Positions 1 to 39,025 of a stretch of 39,025 nt of DNA are shown here, piece after piece. Position 1 is the stretch's first letter; the number at the start of each line of letters is the position of its first letter. The DNA comes from Gracilibacteraceae bacterium (GTDB lineage: Bacteria > Bacillota > Desulfitobacteriia > Desulfitobacteriales > Syntrophobotulaceae): NCBI GenBank assembly GCA_031266805.1, contig JAISAH010000076.1, positions 1-39,025 of the forward strand. Direction: 5' to 3'. Under the pieces are notes generated by a model, which saw only the letters and a list, made by a program, of their open reading frames with translations, had not been told where the DNA came from and did not search any database. The translations under genes and the position numbers were made by a program.

Positions 1-117
1 GACTTAAAAGACGCGCTTGGCAAAGAAGTAGATGTTGTTCCGCACGACAGTATGCGGAAAAAGTTTTATGATAACATCAAGGACAACGAGGTGCTGCTAT
101 ATGGCGAGGTACGATAA
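1..117 (+). CDS. Minimal nucleotidyltransferase (MNT), C-terminal end only
   Basis: The reading frame is open from the window edge to a TAA at 115-117, giving 38 residues. The segment LGKEVDVVPHD followed by a short helix and a final LLYGEVR resembles the end of MNT-fold nucleotidyltransferases, where a late acidic beta strand (here VDVV) belongs to the active-site sheet. In the family, MNT proteins act as antitoxins that modify a HEPN partner encoded just downstream. A HEPN-like remnant overlaps this stop codon, which supports the call. The N-terminal GSxxxxD catalytic motif lies outside the window, so activity cannot be judged. Confidence 0.55.
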   Translation, partial: DLKDALGKEVDVVPHDSMRKKFYDNIKDNEVLLYGEVR

Positions 118-210
118 AACGCCGCCGCGCTGGAACACATCATCGCGTATTGCGACAGGACAGACGAAGCGAGGCTGCGTTTCGGCGATTCATTGACCGT
201 AGAATTGTGA
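101..210 (+). pseudogene. HEPN-domain toxin remnant (DUF86-like), frameshifted and truncated
   Basis: An ATG at 101 overlaps the end of the upstream MNT gene and begins MARYDK. From about position 121 a different frame reads AAALEHIIAYCDRTDEARL and then RFGDSL, which looks like the first helices of DUF86/HEPN toxins. Two extra bases near 119-120 separate the frames, and the second frame stops at 208-210, long before the catalytic RxxxxH motif of the family. The partner is therefore probably inactive. A sequencing error could explain the frameshift but not the early stop. Confidence 0.5.
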
Positions 211-218
211 CGCGTTGA

Positions 219-248
219 TTGACAAACAAAAATGTGAAAAGCTAAACC
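219..248 (+). promoter_or_regulatory. Possible sigma-70 promoter for the Lrp/AsnC-aminotransferase pair
   Basis: TTGACA at 219-224 is a perfect -35. A weak -10, TAAACC at 243-248, lies 18 bases downstream. The first gene of the pair starts at 276 with a GAGAGGA ribosome binding site. Only the -35 is convincing. Confidence 0.35.
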
Positions 249-275
249 AACTGTTGCGAAAGAGAGGACGCATCT

Positions 276-773
276 ATGCTTTCGGAAGATGAACAACGTC
301 TGCTGCACGCCCTGACGGACGACTGCCGCCAGACGCCGGAAGCGCTCTCCGTTCAGACCGGATTGAGCGCCGAGGCTATCGCGGCCAGAATAGCCCAATG
401 GGAAAAAGAGCAGGTGATCGTTAAATATAAACCGATGATCAATTGGGAAAAGTTGGAAACAAATCTGGTGACGGCTTTCATCGACGTGAAGGTGCGCACC
501 CAGCGCGATCAGGGCTACGACCGCATCGCCTCCCGTTTTCAAAAATTCCCCGAGATTCGCTCGGTCTACCTGATGTCGGGGGACGCCGACCTGTGTCTTG
601 TGGTGGAAGGCACGAATATGTATGAAATAGCCCGTTTTGTTTCCGATAAGCTGTCGCCGCTGGAGGCGGTGGAAAATATATCCACTCGCTTTGTCCTGCG
701 CCGCTATAAAGACGACGGGATCGAATTCCACGGCAAGGAGGAGAGACTGGAGCGTCTCATCGTCACGCCATGA
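276..773 (+). CDS. Lrp/AsnC family transcriptional regulator
   Basis: This 165-residue protein has an N-terminal helix-turn-helix (about residues 1-55: LHALTDDCRQTPEALSVQTG, then LSAEAIAARI) and a C-terminal RAM/AsnC ligand-binding domain (about 70-150, including AFIDVKV, VYLMSGDADLCLVVEG and a final strand near STRFVLRRYK). Lrp-type proteins are small DNA-binding oligomers that respond to amino acids. The stop codon overlaps the start of the aminotransferase gene (ATGA at 770-773), so the two are translationally coupled. A likely role is control of that aminotransferase or of amino-acid metabolism. The ATG at 276 follows GAGAGGA at a suitable distance. Confidence 0.85.
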   Translation: MLSEDEQRLLHALTDDCRQTPEALSVQTGLSAEAIAARIAQWEKEQVIVKYKPMINWEKLETNLVTAFIDVKVRTQRDQGYDRIASRFQKFPEIRSVYLMSGDADLCLVVEGTNMYEIARFVSDKLSPLEAVENISTRFVLRRYKDDGIEFHGKEERLERLIVTP

Positions 774-1942
774 ATAAATATATCGCCCCTACGGCGCTGG
801 CCCTCCCGCCATCCGGCATCCGCCGTTTTTTCGACTTGGCCTCCAACATGGAAAACGTGATCTCGCTCGGCGTCGGCGAGCCTGATTTCGCCACTCCCTG
901 GGTCATGCGGGAGAGCGCTATATATTCTATTGAACAGGGACAGACCATGTATACCAGCAACGCCGGCATCAGCGAACTGCGGCGGGCGCTGGCGCGGGAC
1001 ATGCAAAAAAACGCGGGGCTTGACTATGACCCCGAGACGGAAATACTCGTGACCGTGGGCGCCAGCGAAGCGATCGATCTGGCTTTGCGCTCGCTGATTA
1101 CCCCCGGCGACGGCGTACTCATCCCCGATCCTTCCTTTGTCGCTTATGCCGGGGCGGCGGCTCTGGCCGGCGCGGAAGTGCGTTATGTGCCGCTGCGGGC
1201 GGAGCATGATTTTCGCCTGCAGGCGGACGATCTGCGCATGGCCTGGACGCCCAACTGCAAAGTACTCATCATTTCCTACCCGAACAATCCCACCGGCGCC
1301 GCGATGACCAGAGACGACCTCCTGCCCATCGCCCGTTTTGTCTCGGAAAACGACCTGCTCGTCGTCTCGGACGAGGTTTACGCTGATCTAAGCTACGGCG
1401 AGCCGCACACGGCTTTTGCCACGCTGCCCTACATGAAAAACCGCACGATCCATATCAACGGATTTTCCAAGTCTTATGCCATGACCGGCTGGCGCATCGG
1501 CTATGTGGCGGCGCATCCCGATTTTATCCGGGTCATGACGCGGATCCATCAATACACCATCATGTGCGCGCCGATCATGGCCCAACTGGCGGCGCTGGAG
1601 GGTCTGCAGCGCGGCGAGACCGCGAAAAGAGAGATGATCCTAGAGTATGACCGCCGCCGCCGGGTCATGGTGCACGGGTTTCGCGCCATGGGGCTCCAGT
1701 GCTTTGAGCCGCTGGGCGCTTTTTACGCGTTCCCGGAAATTTCGGCTACGGGCATGAATTCAGAGACTTTTGCCGAGACGCTGCTGTATGAGGAAAGAGT
1801 GGCCGTGGTGCCTGGAACGGCTTTCGGCCCCGGCGGCGAGGGGCATGTGCGTTGTTCCTACGCTTATTCCCAGGAGAAGATCCAGGAAGCGCTGGAGCGG
1901 ATCGAGCGGTTTGTACAAAAACACGTATCAGACAATCTTTGA
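770..1942 (+). CDS. Class I/II PLP-dependent aminotransferase (aspartate aminotransferase-like)
   Basis: The 390-residue length is normal for fold-type I aminotransferases. Visible marks are SLGVGEPDF near residue 35, YPNNPTG at 170-176 (substrate carboxylate and PLP-ring contacts), DEVY at 201-204 (PLP pyridine and phenol contacts), SKSYAMTGWR at 233-242 with Lys234 as the PLP Schiff-base lysine, and a late Arg in GHVRCSY expected to bind the alpha-carboxylate. The gene overlaps the upstream Lrp/AsnC gene by four bases. Bacillota often carry this pairing. The family includes aspartate, aromatic and methionine aminotransferases, and sequence alone does not fix the substrate. Confidence 0.88.
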   Translation: MNKYIAPTALALPPSGIRRFFDLASNMENVISLGVGEPDFATPWVMRESAIYSIEQGQTMYTSNAGISELRRALARDMQKNAGLDYDPETEILVTVGASEAIDLALRSLITPGDGVLIPDPSFVAYAGAAALAGAEVRYVPLRAEHDFRLQADDLRMAWTPNCKVLIISYPNNPTGAAMTRDDLLPIARFVSENDLLVVSDEVYADLSYGEPHTAFATLPYMKNRTIHINGFSKSYAMTGWRIGYVAAHPDFIRVMTRIHQYTIMCAPIMAQLAALEGLQRGETAKREMILEYDRRRRVMVHGFRAMGLQCFEPLGAFYAFPEISATGMNSETFAETLLYEERVAVVPGTAFGPGGEGHVRCSYAYSQEKIQEALERIERFVQKHVSDNL

Positions 1943-1953
1943 AGGTTGTGGAG

Positions 1954-4920
1954 ATGCCCATCAAGACCGGTGAACACGTCCGCATTGACGGAAAAGAATA
2001 CGAGATCATCGGTACGGCCGCTCACAGCGAGACGCTGGAGGAGATGGTGGTATACCGGGCGTTGCGTGGCGACCAGCTTTGGGTACGTCCAGCGGTGGTT
2101 TGGAGCGCGGCGGTTGAACCGGACAGACAGGCGGAACAGCCGAATCTCGCGTTCACTCCCGCTCTCGATATCCCGGAAACGTCGGCAGGCATTGATAATT
2201 ACAGCGCGCCGGCGGAAAAAATCGAACTGTTTATGTCGCTGTTCATGGGTCGCGGCGATGTTTTCGCCAAGCGCTGGGAGAACGCTAAGAAAGGATCTGC
2301 CGGATATGTCCCCGTCTGCCGCGGCGAATGGTCGTCCCTCTGTCCCAAATTGAGCGGCGGTAAAATAAAATGCGGCGAATGTCCCAAGCGGAATTTTGCG
2401 AAATATGATACGGCCGCGGTCCGGCTGCATTTGACGGGGCGGACGACCATCGGCGTATATCCGATGTTTCCCGATGAAACATGCCGGTTTCTGGCGTTTG
2501 ATTTTGACGGAAAAGGCACGGACTACAGCCCGGAAGATTTACGCCGCGATGTGGACGCCGTCCGCGTGGTTTGCGGCGAAAAAGGCATTAACCTGACGAC
2601 GGAGCGCTCCCGTTCCGGCAAAGGAATCCATTTATGGATATTTTTTGCTGAAAATATTCCCGCGATTACGGCGCGAAAGTTCGGCAGTTCTCTAATCACT
2701 TGCGCCATGAACAAGGATCATCAGCTGTCGTTCAAAACATACGATCGGATGATACCCGCGCAGGACACGCTGCCAAAGGGCGGATTCGGCGGACTGATCG
2801 CTCTTCCTCTGCAAAAAGCGCCGCGGGAACAGGGGAACAGCGTGTTTGTGGATGAAAATTTGGGGGTTTATCCCGACCAGTGGCACTACCTGTGCGGTAT
2901 AAAAAAATATACGCTGGAAGAAATAGAATCGTTTATCAAGCGGTTGTCCCGGTTCGGCGAACTTGGTGATTTGCGCAGCGACGCGGAGGATGAAAAACCG
3001 TGGGCGGTGAAAAAATCGGAGGCAAAGCTCACCGAGGCCGATTTTCCAAATATTATAAAAATAATACGCGCTAATGGATTGTATATAGACAAATCAGGAC
3101 TTTCAAGCCCCGCGCTCAACGCGCTGAAGCGTCTGGCGGCCTTCCGCAATCCTGAATTTTACAAGGCCCAAGCTATGCGGCTTTCTACGTTTGACAAGCC
3201 AAGGATAATTTGCTGCGCCGATGAAACCGAGCGGTATTTATGCCTGCCGCGCGGCTTGGAAGGCGATGCCCGCGAAATGTTGGAAAATAACGGAGTCCGG
3301 GCATATTTCCTTGATGAAACCAATAGCGGACGCGGTATTGACGTCCTGTTCCGCGGCGAGCTGCGCGGTGAGCAGCAGGCGGCGGCGGACGCGCTTTTGG
3401 CGCATAACAGCGGCATTTTATCCGCGGCGACCGCCTTTGGCAAAACCGTTGTCGGAGCGCGTTTAATAGCGGAACGTAGGGTGAATACGCTGGTTTTGGT
3501 CCACCGGACAAACTTGTTATCTCAGTGGAGAGACCGGTTGCGCGAGTTTTTGCTAATTAATGAAGAACCGGTGACCGAACTGACCCCTAAAGGGCGTAAG
3601 CGCCGGAAAACTGTGATCGGCCAAATTGGAGGCGGCAAAAATAATCCCAGCGGCATTATTGACGTCGCGGTCATGCAGTCTTTGGCGTCCGGCGGCGAGG
3701 TCAGGGAAATCGTTAAAGATTACGGCATGGTCATTGCGGACGAGTGTCATCATGTGTCGGCTTTCAGCTTTGAACAGATTTTGAAGACCGTGAACGCGAA
3801 ATATGTTTATGGGCTGACCGCGACGCCAACCCGTCAAGACGGTCATCATCCTATCATCTATATGCAGTGTGGGAAAATTTGTTATCGCGTGGACGCGAAG
3901 AAAGAGGCGGCGGCGCGTCCCTTTGAGCATTTTGTGATCCCGCGCTTTACGCGGTTTCAAAAACCGGCGCGCCAAGATGAAAACGAGTGGTCGATTACTG
4001 ATATTTATAATGACATTCAAAACGATGAGCTTCGCAACGATTTAATAGTGCAGGACGTCGTATCCGCCGCAGAGCAGGGAAGGAACCCTGTTATCCTTAC
4101 CGGGCGCACCGATCATGTGAAACATTTGGCGGCGCGGCTCGCCCAAAGCGTGAAAAACGTGATAGCCTTGACCGGCGGCGGAACGCGAAAGAAAAACAGG
4201 GAAAACTTACAGGCGGTCGCCGATATTCCTAAAAATGAACCGTTCGTTCTCGTGGCCACCGGAAAATATGTCGGCGAAGGTTTTGACATGCCACGTCTGG
4301 ACACGCTTTTTCTGGCCATGCCTATATCGTGGAAAGGAACGCTCCAGCAGTATGCCGGGCGGCTGCACCGTTTGTACGACGGCAAAAAAGAGGTTCAGGT
4401 CTACGATTATGTGGACGTTCATGTAGCCATGCTGGAGAAAATGTATCAGAAGCGTCTGCGGGGCTATGCTTCCATAGGCTACAAGGCGAAAGGAATGCCG
4501 TGGCCGCTGGAAGAAGTCCATTCTATTTTCGACAGTCATACCTTCTTCCCTGTCTATTCCGCCGATGTTTTGGCGGCGGGCAGAGAAGCGCTGATTGTTA
4601 GTCCGTTTATGACCAGACAGCGAGTGTTGTCTGCGCTGAACTATCTGACCGCGGCCAAGGCAAAAGTTACGGTGATCACAAAGCCGCCGGAAAGCTGCCC
4701 GGAAAAAGACCGGGTGAAAATCACGGAGTGTATGGAATTGCTGAGGCGTCACGGCGTCACCGTAAAAACCAAAGACCGCATCCATCAGAAATTTGCGATC
4801 ATGGATCAGCGGGTCGTGTGGTATGGCAGCATCAATCTTCTCAGTTACGGCGCGTCGGAAGAAAGCGTTATGCGGATCGAAAACGTGGATATAGCGGGGG
4901 AATTATTACGAAGCGTTTAA
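1954..4920 (+). CDS. DUF1653-like / primase-like (TOTE-type AEP) / SF2 helicase / PLD fusion protein
   Basis: From the ATG at 1954 this is a 988-residue protein. An in-frame extension reaches back to 1852 inside the aminotransferase gene, but AAGG at 1942-1945 favours 1954. Order of parts: a DUF1653-like segment (1-60, with AAHSETLEEMVVYRAL); a Cys cluster (122, 130, 140, 143); an archaeo-eukaryotic primase-like domain with FLAFDFDGK (DFD at 182-184) and SRSGKGIHLWIFF (His226); an SF2 helicase with TAFGKT (493-498), DECHH (596-600), GLTATPTR (620-627) and QYAGRLHR (800-807); and a C-terminal phospholipase D-like domain with HQKFAIMD from 944 and GSIN (958-961). The primase-helicase arrangement matches proteins grouped as TOTE conflict systems. 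The PLD domain suggests nuclease activity. A role against foreign nucleic acid is inference. Confidence 0.85.
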   Translation: MPIKTGEHVRIDGKEYEIIGTAAHSETLEEMVVYRALRGDQLWVRPAVVWSAAVEPDRQAEQPNLAFTPALDIPETSAGIDNYSAPAEKIELFMSLFMGRGDVFAKRWENAKKGSAGYVPVCRGEWSSLCPKLSGGKIKCGECPKRNFAKYDTAAVRLHLTGRTTIGVYPMFPDETCRFLAFDFDGKGTDYSPEDLRRDVDAVRVVCGEKGINLTTERSRSGKGIHLWIFFAENIPAITARKFGSSLITCAMNKDHQLSFKTYDRMIPAQDTLPKGGFGGLIALPLQKAPREQGNSVFVDENLGVYPDQWHYLCGIKKYTLEEIESFIKRLSRFGELGDLRSDAEDEKPWAVKKSEAKLTEADFPNIIKIIRANGLYIDKSGLSSPALNALKRLAAFRNPEFYKAQAMRLSTFDKPRIICCADETERYLCLPRGLEGDAREMLENNGVRAYFLDETNSGRGIDVLFRGELRGEQQAAADALLAHNSGILSAATAFGKTVVGARLIAERRVNTLVLVHRTNLLSQWRDRLREFLLINEEPVTELTPKGRKRRKTVIGQIGGGKNNPSGIIDVAVMQSLASGGEVREIVKDYGMVIADECHHVSAFSFEQILKTVNAKYVYGLTATPTRQDGHHPIIYMQCGKICYRVDAKKEAAARPFEHFVIPRFTRFQKPARQDENEWSITDIYNDIQNDELRNDLIVQDVVSAAEQGRNPVILTGRTDHVKHLAARLAQSVKNVIALTGGGTRKKNRENLQAVADIPKNEPFVLVATGKYVGEGFDMPRLDTLFLAMPISWKGTLQQYAGRLHRLYDGKKEVQVYDYVDVHVAMLEKMYQKRLRGYASIGYKAKGMPWPLEEVHSIFDSHTFFPVYSADVLAAGREALIVSPFMTRQRVLSALNYLTAAKAKVTVITKPPESCPEKDRVKITECMELLRRHGVTVKTKDRIHQKFAIMDQRVVWYGSINLLSYGASEESVMRIENVDIAGELLRSV

Positions 4921-5008
4921 GGGAACTGTCTCACAAAGAAGCGAAACAAATGGGCGGCAGTTAATGCGAGAACTGAGAAAGCGGCTCGCAAGCAGAGGGG
5001 GCGCGGTG

Positions 5009-6448
5009 ATGAACGCTAAAATCCGGAAACTGCTCCGCGAGGGTGAGGGGCTGACGATTGAATACAAACGCTGTCACAACAAACTGTCACAGTCGGTTTA
5101 CGAGACTGTTTGCTCGTTCTCAAACCGTTATGGCGGCGATATGCTGCTTGGCGTTGAAAATGACGGCACAGTCACAGGCGTTGAACCTGCGGCGGCAGGT
5201 CGACTGAAAAAGGACTTTGCCAACGCGCTTAACAATCCGCAGATATTCAATCCCACGCTGTTTGTTGAGCTTGAGGAAATTGAGTTTGACGGCAAAATCA
5301 TTTTGTACTGCCATGTGCCGTTTACCTCACAGCTTATGATGTACAACAGCAAGATTTTTGACCGCAACGCTGACGGCGACTTTGATGTCACTCACAGTCC
5401 GGACTTGATATGGCAGATTGGCGCACGCAAAAAAGGCGCTTCAACAGAGGATAAAATCTATCCGTTCATAACGGAGGGAGATTTGCTTTTGGGCGACCTA
5501 ATGCCGAAAGTTCGGATAATGGCTACGACAAGGCTAAAAGACCACCCGTGGAAAAGTATGCCCGATATGGACATTCTGAAAAGCGCGGGGCTTTATCAGG
5601 TTGACCGGGAATCCGGGAAACCCGGCTTTACGCTTGCGGCAATTTTGTTATTCGGACATGAGGGTATTATTCGCTCGGTCCTGCCGGGATACGTCACGGA
5701 CTGTATCTTGCGCCGCGACGACCTTGACCGCTATGACGATCGTCTGCGCGTGTCTTGCAATTTGATTGAGGCTTTTGACAAGATCATGGAGTTCATATCT
5801 AAACATACGCTTGACAGGTTTTATCTTGAAAGCGTCCTGTCTGTGAGTATACGGTCAAAGATCGCTCGTGAGCTTGTGAGCAATATCCTCTCACACCGCG
5901 AATTTACAAGCACCGTTCCGGCAAAAGTTGTCATTGAGCGTGATCGCATTGTCACCGAAAACTGGTGCCTGCCGAAACTGCCCGGTAAACTCGATCCAGA
6001 GACATTTACGCCGCAACCCAAAAATCCGCTGATTGCTAATTTCTTTGTAAATATCGGCTACGCCGACACGCTCGGCTCCGGCGTCCGCAATCTGTATAAG
6101 TACACGAAAATCTATACTAACGGCGCCGAGCCGGAATTTATCGAGGGCGATATCTTCAAGGCCATCGTGCCGTTATCGCTCATCGGAGCGGGCGATAACG
6201 CGCAAACGAGCGATAAACTTAAAATGAGCGATAAAACGAGCGATAACGTGAGCGATAAAAGCGCTCACGACAAGCTGCTTGAGTATCTGCGGGGGAACGG
6301 AGAAGTGACGGCGTCAGAAGCGGCGGTCATCATTGGCCGCGCGACTTCAACGGCGCGGCGGCTGCTGACACGGCTTGTTGACGAAGGGGTCGCCGTTTCC
6401 ACCGGGGCAAACCGGAATAGAAAATACAAGGCTAGTAGTAGGCGGTAA
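5009..6448 (+). CDS. AlbA_2 (Schlafen AAA_4-like) protein with HATPase_c_4-like region and winged helix
   Basis: The ATG at 5009 has AGAGGGG upstream and gives 479 residues; an in-frame ATG at 4964 has a weaker site. The N-terminus carries the AlbA_2 signature (TIEYKR, ETVCSFSNRYGGDMLLGVEN, DGTVTGVEP). The middle, with ARELVSNILSHREF and DTLGSGVRNLYKY, resembles the RecG-like HATPase_c_4 region of this family. A low-complexity linker built on SDK repeats follows (6208-6259), then a winged helix with YLRGNGEVTASEAA and TSTARRLLTRL. Such proteins are usually annotated as putative DNA-binding or transcriptional regulators, and many lie in defence or mobile regions. The gene starts 88 bases after the helicase gene and ends eight bases before the membrane protein gene, suggesting one transcription unit. 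Confidence 0.82.
   Translation: MNAKIRKLLREGEGLTIEYKRCHNKLSQSVYETVCSFSNRYGGDMLLGVENDGTVTGVEPAAAGRLKKDFANALNNPQIFNPTLFVELEEIEFDGKIILYCHVPFTSQLMMYNSKIFDRNADGDFDVTHSPDLIWQIGARKKGASTEDKIYPFITEGDLLLGDLMPKVRIMATTRLKDHPWKSMPDMDILKSAGLYQVDRESGKPGFTLAAILLFGHEGIIRSVLPGYVTDCILRRDDLDRYDDRLRVSCNLIEAFDKIMEFISKHTLDRFYLESVLSVSIRSKIARELVSNILSHREFTSTVPAKVVIERDRIVTENWCLPKLPGKLDPETFTPQPKNPLIANFFVNIGYADTLGSGVRNLYKYTKIYTNGAEPEFIEGDIFKAIVPLSLIGAGDNAQTSDKLKMSDKTSDNVSDKSAHDKLLEYLRGNGEVTASEAAVIIGRATSTARRLLTRLVDEGVAVSTGANRNRKYKASSRR
6208..6259 (+). repeat. Short GAGCGATAA repeats in the AlbA_2 gene linker
   Basis: Four copies of GAGCGATAA (from 6208, 6226, 6238 and 6250) sit in frame with spacings of 18, 12 and 12 bases and encode SDK or SDN units. 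They join the ATPase-like region to the winged helix. The number of units could change by slippage without breaking the frame. Confidence 0.75.
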
Positions 6449-6456
6449 ATTAGGGC

Positions 6457-6990
6457 ATGGATCTGCGCGAAACGGAAAAAGAGGCGCTGCAGAAGGCCGT
6501 CAATAAAAACGTAAAATTCGCCCAATACGCCGGTATTTCCCTGCAAGGCGGCTTTGTGCGGCTGATGCTGTATTGGGCGATGAACAGTTTTTTCTATTTG
6601 CGGACGTTTTCTTTTCTGATGCAGAGGGACCAAACGCTGTATTTTATCCTATATGTAGCGGTGGCCTATATCGCCCCCATCGGGCTCGTCTATCTGGAGG
6701 CTTCGACCTGCCGCAAGGCCAACCGCGCGTATCATGTCTGTAAGCGAAAGCTGGAAGCCGTCGTCGAGCAGGAGATAAAAGAAAGGCACCGGCTGCTGCT
6801 AGAACATTCGCAGGAGGAAAGCGCGCTGATCAAACTGATGGCGGCGGAATACTGGAAAGACCCGGACGGGCGCGACTGGACGAAACTGGAAGCGGCCTGC
6901 GCCGACTTTGTCCGCGAGTGGACCGGCAAAGGCGTGAACGAAATGCGGGTCTGCGAAATTTTGCGGAAGTATATGAGTGACGCTTACTGA
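6457..6990 (+). CDS. Unknown small membrane protein with a charged cytoplasmic-type tail
   Basis: I do not recognise a family for this 177-residue protein. It has an amphipathic N-terminus, a first hydrophobic stretch around residues 33-52 (FVRLMLYWAMNSFFYLRTF) and a stronger membrane segment around 61-83 (TLYFILYVAVAYIAPIGLVY). The rest is charged and helical, with a likely coiled region near 90-120 (KRKLEAVVEQEIKERHRLLL). It starts eight bases after the AlbA_2 gene with only a weak AGGG site, so translational coupling is likely. Its last seven bases overlap the convergent branching-enzyme gene. Position suggests it belongs to the upstream conflict-type genes, possibly as a membrane component, but nothing in the sequence proves a function. 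Confidence 0.7.
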   Translation: MDLRETEKEALQKAVNKNVKFAQYAGISLQGGFVRLMLYWAMNSFFYLRTFSFLMQRDQTLYFILYVAVAYIAPIGLVYLEASTCRKANRAYHVCKRKLEAVVEQEIKERHRLLLEHSQEESALIKLMAAEYWKDPDGRDWTKLEAACADFVREWTGKGVNEMRVCEILRKYMSDAY

Positions 6991-8957
6991 CGTAAAACCA
7001 CGGCCGCCCGCCGGTCTATGTTCAGCGGCAGTGACCGCCCATTTGCCGGGAATGGCGGATAAGCGTCATGCCGGCCCCCGAAAAACCGCTCGTTAGTATG
7101 CAGATATTCGGCCCATTCACCCCCCGCGGGCAGCGCCGCCGGCAAGTCCGGGACGATACGGGCGTCTCGGGTCGGGTGAAAATTAAAAACAAATAACAGT
7201 TTTTTCTTTGTAAAAACCAAGGTTTTGGCGGCTTCATCCAAAAGCAGCAAAACCGGCGCTTCCTCCGTCAAACGGCAGTCGGCGGCGAGGGAAAGCATGG
7301 CTTTGTCAAAATTTTCCAATTCCTGGTAGCGCAACTCTGGATCCGCGGCCAAACTCCATTGCCGGCGCGCGTAGTGATAACTGCCGCCGTTGCCGGGTCT
7401 GGGGAAATCTATCCATTCCGGGTGACCGAATTCGTTGCCCATAAAATTCAAATAAGCGTCGCCGCAAACGCAGGTCAGCAAACGGATCATCTTATGCAGC
7501 GCCATCGCCCGCTCGATTATCTGGCTGGAAGCGTCTTTGCGCATATGCGTGTACATTTCCCGGTCGGCCATGCGGAATATCAAAGTTTTATCGCCGACCA
7601 GCGCCTGATCGTGCGACTCGCAGTAAGCGACCACCTTTTCCCGCGGCCGTCGCTGCGTCTGCTCATGCCAAAGGGCGCCGATATCCCAATCCTCATCGTT
7701 TTTGTCCTTCAAGGCGCGGATCCAAAAGTCCGGCAGCCCCATGCCGAGGCGGTAATCAAAGCCGATGCCGTCGTTTTCCGGCGGCAGGCACATGCCGGGC
7801 ATGCCGCTCATGTCCTCAGCGATCAGGATGGAGCGGGGACTTACCTCTTTGCAGAGGGTGGCGGCCAGCTGCAGATAGGTCACGGCGTCCGTGTCGGTAT
7901 TCAGGGAAAAATATTTCCGATAATTGTCGAAATTGACGCCCAGCCCGTGATCGTGATAGAGCATCGACGTAACGCCGTCAAAACGGAACCCGTCAAAATG
8001 AAACTCGTCCAGCCAGTATTTCAGATTGGACAGCAGAAAATGCAGCACTTCGGGTTTGGCGTAATTGAAAAGCCTCGTCCCCCATTGCGGGTGGATCCCG
8101 GCGGCGCCTTTATGAAAAAACTGCCAGACCGTGCCGTCGAAGCGGGCCGGCCCTTCGATCTCGTTGGTGGCGGCGTGCGAGTGGACTAGGTCGAGCAGGA
8201 CGGCGATCCCCATGCTGTGCGCCGTGTTGATCAGGTTTTTCAGATCTTCGGGCGTGCCGAAACGGGAGGACGGGGCGAAAAAATTCGTCACCTGGTAGCC
8301 GAAAGAGGCGTAGTACGGGTGCTCCATCACGGCCATCAGCTGCACGGCGTTGTATCCGAGCCGCCGCGCCCGCAGCAGGACCAGAGCGGTGAATTCGGCG
8401 TAAGTGGCGACGCGCGGCTCCTCGCCGGACATGCCGACGTGACATTCATAGATGAAGAGCGGCGAGGGCGCGGGGCGAAAATCGCTGTCCGTCCACGGGA
8501 AAGCGGTCTCCGGCTGCCAGATCTGGGCGTCAAAGGAAGGGGCGCCGCTCTGCTGCACGACGCGCCGGCTGTAAAGCGGCAGGCGCTCCAAAGTCTCCCG
8601 TTCGGTGATCAGGAGCAGGCGCGCTTTGGAGCCGTGGGGCAAAGGGCCGGGCGCCCGCAGTTCCCAATTGCCGTGCCCGATATAAGACAGCGGGTGGCGG
8701 CGGCGATCCCAGTCGTTAAAATCGCCGAAGAGGAATAAAGCGCGGGCGCCCGGCGCCCATTCGCGGTAGACCCAGCCGTCCGCCTCCCGGTGGAAACCGA
8801 AATAAAGGTAGCCGTTGGCGTATTCCGCCAGACTTTTTTGGCCGCCGCCCAGCAAGTTGGACAGGGCGCGCCGGTATTGCCGCCGCCGCAGTTCCAGATC
8901 GGATTTATAGGGGGTCAGCCACGGGTCAATTTCCCAAATGCGCTCCGGCTCGTTCAT
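6984..8957 (-). CDS. glgB: 1,4-alpha-glucan branching enzyme, eukaryote-like GH13_8 type
   Basis: The 657-residue protein has an N-terminal CBM48-type domain (about 50-140, with YREWAPGARALFLFGDFNDW), a GH13 barrel and a C-terminal beta domain. Catalytic residues are visible: nucleophile Asp327 in GFRFDGVTSM, acid/base Glu381 in LIAEDMSG, and the third Asp in CESHDQALVGDK (449). The stretch SMLYHDHGLGVNF and the DAVTYLQLA motif resemble plant and animal branching enzymes (GH13_8) more than E. coli GlgB. The enzyme makes alpha-1,6 branches in glycogen. No other glycogen gene is present. The start overlaps the upstream chromate transporter stop by four bases (8954-8957), so it is probably translated from that message. 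Confidence 0.92.
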   Translation of the reverse strand: MNEPERIWEIDPWLTPYKSDLELRRRQYRRALSNLLGGGQKSLAEYANGYLYFGFHREADGWVYREWAPGARALFLFGDFNDWDRRRHPLSYIGHGNWELRAPGPLPHGSKARLLLITERETLERLPLYSRRVVQQSGAPSFDAQIWQPETAFPWTDSDFRPAPSPLFIYECHVGMSGEEPRVATYAEFTALVLLRARRLGYNAVQLMAVMEHPYYASFGYQVTNFFAPSSRFGTPEDLKNLINTAHSMGIAVLLDLVHSHAATNEIEGPARFDGTVWQFFHKGAAGIHPQWGTRLFNYAKPEVLHFLLSNLKYWLDEFHFDGFRFDGVTSMLYHDHGLGVNFDNYRKYFSLNTDTDAVTYLQLAATLCKEVSPRSILIAEDMSGMPGMCLPPENDGIGFDYRLGMGLPDFWIRALKDKNDEDWDIGALWHEQTQRRPREKVVAYCESHDQALVGDKTLIFRMADREMYTHMRKDASSQIIERAMALHKMIRLLTCVCGDAYLNFMGNEFGHPEWIDFPRPGNGGSYHYARRQWSLAADPELRYQELENFDKAMLSLAADCRLTEEAPVLLLLDEAAKTLVFTKKKLLFVFNFHPTRDARIVPDLPAALPAGGEWAEYLHTNERFFGGRHDAYPPFPANGRSLPLNIDRRAAVVLRQ

Positions 8958-9511
8958 GCGGTTTTTTTGCGGTTGAACAGGGCCATGCCTAGGAGCATGG
9001 AGGTCACTACGAGAAAAGCCGGATGCAGCCAGGAGAGAAAAAGCATGATCGCGAGGGCGGTTAGGCCGAAAGCCCAGGTGGTTTTATCCCGCAATGATTT
9101 TTTCCCCATATCGAAAGCGGTTTGCGCCAGCAAAACGACCACCACGGGACGCACGCCCTGCAGCATGGCCTGCAGTTGGGGCGAATCGGCAAAGCCGAGG
9201 ATAATGCTGCCGAGAAAAATCATGATGAGCGCGGTGGGAACGAGTGTGGCGGTGGTGGCGACAAAGGCGCCGAGCCAGCCGGCGACGCGGTACCCCACGA
9301 TGCCGGACATTTTCGTGCCGATAGGCGCGGGCAAAGAATTGGCGATGGCGAGTACGTCCGCGAATTCATCGTCGCTCATCCATTTGTATTTTTTCACGAT
9401 CTCCGCCTGCATCAGCGGGATCATGGCCGGGCCGCCGCCGTAACTGAAATTGCTGGCCCGGAAAAAAGCGAGGAACAGACTTCGGAGGGCGGCTGAGTCA
9501 TGTTTTGCCAT
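8954..9511 (-). CDS. Chromate transporter family subunit (half-size ChrA), second copy
   Basis: This 185-residue protein is a single CHR domain. It shows FRASNFSYGGGPAMIPLMQ near residue 20, then LPAPIGTKMSG and about five to six hydrophobic segments. Single-domain CHR proteins are commonly encoded as adjacent pairs that together replace a two-domain ChrA, with the two halves in opposite membrane topology. The partner lies eight bases upstream at 9520-10056. An AGGAGG site precedes the ATG. Family members export chromate, but several have no proven substrate, so the name is a family label. The gene is coupled to glgB downstream. Confidence 0.88.
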   Translation of the reverse strand: MAKHDSAALRSLFLAFFRASNFSYGGGPAMIPLMQAEIVKKYKWMSDDEFADVLAIANSLPAPIGTKMSGIVGYRVAGWLGAFVATTATLVPTALIMIFLGSIILGFADSPQLQAMLQGVRPVVVVLLAQTAFDMGKKSLRDKTTWAFGLTALAIMLFLSWLHPAFLVVTSMLLGMALFNRKKTA

Positions 9512-9519
9512 AAATCCTC

Positions 9520-10056
9520 CTAGAAAAGAATAAAACCGGCGCCCATGCCTAAAACCACGAGCAGAGCCGGGTGGATCCTGCGCAGATAGAGCAGGGCGGC
9601 GGCCGCGAGGGCGATGGGTATGGTCAGCAGATCGCGCGGCGCGGCGACGGCGAAAGCGCTTTGCCCCATATCGATGGCTACATAAAGCAGCAGGGCCGTG
9701 ATGACGGGGCGTACGCCTTTGAGGGCCGCCTGCAGCTTAGGGGAATGGGCGTATTTTTTCAGCAAAGCGCCGAGAAAAATAAGCAGCAAAATCGTAGGCA
9801 GGATGGTAGCCGTGACCGCGACGAAAGCGCCGGGCCAGGAAGCGATTTTGAATCCGATATATGAAGCCATTTTTGTGGCGACAGGCCCCGGCAGCGCGTT
9901 GGCCGCGGCGATAGCGTCGGAAAACTGCGCCGAATCCAGCCAGGCGTAACGTTCGCATTCCGCCTGAATGAGAGGGATGACCGCCGGGCCCCCGCCAAAA
10001 CCGAGGTTGCTGGCGCGGAGAAAACCGATAAATATATCCCATAAATCGTTCCACAT
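9520..10056 (-). CDS. Chromate transporter family subunit (half-size ChrA), first copy
   Basis: This 178-residue CHR domain protein carries FLRASNLGFGGGPAVIPLIQ near the N-terminus and LPGPVATKMASYIGFK, closely matching its downstream neighbour. The C-terminal half is hydrophobic (ITALLLYVAIDMG, LLTIPIALAAAALLYL, PALLVVLGMGAGF). It leads a minus-strand operon with the second half-transporter and glgB. An AAGGAGGA site lies at 10069-10076, about 12 bases before the ATG, which is longer than usual, but no better in-frame start is visible. A promoter is recognisable just upstream. Confidence 0.88.
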   Translation of the reverse strand: MWNDLWDIFIGFLRASNLGFGGGPAVIPLIQAECERYAWLDSAQFSDAIAAANALPGPVATKMASYIGFKIASWPGAFVAVTATILPTILLLIFLGALLKKYAHSPKLQAALKGVRPVITALLLYVAIDMGQSAFAVAAPRDLLTIPIALAAAALLYLRRIHPALLVVLGMGAGFILF

Positions 10057-10085
10057 ATAAACGCGTCGTCCTCCTTGACAGTTTC

Positions 10086-10114
10086 ATCTTACCATAGCGC
10101 GCCGCCAATATCAA
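10086..10114 (-). promoter_or_regulatory. Sigma-70 type promoter for the chrA-chrA-glgB unit
   Basis: On the minus strand TTGATA (10109-10114) and TAAGAT (10086-10091) are separated by 17 bases, upstream of the AAGGAGGA site and ATG of the first chromate transporter gene. Confidence 0.6.
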
Positions 10115-10126
10115 GATGCCGGAAGG

Positions 10127-10798
10127 CTAAAGCAGGCTGTCGACGCGTAAAATCAGGCTGATCGAGCGTTTGGAATTCTCCAGATGGTCTGTGATGGCGG
10201 CGCGCAGGGTCTCAATATCTTTGGCGAGGATGGCGTTGAAAATGCGCTCGTGTTCTTTGGCGCCTTCAATTTCGCGTTCGCGCGACTGCTTTTGATATAT
10301 GAAAGACGAGTACAGGAGCGGATTGAGACTCGTGAAAAGATCGACGATCTTAGCGTTGCCGGAACATTTCAGATAAAGCTCGTGAAAGGCGAAATCGTAC
10401 TTATAATTGTCCAGGAAATCCTCGGCTTTCATCTTATTGCTCACGATCCGGTTGTGCCGCTCGATAATGGAGGTCATCTCGTTTTGCAGATCCCGGCTGC
10501 AATTGACCGTCTCGATGATCTCCGACATATAATACAGATCGAGCATCAGGCGCAAATCAAAGGTTTGCTCCACATCCAACGGGCTGATCGATTTGACCCA
10601 CATGCCGCGCCGGGGGTTGGACTCGATCAGATGCTCGGTCGCCAGCCGGTTGAGCGCCTGTTTGATGGGGGTTTCGCTGACCGCGTATCTGGCGGTGAGA
10701 TCCTTGATGCGGATCTTCTCGCCTTGGGGCAGCACGCCCCCGATGATATCCATGCGAATTTTATGGCATATGCCGTCTACCAGAATCTCTTTTGCCAT
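10127..10798 (-). CDS. GntR family regulator, FadR/FCD subfamily
   Basis: The 223-residue protein has an N-terminal winged helix (about 1-70: GEKIRIKDLTARYAVSETPI, then KQALNRLATEHLIE) and an all-helical FCD ligand-binding domain (about 80-215). FCD metal-site residues can be seen in YDFAFHELYLKCSGN, KEHERIFNAI and ITDHLENSKR. FCD regulators usually sense small carboxylic acids or sugar acids and repress a nearby catabolic operon. This gene is divergent from the dehydrogenase that starts the catabolic cluster, so it is the likely pathway regulator. GGAGG lies about ten bases before the ATG. Confidence 0.88.
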   Translation of the reverse strand: MAKEILVDGICHKIRMDIIGGVLPQGEKIRIKDLTARYAVSETPIKQALNRLATEHLIESNPRRGMWVKSISPLDVEQTFDLRLMLDLYYMSEIIETVNCSRDLQNEMTSIIERHNRIVSNKMKAEDFLDNYKYDFAFHELYLKCSGNAKIVDLFTSLNPLLYSSFIYQKQSREREIEGAKEHERIFNAILAKDIETLRAAITDHLENSKRSISLILRVDSLL

Positions 10799-10852
10799 CT
10801 GCCCGGTTTCCTCCGTTTCCCAGGTCGCGTCATAGCTTTCAAACGCGCCCTA

Positions 10853-10885
10853 ATTATATCTTATAAAAAATTTTTTATTTGTCAA
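10853..10885 (-). promoter_or_regulatory. Possible promoter of the GntR/FCD gene
   Basis: On the minus strand a perfect TTGACA (10880-10885) and a perfect TATAAT (10853-10858) are present, but the 21-base spacer is too long for a standard promoter. Between them lies a perfect 16-base AT palindrome, ATAAAAAATTTTTTAT (10863-10878). The spacing may require a regulator or DNA bending, or a different -35 may be used. Confidence 0.3.
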
Positions 10886-11021
10886 CTTTTTAACGTATGA
10901 ACGGCAAATAAAATTTGATTGCCGGACATTTTTTCTCTTCGGATAAATAAATTGGTTTACGCAAAAATAAAATTTTTTTCGTCATATTTTATATTGACAT
11001 ATCTAATAAAAAATGTTATCG

Positions 11022-11039
11022 TTGTTTCGCCGGACACAA
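11022..11039. promoter_or_regulatory. Candidate operator of the GntR/FCD regulator
   Basis: TTGTTTCGCCGGACACAA is an imperfect 18-base palindrome of the form TTGTxTCxxxxGAxACAA. It covers the -35 and part of the spacer of the cluster promoter, so a bound repressor would block RNA polymerase. FCD regulators often bind short palindromes with GT/AC cores. Assignment to this regulator is inference. Confidence 0.4.
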
Positions 11040-11050
11040 TTAGATATAAT
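11022..11050 (+). promoter_or_regulatory. Promoter of the catabolic cluster
   Basis: TTGTTT (11022-11027) and a perfect TATAAT (11045-11050) are separated by 17 bases. Transcription would start only a few bases before the GGAGA site at 11061-11065 of the dehydrogenase gene, giving a short leader. Confidence 0.55.
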
Positions 11051-11070
11051 AAAAATATTTGGAGAGACGG

Positions 11071-12087
11071 ATGAAAGCTTTAGTTTACGCGGGAAAACAG
11101 CGCGCCGAACTGCGCGACGCGGAAAAACCACTTTGCCGGAACGGGGAGATCCTTCTCCGGATCACATACTGCGGTATTTGCGGCTCTGATATCGGCATTT
11201 ATAACGGCGCGCATCCCAGGGCCAAAGCGCCGCTGATTTTCGGCCATGAATTTATCGGCGCCGCGCTTGCCGGCTCCGGCGACGGCTCGATCCGCGAGGG
11301 CGACCGGGTCGCGGTCTATCCGCTATTGTCCTGCGGCTATTGTCTTTCCTGCCGCACCGGCAGCGAGCACGTCTGTTCCACGCTCCGGATGATCGGCATC
11401 GACCAAGACGGGGGAATGGCTGAATTCGCGGCGGTCGAGGAATCCAAGCTGGTTCTCGTGCCGTCCGGGGTTTCCGACAAGGCGGCGGCTTTGATCGAAC
11501 CGCTGGCCGTTATCATCCGCTCTCTGCACCAAAGCGGGGTCAAAGCCTTGGACAAAGCGGCCATAATCGGCGCGGGCCCTATCGGCGTTCTCACCGGGAT
11601 CCTCCTGCGAAAAATGGGTCTGCAAGACGTGCTGATTTCCGATATCGATCAGGAGCGTTTGCGACTGGCAGCCGGCTTCGGTCTGGAGACGGCCGCCGCG
11701 GGAGACGCTTTCCTGAAAAAAGCCCAGGATATCAGCGGCGGCGAGGGCGTCGACGTTCTGTTCGAATGCAGCGGCGCTCCCGCTGCCGCCCTGCAAATGA
11801 GCCGAGTAGCTAGGATCAGCGGCACGATCTGCATGACGGCGGTGCATAAAGCGCCGCATGAAGTGGATTTACGCGATATCAATTTCCGGGAGCAGCGCAT
11901 TATCGGCACGCGGGTCTATACAAAGGAGGAATTTCGTCAGGCCGCCGCCTATGCGCCGGTCGTCCAAGCGGAGCTGGAAAGCCTCGCCACCCACATTTTA
12001 CCATTATCCGCCTCCGGGGGCGTCTTTGATCTCATCGGCTCGCCGGCGTCCGGAGCGATGAAAGTATTGATCGACTGCCGGGCGTGA
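11071..12087 (+). CDS. Zinc-dependent MDR dehydrogenase (sorbitol/threonine dehydrogenase-like)
   Basis: From the ATG at 11071, preceded by GGAGAG, this is a 338-residue medium-chain dehydrogenase. It has the catalytic-zinc motif CGICGSD with the following GHEF, a structural-zinc set CGYCLSCRTGSEHVC, and an NAD-binding fold with GAGPIGVLTG. Related enzymes oxidise secondary hydroxyls of polyols, L-threonine or sugar acids such as L-idonate and galactonate. It is the first gene of the cluster and is divergent from the FCD regulator, so it probably performs an early oxidation of the substrate. The exact substrate is not visible. Confidence 0.88.
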   Translation: MKALVYAGKQRAELRDAEKPLCRNGEILLRITYCGICGSDIGIYNGAHPRAKAPLIFGHEFIGAALAGSGDGSIREGDRVAVYPLLSCGYCLSCRTGSEHVCSTLRMIGIDQDGGMAEFAAVEESKLVLVPSGVSDKAAALIEPLAVIIRSLHQSGVKALDKAAIIGAGPIGVLTGILLRKMGLQDVLISDIDQERLRLAAGFGLETAAAGDAFLKKAQDISGGEGVDVLFECSGAPAAALQMSRVARISGTICMTAVHKAPHEVDLRDINFREQRIIGTRVYTKEEFRQAAAYAPVVQAELESLATHILPLSASGGVFDLIGSPASGAMKVLIDCRA

Positions 12088-12142
12088 GATTTTTAGGGGC
12101 GCGTGATTTTACCCTTATTACTGAGGAAAGGCGGGAGCGACT

Positions 12143-12790
12143 GTGAGCGCGAGAACGCTGGAACGCATTTTGGAGCATCGCATAATATCGATCATCAGAG
12201 GCGTGTCCGCCCGGGATTTGCCCGCTCTGGCCGGGGCTTTGCGTGACGGCGGCATCCGCTGCCTGGAGATCGCTTTCGATCACTCCGGCGCTGAGGACGC
12301 CGCGGCCGTCTGCCGTAAAATCGAGACTCTGTCGCGGATCTTCGGGGATGAAATGCTGATCGGCGCCGGCACGGCGCTGACGACGGAGGAGGCGCGCATG
12401 GCGGCGGCGGCCGGCGCGAAATTCATCATTTCCCCCAATGTGGATCCCGCGGTGATCCGGGCGGCCAAAGAAGCGGGCCTGGCGTCCGTTCCCGGCGCCA
12501 TGACTCCCTCGGAAGCGCTGACGGCCTTTCAATGCGGCGCGGATATCATCAAGCTGTTTCCCGCGGATATATTAGGCCCGGCGTACATCCGCGCCTTTCG
12601 CGGTCCCCTGCCCCATATTCCCGTGATTGCGGTCGGGGGGATAACTCCCCGTAATATCAAATCGTTTTTTGCCGCCGGGGCTGTCGGGGCCGGCGTGGGC
12701 GGCGGCCTGGCCAATCAGGCCCTCGTGGATTCCGGGGCGTATGAATCTATATCAGATCTGGCGCGGCAGTACACGGAAAGCGTCAAATAA
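12143..12790 (+). CDS. 2-keto-3-deoxy-6-phospho-sugar acid aldolase (Eda/DgoA family)
   Basis: This 215-residue protein starts with GTG behind GGGAG. It shows the KDPG/KHG aldolase fold, with GAGTALTTEEA, ISPNVDP, VPGAMTPSEA and the Schiff-base lysine in IIKLFPAD, then AVGGITPRNI near the phosphate site. The family cleaves KDPG, KDPGal or 4-hydroxy-2-oxoglutarate to pyruvate and an aldehyde. A DgoK-like kinase two genes downstream makes 2-dehydro-3-deoxy-6-phosphogalactonate or a close analogue the likely substrate, which would give pyruvate and glyceraldehyde 3-phosphate. This is inference from context. Confidence 0.88.
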   Translation: MSARTLERILEHRIISIIRGVSARDLPALAGALRDGGIRCLEIAFDHSGAEDAAAVCRKIETLSRIFGDEMLIGAGTALTTEEARMAAAAGAKFIISPNVDPAVIRAAKEAGLASVPGAMTPSEALTAFQCGADIIKLFPADILGPAYIRAFRGPLPHIPVIAVGGITPRNIKSFFAAGAVGAGVGGGLANQALVDSGAYESISDLARQYTESVK

Positions 12791-12814
12791 TCGCAATATT
12801 AGGAGGAATATCTG

Positions 12815-13576
12815 GTGCGTGATCTTTTTGACATAACAGAAAAGAAAGCCGTCGTCACCGGCGGCGCCGCGGGATTAGGGCGGGGGATCGCCGAAGCTCT
12901 GGCGGAGTTCGGCGCGCGGGTCGTCGTCGTCGATAATTCCGCCCGGCTTGACGCGGCCGCGGCGGAAATGCGGGAGCGCGGGCTGCCGGTTTCCGGCCTG
13001 CGGGCGGATCTGAGCGATACGGAGCGGCTGGAGTCCGTTTTTAAAGCGGCGCTTGAGCCGTTGGACGGCGCTTTGGATATTTTGGTCAATTGCGCCGGGA
13101 TCCAGCGCCGGCATAAATGCGACGAGTTTCCCCTGAGCGACTGGAACGACGTTCTCACGGTCAACCTCACTTCCGTATTCCGGCTCTGCCAACTGGCCGG
13201 CCGGATCATGCTCAGGCGGGGTTCGGGCAAGATCATCAATATTTCCTCCATGCTGGCGTTTTTTGGCGGTTTCACCGTGCCGGCCTACGCCGCCAGCAAA
13301 GGCGGGGTTTCGCAGCTGACAAAGGCTTTATCCAATGAATGGGCCGGCCGCGGCGTCAATGTCAACGCGATCGCCCCCGGCTACATGGATACGGCCCTCA
13401 ATGTCAATATTGTCAGCGATCCTGAGCGCAGCGCGGAAATCCTCGGGCGTATCCCGGCCGGCCGCTGGGGAACGCCGGAAGATCTGAAAGGCGTCGCCGT
13501 TTTTCTGGCCTCGGCGGCCAGCGATTATCTGAGCGGGGCGGTCATACCGGTCGACGGCGGTTATCTGGGCAAATAA
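12815..13576 (+). CDS. SDR family oxidoreductase (KduD/gluconate dehydrogenase-like)
   Basis: The 253-residue protein is a classical short-chain dehydrogenase. It has TGGAAGLGRG for NAD(P) binding, NCAG, the catalytic Ser in INISSML, YAASK (catalytic Tyr and Lys), and a C-terminal SGAVIPVDGGY. It resembles enzymes that interconvert keto and hydroxy groups on sugar acids, such as KduD and gluconate 5-dehydrogenase. The GTG start at 12815 follows a strong AGGAGG at 12801-12806. It lies between the aldolase and kinase genes of the same operon. Confidence 0.87.
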   Translation: MRDLFDITEKKAVVTGGAAGLGRGIAEALAEFGARVVVVDNSARLDAAAAEMRERGLPVSGLRADLSDTERLESVFKAALEPLDGALDILVNCAGIQRRHKCDEFPLSDWNDVLTVNLTSVFRLCQLAGRIMLRRGSGKIINISSMLAFFGGFTVPAYAASKGGVSQLTKALSNEWAGRGVNVNAIAPGYMDTALNVNIVSDPERSAEILGRIPAGRWGTPEDLKGVAVFLASAASDYLSGAVIPVDGGYLGK

Positions 13577-13594
13577 AGGCGGGAATTGGAAAAA

Positions 13595-14599
13595 ATGATG
13601 CGAATAACCATTGATTGCGGAACCACGAATACACGGGCTATCCTGTGGGAGAGCGGCGGCCGGATGGCAGGCGAGCAGAGCAGGCCTGTCGGCGTGCGGG
13701 ATACGGCCACGGAAGGCAGTAACGCCAAGCTCAAACAGGCGGTGAAGAGCTGTTTGGACAGTTTGCTGCTGGAAAGCGGCGCGGGCTATTCCGCGATCTC
13801 GTCCATTATCGCCAGCGGTATGATCAGTTCTAACGTCGGACTGGCGGAAATTCCCCATTTGACGGCTCCGGCCGGCCTGAGGGAGCTGGCGCGGGGCATC
13901 GCCCGCAAAGAACTGCCCGACATTTGCCCTCTGCCCATTTACTTCATCCCTGGGATCAAAAATTCCGCGGAAAAAATCACGCTCGCCAATTATTTGGATA
14001 TGGACGTCATGCGCGGCGAGGAAACCGAGAGCGTCGCGTTAATCCGGCGGCTGCATAAAGGAAAACCCATGCTGCTGATCCTGCCCGGCTCGCACACGAA
14101 GTTCGTCGGGGTCGACGAGGAAGGCCGCATCACCGGCTGCATCACCACGCTCGCCGGGGAACTTCTGGCCGCCATATCCCGCCATACCGTCATCGCCGAC
14201 GCGGTGGAGCGGCGTCTGGCCGATCCGGGATCGTACAACAGGCGGATGGCGCTGGAAGGTTATGAAAGCGCCTTGAAACACGGACTGGGGCGCGCGTGTT
14301 TTTCCGCCCGCATACTCAGTAATTTTACGGATCATACGCCGCCTGACATCGCCAGTTTTATTCTGGGGGCCGTGCTGGCCGGCGATATTACGGCGGTCAA
14401 GGCATCTTCGCTTCTGGCGGCTCATGAGCGCGCCGCGGTCGTCCTGACCGGGCGGGAACCGCTGCGGCAAGCCCTGTACGATATCCTGTCCGCTGACGAC
14501 TATTTCCGTGACATACATGTCTATACCCCTGAAACCGACGTTCCTTTATCCGCCGAAGGCGCTTTGCTCATTGCCGGCGGCAGCGAGTACGATCTTTAG
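13595..14599 (+). CDS. dgoK: 2-dehydro-3-deoxygalactonokinase (DgoK family)
   Basis: The 334-residue protein opens with ITIDCGTTNTRAILW, the phosphate-1 loop of this kinase family, and carries LPGSHTKFV and a C-terminal AEGALLIAGG. DgoK phosphorylates 2-dehydro-3-deoxygalactonate at O6 using ATP. The ATG at 13595 (or 13598) puts the loop where family members have it. A TTG at 13586 with AAGG upstream is an alternative start. With the Eda/DgoA-type aldolase two genes upstream it forms the lower half of a De Ley-Doudoroff route. Confidence 0.85.
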   Translation: MMRITIDCGTTNTRAILWESGGRMAGEQSRPVGVRDTATEGSNAKLKQAVKSCLDSLLLESGAGYSAISSIIASGMISSNVGLAEIPHLTAPAGLRELARGIARKELPDICPLPIYFIPGIKNSAEKITLANYLDMDVMRGEETESVALIRRLHKGKPMLLILPGSHTKFVGVDEEGRITGCITTLAGELLAAISRHTVIADAVERRLADPGSYNRRMALEGYESALKHGLGRACFSARILSNFTDHTPPDIASFILGAVLAGDITAVKASSLLAAHERAAVVLTGREPLRQALYDILSADDYFRDIHVYTPETDVPLSAEGALLIAGGSEYDL

Positions 14600-14621
14600 C
14601 AGCGAAGAAAGGAGGGAAAAA

Positions 14622-15587
14622 ATGGCAGTCACTGTCGTCGTCACTGATTACGAGTACGCGGATATCGCCTGGGAACGGCGGATCGTCGAGGAGGCCGGAT
14701 TCCGTCTCGTCGCCTGCCAGCTCAGGCGCGAGGAAGAGCTGATCCCCGCGGTCGCCGACGCGGACGGCTTGATCATTCAGTACGCGGATGTGAACGCTAA
14801 CGTGATCGCCAGTCTGAGCAGATGTAAAATCATGGTGCGTTACGGCATCGGCTACGACAATATCGACGTCGCCGCAGCCACCCGCCGCGGTATTCTCGTC
14901 AGCAACGTGCCGGATTACGGTATCGACGAGGTCTCCAACCACGCCATCGCCATGATCCTGAGTCTGGCGCGGAAGCTGCCGCTGATCCGGGAAAAACTGC
15001 GGAGCGGCGTGTGGGGATATGAGCCCGCCGCGCCGGTCACGCGCTTTGAGGGGGCGACGGTGGGTTTATTGGGATTGGGCCGGATCGCCCGCTCTGTGGC
15101 CCGCAAGCTTTCCGGCTTCGGGGTCCGCCTGATTGCCCACGACCCTTTTGTTCAGGAAAACGCCGCCTCCGGCGTCGAACTGGTATCTTTTGCGACCCTT
15201 TGCCGGGAAAGCGATTACCTCTCGCTGCACTGTCCGCTCACCGGCGAAACCCGCCACAAGCTGAACCGGGAGGCTTTTCGCCTGATGAAGCCCACCGCTG
15301 TGCTAATCAACACGGCGCGGGGCGGGCTGGTCTGCCAGGAAGACTTGATCGACGCTTTGCGGCGGGGCGCCCTCGCGGGGGCCGGCGTGGACGTATATGA
15401 AAAAGAGCCTTTGGAGCGGGACAGCCCTTTGCTCCGGATGGAAAACGTGATCGCGACGCCGCATTTCGCCTGGTACAGCGAACAAGCTATCACGTCTTTG
15501 CAGCGAAAAGCGGCGGAGGAAGCGGTGCGGGTCCTGAGCGGCCAGACTCAGCGGTATCCGTGCAACCCCGAGTTGCTCCAGGCTTGA
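14622..15587 (+). CDS. D-isomer specific 2-hydroxyacid dehydrogenase, CtBP-like
   Basis: The ATG at 14622 follows AAAGGAGGG and gives 321 residues. The frame is open further upstream, but only inside dgoK. Visible marks are RYGIGYDNIDV, a Rossmann motif GLLGLGRIARSVA, and the catalytic triad: Arg in INTARGG, Glu in VDVYEKEPL and His in ATPHFAWYS. Members reduce 2-keto acids or oxidise 2-hydroxy acids with NAD(H). The substrate here may be a keto acid or hydroxy acid intermediate of the pathway. Confidence 0.87.
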   Translation: MAVTVVVTDYEYADIAWERRIVEEAGFRLVACQLRREEELIPAVADADGLIIQYADVNANVIASLSRCKIMVRYGIGYDNIDVAAATRRGILVSNVPDYGIDEVSNHAIAMILSLARKLPLIREKLRSGVWGYEPAAPVTRFEGATVGLLGLGRIARSVARKLSGFGVRLIAHDPFVQENAASGVELVSFATLCRESDYLSLHCPLTGETRHKLNREAFRLMKPTAVLINTARGGLVCQEDLIDALRRGALAGAGVDVYEKEPLERDSPLLRMENVIATPHFAWYSEQAITSLQRKAAEEAVRVLSGQTQRYPCNPELLQA

Positions 15588-15642
15588 CAACAACATTCCG
15601 AAAGACGTCATCCATACCAGACCAGAAAGCGAGGAGCGCGCC

Positions 15643-16578
15643 ATGAAGCAAATCCTGCGGGGAGTGTATCCGGCTTTGCCTACTCCTTTTGACCGGGGCG
15701 AGGAGGTCGTTTTGTCCGACCTGAAAAACATGGTCGATTTTGCCGTCAAATGCGGTGTTCAGGGCATTGTGCTCAACGAGTTTTTCAGCGAGTTCTATCT
15801 GTTTACCGATAAAGAGCGGCGGGAAACGGTGGAAACCGTCTGTGCGCACGCTCAGGGGAAAATCCCCGTGATCGTCGGCGTATCCGCCCCCACGCCCATG
15901 CGCGCCGTCTACTGGGCGGAACACGCTCAGGCCGCTGGCGCCGCCGCTGTGCTTTGCGCCGGCCCTTATTTCGTCCCTTACCTTTGGCCCGACTTGGTAG
16001 ACCGCGGTTTTCGCGTCATGGATCAAAAACTGAGCATCCCGGTCATCGCTCAAAACGCTCCGCCGGATACGCTGACCGCCAATCTGAACGCCGGCCTGAG
16101 CCGGGAGGGCGTCAAATTTCTCCTGCGGGAATTTGAACGCGTCCTGTATTACAGAGAGGACGCCAACGGCGCTCAGGCGGAAATCAGCAAATTTCTCGCC
16201 GCCGTGGAAGATCTGCCGCCCGGCGCCTGCCTGGGTCTGTTTACCGGCGCTGTCAACGGTTTCGATCTCCATCACGATTACCTGAGAGGCGCCGCCGGTT
16301 TTATGCCGCCCCTGCATATGGCCGATTACCGGGAAAAGCAGTGGCGGCTTTTGGAAGAGGGCGGGCATGACCGTTCGCTGGCCATGCAGCTGGCGCTTTC
16401 GCCCCTTATCTGCTTTGAGCGGCTTTACCAAACGGAGGTATGCCTGGACGTGCTGAAACGCCGGAGGGTGATCGAAAACACCGGCCGCCGCCGGGCGAAT
16501 ATGAATGTTTATGGCGCGACCGCCCGCGAAGAATTCCAGCGGATCTACGACTATTTGACCGCCGGCGAAATGGTATAA
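15643..16578 (+). CDS. DHDPS/NAL-family protein lacking the Schiff-base lysine
   Basis: This 311-residue protein has the DapA-type barrel: RGVYPALPTPF at the N-terminus, IVLNEFFSEFYLFT in the phosphate-loop position, AGPYF, and IAQNAPP where catalytic members have YNxP. At the usual GxKE Schiff-base site the sequence reads YYREDAN, so an arginine appears to replace the lysine. The tyrosine of YNxP is also replaced by glutamine. It may be a non-catalytic partner of the paralogue directly downstream or may use different chemistry. It lies 55 bases after the dehydrogenase gene. Confidence 0.82.
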   Translation: MKQILRGVYPALPTPFDRGEEVVLSDLKNMVDFAVKCGVQGIVLNEFFSEFYLFTDKERRETVETVCAHAQGKIPVIVGVSAPTPMRAVYWAEHAQAAGAAAVLCAGPYFVPYLWPDLVDRGFRVMDQKLSIPVIAQNAPPDTLTANLNAGLSREGVKFLLREFERVLYYREDANGAQAEISKFLAAVEDLPPGACLGLFTGAVNGFDLHHDYLRGAAGFMPPLHMADYREKQWRLLEEGGHDRSLAMQLALSPLICFERLYQTEVCLDVLKRRRVIENTGRRRANMNVYGATAREEFQRIYDYLTAGEMV

Positions 16579-16592
16579 AGGAGATCGCTCTT

Positions 16593-17534
16593 ATGGTAAA
16601 AGATTTTCAGTTTCGGGGGATGTTCTGCCCTATACCCGCGCCGTTTCAGGAAAACCTGGCCGTCGATTACGACGATTTGCGGGCCGAGGTGGAATTCTGC
16701 GTTCGCTCAGGTATGCAGGGCATAGTGACCAACGTGAACGCGGGCGAGTTTTACACCCTTTCCGACGAGGAACATGAGGAAATCACCAAGGAGGTCGCCA
16801 AACAGAACGACGGCCGCCTGCCCCTGATCGCCGGGGTCGCCGGCTGGAGCGCCAAACATTCCGCCGAGCGGGCCAGACAGGCCGAATATTACGGTTATGA
16901 CGCTGTGATGAGTATGCCGCCCGTACTCGTCAGGCCCGTGGCCTACGACGATATCCGCCGGTTTTACGCCCGTCTGGACAAGGCGGTAAGCATTCCCGTC
17001 TGTATTCAGAACGCCTCGCCCGGTCCCGTCCTGACTCCTGAGCAGGTTTTCCAAATTGCCCGTGAGTGCGAAAACGTTCAGTTTGTCAAAGAAGAGAGCG
17101 ACTCCGAGTTGGATTATGTCTCCCGGATGGCCGCCGGGCAGAGGCTGGAGCGGCCCGGCGTATTCGGCGGCGTCATGAGCGGCAAGAGCGGTCTGACTTT
17201 TATCGAGTGCTACAAAAGAGGGGCCTGCGGCTGTATGCCCTCCGCCCACCTCGGCGATATTTTCGCCATGTTATGGGATTTATTGGAATCCGGGGAAACG
17301 GAGAAAGCCTGCGCCCTCCATGGTGAAATGACCCCGTTTCTTCTGTACGAGCCGTTTTACAAGGTGCCGCATTACAAATTCGCCCTGTGGAAGCGGGGCG
17401 TCATAAAGCGGCTGGACTGCCGGGGCAACACGATCCGGTATGACCGGAAGATCATCGGCGAGTGCGAGCGGCTGCTGGCGCCACTGGAAAAATATTTCAA
17501 AATCCAGTCCCGCCGGGACCTGGGAATGGATTGA
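16593..17534 (+). CDS. DHDPS/NAL-family aldolase or dehydratase with conserved lysine
   Basis: From the ATG at 16593 (AAAGGAGAT upstream) this is a 313-residue DapA-like protein. It starts with FRGMFCPIPAPF and has IVTNVNAGEFYTLS and VQFVKEESD, where the lysine fits the Schiff-base position. The YNxP tyrosine is replaced (CIQNASP), and the usual PYY segment reads PPVLV. The family includes pyruvate-dependent aldolases and sugar-acid dehydratases, so this enzyme may cleave or dehydrate a 2-keto sugar acid. It is 14 bases downstream of a paralogue that lacks the lysine. Confidence 0.84.
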   Translation: MVKDFQFRGMFCPIPAPFQENLAVDYDDLRAEVEFCVRSGMQGIVTNVNAGEFYTLSDEEHEEITKEVAKQNDGRLPLIAGVAGWSAKHSAERARQAEYYGYDAVMSMPPVLVRPVAYDDIRRFYARLDKAVSIPVCIQNASPGPVLTPEQVFQIARECENVQFVKEESDSELDYVSRMAAGQRLERPGVFGGVMSGKSGLTFIECYKRGACGCMPSAHLGDIFAMLWDLLESGETEKACALHGEMTPFLLYEPFYKVPHYKFALWKRGVIKRLDCRGNTIRYDRKIIGECERLLAPLEKYFKIQSRRDLGMD

Positions 17535-17584
17535 CGGAGAAAGGAGCGTGGGACTCTTAAAATTGCTGCAACGTGGATATGAGT

Positions 17585-17608
17585 GTCATTCCGGCTTTAT
17601 GCCGGAAT
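17585..17608. repeat. Dispersed palindrome, copy 1
   Basis: ATTCCGGC, loop TTTAT and GCCGGAAT form a perfect 8-base stem (17588-17608) preceded by GTC. It lies in the 148-base gap before the TRAP binding-protein gene. The reverse complement matches the core of the copy at 33814-33840. Confidence 0.75.
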
Positions 17609-17620
17609 TCATGTCCCCCA

Positions 17621-17644
17621 GTCATTCCGGTTTTATGCCGGAAT
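17621..17644. repeat. Dispersed palindrome, copy 2
   Basis: GTCATTCCGG, a TTTTATG loop and CCGGAAT repeat the first copy 36 bases downstream, with a C-to-T change shortening the stem to seven bases. The tandem pair lies just upstream of the TRAP genes and could affect message stability. Confidence 0.72.
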
Positions 17645-17682
17645 CCAAAAAACTATTTTTTCTATTATTGAGGAGGAAAATT

Positions 17683-18726
17683 ATGAAAAAGCTTTCATGT
17701 ATTCTCCCGCTGATTCTGGCCGTCGGCTTGACGGCGTCCCTCACGGCGTGCTCAGGCGGCGGCGCGCCCGCATCGCCCGGGACGCCTTCCGCTCCCGTCG
17801 CGGCCGCCGTTAAAATTCGTATCGCGTCCGATCAAACCGACGACCACTTCAGATCGCAAGCGCTCTTTCAGTTTGAAAGAGACGTGGAGTCCATGAGCAA
17901 CGGTGAAATTGACATTGAGGTGTACACCAACAACGCTCTGGGCGGCGCGCCGCAATTCGGCGACGCCGTGGTGGACGGTTCTGTGGAGATGGTCACCGCC
18001 GGCATGACCTTTGCCAATTACTATGGCCCATGCGCCGCTTTTGACACGCCATTTCTGATTTCCACCTGGGATGACGCGAGAAAAGTTTTCGGTTCTGATT
18101 ATGCCAGAAGTGTTTTTGACGATATGACCGCGCAAGTCGGCGTCCGCTTTTTGGCTTTTGATACCCTCGGTTTCCGCGCGTTTGGCTCAGTGCAACCAAT
18201 TAGCGCCATGAGCGATTTCAGAGGGATCAAGTGCCGCACAACCACCAGTCCGGTATATCTGAAAATGGTGGAAAATCTTGGGGCGAATCCGGTGGCGTTC
18301 ACTCTCAGCGAACTCTTTACCGCTCTTGAGCAAAAGGCGTGCGACGCTCTGGAACTTCCTGTCGGCACCATCAACTCCAATAAATATTACGAAAACGCCA
18401 AATATATCCTTGACACCAAGCATATGTTGACCACCGGCATGTTGATCATTAACGAAAAGTTTTACCAGACTCTTTCCGCCGAGCAGCAGTCCATCCTCTT
18501 GGAGGCGGCCAAAATGTACCAGAACAACAGTTGCGACTACTGCGAGCAATACGAAAAAGATGTTTTTGATATCATGTCAGCCGCCGGCGCTGTCATCGCC
18601 GTGCCCACGGCGGAATTCATGGAGCAAATGCGCGCATCCGAAGAGGGAATTGTCGATGTGATTGAAGCCGACTACCCTGGATCTACAGAGATTGTAGATA
18701 ATATTCGGAATATTCTTACTCAATAG
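17683..18726 (+). CDS. TRAP transporter substrate-binding lipoprotein (DctP family)
   Basis: From the ATG at 17683 (GAGGAGG upstream) the 347-residue protein starts with a lipoprotein signal peptide ending in the lipobox LTAC. It is therefore expected to be anchored outside the membrane. The mature part has the DctP fold, with FRAFGSVQPI, GIKCRTTTSP (the arginine that usually pairs with the substrate carboxylate) and the LGANPVAFTLSELFTAL region. It delivers an organic or sugar acid to the membrane subunits encoded next. Confidence 0.92.
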   Translation: MKKLSCILPLILAVGLTASLTACSGGGAPASPGTPSAPVAAAVKIRIASDQTDDHFRSQALFQFERDVESMSNGEIDIEVYTNNALGGAPQFGDAVVDGSVEMVTAGMTFANYYGPCAAFDTPFLISTWDDARKVFGSDYARSVFDDMTAQVGVRFLAFDTLGFRAFGSVQPISAMSDFRGIKCRTTTSPVYLKMVENLGANPVAFTLSELFTALEQKACDALELPVGTINSNKYYENAKYILDTKHMLTTGMLIINEKFYQTLSAEQQSILLEAAKMYQNNSCDYCEQYEKDVFDIMSAAGAVIAVPTAEFMEQMRASEEGIVDVIEADYPGSTEIVDNIRNILTQ

Positions 18727-18752
18727 ACAAGCGCTTATTGTGAGGGTATTGC

Positions 18753-19259
18753 ATGGACAAAGTACGCAAATTGCTGGATAAGCTTATCCACTGCCTGGAA
18801 CTGGCAGGCGGCGTCTGTCTCATAGCGATGGTGCTGATGGTCTTCTTTAACGCTGTCAGCCGTTATGTGTTCAGTTACGGATTTAACCAAACGGAGGAAC
18901 TTTCTCGTTTCGCGTTTGTCTGGCTTGTGTTTTTGGGCGCCGTAGTTGTGTATTATCGCCATGATCATGTGGTGATCCCATTGCTGGCTGACCATTTGAA
19001 GGGAAAAGCCAAAATTGTGGTTTCGGTCTTGGCGCAGCTGATTGTTACCGGCGTCTTTATCTTCTTCCTGTACAGCGCGCTGCTATATACGCAAAATACT
19101 CTTGGGGTCCTGACTTCCGGCGCGCGAGTCCATTTCTCCCTTGTGACGATGGCCGGGGTCGTTATGGCAAGCCTGATTTTGCTGGTTGATCTGGTCAATT
19201 TTGCGGATTTCCTTCGCCGGCAATTCGGCGGCGCTTCCGGTGACGTCAAAGCGGAATGA
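18753..19259 (+). CDS. TRAP transporter small permease (DctQ family)
   Basis: This 168-residue protein has four hydrophobic segments, as in DctQ: CLIAMVLMVFFNAVSRYVF, FVWLVFLGAVVVYY, VLAQLIVTGVFIFFLYSAL and MAGVVMASLILLVDLVNF. NAVSRYVF followed by EELSRFAFVWLVFLG is typical of the family. It pairs with DctM to form the sodium-driven membrane unit. It starts 26 bases after the binding-protein gene. Confidence 0.9.
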   Translation: MDKVRKLLDKLIHCLELAGGVCLIAMVLMVFFNAVSRYVFSYGFNQTEELSRFAFVWLVFLGAVVVYYRHDHVVIPLLADHLKGKAKIVVSVLAQLIVTGVFIFFLYSALLYTQNTLGVLTSGARVHFSLVTMAGVVMASLILLVDLVNFADFLRRQFGGASGDVKAE

Positions 19260-19272
19260 GGGGAGTAAAAAA

Positions 19273-20553
19273 ATGCAAAGCGCGATTTATTTTTTCATAA
19301 CCCTCTTCGCCGTGATGTCTGTCGGAGTGCCGGTCGCGGTCGCGATGATGGTATGCGGCATCGTTCTCATGCTCACGCTGGGCTATTTTGAGCCCACCGC
19401 GCTGAGCATGAACGTGATGTATGGGATCAACAGTTTCCCGCTTATGGCCATCCCGTTTTTTGTGCTTTCGGGCGAGTTGATGAGCCGCGGCGGTCTCGCC
19501 AAGCATATTGTCAACTTCGCCAAACTTCTGGTGGGAGGGAGACGGGGAGGGCTTGGCTACACGGCTATTTTGGCCAGCATGCTCTTCGCCGGACTTTCAG
19601 GCAGCGGCATCGCGGACGCCGCCGCTATCGGCGGGATGCTCATTCCTCTGATGGCCCACAACAATTACAATCGCGCGCGCTCCGCCGCGCTGGTCAGCGC
19701 CGGCGGCATCCTGGCCCCGCTGATCCCGCCCTCCAACCCTTTTATCATACTGGGGACGGCGGTCAATCTGTCGATTTCCAAATTATTTATGGGGAGTTTG
19801 GTCCCCGGGATCCTGATCGGGCTGGGTCTGATGGTGGTCTGGTTCTTCGTCGTCCGCAAGGACGGGTATCAGGATGTGGCGAAGATCCCTGCCGCAGAAG
19901 TCTTGCCCATCCTGAAAAAGTCCATCCCGGCCCTCATGATGGTCGTCATCATCGTGGGCGGCATCCGCTTTGGCCTGTTTACCCCCACGGAAGCAGGCGC
20001 TTTCGCGGCGGTGTACGCGCTGCTGGTCTGCAAGTTTTACTACAGAGAGCTCTCGTGGAAAGAACTTTATTCCGCCATGCGCGCCACCGTCGCCAGCACC
20101 GCCTCGATCGTTTTCATCTGCGGCGGGGCCACGATGGCCGGCTATTACATCACGCTGGCCCGTATTCCCGCCACGCTCGCCTCCACGCTGACCCAGATGA
20201 TCGACTCGCCGCTGGTTTTGCTGCTCTCCGTCAACGCCCTGCTCCTTTTTATGGGTATGATCATGGACATCACGCCCAACATCCTGATATTTGCGCCCAT
20301 CCTCCTGCCTGTCGGCGTCGCCGCGGGCTTTGACCCTTATTATTTTGCCTTCCTCATAGGGCTGAACCTGATCATCGGGGCCATTACGCCGCCTATCGGC
20401 ATTGTGATGTTTGTCACCTCCAAGGTGGCGGGCGTCAAGGTGACGGATCTGGTGGCTAAGCAATGGCCCTTTCTGGCGGTGTACGTCTTCTTTCTCCTCC
20501 TGTATATCCTGTTCCCGCAGCTTTACCTGGTGCCGCTCGGATGGCTGCGCTGA
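19273..20553 (+). CDS. TRAP transporter large permease (DctM family)
   Basis: From the ATG at 19273 (GAGGGGAG upstream) this is a 426-residue membrane protein with many hydrophobic segments. Family marks are the N-terminal VPVAVAMM, GLSGSGIADAAAIGGMLIP, LIPPSNPFI, FTPTEAGAFAAVYAL and a C-terminal GAITPPIG. It forms the transport channel of the TRAP system. The upstream in-frame extension lies inside dctQ and lacks a ribosome binding site. Confidence 0.93.
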   Translation: MQSAIYFFITLFAVMSVGVPVAVAMMVCGIVLMLTLGYFEPTALSMNVMYGINSFPLMAIPFFVLSGELMSRGGLAKHIVNFAKLLVGGRRGGLGYTAILASMLFAGLSGSGIADAAAIGGMLIPLMAHNNYNRARSAALVSAGGILAPLIPPSNPFIILGTAVNLSISKLFMGSLVPGILIGLGLMVVWFFVVRKDGYQDVAKIPAAEVLPILKKSIPALMMVVIIVGGIRFGLFTPTEAGAFAAVYALLVCKFYYRELSWKELYSAMRATVASTASIVFICGGATMAGYYITLARIPATLASTLTQMIDSPLVLLLSVNALLLFMGMIMDITPNILIFAPILLPVGVAAGFDPYYFAFLIGLNLIIGAITPPIGIVMFVTSKVAGVKVTDLVAKQWPFLAVYVFFLLLYILFPQLYLVPLGWLR

Positions 20554-20592
20554 CCGGCGTTTACCGCGGCGAAAAACTGTCGAAAGGGGAGT

Positions 20593-21231
20593 ATGACGCG
20601 GATCGCCGACGTTCATACACGGCGTGATATGAAAATGAAAAAAGAAGATATGACCCGAGATGAGATGTACCGGCTTTTGCCGGAGCTATGTCTGATAGAA
20701 AACGCAAAGCTGCGGGAAACCTGCGCGGACGTGTGGATAGAGGCGCTTGAAGCCGGCGGCTGGTTTGAAAAAGACGGCTGGGGAAAATTCCCATTTTCTG
20801 TTACCTTGCGGGACGACTGCCCCGAAAATCTGCTCACTCATACGGGACAGGTCGCCCTCACCAGTCTGGCGATATACGATTCGCTGGCCCCCGTGCGCAG
20901 GCGGGTGGGTGAGTGCAGCCGCGACACGGTGCTGGCGGGCGCGCTGCTCCACGATGTGGGCAAACTGCTGGAATACGATCTGGACGCCGAAGGCCGATCC
21001 TGCAACAGCCGCACGGCGAAAAAGTTTCGCCACCCCGTCTGGAGTTACTACTTCGCCCAAAAACACGGCATGCACGAGGACATTGTCCATCTGGTGCTCA
21101 CGCATTCCAGTTTCTTTTCACCGGAAGGGGCGAACGCCTACCGCACGGCCGAATCTATAATCGTCAAGGCGAGCGACAGCCTGTGCTATCAGTATGTAGA
21201 CAAGTTTTACGCCCGTGCCAAGGAGGACTGA
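20593..21231 (+). CDS. HD-domain phosphohydrolase-like protein
   Basis: The 212-residue protein has the HD metal site: His83 in LLTHTGQVALTSL, HD120-121 in ALLHDVGKLLEY and Asp195 in KASDSLCY, with further histidines at 147, 162 and 170. HD proteins are metal-dependent phosphohydrolases or nucleotidases. AAAGGGGAG directly precedes the ATG at 20593; the ATG at 20629 is an alternative with no clear site. The gene lies between the TRAP genes and the hydro-lyase genes and ends one base before the latter. Its role in the pathway is unknown. Confidence 0.8.
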   Translation: MTRIADVHTRRDMKMKKEDMTRDEMYRLLPELCLIENAKLRETCADVWIEALEAGGWFEKDGWGKFPFSVTLRDDCPENLLTHTGQVALTSLAIYDSLAPVRRRVGECSRDTVLAGALLHDVGKLLEYDLDAEGRSCNSRTAKKFRHPVWSYYFAQKHGMHEDIVHLVLTHSSFFSPEGANAYRTAESIIVKASDSLCYQYVDKFYARAKED

Positions 21232-21232
21232 T

Positions 21233-22504
21233 ATGGGACAAACCATCACCGAAAAAATATTCAGTAAAGCAGCCGGAAAACCGGTGAAGGCAGGCGATCT
21301 GGTGTTTGCCCGCGCGGATCGACTGATGGTTCCGGATGTGACGATCGCGCAGGTTTTCCGGGATTATGAGCGATTTGAAATAGGGCCGCTGCCTAACCCG
21401 GATCTGCTGGTGCTGGGTTTTGACCATCTGGGCTGCGGCCACACCGTGAAAGATGCGGAAACACTGAAACTCGCTCGCGCCTATGCCCGGAAATACGAGC
21501 TTCCCCATTTTTATGATCTCGGCCGAAATGGTATCGCCCACCAGCTTATGGTGGAGAACGGTTTCGTCCTGCCGGGGCAGTTTGTGGTGGGCACCGACTC
21601 CCACTCCACCACCTATGGGGCGCTGGGCGCCTTTGCCTGCGGCGTCACCGCGCCGGAAGCGGCGGCGATCCTCGCGACGGGGGAAACCTGGTTTGTGGTT
21701 CCCGGCAGCATTCGGATCGAACTGACCGGCGCTCTGCCCAAGGGGGTGTACTGCAAGGACGCGGCGCTAGCGCTGGTGAATCTGCTCGGCTGCGACAAGA
21801 GCGCCGCCTACAAAGCGGTGGAGGTAGTCGGCTCAGGCGTTCAGGCGCTTTCCATCGACGACCGGCTCACCATATGCAACATGATCGCCGAAACCGGCGC
21901 CAAGAGCGGGATCATCGCCGCCGACGCCAAGACGCGCGAATATCTCCGGTCAAGGACCAAATCAGCCTACGAGACGGCGGAGAGCGACCCTGACGCCCGG
22001 TATGAGGCCGATTGGCAGATCCGTCTGGATCAGCTGGAGCCGCTGGCGGCGGAACCGCCCCTGACGGAAAACACCCGGCCGGCGCGGGAACTCAGCGGGG
22101 TCAAGATCGATCATATCCTGCTGGGGTCGTGTACCAACGGCCGTCTGTCGGATCTGCGGGTAGCCGCGCGGATGCTGAAGGGGAAGAAAATCGCGGACAG
22201 CGTGCGCATGATCGTCGTCCCCGCCAGTCAGCGGATAATGCGGGAAGCCGTCCGCGAGGGGCTGGTGGAGATTTTCCTGGAGGCGGGCGCGCTGGTGGAA
22301 AGCGCGAGCTGCGCCGCTTGCATCGGGCGTCACACCGGCGTCCTGGCCTCCGGCGAGATCGCGGTCAGCACCACCAACCGGAACTTCATCGGGCGCATGG
22401 GCTCGCGGGATTCCTTTGTCTATCTCGTCTCGCCGGCCACGGCGGCGGCCTCCGCCCTCGAAGGCCGCATCACCGATCCTCGCCCGTATCTGGAAGGAGA
22501 GTAA
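21233..22504 (+). CDS. LeuC/aconitase-family hydro-lyase, large subunit
   Basis: From the ATG at 21233, behind AAGGAGG, the 423-residue protein belongs to the 3-isopropylmalate dehydratase/homoaconitase large-subunit group. It shows GTDSHSTTYGALGAFACGV and [4Fe-4S] ligands in LGSCTNGR and ASCAACIG. The family moves or removes water on hydroxy di- and tricarboxylic acids (isopropylmalate, homocitrate, 2,3-dimethylmalate and others). The catabolic context and the unusual small subunit argue against leucine biosynthesis. Confidence 0.88.
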   Translation: MGQTITEKIFSKAAGKPVKAGDLVFARADRLMVPDVTIAQVFRDYERFEIGPLPNPDLLVLGFDHLGCGHTVKDAETLKLARAYARKYELPHFYDLGRNGIAHQLMVENGFVLPGQFVVGTDSHSTTYGALGAFACGVTAPEAAAILATGETWFVVPGSIRIELTGALPKGVYCKDAALALVNLLGCDKSAAYKAVEVVGSGVQALSIDDRLTICNMIAETGAKSGIIAADAKTREYLRSRTKSAYETAESDPDARYEADWQIRLDQLEPLAAEPPLTENTRPARELSGVKIDHILLGSCTNGRLSDLRVAARMLKGKKIADSVRMIVVPASQRIMREAVREGLVEIFLEAGALVESASCAACIGRHTGVLASGEIAVSTTNRNFIGRMGSRDSFVYLVSPATAAASALEGRITDPRPYLEGE

Positions 22505-22509
22505 ATATC

Positions 22510-23031
22510 ATGGAGAACATCATACGCGGCAAGGTTTGGGTTGGACGCGACAATATTATGGCATATGAGATCGTCATCAAGTGGGATATGGATAAGATTG
22601 ACCAAGAAGAGTTGGGCGATCAGGCAATGGAGGGCGTTGATCCGGTTTTTATGGGGAAGAAGGGCGCGTTCAAAAACGGCGGCTATTCCATCGTGGCGGC
22701 GGGCGCCAATTTCGGCGGCGGCGGCAAAAGCATCGTTCACCCGATCTACGCCCTGAGAGGCGCCGGTGTCAAACTTGTGCTGGCAGAATCCTTCGGGCGG
22801 TTCAACTACAAAAACTCGATCAACAATGGCATGCCGGCGCTGGTGTGTCCCGGGATTCTGGAATTTGCCCAGACCGGCGACGAACTGGCGGTGGATATCG
22901 CGGGCGGGACCGTCGCCAACCTGAGTTCCGGAAAATCCATTCCCATCGCGCCCATCCCGGAATTTATCCGGAATGTCGTCGCCGAAGGGGGATTGATCCC
23001 CTATACCAAAAACCGGCTCAATCCAAAATAA
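22510..23031 (+). CDS. LeuD-like hydro-lyase small subunit, atypical substrate loop
   Basis: From the ATG at 22510 (AAGGAGAG upstream) this is 173 residues, normal for LeuD-type swivelling domains. It has GKVWVGRDNI at the N-terminus, ANFGGGGKSIVHPIYALR in the substrate loop and an AESFGRFNYKNSINNGMPAL segment. LeuD proteins usually have GSSREHA, in which Ser and Arg contact the substrate. Here that position reads GGGKSIVH, and the NIDTDxI motif reads NIMAYEI. The subunit probably completes the large subunit next door but acts on a different substrate. Confidence 0.82.
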   Translation: MENIIRGKVWVGRDNIMAYEIVIKWDMDKIDQEELGDQAMEGVDPVFMGKKGAFKNGGYSIVAAGANFGGGGKSIVHPIYALRGAGVKLVLAESFGRFNYKNSINNGMPALVCPGILEFAQTGDELAVDIAGGTVANLSSGKSIPIAPIPEFIRNVVAEGGLIPYTKNRLNPK

Positions 23032-23071
23032 GGACTTTTCATTTCCAAGAAAGGATGCCAAATAAAGGAAA

Positions 23072-23836
23072 ATGATGAGAAAAAACTTACTAAAAGAAAA
23101 GCTGCTTAACAAGCAGAAAGTCGTGGGCTGCGGGATTACCGTCTGCGCGCCCATGCTGATCGAAGTGCTGGCGATGAGCGGCGTGGATTATGTCATCATC
23201 GACTACGAACATTCCGCCTTGAACCTGAGCGACTGCGAACATCTGATCCGGGTGGCGGAGAACGCGAATATCACGCCCATCGTCCGCGTCCCCATGAACG
23301 AACCTCAATTGATGATCCGTTATCTGGACAGCGGCGCTCAGGGCATCCTCACGCCCGGAGTCGCCAACAAGGCGGAAGCGGAAAAAGCGGCGGAAGCCGT
23401 CCGCTACTACCCGCGGGGGATGCGCGGACTCGGCGCCAGCCGCGCCTCTGGCTACGGAATCGGTATGCCGCTGAATGAATTCTGCGAGTATGCCAATTCG
23501 CAGATGCTGCTCATCCTGTCTATGGAAAACATAGAGTGCGTCAGCAATATCGAGGATATCCTCAGCGTGGACGGCGTCGACGGTCTGTGGTTTGGCGCTA
23601 ACGATCTCAGCCAAAGCCTCGGCGTTCCGGGACAGACCAGACACCCGCTGGTGCGGGAAGCGCTGGAAAAGGCCAGACAGGCCTGCCTTAAAAGCGGGAA
23701 ACCCTTCGGCGGCGTAGTGCGAAAAGGGGAATCTCCGCTAGATTATTACCAACAGGGGTACTTGAGCGTCCTCATCAGCGTCCCCTCGCTCCTGTCGTCC
23801 GCCGCCAAAGATTTTGTGAAGCTGGCCAAAGGATAA
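23072..23836 (+). CDS. HpcH/HpaI family aldolase
   Basis: The 254-residue protein has the class II pyruvate aldolase fold of HpaI and GarL: VDYVIIDYEHSALN, VRVPMNEPQL, DSGAQGILTPGV, PRGMRGLGASRAS and LWFGANDLSQSLG. Visible His/Glu/Asp residues fit the divalent-metal site. Family members cleave 4-hydroxy-2-oxo acids, such as 2-dehydro-3-deoxyglucarate, to pyruvate and an aldehyde. It is the last gene of the cluster. AAAGGA precedes the first of two adjacent ATGs (23072 and 23075). Confidence 0.88.
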   Translation: MMRKNLLKEKLLNKQKVVGCGITVCAPMLIEVLAMSGVDYVIIDYEHSALNLSDCEHLIRVAENANITPIVRVPMNEPQLMIRYLDSGAQGILTPGVANKAEAEKAAEAVRYYPRGMRGLGASRASGYGIGMPLNEFCEYANSQMLLILSMENIECVSNIEDILSVDGVDGLWFGANDLSQSLGVPGQTRHPLVREALEKARQACLKSGKPFGGVVRKGESPLDYYQQGYLSVLISVPSLLSSAAKDFVKLAKG

Positions 23837-23878
23837 TTTTCACAAATCTCAAATTTTTGCCATGCCTGAAAAAACATC

Positions 23879-23906
23879 AACACCCGTCAGATTTTTGGCG
23901 GGTGTT
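23879..23906 (+). terminator. Likely terminator at the end of the catabolic cluster
   Basis: AACACCCG (23879-23886) pairs with CGGGTGTT (23899-23906) around a 12-base loop. The T tract after the stem is short (TTTATG), so termination may be partial. Confidence 0.5.
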
Positions 23907-23952
23907 TATGATTGGGCGCGTATGCTGCCGCACATTTTCCCCTGCCGCCGTA

Positions 23953-23980
23953 TTGACAAAAACTTCATATGATATATAAT
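23953..23980 (+). promoter_or_regulatory. Promoter of perR
   Basis: TTGACA (23953-23958) and TATAAT (23975-23980) are both perfect, 16 bases apart, in an AT-rich gap. The following sequence (about 23986-24012), with TAATTGAGAACGTTAAT, has a weak inverted character and could be an autoregulatory site, but it is not a clear Per box. Confidence 0.75.
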
Positions 23981-24053
23981 GAGGAAGATAGTAATTGAGA
24001 ACGTTAATCGTTTTAGATTCATTTGAAATACATACAAACATAAGGAGATTACA

Positions 24054-24482
24054 ATGGAAAACAAAGACGCGATCGAAATCCTCAAAAGCTTGAAAGAAAA
24101 AGGAATTCGTTTCACGCCCCAGCGTCAGGCGATTTTGGAATACCTTTTGGCGACTAACACCCATCCGACCGCGGAAGAAATCTACCGCCAGGTGAAGGAA
24201 AAATTTCCGGGCGTCAGTCTCGGAACGATCTATAACACGCTGAATATGCTGAAGGAAAACAATTATTTGCTGGAGTTGGACTGCGGCGAATTATCCGCCC
24301 GCTTTGACGGCAACGCCGAAAACCACTATCACGCCGTATGCCGGAATTGCGGCAGAGTTGTTGATTTTCACACCGATCTGCTGCGATTGGACGCTTTGGC
24401 GGCGGCAAACACGGGTTTTGTCATAGAGACCCATCGCCTTGTTTTTTACGGCCTCTGCGAACAATGCCGCGAGATCCATTAG
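24054..24482 (+). CDS. perR: PerR, peroxide-responsive Fur family repressor
   Basis: The 142-residue protein is close to Bacillus PerR in length and sequence. It has an N-terminal winged helix and metal site residues at the same numbers as B. subtilis PerR: His37, Asp85, His91, His93 and Asp104. The structural zinc cysteines are also in place (96, 99, 136, 139). In PerR, peroxide oxidises His37 or His91 through bound iron and releases DNA. AAGGAG at 24042-24047 precedes the ATG. The next gene starts nine bases after its stop, so they may be cotranscribed. Confidence 0.9.
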   Translation: MENKDAIEILKSLKEKGIRFTPQRQAILEYLLATNTHPTAEEIYRQVKEKFPGVSLGTIYNTLNMLKENNYLLELDCGELSARFDGNAENHYHAVCRNCGRVVDFHTDLLRLDALAAANTGFVIETHRLVFYGLCEQCREIH

Positions 24483-24491
24483 CCTTCAAAT

Positions 24492-26621
24492 ATGTTCAAA
24501 CGTTTTGCCGTTTCACTGCTTGGCTTGCTCTTGCTTTCGCTTTGGCTCGCCGCGGTATTGTGGAAAACGGAACCGACATCCCGCCTTTTTTCTGTCAGGC
24601 AAACCGAGACCGTATTTCGCCTGAGCCAGGATCTGAGCGGCTTCTGGCGTCAATATTCATCGCCGGCCCAGGCTTTTCGGGCGGAAAGTCAGTTGGATCC
24701 GGACGAAAAACCCGCCGGGCTTCTTAGCGCCTTTTTCAGGCCGAAAGAAACGGCGCTGCCTTCCGACGCCGATATCCACGTCGTGGCGCGCAGTTTTACC
24801 GTGTCGGAAAACTGGAGTTCCCGCAACGCCCAATTGGTGCTGGAAAGTTTTACCGGCGGAGTCCGGGTCTATCTGAACGGAGTTAAAAACGAGAATTTGC
24901 TCGGCGAGACGGAGGGTTACGGCGGTGGGGCGGTGTTCGCGCTGGAAGTGACGCGGCTGCGTTTTGACCGGCCGAATATTTTGATTATCGAAATGACGGA
25001 GCCCGCCTTGCGCCAAGCGATGCCTCTGGGCGCCGTTTGGCCCTGGCGGCAATACGTCACAGGCAAGGTGCGTCTGGATTCCGTGCCGGAAACGATAATC
25101 GCGCCGGAGACCGTCGCCTTTGACTGGCGGGACGGCGACAGCCTGTGGGTGGTGACGGCGGAACTCATTCATTCCCAATTTATGGGAAATGGACCCTGGA
25201 CTGTGACCGGCGCCCTCATGGCGACGGACGGGGTGGAGGCGAGCCGCGCCGTCGTCGTCATGGAAGCCGGGGAACAGCCCGCCGATAAGGTCAGCCTGGA
25301 ATTCCCGCTGGTTTCCCCGCATCAATGGCGGCCGGATGATCCGTATCTTTACAGCCTCACCTTGCATGTCTCCAACAGTCGGGGCGAACAGGACCATATA
25401 CGGATGCCGGCCGGTATCGCCAAAATGGGGACCTCCGACGGGCTCTGGCTGATCAACGGGCAGTCGGAGCCGATCCGCGGGCTTTACCTGAGCGCGAAAG
25501 ACGAGTTCGCGCTGCGCGCCGGCACTCTGCCTGACGAGTGGCTGGCTGCCCAGAAGGCGGCCGGTTACAACGCCGTCTATTTTTACGAAAACGTTCCGGA
25601 TGAAACCTGGTTTTACGCGGCCGACCGTGTAGGCATCGGCCTGTGGACGGCGCTGCCCGTGAGCCTTTCCGCCGCCGGACCGCCGGCGGCGAGTGATTTT
25701 CAGAGTCTGTTGGACATGACGGCCCGTCATCCCTCTCATTGGGCCTGGACGGCCGGTATCATGCCGCTGCCCGGAGCGGAGACGGAGCGGTATCTTCGCG
25801 AACTGAGCGCGGCTTTGCAGTCTAAACCGCTGTATTTAGCCGCCGGTCGGGATGCGGCGCTCAGAACGGACGGGGTGTTCACTTTAGCGCTTCGCCCGCC
25901 GCTGGCCGGCAGTTGGGGAGCCTTGACATCCGGCGCCGCGCGTCAAGACTCTGCCGCCTTTGACCTGAGCGCCTGGCCGGTTCGCGCCGGCCTCGCTTTC
26001 TGGTTCGCTCTCCTTTTATTCATCGCCTTGCAAAATATCCGCGCCAAAAACTGGAGTTTTGTGAGCCTGAGCAAGAGGCCTCGCCGCCCGATGCGGGAAA
26101 GCTGTTTTTGGCGTTATATGGCTTTTCTGGCCCGGATGGCCACTATAGCCGGCAGTTGGCTCCTGCTGCTTCGTTGTCTTCCGCTCGACCGGCTGCCTTT
26201 CATCCCGTATGATTTCCAATGGCTGGCCGATTTGCGCCGGCAACCGTTTATCCTGCTCTGGCTCGCCTTCACCGCGGTGTTCGCCGCCGCCCGCCTTATG
26301 CAGATCGGCGTCGGGGCCGGATCGTTTAAGCCCGAGCCGGAAGCGATGGGGATCGTCTGCTGGCTGGAAAAACGCTACAATTTGACGGCGCTGACCGCAG
26401 CGGCCTGGCTCCCGGTCACTTTCGGCTGGCCGCTGTATTTGCCTTTCGCCGTATATTACGGGGTGGAATTATTACTCTGGCCTATCCGTTTCCGGGATGT
26501 GCGCAAAGCCGGCGGCAGTAATTTTCTTTTGCTGGTTTTTCCATTGACAGCCGCTCTGGTTTTCATTATAATCATGATTAGTCAAGGAGTTATTTACAGG
26601 GAGTATTTTATTGGGAGGTAA
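24492..26621 (+). CDS. Membrane protein with a GH2-like, probably non-catalytic extracellular part
   Basis: This 709-residue protein has an N-terminal signal anchor (4-24), a jelly-roll-like region (about 95-200), a GH2 Ig-like domain (about 205-305, with HQWRPDDPYLYSLTLHV) and a GH2 barrel-like region (about 315-470, with LWLINGQSEPIRGLYLSAKDE, then GYNAVYFYENVPDETWFYAADRVGIGLW). At the place where GH2 enzymes have HPSxxxWSLGNE, it reads HPSHWAWTAGIM, so the acid/base Glu is missing. The barrel is cut short and followed by about five membrane segments (500-515, 543-562, 585-603, 633-665, 678-700). It may be a sugar-binding sensor or a polysaccharide-handling pseudoenzyme. The start has no clear ribosome binding site and may be coupled to perR. 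Confidence 0.72.
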   Translation: MFKRFAVSLLGLLLLSLWLAAVLWKTEPTSRLFSVRQTETVFRLSQDLSGFWRQYSSPAQAFRAESQLDPDEKPAGLLSAFFRPKETALPSDADIHVVARSFTVSENWSSRNAQLVLESFTGGVRVYLNGVKNENLLGETEGYGGGAVFALEVTRLRFDRPNILIIEMTEPALRQAMPLGAVWPWRQYVTGKVRLDSVPETIIAPETVAFDWRDGDSLWVVTAELIHSQFMGNGPWTVTGALMATDGVEASRAVVVMEAGEQPADKVSLEFPLVSPHQWRPDDPYLYSLTLHVSNSRGEQDHIRMPAGIAKMGTSDGLWLINGQSEPIRGLYLSAKDEFALRAGTLPDEWLAAQKAAGYNAVYFYENVPDETWFYAADRVGIGLWTALPVSLSAAGPPAASDFQSLLDMTARHPSHWAWTAGIMPLPGAETERYLRELSAALQSKPLYLAAGRDAALRTDGVFTLALRPPLAGSWGALTSGAARQDSAAFDLSAWPVRAGLAFWFALLLFIALQNIRAKNWSFVSLSKRPRRPMRESCFWRYMAFLARMATIAGSWLLLLRCLPLDRLPFIPYDFQWLADLRRQPFILLWLAFTAVFAAARLMQIGVGAGSFKPEPEAMGIVCWLEKRYNLTALTAAAWLPVTFGWPLYLPFAVYYGVELLLWPIRFRDVRKAGGSNFLLLVFPLTAALVFIIIMISQGVIYREYFIGR

Positions 26622-26625
26622 AGGC

Positions 26626-26820
26626 ATGATTTCCAAAGAAATGGTCATCGGTCAAGTGTTGCGGCAGTATCCCCAGACCGCGCCGGTTTTTCTCGGTCTC
26701 GGCATGCATTGCCTGGGATGTCCTTCCGCCACGATGGAGAGCGTGGAAGGAGCGGCGATGGTACACGGCAAAGACCCGGACTGGCTGGTGGAAGAACTGA
26801 ACAGCATAATCGCGCATTAA
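26626..26820 (+). CDS. DUF1858 small redox-type protein
   Basis: From the ATG at 26626, preceded by GGGAGG, this is a 64-residue protein matching the DUF1858 pattern: an N-terminal KEMVIGQVLRQYP, then FLGLGMHCLGCPSATMESV with a CxxC-type pair, and a C-terminal helix ending in LNSIIAH. Such domains occur alone or fused to hybrid-cluster and other redox proteins in anaerobes. The two cysteines may form a redox disulfide. A strong terminator overlaps its stop codon. Confidence 0.85.
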   Translation: MISKEMVIGQVLRQYPQTAPVFLGLGMHCLGCPSATMESVEGAAMVHGKDPDWLVEELNSIIAH

Positions 26821-26843
26821 GGGCTTGAAAAAGCCCTTTTTTT
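26819..26843 (+). terminator. Rho-independent terminator after the DUF1858 gene
   Basis: AAGGGCTT (26819-26826), loop GAAA and AAGCCCTT (26831-26838) form a perfect 8-base stem followed by a T run. It overlaps the stop codon of the DUF1858 gene and would end a perR-GH2-like-DUF1858 transcript. Confidence 0.88.
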
Positions 26844-26883
26844 ATTTGTTAGGAAATGTCGGTTGCGCATATCGGGAGCTGTT

Positions 26884-27597
26884 TCAGAAATCGTCAGCCT
26901 CAAGGTATTTCCGCGTATGCGGACATATTTCTATACACTTGCCGCAAATAGTGATCCCGGCGCCGAACCCCCGCATCGAGCGTTCACGGGCGGTCTGGCT
27001 GCATTTTACCGGGTCGAGCAACTCGTCGCGCTGCAGCCCGGTTTCCCAGTGTTTGCCGTAAACCGCCCCGGCGGGGCAGGAAATCGTGCATTCTAGGCAC
27101 TTTCCGCAGCGGGACTTGTTTACCGGTTCGGCGCGGTCGAGCGGGGCGTCGGTGAGGATGGACGAGAGCCGGATCATAGACCCGTATTGCTTCGTCACCA
27201 GCAAGGCGCATTTTCCGATCCAGCCGATCCCCGCTCTTGTCGCCACGGTCTTATGGGGCAGGGCGGTACGGTAATCCGTTCCTCCCGCGCCGACGCGTTC
27301 CCGTGTTTGGGCGACAGCTTGAAAACCGCGCCCGGCAAGCAGCCCGGCGCCATGCGTCACGATCATGTCCAGACGCTCGTTAAGCCGGTCATACCATTCG
27401 CGGTATTCCTGCGTCGGCAAAGACGTGATCCCGCGGATCACGGCCTTGGGATACTTGACCGCGACGCTGATCCCCACAGGCAAACCCTCGCGCGCGCCGG
27501 GCGGCAGCGCGGATATATCGCCGAATCCCACGATGTCTGCGCCGAGCGCGCGCAGCTCGTTTCTGACCTCCGCGGTCAGTTCCGCTGTTTCCGTCAT
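26884..27597 (-). CDS. QueG-like 4Fe-4S double-cluster protein
   Basis: This 237-residue protein resembles the C-terminal half of epoxyqueuosine reductase and its short paralogues. It has LPHKTVATRAGIGWIGK and two iron-sulfur motifs, CGKCLECTISCPAGAV and CGKCIEICPHTRKYL. True QueG is longer and has cobalamin-binding motifs plus C-terminal repeats. The short form is common in anaerobic Bacillota and has no settled role, so queuosine synthesis should not be assumed. GGAGG lies before the ATG. Confidence 0.83.
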   Translation of the reverse strand: MTETAELTAEVRNELRALGADIVGFGDISALPPGAREGLPVGISVAVKYPKAVIRGITSLPTQEYREWYDRLNERLDMIVTHGAGLLAGRGFQAVAQTRERVGAGGTDYRTALPHKTVATRAGIGWIGKCALLVTKQYGSMIRLSSILTDAPLDRAEPVNKSRCGKCLECTISCPAGAVYGKHWETGLQRDELLDPVKCSQTARERSMRGFGAGITICGKCIEICPHTRKYLEADDF

Positions 27598-27677
27598 GCC
27601 GATAACCTCCGTCTCATTTACAGACTATCTACATACGCGCTGCTATGGTTAAGCGGCGCCCGGCGCAGCTAGTCTAG

Positions 27678-28061
27678 CTAGCCGGCAAAAATCACCGAAT
27701 CGTGGTAACGCGGCAGCGCGGCGTCAGCCGTCAGAAGCGGAACGCCCTCAGACACAGCCTGCGATAGCAGGATACGGTCAAAAGGGTCTTTGTGCAGCGG
27801 CGGCAAAGAAGCGACAAACAAAGTATGCCGGGCCGAAATAGGCAGTTCTTCATAACCCGACGATACAAGTCCGTCATGCAGCAATACGGGATCAACATTA
27901 AAATCGCCGCGGCTCAGCCCATTTTTAATGACGACTTCCCAGAGACTGGCGGGGCTGAATAATAAAGTGTTGGACATATCGTCGATATACCGGCGCGCGG
28001 CGGGCGGCAGATCGCCTGCCGCCGCCCAAAGAAGGATATGCGTGTCGAGCAGCAGCTTCAT
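27678..28061 (-). CDS. VapC-like PIN-domain toxin
   Basis: The 127-residue protein is a PIN-domain ribonuclease of the VapC type. Acidic metal-site residues are visible: Asp6 in LLLDTHILLW, Glu42 in SLWEVVIK, Asp95 in KDPFDRILLSQA and Asp113 in LLTADAAL. VapC toxins cut tRNA or rRNA when not held by their antitoxin. The start overlaps the antitoxin stop by four bases (28058-28061), the usual arrangement. All catalytic acids appear intact. Confidence 0.9.
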   Translation of the reverse strand: MKLLLDTHILLWAAAGDLPPAARRYIDDMSNTLLFSPASLWEVVIKNGLSRGDFNVDPVLLHDGLVSSGYEELPISARHTLFVASLPPLHKDPFDRILLSQAVSEGVPLLTADAALPRYHDSVIFAG

Positions 28062-28294
28062 GAGGAGGTCTCGAACAAGTCCGCTATTTCATCGCCGCCC
28101 ATACTGTCAAAATCGGCGGGCACAGAAACGCGCCCTTTTAAAAATCCCGTACGCGGACTGGCGGCGGGGATATACGGGTTGACGACCACCCGCGGGCGCC
28201 CGGCTTTAGCGATGATGAACGGCTCTCCTGCGGCGGCTTTCTCCACAAGCGCGGAGAGATGGGTTTTGGCTTCGTGGATGTTGATTTGTTTCAT
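28058..28294 (-). CDS. Phd/YefM-family antitoxin
   Basis: This 78-residue protein begins MKQINIHEAKTHLSALVEKA, then GEPFIIAKAGRPRVVVNPY, the Phd/YefM DNA-binding fold. The C-terminal tail (about 50-78) would wrap the VapC-like toxin. It comes first in the pair, with AGGAGG (28301-28306) just upstream. Direct repeats in the promoter are likely binding sites for autorepression. Confidence 0.9.
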   Translation of the reverse strand: MKQINIHEAKTHLSALVEKAAAGEPFIIAKAGRPRVVVNPYIPAASPRTGFLKGRVSVPADFDSMGGDEIADLFETSS

Positions 28295-28320
28295 AGCAGC
28301 CCTCCTGAGTTTGTAAACTT

Positions 28321-28349
28321 AGTTTAACGGACTTAGTTTAATTTGTCAA
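28321..28349 (-). promoter_or_regulatory. Toxin-antitoxin promoter with direct repeats
   Basis: On the minus strand TTGACA (28344-28349) and TAAACT (28321-28326) are 17 bases apart. The spacer and -10 contain two copies of TTAAACTAAGT, and the second runs into an AAACTTAGTTT inverted repeat (plus strand 28316-28326). This is a fitting operator for the Phd/YefM antitoxin. Confidence 0.65.
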
Positions 28350-28369
28350 GCTTTTTGACGGGTTTATTT

Positions 28370-28468
28370 TCACCCATTCTCGCAGCGCCGTATCAGTTCC
28401 AGCGGCGTCAGCCCTATGTTTCGCTTGAAATCCTTGATGAAATGGGACTGGTCGCTAATCGCTCTTTG
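28370..28468 (-). pseudogene. Remnant of an AraC-family regulator (C-terminal helix-turn-helix)
   Basis: On the minus strand one frame reads AISDQSHFIKDFKRNIGLTP followed by LELIRRCENG and a TGA (28370-28372). This matches the last helix-turn-helix of AraC/XylS regulators (FxDQSHFxRxFKRxxGxTP). No upstream part of the gene is present, and its 5' end runs into the last codons of the MATE gene. It is a broken relic. Confidence 0.7.
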
Positions 28469-29855
28469 ACGCCTGTCCGCGGAGCATGCCGCTGTTTCGC
28501 ATTTCTATCAAAATGAAGCAAGCTGTAATCAGACTGGCGGCGGCGTCAGCGATGGGCGGCGATATCCACACGCCCTCCAGACCTGTGAAACGCGGCAGGA
28601 TCAGGAGCAGAGGAATAAAAAACAGGATCTGGCGGCTTAAAGTCAAAAAGGCCGCCTGTCTGGGCTTGCCGATTGCCTGGAAATATCCGGAGCAGATGAC
28701 CTGAAACCCGATCACAAACAACACGGCAAAGAAGCATCTCAGAGCATGGGCGGCCAGAGCAGAGGTTTCCGGCTCGTTTGCCAGGAAAATGCTAACTAAG
28801 CGGGCGGAGGTGGTCTGGATAATGATCCAGGAAAAAGTCGCGAAAACCGTGGCCCATGCTACCGCTTTGAGCAAGACCTCCCTGACCCGGTCCAGACGGA
28901 GGGCGCCGTAGTTGTAGCCGATGATGGGCTGAGCCCCTTGACTGAGTCCTACTAGGGGCATAACCAAAATCTGGGACAGGCTGCCGACGATGCCAAAAGC
29001 CGTGAGCGCCATGTCGCCGCCGTGCTGCTGCAGGACTATGTTCAGGATAAACTGTTGGATACTGGCGGTCACCTGCATTAAGAAAGGAGCCATCCCAAGC
29101 GTGCAGACAGACATGACCACCGCGGGCCGCAGTCTCAGGTTTTTTAAGCGGATCCGCAGCAGTGAGCGCCCGGGCATCAGGAAGTAGGACATGACCCAGA
29201 TCACCGAACAGATTTGGCCCAGCACCGCCCCAAGCGCGGCGCCCTGCACTCCCAGAGGATAGACGATGACCAGCAGATAATTGCAGCCTACGTTGACCGC
29301 CCCGCCCAGGATCTGAGTGGACATGGCCGTCACCGGGCTGCCTTCCGCCCGGATGATATTGTTCATGCCCATGCTCACGGACATGATGATCAGACTGGGC
29401 ATCAGGATCGTCATATATTTAACGGCATAAGGCAGAGTGACCTCGCTCGCCCCCACCAGCAGCATCAGTGGTTCGATGAACATATACATGCCGGCGCACA
29501 GGAGCAAGGGCAGGAGGAACATCAGAAAAAGGGCGTTGCCGAGGATCTCTTCAGCCTGCTTGACCTTGTTTTGACCCAGGTTCAGAGAAATGAGAGTCGT
29601 CGCCCCGACCCCCACCAACATGGAGATCGCCATGAAAAGGATCATGATAGGAAAAGCGACTGTAATCCCGGCGATGGCGTCTTTACCGCCGTTTACAGCG
29701 TTGCCGATGAAAATTCGGTTGATAATCACATAGGAGGCGTTGACCAGCATCCCCACAATGGCGGGCACGGAAAATTTGAAGAGCAGTTGGTTGATACTGC
29801 CGCTCCCCAGCATTTTAGTTCGTTCGACCGCGGTTTTCCCAGGCGTGTTCTGCAA
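28455..29855 (-). CDS. MATE family efflux transporter
   Basis: The protein has about 12 hydrophobic segments and MATE features such as FKFSVPAIVGMLVNASYVIINRIFIG and the central repeat at FGIVGSLSQILVMPLVGLSQG. Family members export drugs or metabolites using a sodium or proton gradient. The best start is a TTG at 29855: a perfect AAGGAGGTG (29862-29870) lies six bases upstream and gives 466 residues, the normal MATE length. Upstream ATGs (29885, 30020) lack a site, and the longer frame would run into the tRNA region. A broken AraC-type gene overlaps its 3' end. Confidence 0.9.
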   Translation of the reverse strand: MQNTPGKTAVERTKMLGSGSINQLLFKFSVPAIVGMLVNASYVIINRIFIGNAVNGGKDAIAGITVAFPIMILFMAISMLVGVGATTLISLNLGQNKVKQAEEILGNALFLMFLLPLLLCAGMYMFIEPLMLLVGASEVTLPYAVKYMTILMPSLIIMSVSMGMNNIIRAEGSPVTAMSTQILGGAVNVGCNYLLVIVYPLGVQGAALGAVLGQICSVIWVMSYFLMPGRSLLRIRLKNLRLRPAVVMSVCTLGMAPFLMQVTASIQQFILNIVLQQHGGDMALTAFGIVGSLSQILVMPLVGLSQGAQPIIGYNYGALRLDRVREVLLKAVAWATVFATFSWIIIQTTSARLVSIFLANEPETSALAAHALRCFFAVLFVIGFQVICSGYFQAIGKPRQAAFLTLSRQILFFIPLLLILPRFTGLEGVWISPPIADAAASLITACFILIEMRNSGMLRGQASKSD

Positions 29856-29958
29856 GCGGCGCACCTCCTTGATGGGCTTTCGCATTGAAGCACTATACAC
29901 CTGAATCAGCGTAAAGTCAAGGCGCCCGCAACCGGTGAAAATTATCTGCGCGCCGCTG

Positions 29959-29987
29959 TTGACAAGCGCCGTTTTTTTTGGTAAACT
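29959..29987 (+). promoter_or_regulatory. Promoter of the tRNA pair
   Basis: TTGACA (29959-29964) and TAAACT (29982-29987) are separated by 17 bases containing a T run. The first tRNA starts 18 bases after the -10. The same -35/-10 combination occurs at 28321-28349 and 33903-33931. Confidence 0.72.
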
Positions 29988-30005
29988 GAAAAAAGTGTTC
30001 AAGTT

Positions 30006-30081
30006 GCCGATGTAGCTCAATTGGTAGAGCAGCTGATTTGTAATCAGCAGGTTGCGGGTTCGAGTCCCATCGTCGGCTCCA
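30006..30081 (+). tRNA. tRNA-Thr (anticodon TGT)
   Basis: The 76-base gene folds with acceptor GCCGATG/CGTCGGC, D stem GCTC/GAGC, anticodon stem GCTGA/TCAGC around TTTGTAA (anticodon TGT, reading ACA) and an encoded CCA end. The T stem GCGGG/CCCAT has one C-A mismatch and one G-T pair, a slight weakness. It is followed seven bases later by an initiator tRNA. Confidence 0.93.
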
Positions 30082-30088
30082 GAGACAG

Positions 30089-30163
<75 letters not shown>

Positions 30164-30172
30164 TAATAACAT

Positions 30173-30201
30173 GGCTTTCGCCTTGGACGAGAGCCTTTTT
30201 T
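30173..30201 (+). terminator. Rho-independent terminator of the tRNA pair
   Basis: GGCTTTCG (30173-30180) pairs with CGAGAGCC (30188-30195) with one T-G wobble around a 7-base loop, followed by six T. Confidence 0.82.
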
Positions 30202-30233
30202 ATTGAAAAAACTTTTACGCAGGAAAGGGTGGC

Positions 30234-31718
30234 ATGATGGGAGTACAGGGATGTTTGCGTTTTTTTGAGGCGATCAGCCGAATTCCGCGCGCTTCGGGTC
30301 ATGAAGAGGGCATAGCCGATTACTTAACGGGTTTCGCCGCGGAGCGGGGGCTATGGTTTCACCGCGACGGGATGCACAATGTTTATATCAAAAAACCGGG
30401 CGGGCCGGGTGCGGAAACCTTGCCGCCCGTCGTGTTGCAAGGCCACACGGACATGGTTTGCGCCGCGGAACCGGATATCCGGCATGATTTTCTCACACAG
30501 CCGCTGGACTTATATGTAGAAGGTGAACGCCTGCGGGCCAGAGGCACGACCCTCGGCGCGGACAACGGCGTGGCGGTGGCCTTGATGCTGGCGCTGCTCG
30601 ACGACGGGGAGAAGGCGCACCCGCCGCTGGAATGTTTGTTTACCGCGCAGGAGGAAATCGGTCTCAAGGGAGCCTCGGCTCTCGACCCGGCGCTGATCAC
30701 CGGCAGACGGATGATAAATCTTGACGCCGGCCCGGAAGGGACTTTTTTGATCGGGGCCGCGGGCGGTCTCAACCTCCATATGGAAGTGCGTACCTGCCGC
30801 CAGGTGCTGCCGCCGGGCAGCAAGTTTTTCCATATCGGCGTTCAAGGGCTGCAGGGCGGTCATTCCGGCGCGGACATCGGCAAGGAGCGCGCCAACGCGA
30901 TCAAGCTTCTGGCTATGATATTAGCGGCCCTCAAAAGGGAAAAACTGGATTTTACCATCGCGGGGATACAGGGCGGCGCCGCCTCCAACGTCATACCGCG
31001 CGAGTGCAGCGCCATGATCTGCCTGCCGGCGGCGGAAAACGCTCGGGCGCGCGAATTGCTCACGGCGGTGATTCGGGATATGAAACTCATGTTCGCCGCC
31101 GGAGAGCCGGGACTATGTATCGAGGTAAAAGACGGCAGTCTGCCGGACATCGCCGCTTTCGATCTGGGTGACGGAGCCGGCGCCGTGCTGCCGGACGGCG
31201 TGGCGGAAAGGCTGATCAATCTGCTTAATCTGCTGCCGACCGGCCGTTTGCGCATGAGCGGCGATTTCCCGGATCTGGTGGCCCTGTCGCTCAATCACGG
31301 CGTTATTCGCACAAAACCCGGCGCCGTCGAGCTGGTCGTTTCCTTGCGGGCCGACACGGAGCCGGCTTTGAAAACCCTTGCCGCGGATATCAGCCGATTG
31401 GCGGCCTGCATCGGCGCGGAAAACATCCGCCCGGCCGACCCTTACCCGGCTTGGACCCCCAAACCGGCCGGCGAGCTGTGCGCCTTCATGAGTGAGGTTT
31501 TTCGCGGTTTGCGCGGGCAGGAACCCCTTATTCAAGCTGTCCACGCCGGTTTGGAGTGTTCCGTTATCGTCTCGCTCATTCCGGATATGGATATAGTGGC
31601 TATAGGCCCGGATATGGGCTTATACCACACGCCGGACGAATGGCTGGATCTTCGCTCTTTTGTCCGCACACAGGAGTATGTTTCGGAAGTTTTGCGCCGG
31701 ATGGCCGGCGTCCGGTAA
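30234..31718 (+). CDS. pepD: Aminoacyl-histidine dipeptidase (M20 family, PepD)
   Basis: The 494-residue cytoplasmic metallopeptidase shows M20 dizinc-site residues: His in VVLQGHTDMV, Asp in LGADNGVAVA, Glu-Glu in FTAQEEIGLKG, Asp in NLDAGPEG and a late His in LYHTPDEWLD. It hydrolyses dipeptides such as Xaa-His. Two adjacent ATGs (30234 and 30237) follow AGGAAAGGG. It stands alone between the tRNA terminator and the sortase promoter. Confidence 0.92.
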   Translation: MMGVQGCLRFFEAISRIPRASGHEEGIADYLTGFAAERGLWFHRDGMHNVYIKKPGGPGAETLPPVVLQGHTDMVCAAEPDIRHDFLTQPLDLYVEGERLRARGTTLGADNGVAVALMLALLDDGEKAHPPLECLFTAQEEIGLKGASALDPALITGRRMINLDAGPEGTFLIGAAGGLNLHMEVRTCRQVLPPGSKFFHIGVQGLQGGHSGADIGKERANAIKLLAMILAALKREKLDFTIAGIQGGAASNVIPRECSAMICLPAAENARARELLTAVIRDMKLMFAAGEPGLCIEVKDGSLPDIAAFDLGDGAGAVLPDGVAERLINLLNLLPTGRLRMSGDFPDLVALSLNHGVIRTKPGAVELVVSLRADTEPALKTLAADISRLAACIGAENIRPADPYPAWTPKPAGELCAFMSEVFRGLRGQEPLIQAVHAGLECSVIVSLIPDMDIVAIGPDMGLYHTPDEWLDLRSFVRTQEYVSEVLRRMAGVR

Positions 31719-31728
31719 CGCCGGGGTA

Positions 31729-31757
31729 TTGCTCTTGACCGGCTGTTCTGTTATAAT
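31729..31757 (+). promoter_or_regulatory. Promoter of the sortase gene
   Basis: TTGCTC (31729-31734) and a perfect TATAAT (31752-31757) lie 17 bases apart, shortly after the pepD stop. The leader to the start codon is about 50 bases long. Confidence 0.6.
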
Positions 31758-31812
31758 CAACTGAGTTGCTGTCCGAATCAAAAATACTTCCCTGAAGAAG
31801 GATGTGACCGGA

Positions 31813-32634
31813 ATGCCCGGCAAACGTCAGTTCCAAAATATTTTAACGGGTGTATTGATTGTAGCCGCCCTTATTTTGGGCGGCAATTACATCTATGAAA
31901 AATGGCAGGATCATCAGCAGGTTCTGCAACAGGAGCGGCTGCGCCAGGAAATGGCGCTGGAGGCGGCCGCGGCGGAAGCCGCGCGGCTGGAGGCGGCCGC
32001 CGCCGCGGAAGCCGCCTACGCCGCCGAGATCGCAAAGACCCATCTGCTGGAAACTTTGCAAGACTCCAATCCGGACACGGTAGCCTGGCTGGAGGTCGAG
32101 GGCACGCCCGTTCTTTATCCGGTCACGCAAACCGCGAACAATGATTATTATCTGAAGATGAGTTTCCAGCGCCAGCCCTATAAATTCGGCTCTATTTATA
32201 TGGATTACCGCAACGACTCTTTGCTGAATGACTTTAACACCATAATATACGGACATACTTTTCCCAACGACGAAACGATGTTCGGAGCGCTGCAGCGCTA
32301 CCGGAGGCAGAGTTTTTGGGATGAACACCATATCGTGACGATGATGCTCGACAAAAAATACTATGACTATGAGATTTTTGCCGTTTATGTAACCGAGCCC
32401 AATTATGATTACCGCACGCCAAATTATAGAAATGCGGAAGACGCGGAGCGTTTCCTGCGGGAAATCCGGGAAAAATCACTGATCAAAAGCGATATTCCCG
32501 TGACGGCGGCGGATCATGTGCTGACCCTCTCCACTTGCACATATGATTTCCGCGACGCGCGCTACGCGGTCCACGCGGTGCGGGTCGCGGAGCGGGACGC
32601 CCTGAACAACCCGCTGTCAGCACCCCCGCAGTAG
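31813..32634 (+). CDS. Class B sortase
   Basis: From the ATG at 31813 this is 273 residues; a GTG at 31804 is an alternative but sits too close to the AAGGA site. There is one N-terminal membrane anchor (ILTGVLIVAALILGGNYIY), an Ala/Glu-rich coiled stretch (about 25-75) encoded by imperfect 30-base DNA repeats, and the sortase B domain. The catalytic residues are visible: His in IIYGHTFPND, Cys in LTLSTCTYDF and Arg in the YAVHAVRV strand. Sortases join proteins to the cell wall or pili. No obvious sorting-signal protein is encoded nearby. The 3' end overlaps the convergent glycerate kinase gene by 18 bases. Confidence 0.9.
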   Translation: MPGKRQFQNILTGVLIVAALILGGNYIYEKWQDHQQVLQQERLRQEMALEAAAAEAARLEAAAAAEAAYAAEIAKTHLLETLQDSNPDTVAWLEVEGTPVLYPVTQTANNDYYLKMSFQRQPYKFGSIYMDYRNDSLLNDFNTIIYGHTFPNDETMFGALQRYRRQSFWDEHHIVTMMLDKKYYDYEIFAVYVTEPNYDYRTPNYRNAEDAERFLREIREKSLIKSDIPVTAADHVLTLSTCTYDFRDARYAVHAVRVAERDALNNPLSAPPQ

Positions 32635-33747
32635 CAAGCGAAAAGCCCGTTCCGCCGCGTCCTGTACCAGCCGGGCCGCGTCGGCCATCGCTTCCTCTAA
32701 AGTCATCGGCCGGTCGCATATGGGGATGATAGCGGTCAAACCCTCGTCATACAGGACTTCCGCGCCCGGGGCCACCGCGCCGACGATTGCCAGCGCCGGT
32801 TTGCCCTGCGCTTTAGCGCGAGCCGCCACTCCCTGGGGCAATTTGCCAAAAGCGGATTGGGCGTCTATCCGCCCTTCGCCGGTCACGACCACGTCGCAGT
32901 CCGCGAGCATCTCGTCAAAACGCAGCGTGTCCAGTATGGCGTCCGCGCCGCGCCGGAGCTGTGCCGCCGCGAACACCAGAAGCCCGGCGCCCAGCCCGCC
33001 GGCCGCGCCCGCGCCCGGCGCTTCGGCGATATCTTGGCCGAGCTGATCCCGCAGCACACGAGCGTAATGAGCGAGACAGGCGTCAAGCTCCCGCACGTCT
33101 TCCGGCGAAGCGCCTTTTTGCGGGCCATAGATCGCGGAAGCGCCCAAAGGCCCGCACAGCGGGTTGGTGACGTCGGAGATCACTACGACCTCCGTCTCCC
33201 GGAGCCGCGGATCAAGCCCGCTGATATCCACCCGGGCCAAACGACCGAGCGCTCCGCCGCCCGGCGGGAGTTCCGCGCCCGCCGCGTCGAGCAGACGCGC
33301 GCCCAGGGCCTGGGCCATCCCCGCCCCGCCGTCATTCGTTGCGCTGCCGCCGATGCCGATCAGCAAACGCCGCGCCCCGCTGTCCAAAGCCGCCAGCATC
33401 AATTCCCCCGTCCCCCGCGTTGACGCCCGGCGGGGGTCGCGCAGGCGCGGCGGCACGAGTGGCAGCCCCGAAGCGGCTGCCATCTCTATCACCGCCGTGC
33501 CGTCCGGCAGGAGGCCGTATCCGGCCTCCGCCTGCGCGCCCAGGGGGCCGGCGACGCGCGCGTTTCGCCGCGTCCCGCCCAAAGCTTCTACGAGCGCGTC
33601 CACCGTCCCCTCGCCGCCGTCGGCCATAGGCACGACCCGCGCCACCGCCGCCGGCGCCGCCCGCCTCAGGCCCGCCGCCACCGCCTGACCGGCCTCGCGG
33701 CTCGTCAGGCTGCCTTTGAAAGAATCCAGCGCCACTAACACTTTCAT
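32617..33747 (-). CDS. Glycerate kinase (GlxK/GarK type)
   Basis: From the ATG at 33747 the protein has 376 residues, typical of the family. It begins MKVLVALDSFKGSLTSREAG and has PMADGGEGTVDAL, IGIGGSATNDGGAGMAQALG and VVTGEGRIDAQSAFGKLP, all family signatures. It phosphorylates glycerate to phosphoglycerate (2-phosphoglycerate in the E. coli enzymes). An upstream in-frame ATG at 33765 lacks the better-placed GGAAG. It is divergent from tartronate semialdehyde reductase, the enzyme that makes its substrate. Confidence 0.93.
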   Translation of the reverse strand: MKVLVALDSFKGSLTSREAGQAVAAGLRRAAPAAVARVVPMADGGEGTVDALVEALGGTRRNARVAGPLGAQAEAGYGLLPDGTAVIEMAAASGLPLVPPRLRDPRRASTRGTGELMLAALDSGARRLLIGIGGSATNDGGAGMAQALGARLLDAAGAELPPGGGALGRLARVDISGLDPRLRETEVVVISDVTNPLCGPLGASAIYGPQKGASPEDVRELDACLAHYARVLRDQLGQDIAEAPGAGAAGGLGAGLLVFAAAQLRRGADAILDTLRFDEMLADCDVVVTGEGRIDAQSAFGKLPQGVAARAKAQGKPALAIVGAVAPGAEVLYDEGLTAIIPICDRPMTLEEAMADAARLVQDAAERAFRLLLRGC

Positions 33748-33813
33748 CGCGTTTTCTTCCTGCATTTCTGCTCAGAGACGTCAATCCAGACCCGTGGTTA
33801 CTCCTCAACTCCC

Positions 33814-33840
33814 GTCATTCCGGCATAAAGCCGGAATGAC
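33814..33840. repeat. Dispersed palindrome, copy 3
   Basis: GTCATTCCGGC (33814-33824), loop ATAAA and GCCGGAATGAC (33830-33840) form a perfect 11-base stem, the longest of the three copies. The loop is the complement of the one at 17588-17608, so this copy is inverted relative to copy 1. Confidence 0.78.
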
Positions 33841-33864
33841 GGTAAGGGGCTTAGAGCCGCAACA

Positions 33865-33898
33865 GCTATTTACATATTTTATAAAATATGTAAATAGC
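33865..33898. repeat. Perfect 34-base AT-rich palindrome between divergent glycerate genes
   Basis: GCTATTTACATATTTT (33865-33880), a central AT and the exact reverse complement (33883-33898) make a perfect palindrome. It ends four bases before the -35 of the tartronate semialdehyde reductase promoter. This is a good candidate for a dimeric regulator site shared by both divergent genes. There is no T run typical of a terminator. Confidence 0.85.
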
Positions 33899-33902
33899 CC
33901 CC

Positions 33903-33931
33903 TTGACAAAAAGAGTAAATCAAGGTAAACT
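33903..33931 (+). promoter_or_regulatory. Promoter of the tartronate semialdehyde reductase gene
   Basis: TTGACA (33903-33908) and TAAACT (33926-33931) are 17 bases apart, directly after the 34-base palindrome. The leader is about 65 bases. Confidence 0.7.
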
Positions 33932-34000
33932 AAATCAACACAAAAACAAAACATATTATATCGCCTTTTCCCTAAACTGTCAAAGAAAGAGGAGATCCAC

Positions 34001-34885
34001 ATGAAAATAGGATTTATCGGTCTGGGCATCATGGGTAAACCCATGAGCAAAAATCTGGTGAAAGCCGGTTTGGATCTGGTGGTGCTTGACCACAAAAAAG
34101 CGGCCATGGACGAGCTGGCGGCGCTGGGAGCGGAGACGGCGCCCACCCCGCGCGCGGTGGCGGAGCGGACAGACGTGATTTTTACCATGCTGCCCAACTC
34201 GCCTCAGGTCAAATCCGTCATCCTAGAAAAGGACGGCGTCCTGGAAGGAGCGCGGACCGGAGCGCTGGTCGTCGACGCCAGTTCCATCGCGCCGCTGGTC
34301 AGCCGCGAGATCGGCGCCAGACTGGCGGAGCGGGGCGTGCGCTTCATGGACGCTCCGGTATCGGGCGGGGAACCCAAGGCGATCGACGGCACCCTTTCCT
34401 TTATGGTCGGCGGGCGGGAAGCCGATTTCGCCGAAGCGCGGCCCCTGCTGGCCCATATGGGTTCCTCGGCTGTCCTCTGCGGCGACGTCGGCGCCGGCAA
34501 CGTGACAAAACTGGCCAACCAGATCATCGTGGCCGTCAATATCGCCGCCGTCTCGGAAGCGCTGCTTCTGGCCGCCAAAGCCGGCGTGGCCCCGGAAAAA
34601 GTTTTTGACGCCGTCAAGGGCGGTCTGGCGGGCAGCGCCGCGCTGAACGCGAAAGCGCCGCTGATTATGGACCGCAAATTCGATCCCGGTTTTCGCGTAA
34701 ATCTTCATATCAAAGATTTGGGCAACGTGCTGGACACGGGGCACGAGGTCGGCGCTCCGCTGCCTTTGACTGCCGCGGTCATGGAAATGATGCAGACACT
34801 GCGGGCGGACGGACACGAGATGAAAGATCACGGCGCGCTGGCGCTTTATTATGAAAAACTCGGTGACGCGGAAATAAAACGCTAA
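34001..34885 (+). CDS. garR: 2-hydroxy-3-oxopropionate (tartronate semialdehyde) reductase
   Basis: This 294-residue beta-hydroxyacid dehydrogenase has the N-terminal GFIGLGIMGKPMSKNL cofactor loop, FMDAPVSGGEPKA for substrate binding and the catalytic Lys in GNVTKLANQIIV. It reduces tartronate semialdehyde to D-glycerate. Glycerate kinase is encoded divergently, so the two form a short pathway. 3-hydroxyisobutyrate dehydrogenase is the nearest alternative, but the neighbour favours GarR. Confidence 0.88.
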   Translation: MKIGFIGLGIMGKPMSKNLVKAGLDLVVLDHKKAAMDELAALGAETAPTPRAVAERTDVIFTMLPNSPQVKSVILEKDGVLEGARTGALVVDASSIAPLVSREIGARLAERGVRFMDAPVSGGEPKAIDGTLSFMVGGREADFAEARPLLAHMGSSAVLCGDVGAGNVTKLANQIIVAVNIAAVSEALLLAAKAGVAPEKVFDAVKGGLAGSAALNAKAPLIMDRKFDPGFRVNLHIKDLGNVLDTGHEVGAPLPLTAAVMEMMQTLRADGHEMKDHGALALYYEKLGDAEIKR

Positions 34886-34938
34886 TTAGGGGAGCGAAGC
34901 AGTTCTTTTTCTGTATGTAAAATATTGTAAATTATGGC

Positions 34939-34966
34939 TTGCATCTTCGCAATTTTCCTGTATAAT
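34939..34966 (+). promoter_or_regulatory. Promoter of the transglycosylase/CWB2 gene
   Basis: TTGCAT (34939-34944) and a perfect TATAAT (34961-34966) are 16 bases apart. The leader to the ATG at 35059 is about 85 bases and contains two inverted repeats. Confidence 0.68.
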
Positions 34967-34981
34967 ATTCAAAGGCCCTGA

Positions 34982-35037
34982 GGAAGTACTTCCCTGATGG
35001 GACAATTTGAGATCGGCACGGCCGAGCGCCGTGTCCG
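34982..35037 (+). promoter_or_regulatory. Structured 5' leader of the transglycosylase/CWB2 gene
   Basis: GGAAGTACTTCC (34982-34993) is a perfect 12-base palindrome. A second hairpin has CGG+CACGGC (35014-35022) pairing with GCCGTG+CCG (35028-35037), with one bulged T. The AGGAGG at 35049-35054 follows directly. The second stem does not end in a T run, so it is not a terminator as it stands. I do not recognise a known riboswitch class. Confidence 0.45.
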
Positions 35038-35058
35038 AGCTAATTTTAGGAGGATGCT

Positions 35059-36690
35059 ATGCTATCGCCAAACGGTCAGAAAAGCAGAAATACTTTTTTG
35101 ATAGGGTTCATTATTGCTCTTTTTCTTCTCCAGACAGTGCCTGCGGCGGCGGACACCAATCCCAGCCCGGCGGAAATCTCTCGAAAACTGGAGGCCGCGG
35201 CGGTCAAATATCAGGTGCCGGCGGAAATTCTCAAAGCCGTCGCCTTCGTGGAATCAGGCTGGCGGCAATTTGACGGCGCCGGCCGGCCCGTCGCTTCCCG
35301 CGACAGGCAGCCGGGACTGGGCATCATGCAGATAACCAGCTACAACGCCGCCGACGCCGAGGTGGTCAGCGCCCTGAAATACGATATAGATTACAATATC
35401 GCCACCGGGGCTAAAATGCTGCTCCTGAAATGGGAAGCGACGCCGCGCATCGGCGATGGCGACAAATCCAAACTGGAGAACTGGTATTTCGCTCTCTGGG
35501 CCTACAACTCATGGTCTATGGCCAACAATCCTCACAGCGCCGCGCTCAGGGGGCGCGCCGCCTATCAGGACAAGATACTCAAACTGATGAATACGGCCTA
35601 TCTCGACGAATTGACGCCGCCGGTCGCCGTCACCCCGATCCCTCCGTCTTCTTTGCCGGCCGGCTCTTTGCCTAAACGCGCCACGACCTGGAACACCCCG
35701 ACTCCTGTACACGTCTCCAATATCAGCGCGGCGGACCCGTCACGCGGCGGCAGCGAATTATTCTCCCTTTTCGCGCGCATCAGCGGCGTCAACCGCTGTG
35801 ACACGGCGGCCCAAATAGCCGTGACCGCCTGGCTGCCCGGCTGCTCCGCGGTCGTCGTCGCGCCGGCGGATAACTACCTGAACTCCTTGGTCGCCATTCC
35901 CTTGAGTGAAAAAGAAGGCGCGCCCATTCTGCTCACGGGCGCCGGCGCTCTGGATCACCGGGCGGAACGCGCTCTGCAGTATCTGCAGCCGATGAAAGTG
36001 ATTTTGCTGGGACGGGAATTGAGTGAAGGCGTCGAAAACCAAATCCGCGCTCTGCTGCCGCAGGCGCAAATAGAGCGGCTGGGCGGCGCCGATCATTTTG
36101 AAACGGCGGCGCGCGTCGCGACTGAATTTCCGGCCGGGCGGGCGGTGGCCCTCATATCGGACGCCGCTTCCCCGGACGCCCTCAGTCTGGCCGCCACAGC
36201 CGCCGCCGCCGGCTACCCCCTTCTCCTGACCGAAAAAAACAGCTTGCCGGCCGTCACCCAGGCGGCGCTCGCCGAATTGCAGCCCTCAGCCATCATTACG
36301 GCCGGGGGCGAGAGCCTCATGGCCGATTCCGTCTTGGCTGAGGCGCTGCGCCTTGCCGCTCTCCCGCCGGAAGCCCTCACGCGCTACGCCGGCGCCGACC
36401 GCTATGAGACTTCCGCCGCCGTGATGCGCGCCGCTTTCCCGCATGTGGGCAAAATATATCTGGCCTCCGGCGAAACCCTGGCGGACGCCCTGAGCGGCGC
36501 CGCCCTGGCCGCCCAGCAGAGCTTGCCTTTGCTCCTCGTTTCCCCGGCCGGCGTGGCTGAAGACGGGATTCTAGCTGATTATCTCCGCTCCTTGCCCGCC
36601 GAAACCGAAATAGAGATATTCGGCGGGACCGCCGCGGTCCCGGACAGCACTGCCGCCGCCGTCCAGACTTTGCTGGGCGCCGGGCAATGA
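35059..36690 (+). CDS. Secreted lytic transglycosylase-like protein with cell-wall-binding repeats (CWB2)
   Basis: The 543-residue protein has a signal peptide (about 1-31), an SLT-like domain (40-180) with the likely catalytic Glu65 in AVAFVESGW and GLGIMQITSYN, a proline-rich linker (187-215) and three CWB2 repeats (about 240-543). The repeats begin at ISGVNRCDTAAQIA, RLGGADHFETAARVA and RYAGADRYETSAAVM. CWB2 domains hold proteins on cell-wall polymers without covalent links. The protein probably cuts peptidoglycan at the surface. The stop codon overlaps the next start (ATGA at 36687-36690). Confidence 0.9.
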   Translation: MLSPNGQKSRNTFLIGFIIALFLLQTVPAAADTNPSPAEISRKLEAAAVKYQVPAEILKAVAFVESGWRQFDGAGRPVASRDRQPGLGIMQITSYNAADAEVVSALKYDIDYNIATGAKMLLLKWEATPRIGDGDKSKLENWYFALWAYNSWSMANNPHSAALRGRAAYQDKILKLMNTAYLDELTPPVAVTPIPPSSLPAGSLPKRATTWNTPTPVHVSNISAADPSRGGSELFSLFARISGVNRCDTAAQIAVTAWLPGCSAVVVAPADNYLNSLVAIPLSEKEGAPILLTGAGALDHRAERALQYLQPMKVILLGRELSEGVENQIRALLPQAQIERLGGADHFETAARVATEFPAGRAVALISDAASPDALSLAATAAAAGYPLLLTEKNSLPAVTQAALAELQPSAIITAGGESLMADSVLAEALRLAALPPEALTRYAGADRYETSAAVMRAAFPHVGKIYLASGETLADALSGAALAAQQSLPLLLVSPAGVAEDGILADYLRSLPAETEIEIFGGTAAVPDSTAAAVQTLLGAGQ

Positions 36691-37829
36691 ATTACCGGAT
36701 ATATCTGAGTTCGCCGCATATGGGCGGCCAGGAAATGAGCTATATCGAGCAAGCGTTTTCCAGTAATTGGATAGCACCGCTCGGAGAAAATGTGGACGCT
36801 TTTGAGGCGGAAACCGCGGCCCGCGTCAGCCGCCGGCATGGCATCGCCCTCTCGGCCGGGACGCACGCCGTCCATCTGGCCTTAAAACTGCTCGGCGTCG
36901 GCGCCGGTGACACGGTTTTCTGCTCCGCGCTCACCTTTGCCGGCAGCTGCAATCCCATTCTCTACGAACGGGCCCAGCCGGTGTTCATCGACTGTGAGGA
37001 AACGACCTGGAACATGGCGCCCGCGGCTCTGAGCGCGGCTCTGCGTCAGGCGGCCGCGGCGGGGCGCTTGCCCAAGGCGGTGATTATCGTCGATCTGTAC
37101 GGTCAGAGCGCCGATTATGACGCCCTGCTCCCGCTGTGCCGCGAATACGGCGTGCCGGTGATTGAAGACGCGGCCGAGGCTTTCGGCGCGGAGCTGCGCG
37201 GACGTCCCTGCGGTTCTTTCGGCGCGCTGGGCGTGCTTTCTTTTAACGGCAACAAAATCATCACCACCTCGGGCGGCGGGATGCTGCTGACCGACGACGG
37301 CGACATGGCCGGCAAAGCCCGTTTCTGGGCGACGCAAGCCCGCGATCCCGCGCCCTGGTACGAACATACTGAGATAGGTTATAATTACCGCATGAGCAAT
37401 ATTTTGGCCGGGATCGGTCGCGGCCAGCTTCTGTGTCTGGGTGAGCGTCTGCGCCAGAAAAAAGCCATCCATGACCGCTACGCCACTGCCCTGCTGAACG
37501 CGCCGGCCGCGGTGCTGACCGCCCCGCCCGGTTATGATTCTACTTATTGGCTGAGCGTCTTACGCCTGGATCTCGCCGCGTCCTCCGTCCGCCCGGCGGA
37601 TATCATCGCCGCCCTAGCGGCGCGGGGAATTGAGGCGCGCCGAGTCTGGAAACCCATGCAATTACAGCCGGTTTACGCCGCCTGCCCGTTTTACCCAAAC
37701 GATGAGCGGGCCGAGCCAGAGGGGACCTCGGCCCGTCTCTTTGCCTCCGGGGTATGCCTGCCCAGCGACACCAAAATGACCGCCGCCGAGCAGGAGGAAG
37801 TCATAGATATCATTTTACGGTGCTTTTAG
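36687..37829 (+). CDS. DegT/DnrJ/EryC1 sugar aminotransferase (EpsN/PglE-like)
   Basis: The 380-residue PLP enzyme opens with RIYLSSPHMGGQEMSYIEQA and NWIAPLGENVDAFE, typical of EpsN and PglE aminotransferases that make UDP-4-amino sugars. It has EDAAEAFGAELRG and the PLP lysine in SFNGNKIITTSGGGM. The enzyme works on nucleotide-linked keto sugars for surface glycans. It is translationally coupled to the transglycosylase/CWB2 gene, which may link protein export to surface-sugar production. No dehydratase or glycosyltransferase is nearby. Confidence 0.9.
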   Translation: MNYRIYLSSPHMGGQEMSYIEQAFSSNWIAPLGENVDAFEAETAARVSRRHGIALSAGTHAVHLALKLLGVGAGDTVFCSALTFAGSCNPILYERAQPVFIDCEETTWNMAPAALSAALRQAAAAGRLPKAVIIVDLYGQSADYDALLPLCREYGVPVIEDAAEAFGAELRGRPCGSFGALGVLSFNGNKIITTSGGGMLLTDDGDMAGKARFWATQARDPAPWYEHTEIGYNYRMSNILAGIGRGQLLCLGERLRQKKAIHDRYATALLNAPAAVLTAPPGYDSTYWLSVLRLDLAASSVRPADIIAALAARGIEARRVWKPMQLQPVYAACPFYPNDERAEPEGTSARLFASGVCLPSDTKMTAAEQEEVIDIILRCF

Positions 37830-37864
37830 CGCTTTTGTTGTAAATATTAGGGAATTGCTATTGA

Positions 37865-38671
37865 ATGAGCAGAAAAAATGAATATAATAATTTTCAACTC
37901 AACAAGATAAGCAAAGAAGCGTTTGCTAAAGAGCGCGGTCAATTTTTGCGATTTTTTGCGATATTCATGCTCGGTCTTATCTGTTTGTGCTGCGTTTTAT
38001 TTCCTGTAAAAACGCTTTATATGTATTTATGCGCGGCTTTTCTTTATCTGCTTTCCATAGCCTTCTGTATCAGAGGAATGAATAAGGAATATAGATTAAG
38101 CCCGCTGTATGTCAAAGCTGACGGAAGGTGTATGGAGATATGTTACAATAAAGACTATTTTCTCAGGGTATCGTTTGATGAGATAGATTATATCGCTCAG
38201 TTTTATAGAGTCTCCCGGAAGTACAGGCTCTTAAATCACGATATTTTCCGGGGGTATAATAAAGGCGAGGTGTTTTGGTTAAGATACAAGTATATTGAAG
38301 AGAATTACCGGCTCAAGAAATTTATTAAAGAAGGATGGATCGAGAAAAAAGATAAACATGATTTAGATTTTTTGAAAAGGATAAGCAAAAGGTACGAATC
38401 CAAAGACAAAAAACTCAAATCTATCAACGTTGAAAATATAAAGTCACTTCAATTACTATCAGAGCCGAGGAATATAAATCTGGAACTGCATGTTTATGAT
38501 CTTAATAACAAAAAACATGTGTTTAATTATGGCAGAACGACGAAGAAGCTGGCATTAGTTATAATCAAATGTTATAAAATTGAATCGCTGTACCATATTT
38601 CCTTTAAATGGCAAAACAACAGTTGTGTCCCGTTTTTCGAAGATAAAAATATTGCCGAGCTTCATAGTTGA
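37865..38671 (+). CDS. Unknown membrane protein, AT-rich gene
   Basis: I do not recognise a family. The 268-residue protein has two membrane segments close together (about 28-49 and 51-69: FAIFMLGLICLCCVLFPV and YMYLCAAFLYLLSIAFCI). They are followed by a large, very basic, mixed alpha/beta cytoplasmic-type domain. Codon use is much richer in A and T than in every neighbour. The gene sits between an aminotransferase and an rRNA operon, which suggests recent gain. The start ATG has no strong ribosome binding site. Confidence 0.7.
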   Translation: MSRKNEYNNFQLNKISKEAFAKERGQFLRFFAIFMLGLICLCCVLFPVKTLYMYLCAAFLYLLSIAFCIRGMNKEYRLSPLYVKADGRCMEICYNKDYFLRVSFDEIDYIAQFYRVSRKYRLLNHDIFRGYNKGEVFWLRYKYIEENYRLKKFIKEGWIEKKDKHDLDFLKRISKRYESKDKKLKSINVENIKSLQLLSEPRNINLELHVYDLNNKKHVFNYGRTTKKLALVIIKCYKIESLYHISFKWQNNSCVPFFEDKNIAELHS

Positions 38672-38701
38672 GACGAAGGGGTATCTCTCAACTCTCCACT
38701 C

Positions 38702-38740
38702 AAAAAACGCCACCGCCCTTAGTGCAAGGGCGGTGGCGTT
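38702..38740 (-). terminator. Strong terminator of the rRNA operon
   Basis: A perfect 15-base stem (38706-38720 with 38726-38740, CGCCACCGCCC core) has a 5-base loop and a T run on the minus strand (38702-38705). It lies directly after the 5S gene. A TTTTG on the other side may let it also stop plus-strand transcripts from the gene at 37865. Confidence 0.92.
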
Positions 38741-38744
38741 TTGT

Positions 38745-38850
<106 letters not shown>

Positions 38851-38912
38851 TCGGAGTGAAAAGTTCACTCAAAACCGCATAGAGTTAAGCAATATCACAC
38901 ATCAGGCTCTTA

Positions 38913-39025
38913 GGTCAAGACCTCGGCCTATTAGTACCGGTCCGCTTCATATGTCGCCACACTTCCACTCCCGGCCTATCAACCTGGTCATCTTCCAGGG
39001 GCCTTACCAGATTATTCTGTGGGAA
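38913..39025 (-). rRNA. rrl: 23S ribosomal RNA, 3' end only
   Basis: On the minus strand the sequence runs GGCCCCTGGAAGATGACCAGG, then TTGATAGGCCGGGAGTGGAAG and GGACCGGTACTAATAGGCCG, ending near GAGGTCTTGACC. This is the conserved 3' end of 23S rRNA. The rest of the gene lies beyond the right edge. The operon runs leftward as 23S-5S-terminator. Confidence 0.95.

Follow-up and report, generated by a model that had tools for sequence, protein, structure and literature searches.

A single chain predicted to join a primase-polymerase, an XPB/UvsW-like motor and a PLD nuclease domain: a candidate stand-alone conflict enzyme in a Gracilibacteraceae bacterium

The window analysed here is the whole stretch of 39,025 nucleotides, which makes up one complete contig (39 kb) of the metagenome-type genome G000, an assembly of 152 contigs that is 95% complete. 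Three plus-strand open reading frames at short spacing, q1, q2 and q3, had been proposed from the sequence alone as a cassette, and these reading frames are real. They lie between two blocks of resident genes, as follows:

276..1942, plus strand: resident block, Lrp/AsnC regulator and aminotransferase, genus-conserved
1954..4920, plus strand: q1, 988 aa, with the predicted order DUF1653, Zn cluster, AEP primase-polymerase, XPB/UvsW-like SF2 motor, PLD nuclease
1990..2130, plus strand: DUF1653 domain of q1, residues 13-59 (Pfam 4.4e-14), specific to one family clade
2215..2931, plus strand: AEP-TOTE primase-polymerase domain of q1, residues 88-326 (Pfam 1.9e-85), D183/D185/H226/D264 invariant
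2317..2382, plus strand: C4 cysteine cluster 122/130/140/143 inside the AEP match, likely zinc-binding
3046..4422, plus strand: SF2 motor and XPB/UvsW-like accessory domain of q1, residues 365-823; Walker A, DECH, TATP and QxxGRxxR conserved
4576..4905, plus strand: PLD nuclease domain of q1, residues 875-984 (Pfam 6.8e-11), one HKD motif at 944-961
5009..6448, plus strand: q2, AlbA_2 protein (ATPase-like middle, winged helix), a neighbour whose membership of a system is not supported
6457..6990, plus strand: q3, orphan predicted membrane protein of 177 aa, a neighbour whose membership of a system is not supported
6984..10056, minus strand: resident block, glgB-like gene and chromate-transporter pair, genus-conserved

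The aminotransferase gene, which is conserved in the genus, ends 11 nt 5' of q1, and q3 overlaps the stop codon of glgB. The true start of q2 is probably the ATG at 5009, where its homologues begin, which gives a gap of 88 nt between q1 and q2. GC3 was 0.60 for q1 and 0.59 for q2, compared with 0.68-0.74 in ten resident genes. Both resident blocks are kept across the genus and were never seen joined in the relatives, whose contigs are short; positions 1943-6983 are therefore regarded as a variable stretch. By gene names judged by eye from the translations, ABC transporters come after the aminotransferase gene in G002 and other genes elsewhere, and after glgB there is either a peptidase-like gene, a set of ATP-synthase-like genes or a fragment resembling a transposase. 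An empty site joining both blocks was not found on the short contigs of the relatives. Promoters and terminators at the locus showed no excess over shuffled sequences, and no repeats resembling the ends of an element were found there.

The domains proposed for the large protein (DUF1653, Cys cluster, primase, SF2 and PLD) were borne out by Pfam and by residue conservation. The SF2 part was matched by ResIII/DEAD over residues 469-627 and, slightly below the cut-off, by Helicase_C over 705-807. Across 34 full-length homologues of q1, the AEP residues D183, D185, H226 and D264 and the motor residues K497, T498, D596, E597, R803 and R806 are invariant. The same holds for D951 of the PLD motif, while H944, K946 and N961 are retained in 30, 31 and 33 of these proteins, respectively, and cysteines 122/130/140/143 in 33/34. 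No Pfam match to a target-recognition (SRA-like) domain was obtained in q1, where a diverged domain is possible.

An AlphaFold model of q1, built with 34 sequences, had a pLDDT of 82. In a fold search with the whole model, in which the match list was filled by the motor, residues 84-334 matched the Marinitoga CRISPR-associated Prim-Pol (CAPP) (Z 26.3, 2.4 A, 211 residues), residues from about 365 to 836 matched XPB (Z about 24) and residues 365-645 matched UvsW (Z 21.7). The motor of SauUSI was matched at Z 18.3. In a single polypeptide, q1 unites an AEP primase-polymerase and an XPB/UvsW-like dsDNA motor, both intact, with a PLD domain that has one HKD motif. For five pairs of homologues the overall dN/dS was 0.06-0.18, and it was 0.04-0.24 when AEP, SF2 and PLD were taken separately, which shows purifying selection on each of the three enzymatic modules. 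The N-terminal part evolves faster than these modules, with a dN/dS of 0.17-0.46 in the three pairs that allowed it to be measured.

These data bear on the possibility that q1 is an accessory enzyme of DNA repair or replication restart, in which, by analogy to XPB-Bax1 and cellular PrimPols, the motor would remodel stalled or damaged DNA, the PLD domain would trim it and the PrimPol would reprime or fill gaps. XPB and UvsW, accessory domain included, are the nearest folds among the matches listed, the sequence matches of q1 include RadD and XPB, and purifying selection on q1 is strong. However, the gene is patchy, plasmid-borne and often broken, lacks a housekeeping partner and lies in defence-rich surroundings, so that repair is kept here as a possible but clearly secondary explanation. 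As a separate observation, the folds of motor and PrimPol fit repair enzymes equally well, which counts against a conflict reading.

In q2 the AlbA_2 domain scored 51.8 bits against a curated Pfam cut-off of 25.3, in agreement with the earlier assignment, whereas the HATPase-like (HATPase_c_4) and winged-helix parts of that assignment fell just below their cut-offs. For q3, codon usage was that of a coding, resident-like gene (0.41 bits/codon). Of the two membrane segments proposed for it, one is clear (residues about 61-80) and the other, preceding it, is weaker. No Pfam or other family match to q3 could be identified, and searches of 121 relatives, 398 genomes of the phylum, plasmids and viral contigs detected no homologue. 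Its predicted fold was unreliable (pLDDT 51), and comparison with the PDB gave chance-level matches only.

The sequence-only reading had suggested recognition, control and effector roles for the three proteins, such that q1 would recognise or cut, q2 regulate and q3 act as membrane effector. Location on the same strand with short gaps is consistent with this, as is the similar departure of q1 and q2 from typical codon usage, but when linkage was checked the homologues of the three genes did not travel together. In a tblastn of q2 and q3 against the loci of q1 homologues, neither a close q2 homologue nor q3 was found, and only weak matches to other AlbA_2 proteins were obtained (L041, L059). 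The sister genome G004 has its q1 (74%) and q2 (72%) on separate contigs, C105 and C182, respectively; G003 and G001 possess q2 and match q1 only via the generic helicase, and G022 has q1 without q2. Close homologues of q2 stand alone, next to varied genes and with no constant partner, and q3 is an orphan with resident-like codon usage.

A few q1 homologues do adjoin AlbA_2 genes. With a q2-family profile, AlbA_2-type genes were found next to q1 homologues in L166 (same order and strand, 20 nt apart), L168, L040 and L059. In 33 genomes with the AEP family, 51 AlbA_2 genes were counted, two of which, besides that of the window, adjoin a q1 homologue. This is above chance, since by a rough estimate far below one such case is expected for 51 genes among about 100,000. 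The AlbA_2 proteins next to q1 homologues belong to other subfamilies and vary in orientation, and that of L166 reached just 49 bits with the q2 profile. Their adjacency is therefore read as clustering of accessory genes and not as a conserved unit. On this comparison of loci, q1 does not form a three-gene system together with q2 and q3, and a true cassette is considered very improbable.

The AEP family was present in 37/398 Bacillota genomes, and q1-like genes were identified on 98 plasmid records (E <= 1e-60), 43 of them conjugative. The constant core of the family is AEP plus SF2. DUF1653-bearing sequences form a single clade of nine with a support of 100, and Pfam confirmed the domain for L032, L036 and the window protein; in the remaining full-length members its place is taken by a short consensus that resembles a coiled coil. 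The PLD domain is missing from many relatives, including every plasmid copy examined, so cutting would not be universal in the family. This absence, together with the crude ORF calls and small control behind the enrichment reported below, is a further observation against a conflict reading. The tree of q1 does not track taxonomy: the window protein groups with copies from other families (L181 of G282 and L034 of a Family XIII MAG), apart from that of G004, which is of the same genus. The homologues of q1 have been transferred across families, and q1 moves as a single gene.

At least ten copies have internal deletions (L054, L056, L057, L058, L123, L126, L168, L173, L182, L190), and further copies of the family are remnants. 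Programmed deletion was considered and rejected; the endpoints differ in every case, and ordinary inactivation is therefore preferred. L173, at least, comes from a single-contig genome, which makes misassembly an unlikely cause there. Intact copies are under strong selection while loss is frequent, as would be expected of a gene that is costly and useful only under certain conditions.

Plasmid carriage raises the possibility that q1 is a helper of mobile elements in priming, maintenance or entry and that the chromosomal copies are left-overs. Recombinases and transposases adjoin the plasmid-borne q1-like genes, the E. coli copies lie beside AlpA/YfjI/Gp2-like island genes, and AEPs of the same superfamily are common in mobile elements (PMC5862659). 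On the other hand, the PLD form found in the window is mostly chromosomal, without replication or transfer genes nearby. No relative of q1, q2 or q3 was found in viral contigs, and the best matches of q1 in phage records span the generic helicase only. The helper role is therefore regarded as unlikely.

The surroundings of q1 homologues are enriched in toxin-antitoxin and other defence-type genes. Beside the PLD-form loci, 147 genes matched 158 PADLOC families (E <= 1e-20), against 32 families, mostly generic helicases and ATPases, for 128 genes from random stretches, a comparison limited by crude ORF calls, by the small size of the control and by the overlap of many PADLOC models on each gene. 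Linkage to defence genes, for which a count had been proposed, could thus be observed. Among the matches listed, AbiEi and the candidate families PDC-S01, PDC-S05 and HEC-01 led in PADLOC, and DUF4143 ATPases, AbiEi, PIN, RhuM, ParE, HicB, AlbA_2 and recombinases were found with Pfam. In about 9/17 annotated plasmid contexts, counted without a control, a toxin-antitoxin, Abi, restriction or CBASS gene lies within about 5 kb. No conserved partner of q1 emerged, as the largest other neighbour cluster spans 5/30 loci.

A degraded HEPN/MNT pair upstream had also been taken as a sign of a defence island. Bases 1-117 in frame 1 can be read by eye as an MNT-like tail, followed by a frameshifted HEPN-like stretch at 103-207 that stops at 207; since the contig begins at base 1, the MNT-like gene is cut by its edge. 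Neither peptide has a Pfam match, and the Lrp regulator and aminotransferase genes lie between this stub and q1. The remnant is too short and too distant to lend support. The idea of a conflict-related, mobile gene nevertheless gained support for q1 itself from plasmid carriage, patchiness and defence-rich neighbours.

The best explanation, to which as a whole a probability of about 0.5 is given, is that q1 is a stand-alone, horizontally mobile single-gene conflict enzyme that would, much like SauUSI, act on foreign or branched DNA, and that q2 and q3 lie next to it only incidentally, at a variable position flanked by the two resident blocks. The N-terminal module and the Zn cluster may help to place q1 on such DNA, and the SF2 motor would pump along the duplex or open it, as XPB and UvsW do. 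A PLD domain with a single HKD motif generally forms a site only together with a second copy. Because of this, and because SauUSI is likewise reported to be dimeric, q1 is probably a dimer, in which the PLD domains of two chains would pair to cut. The PrimPol may then act on the single strand exposed by the motor, by priming or fill-in, and the invader would be destroyed or mis-replicated. The outcome would be either that foreign DNA is destroyed or that DNA is repaired; the patchy distribution of the gene, its decay, its presence on plasmids and its context led us to favour conflict by about 2:1.

A more specific form of the conflict reading, single-gene defence, is doubtful. It would combine translocation on invader DNA, cutting by paired PLD domains and DNA or primer synthesis by the enzyme's own PrimPol, with targeting by a swappable N-terminal part (DUF1653 or coiled coil). 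If true, polymerase action within the attack would be a new principle of defence outside CRISPR adaptation and reverse-transcriptase systems. Apart from this, the 98 plasmid records and the 37/398 Bacillota genomes make helicase-fused Prim-Pols widespread on plasmids and accessory DNA, and the PLD-bearing form joins motor, nuclease and polymerase in one chain that is under strong selection, yet whose copies are often lost. A false lead is also removed, as AlbA_2 and membrane genes should not be taken as obligatory partners of q1. Literature searches on TOTE conflict and on PrimPol plus PLD defence found no paper on the PrimPol-SF2-PLD architecture, and in the literature searched no tested function of helicase-fused Prim-Pols was found.

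Among known systems, the helicase type CAPP_A consists of an AEP and a helicase and is said to be the commonest among non-CRISPR members (PMC8211822). It shares with q1 the order of AEP then helicase, the AEP fold (Z 26 to the Marinitoga CAPP) and the occurrence on mobile elements, whereas q1 adds PLD and DUF1653 and has no CRISPR-Cas beside its type of locus. The existence of helicase-type CAPPs, the very near AEP fold and a match to the PADLOC model of CAS-associated PrimPol at 1.5e-79 would fit a CRISPR-adaptation Prim-Pol whose CRISPR neighbours were lost or act in trans. However, no CRISPR-like array was detected in the window or in q1-type loci by a crude scan, and the only arrays seen adjoin L189 and L191, two distant relatives whose AEP is C-terminal. 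No cas match was present among the matches listed for neighbour families of q1-type loci. Of all explanations, a role in CRISPR adaptation is given the least credence.

TOTE is given as TPR, OB, TBP and Effector in the passage of PMC12458937 that cites Aravind et al. 2022. The proposed link of q1 to TOTE-type primases holds, as its AEP domain is Pfam AEP-TOTE (1.9e-85), but a TOTE system does not. A TBP-like protein gave 0 matches in the 95% complete genome of the window, with controls behaving as expected, and the genes from 276 to 10056 had no Pfam match to a TPR or OB/cold-shock partner, the upstream side being cut by the contig edge. Because the genome lacks TBP and the locus a TPR/OB gene, q1 is considered to bear the TOTE-named domain without being a TOTE system.

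SauUSI shares with q1 an SF2 motor and a PLD nuclease in one chain, with related motor folds. Differences are that q1 has a PrimPol, has no detected SRA-like domain and carries its PLD domain at the C-terminus, whereas that of SauUSI sits N-terminally. SauUSI is an ATP-dependent, modification-dependent endonuclease for which cutting by way of ATP-driven translocation and a dimer have been reported (PMC7913695). XPB(-Bax1), T4 UvsW and RadD resemble q1 in the fold of the motor from about residue 365 onwards, accessory domain included, but unlike q1 they are motors of repair, recombination or transcription without fused PrimPol and PLD. Taken together, q1 fits best among the non-CRISPR helicase-type Prim-Pols, as a variant that bears PLD and DUF1653.

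Internal deletions were recurrent among the homologues of the 988-residue protein with AEP-TOTE primase-polymerase, SF2 helicase and PLD nuclease domains (loci L054, L056, L057, L058, L123, L126, L168, L173, L182 and L190). The deletion endpoints differed in each of these 10 broken homologues and most deletions reached the helicase core; in L058 and L126 the reading frame was kept despite the deletion.

In the window, the following features were identified:
1-207, HEPN-like remnant with a frameshift, preceded by an MNT-like C-terminus that the contig edge truncates
6202-6260, short tandem-like repeat within the neighbouring AlbA_2 gene, encoding SDK-type units
11059-23030, sugar-acid use cluster

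For the MNT-like and HEPN-like peptides of 1-207, a Pfam search gave no match. The SDK-type repeat follows the ATPase-like part and precedes the winged helix, and DK repeats are present again in homologues of this AlbA_2 protein. The genome carries 11 AlbA_2 genes, an unusual expansion; there are 7 in a same-genus genome (G004) and 10 in G282, from another family. The sugar-acid cluster contains a dehydrogenase, a KDPG-type aldolase, a 2-keto-3-deoxygalactonokinase, a DHDPS-family gene and the TRAP transporter DctP/DctM.

On E. coli plasmids, PLD-less relatives (L196 and L219) were found within the gene order AlpA, YfjI and inovirus Gp2-like, surroundings resembling a satellite island. Two distant AEP-TOTE relatives, L191 (7353-8165) and L189, have a C-terminal AEP and adjoin CRISPR-like arrays, an array-adjacent position like that of the CRISPR-associated Prim-Pols (CAPPs).
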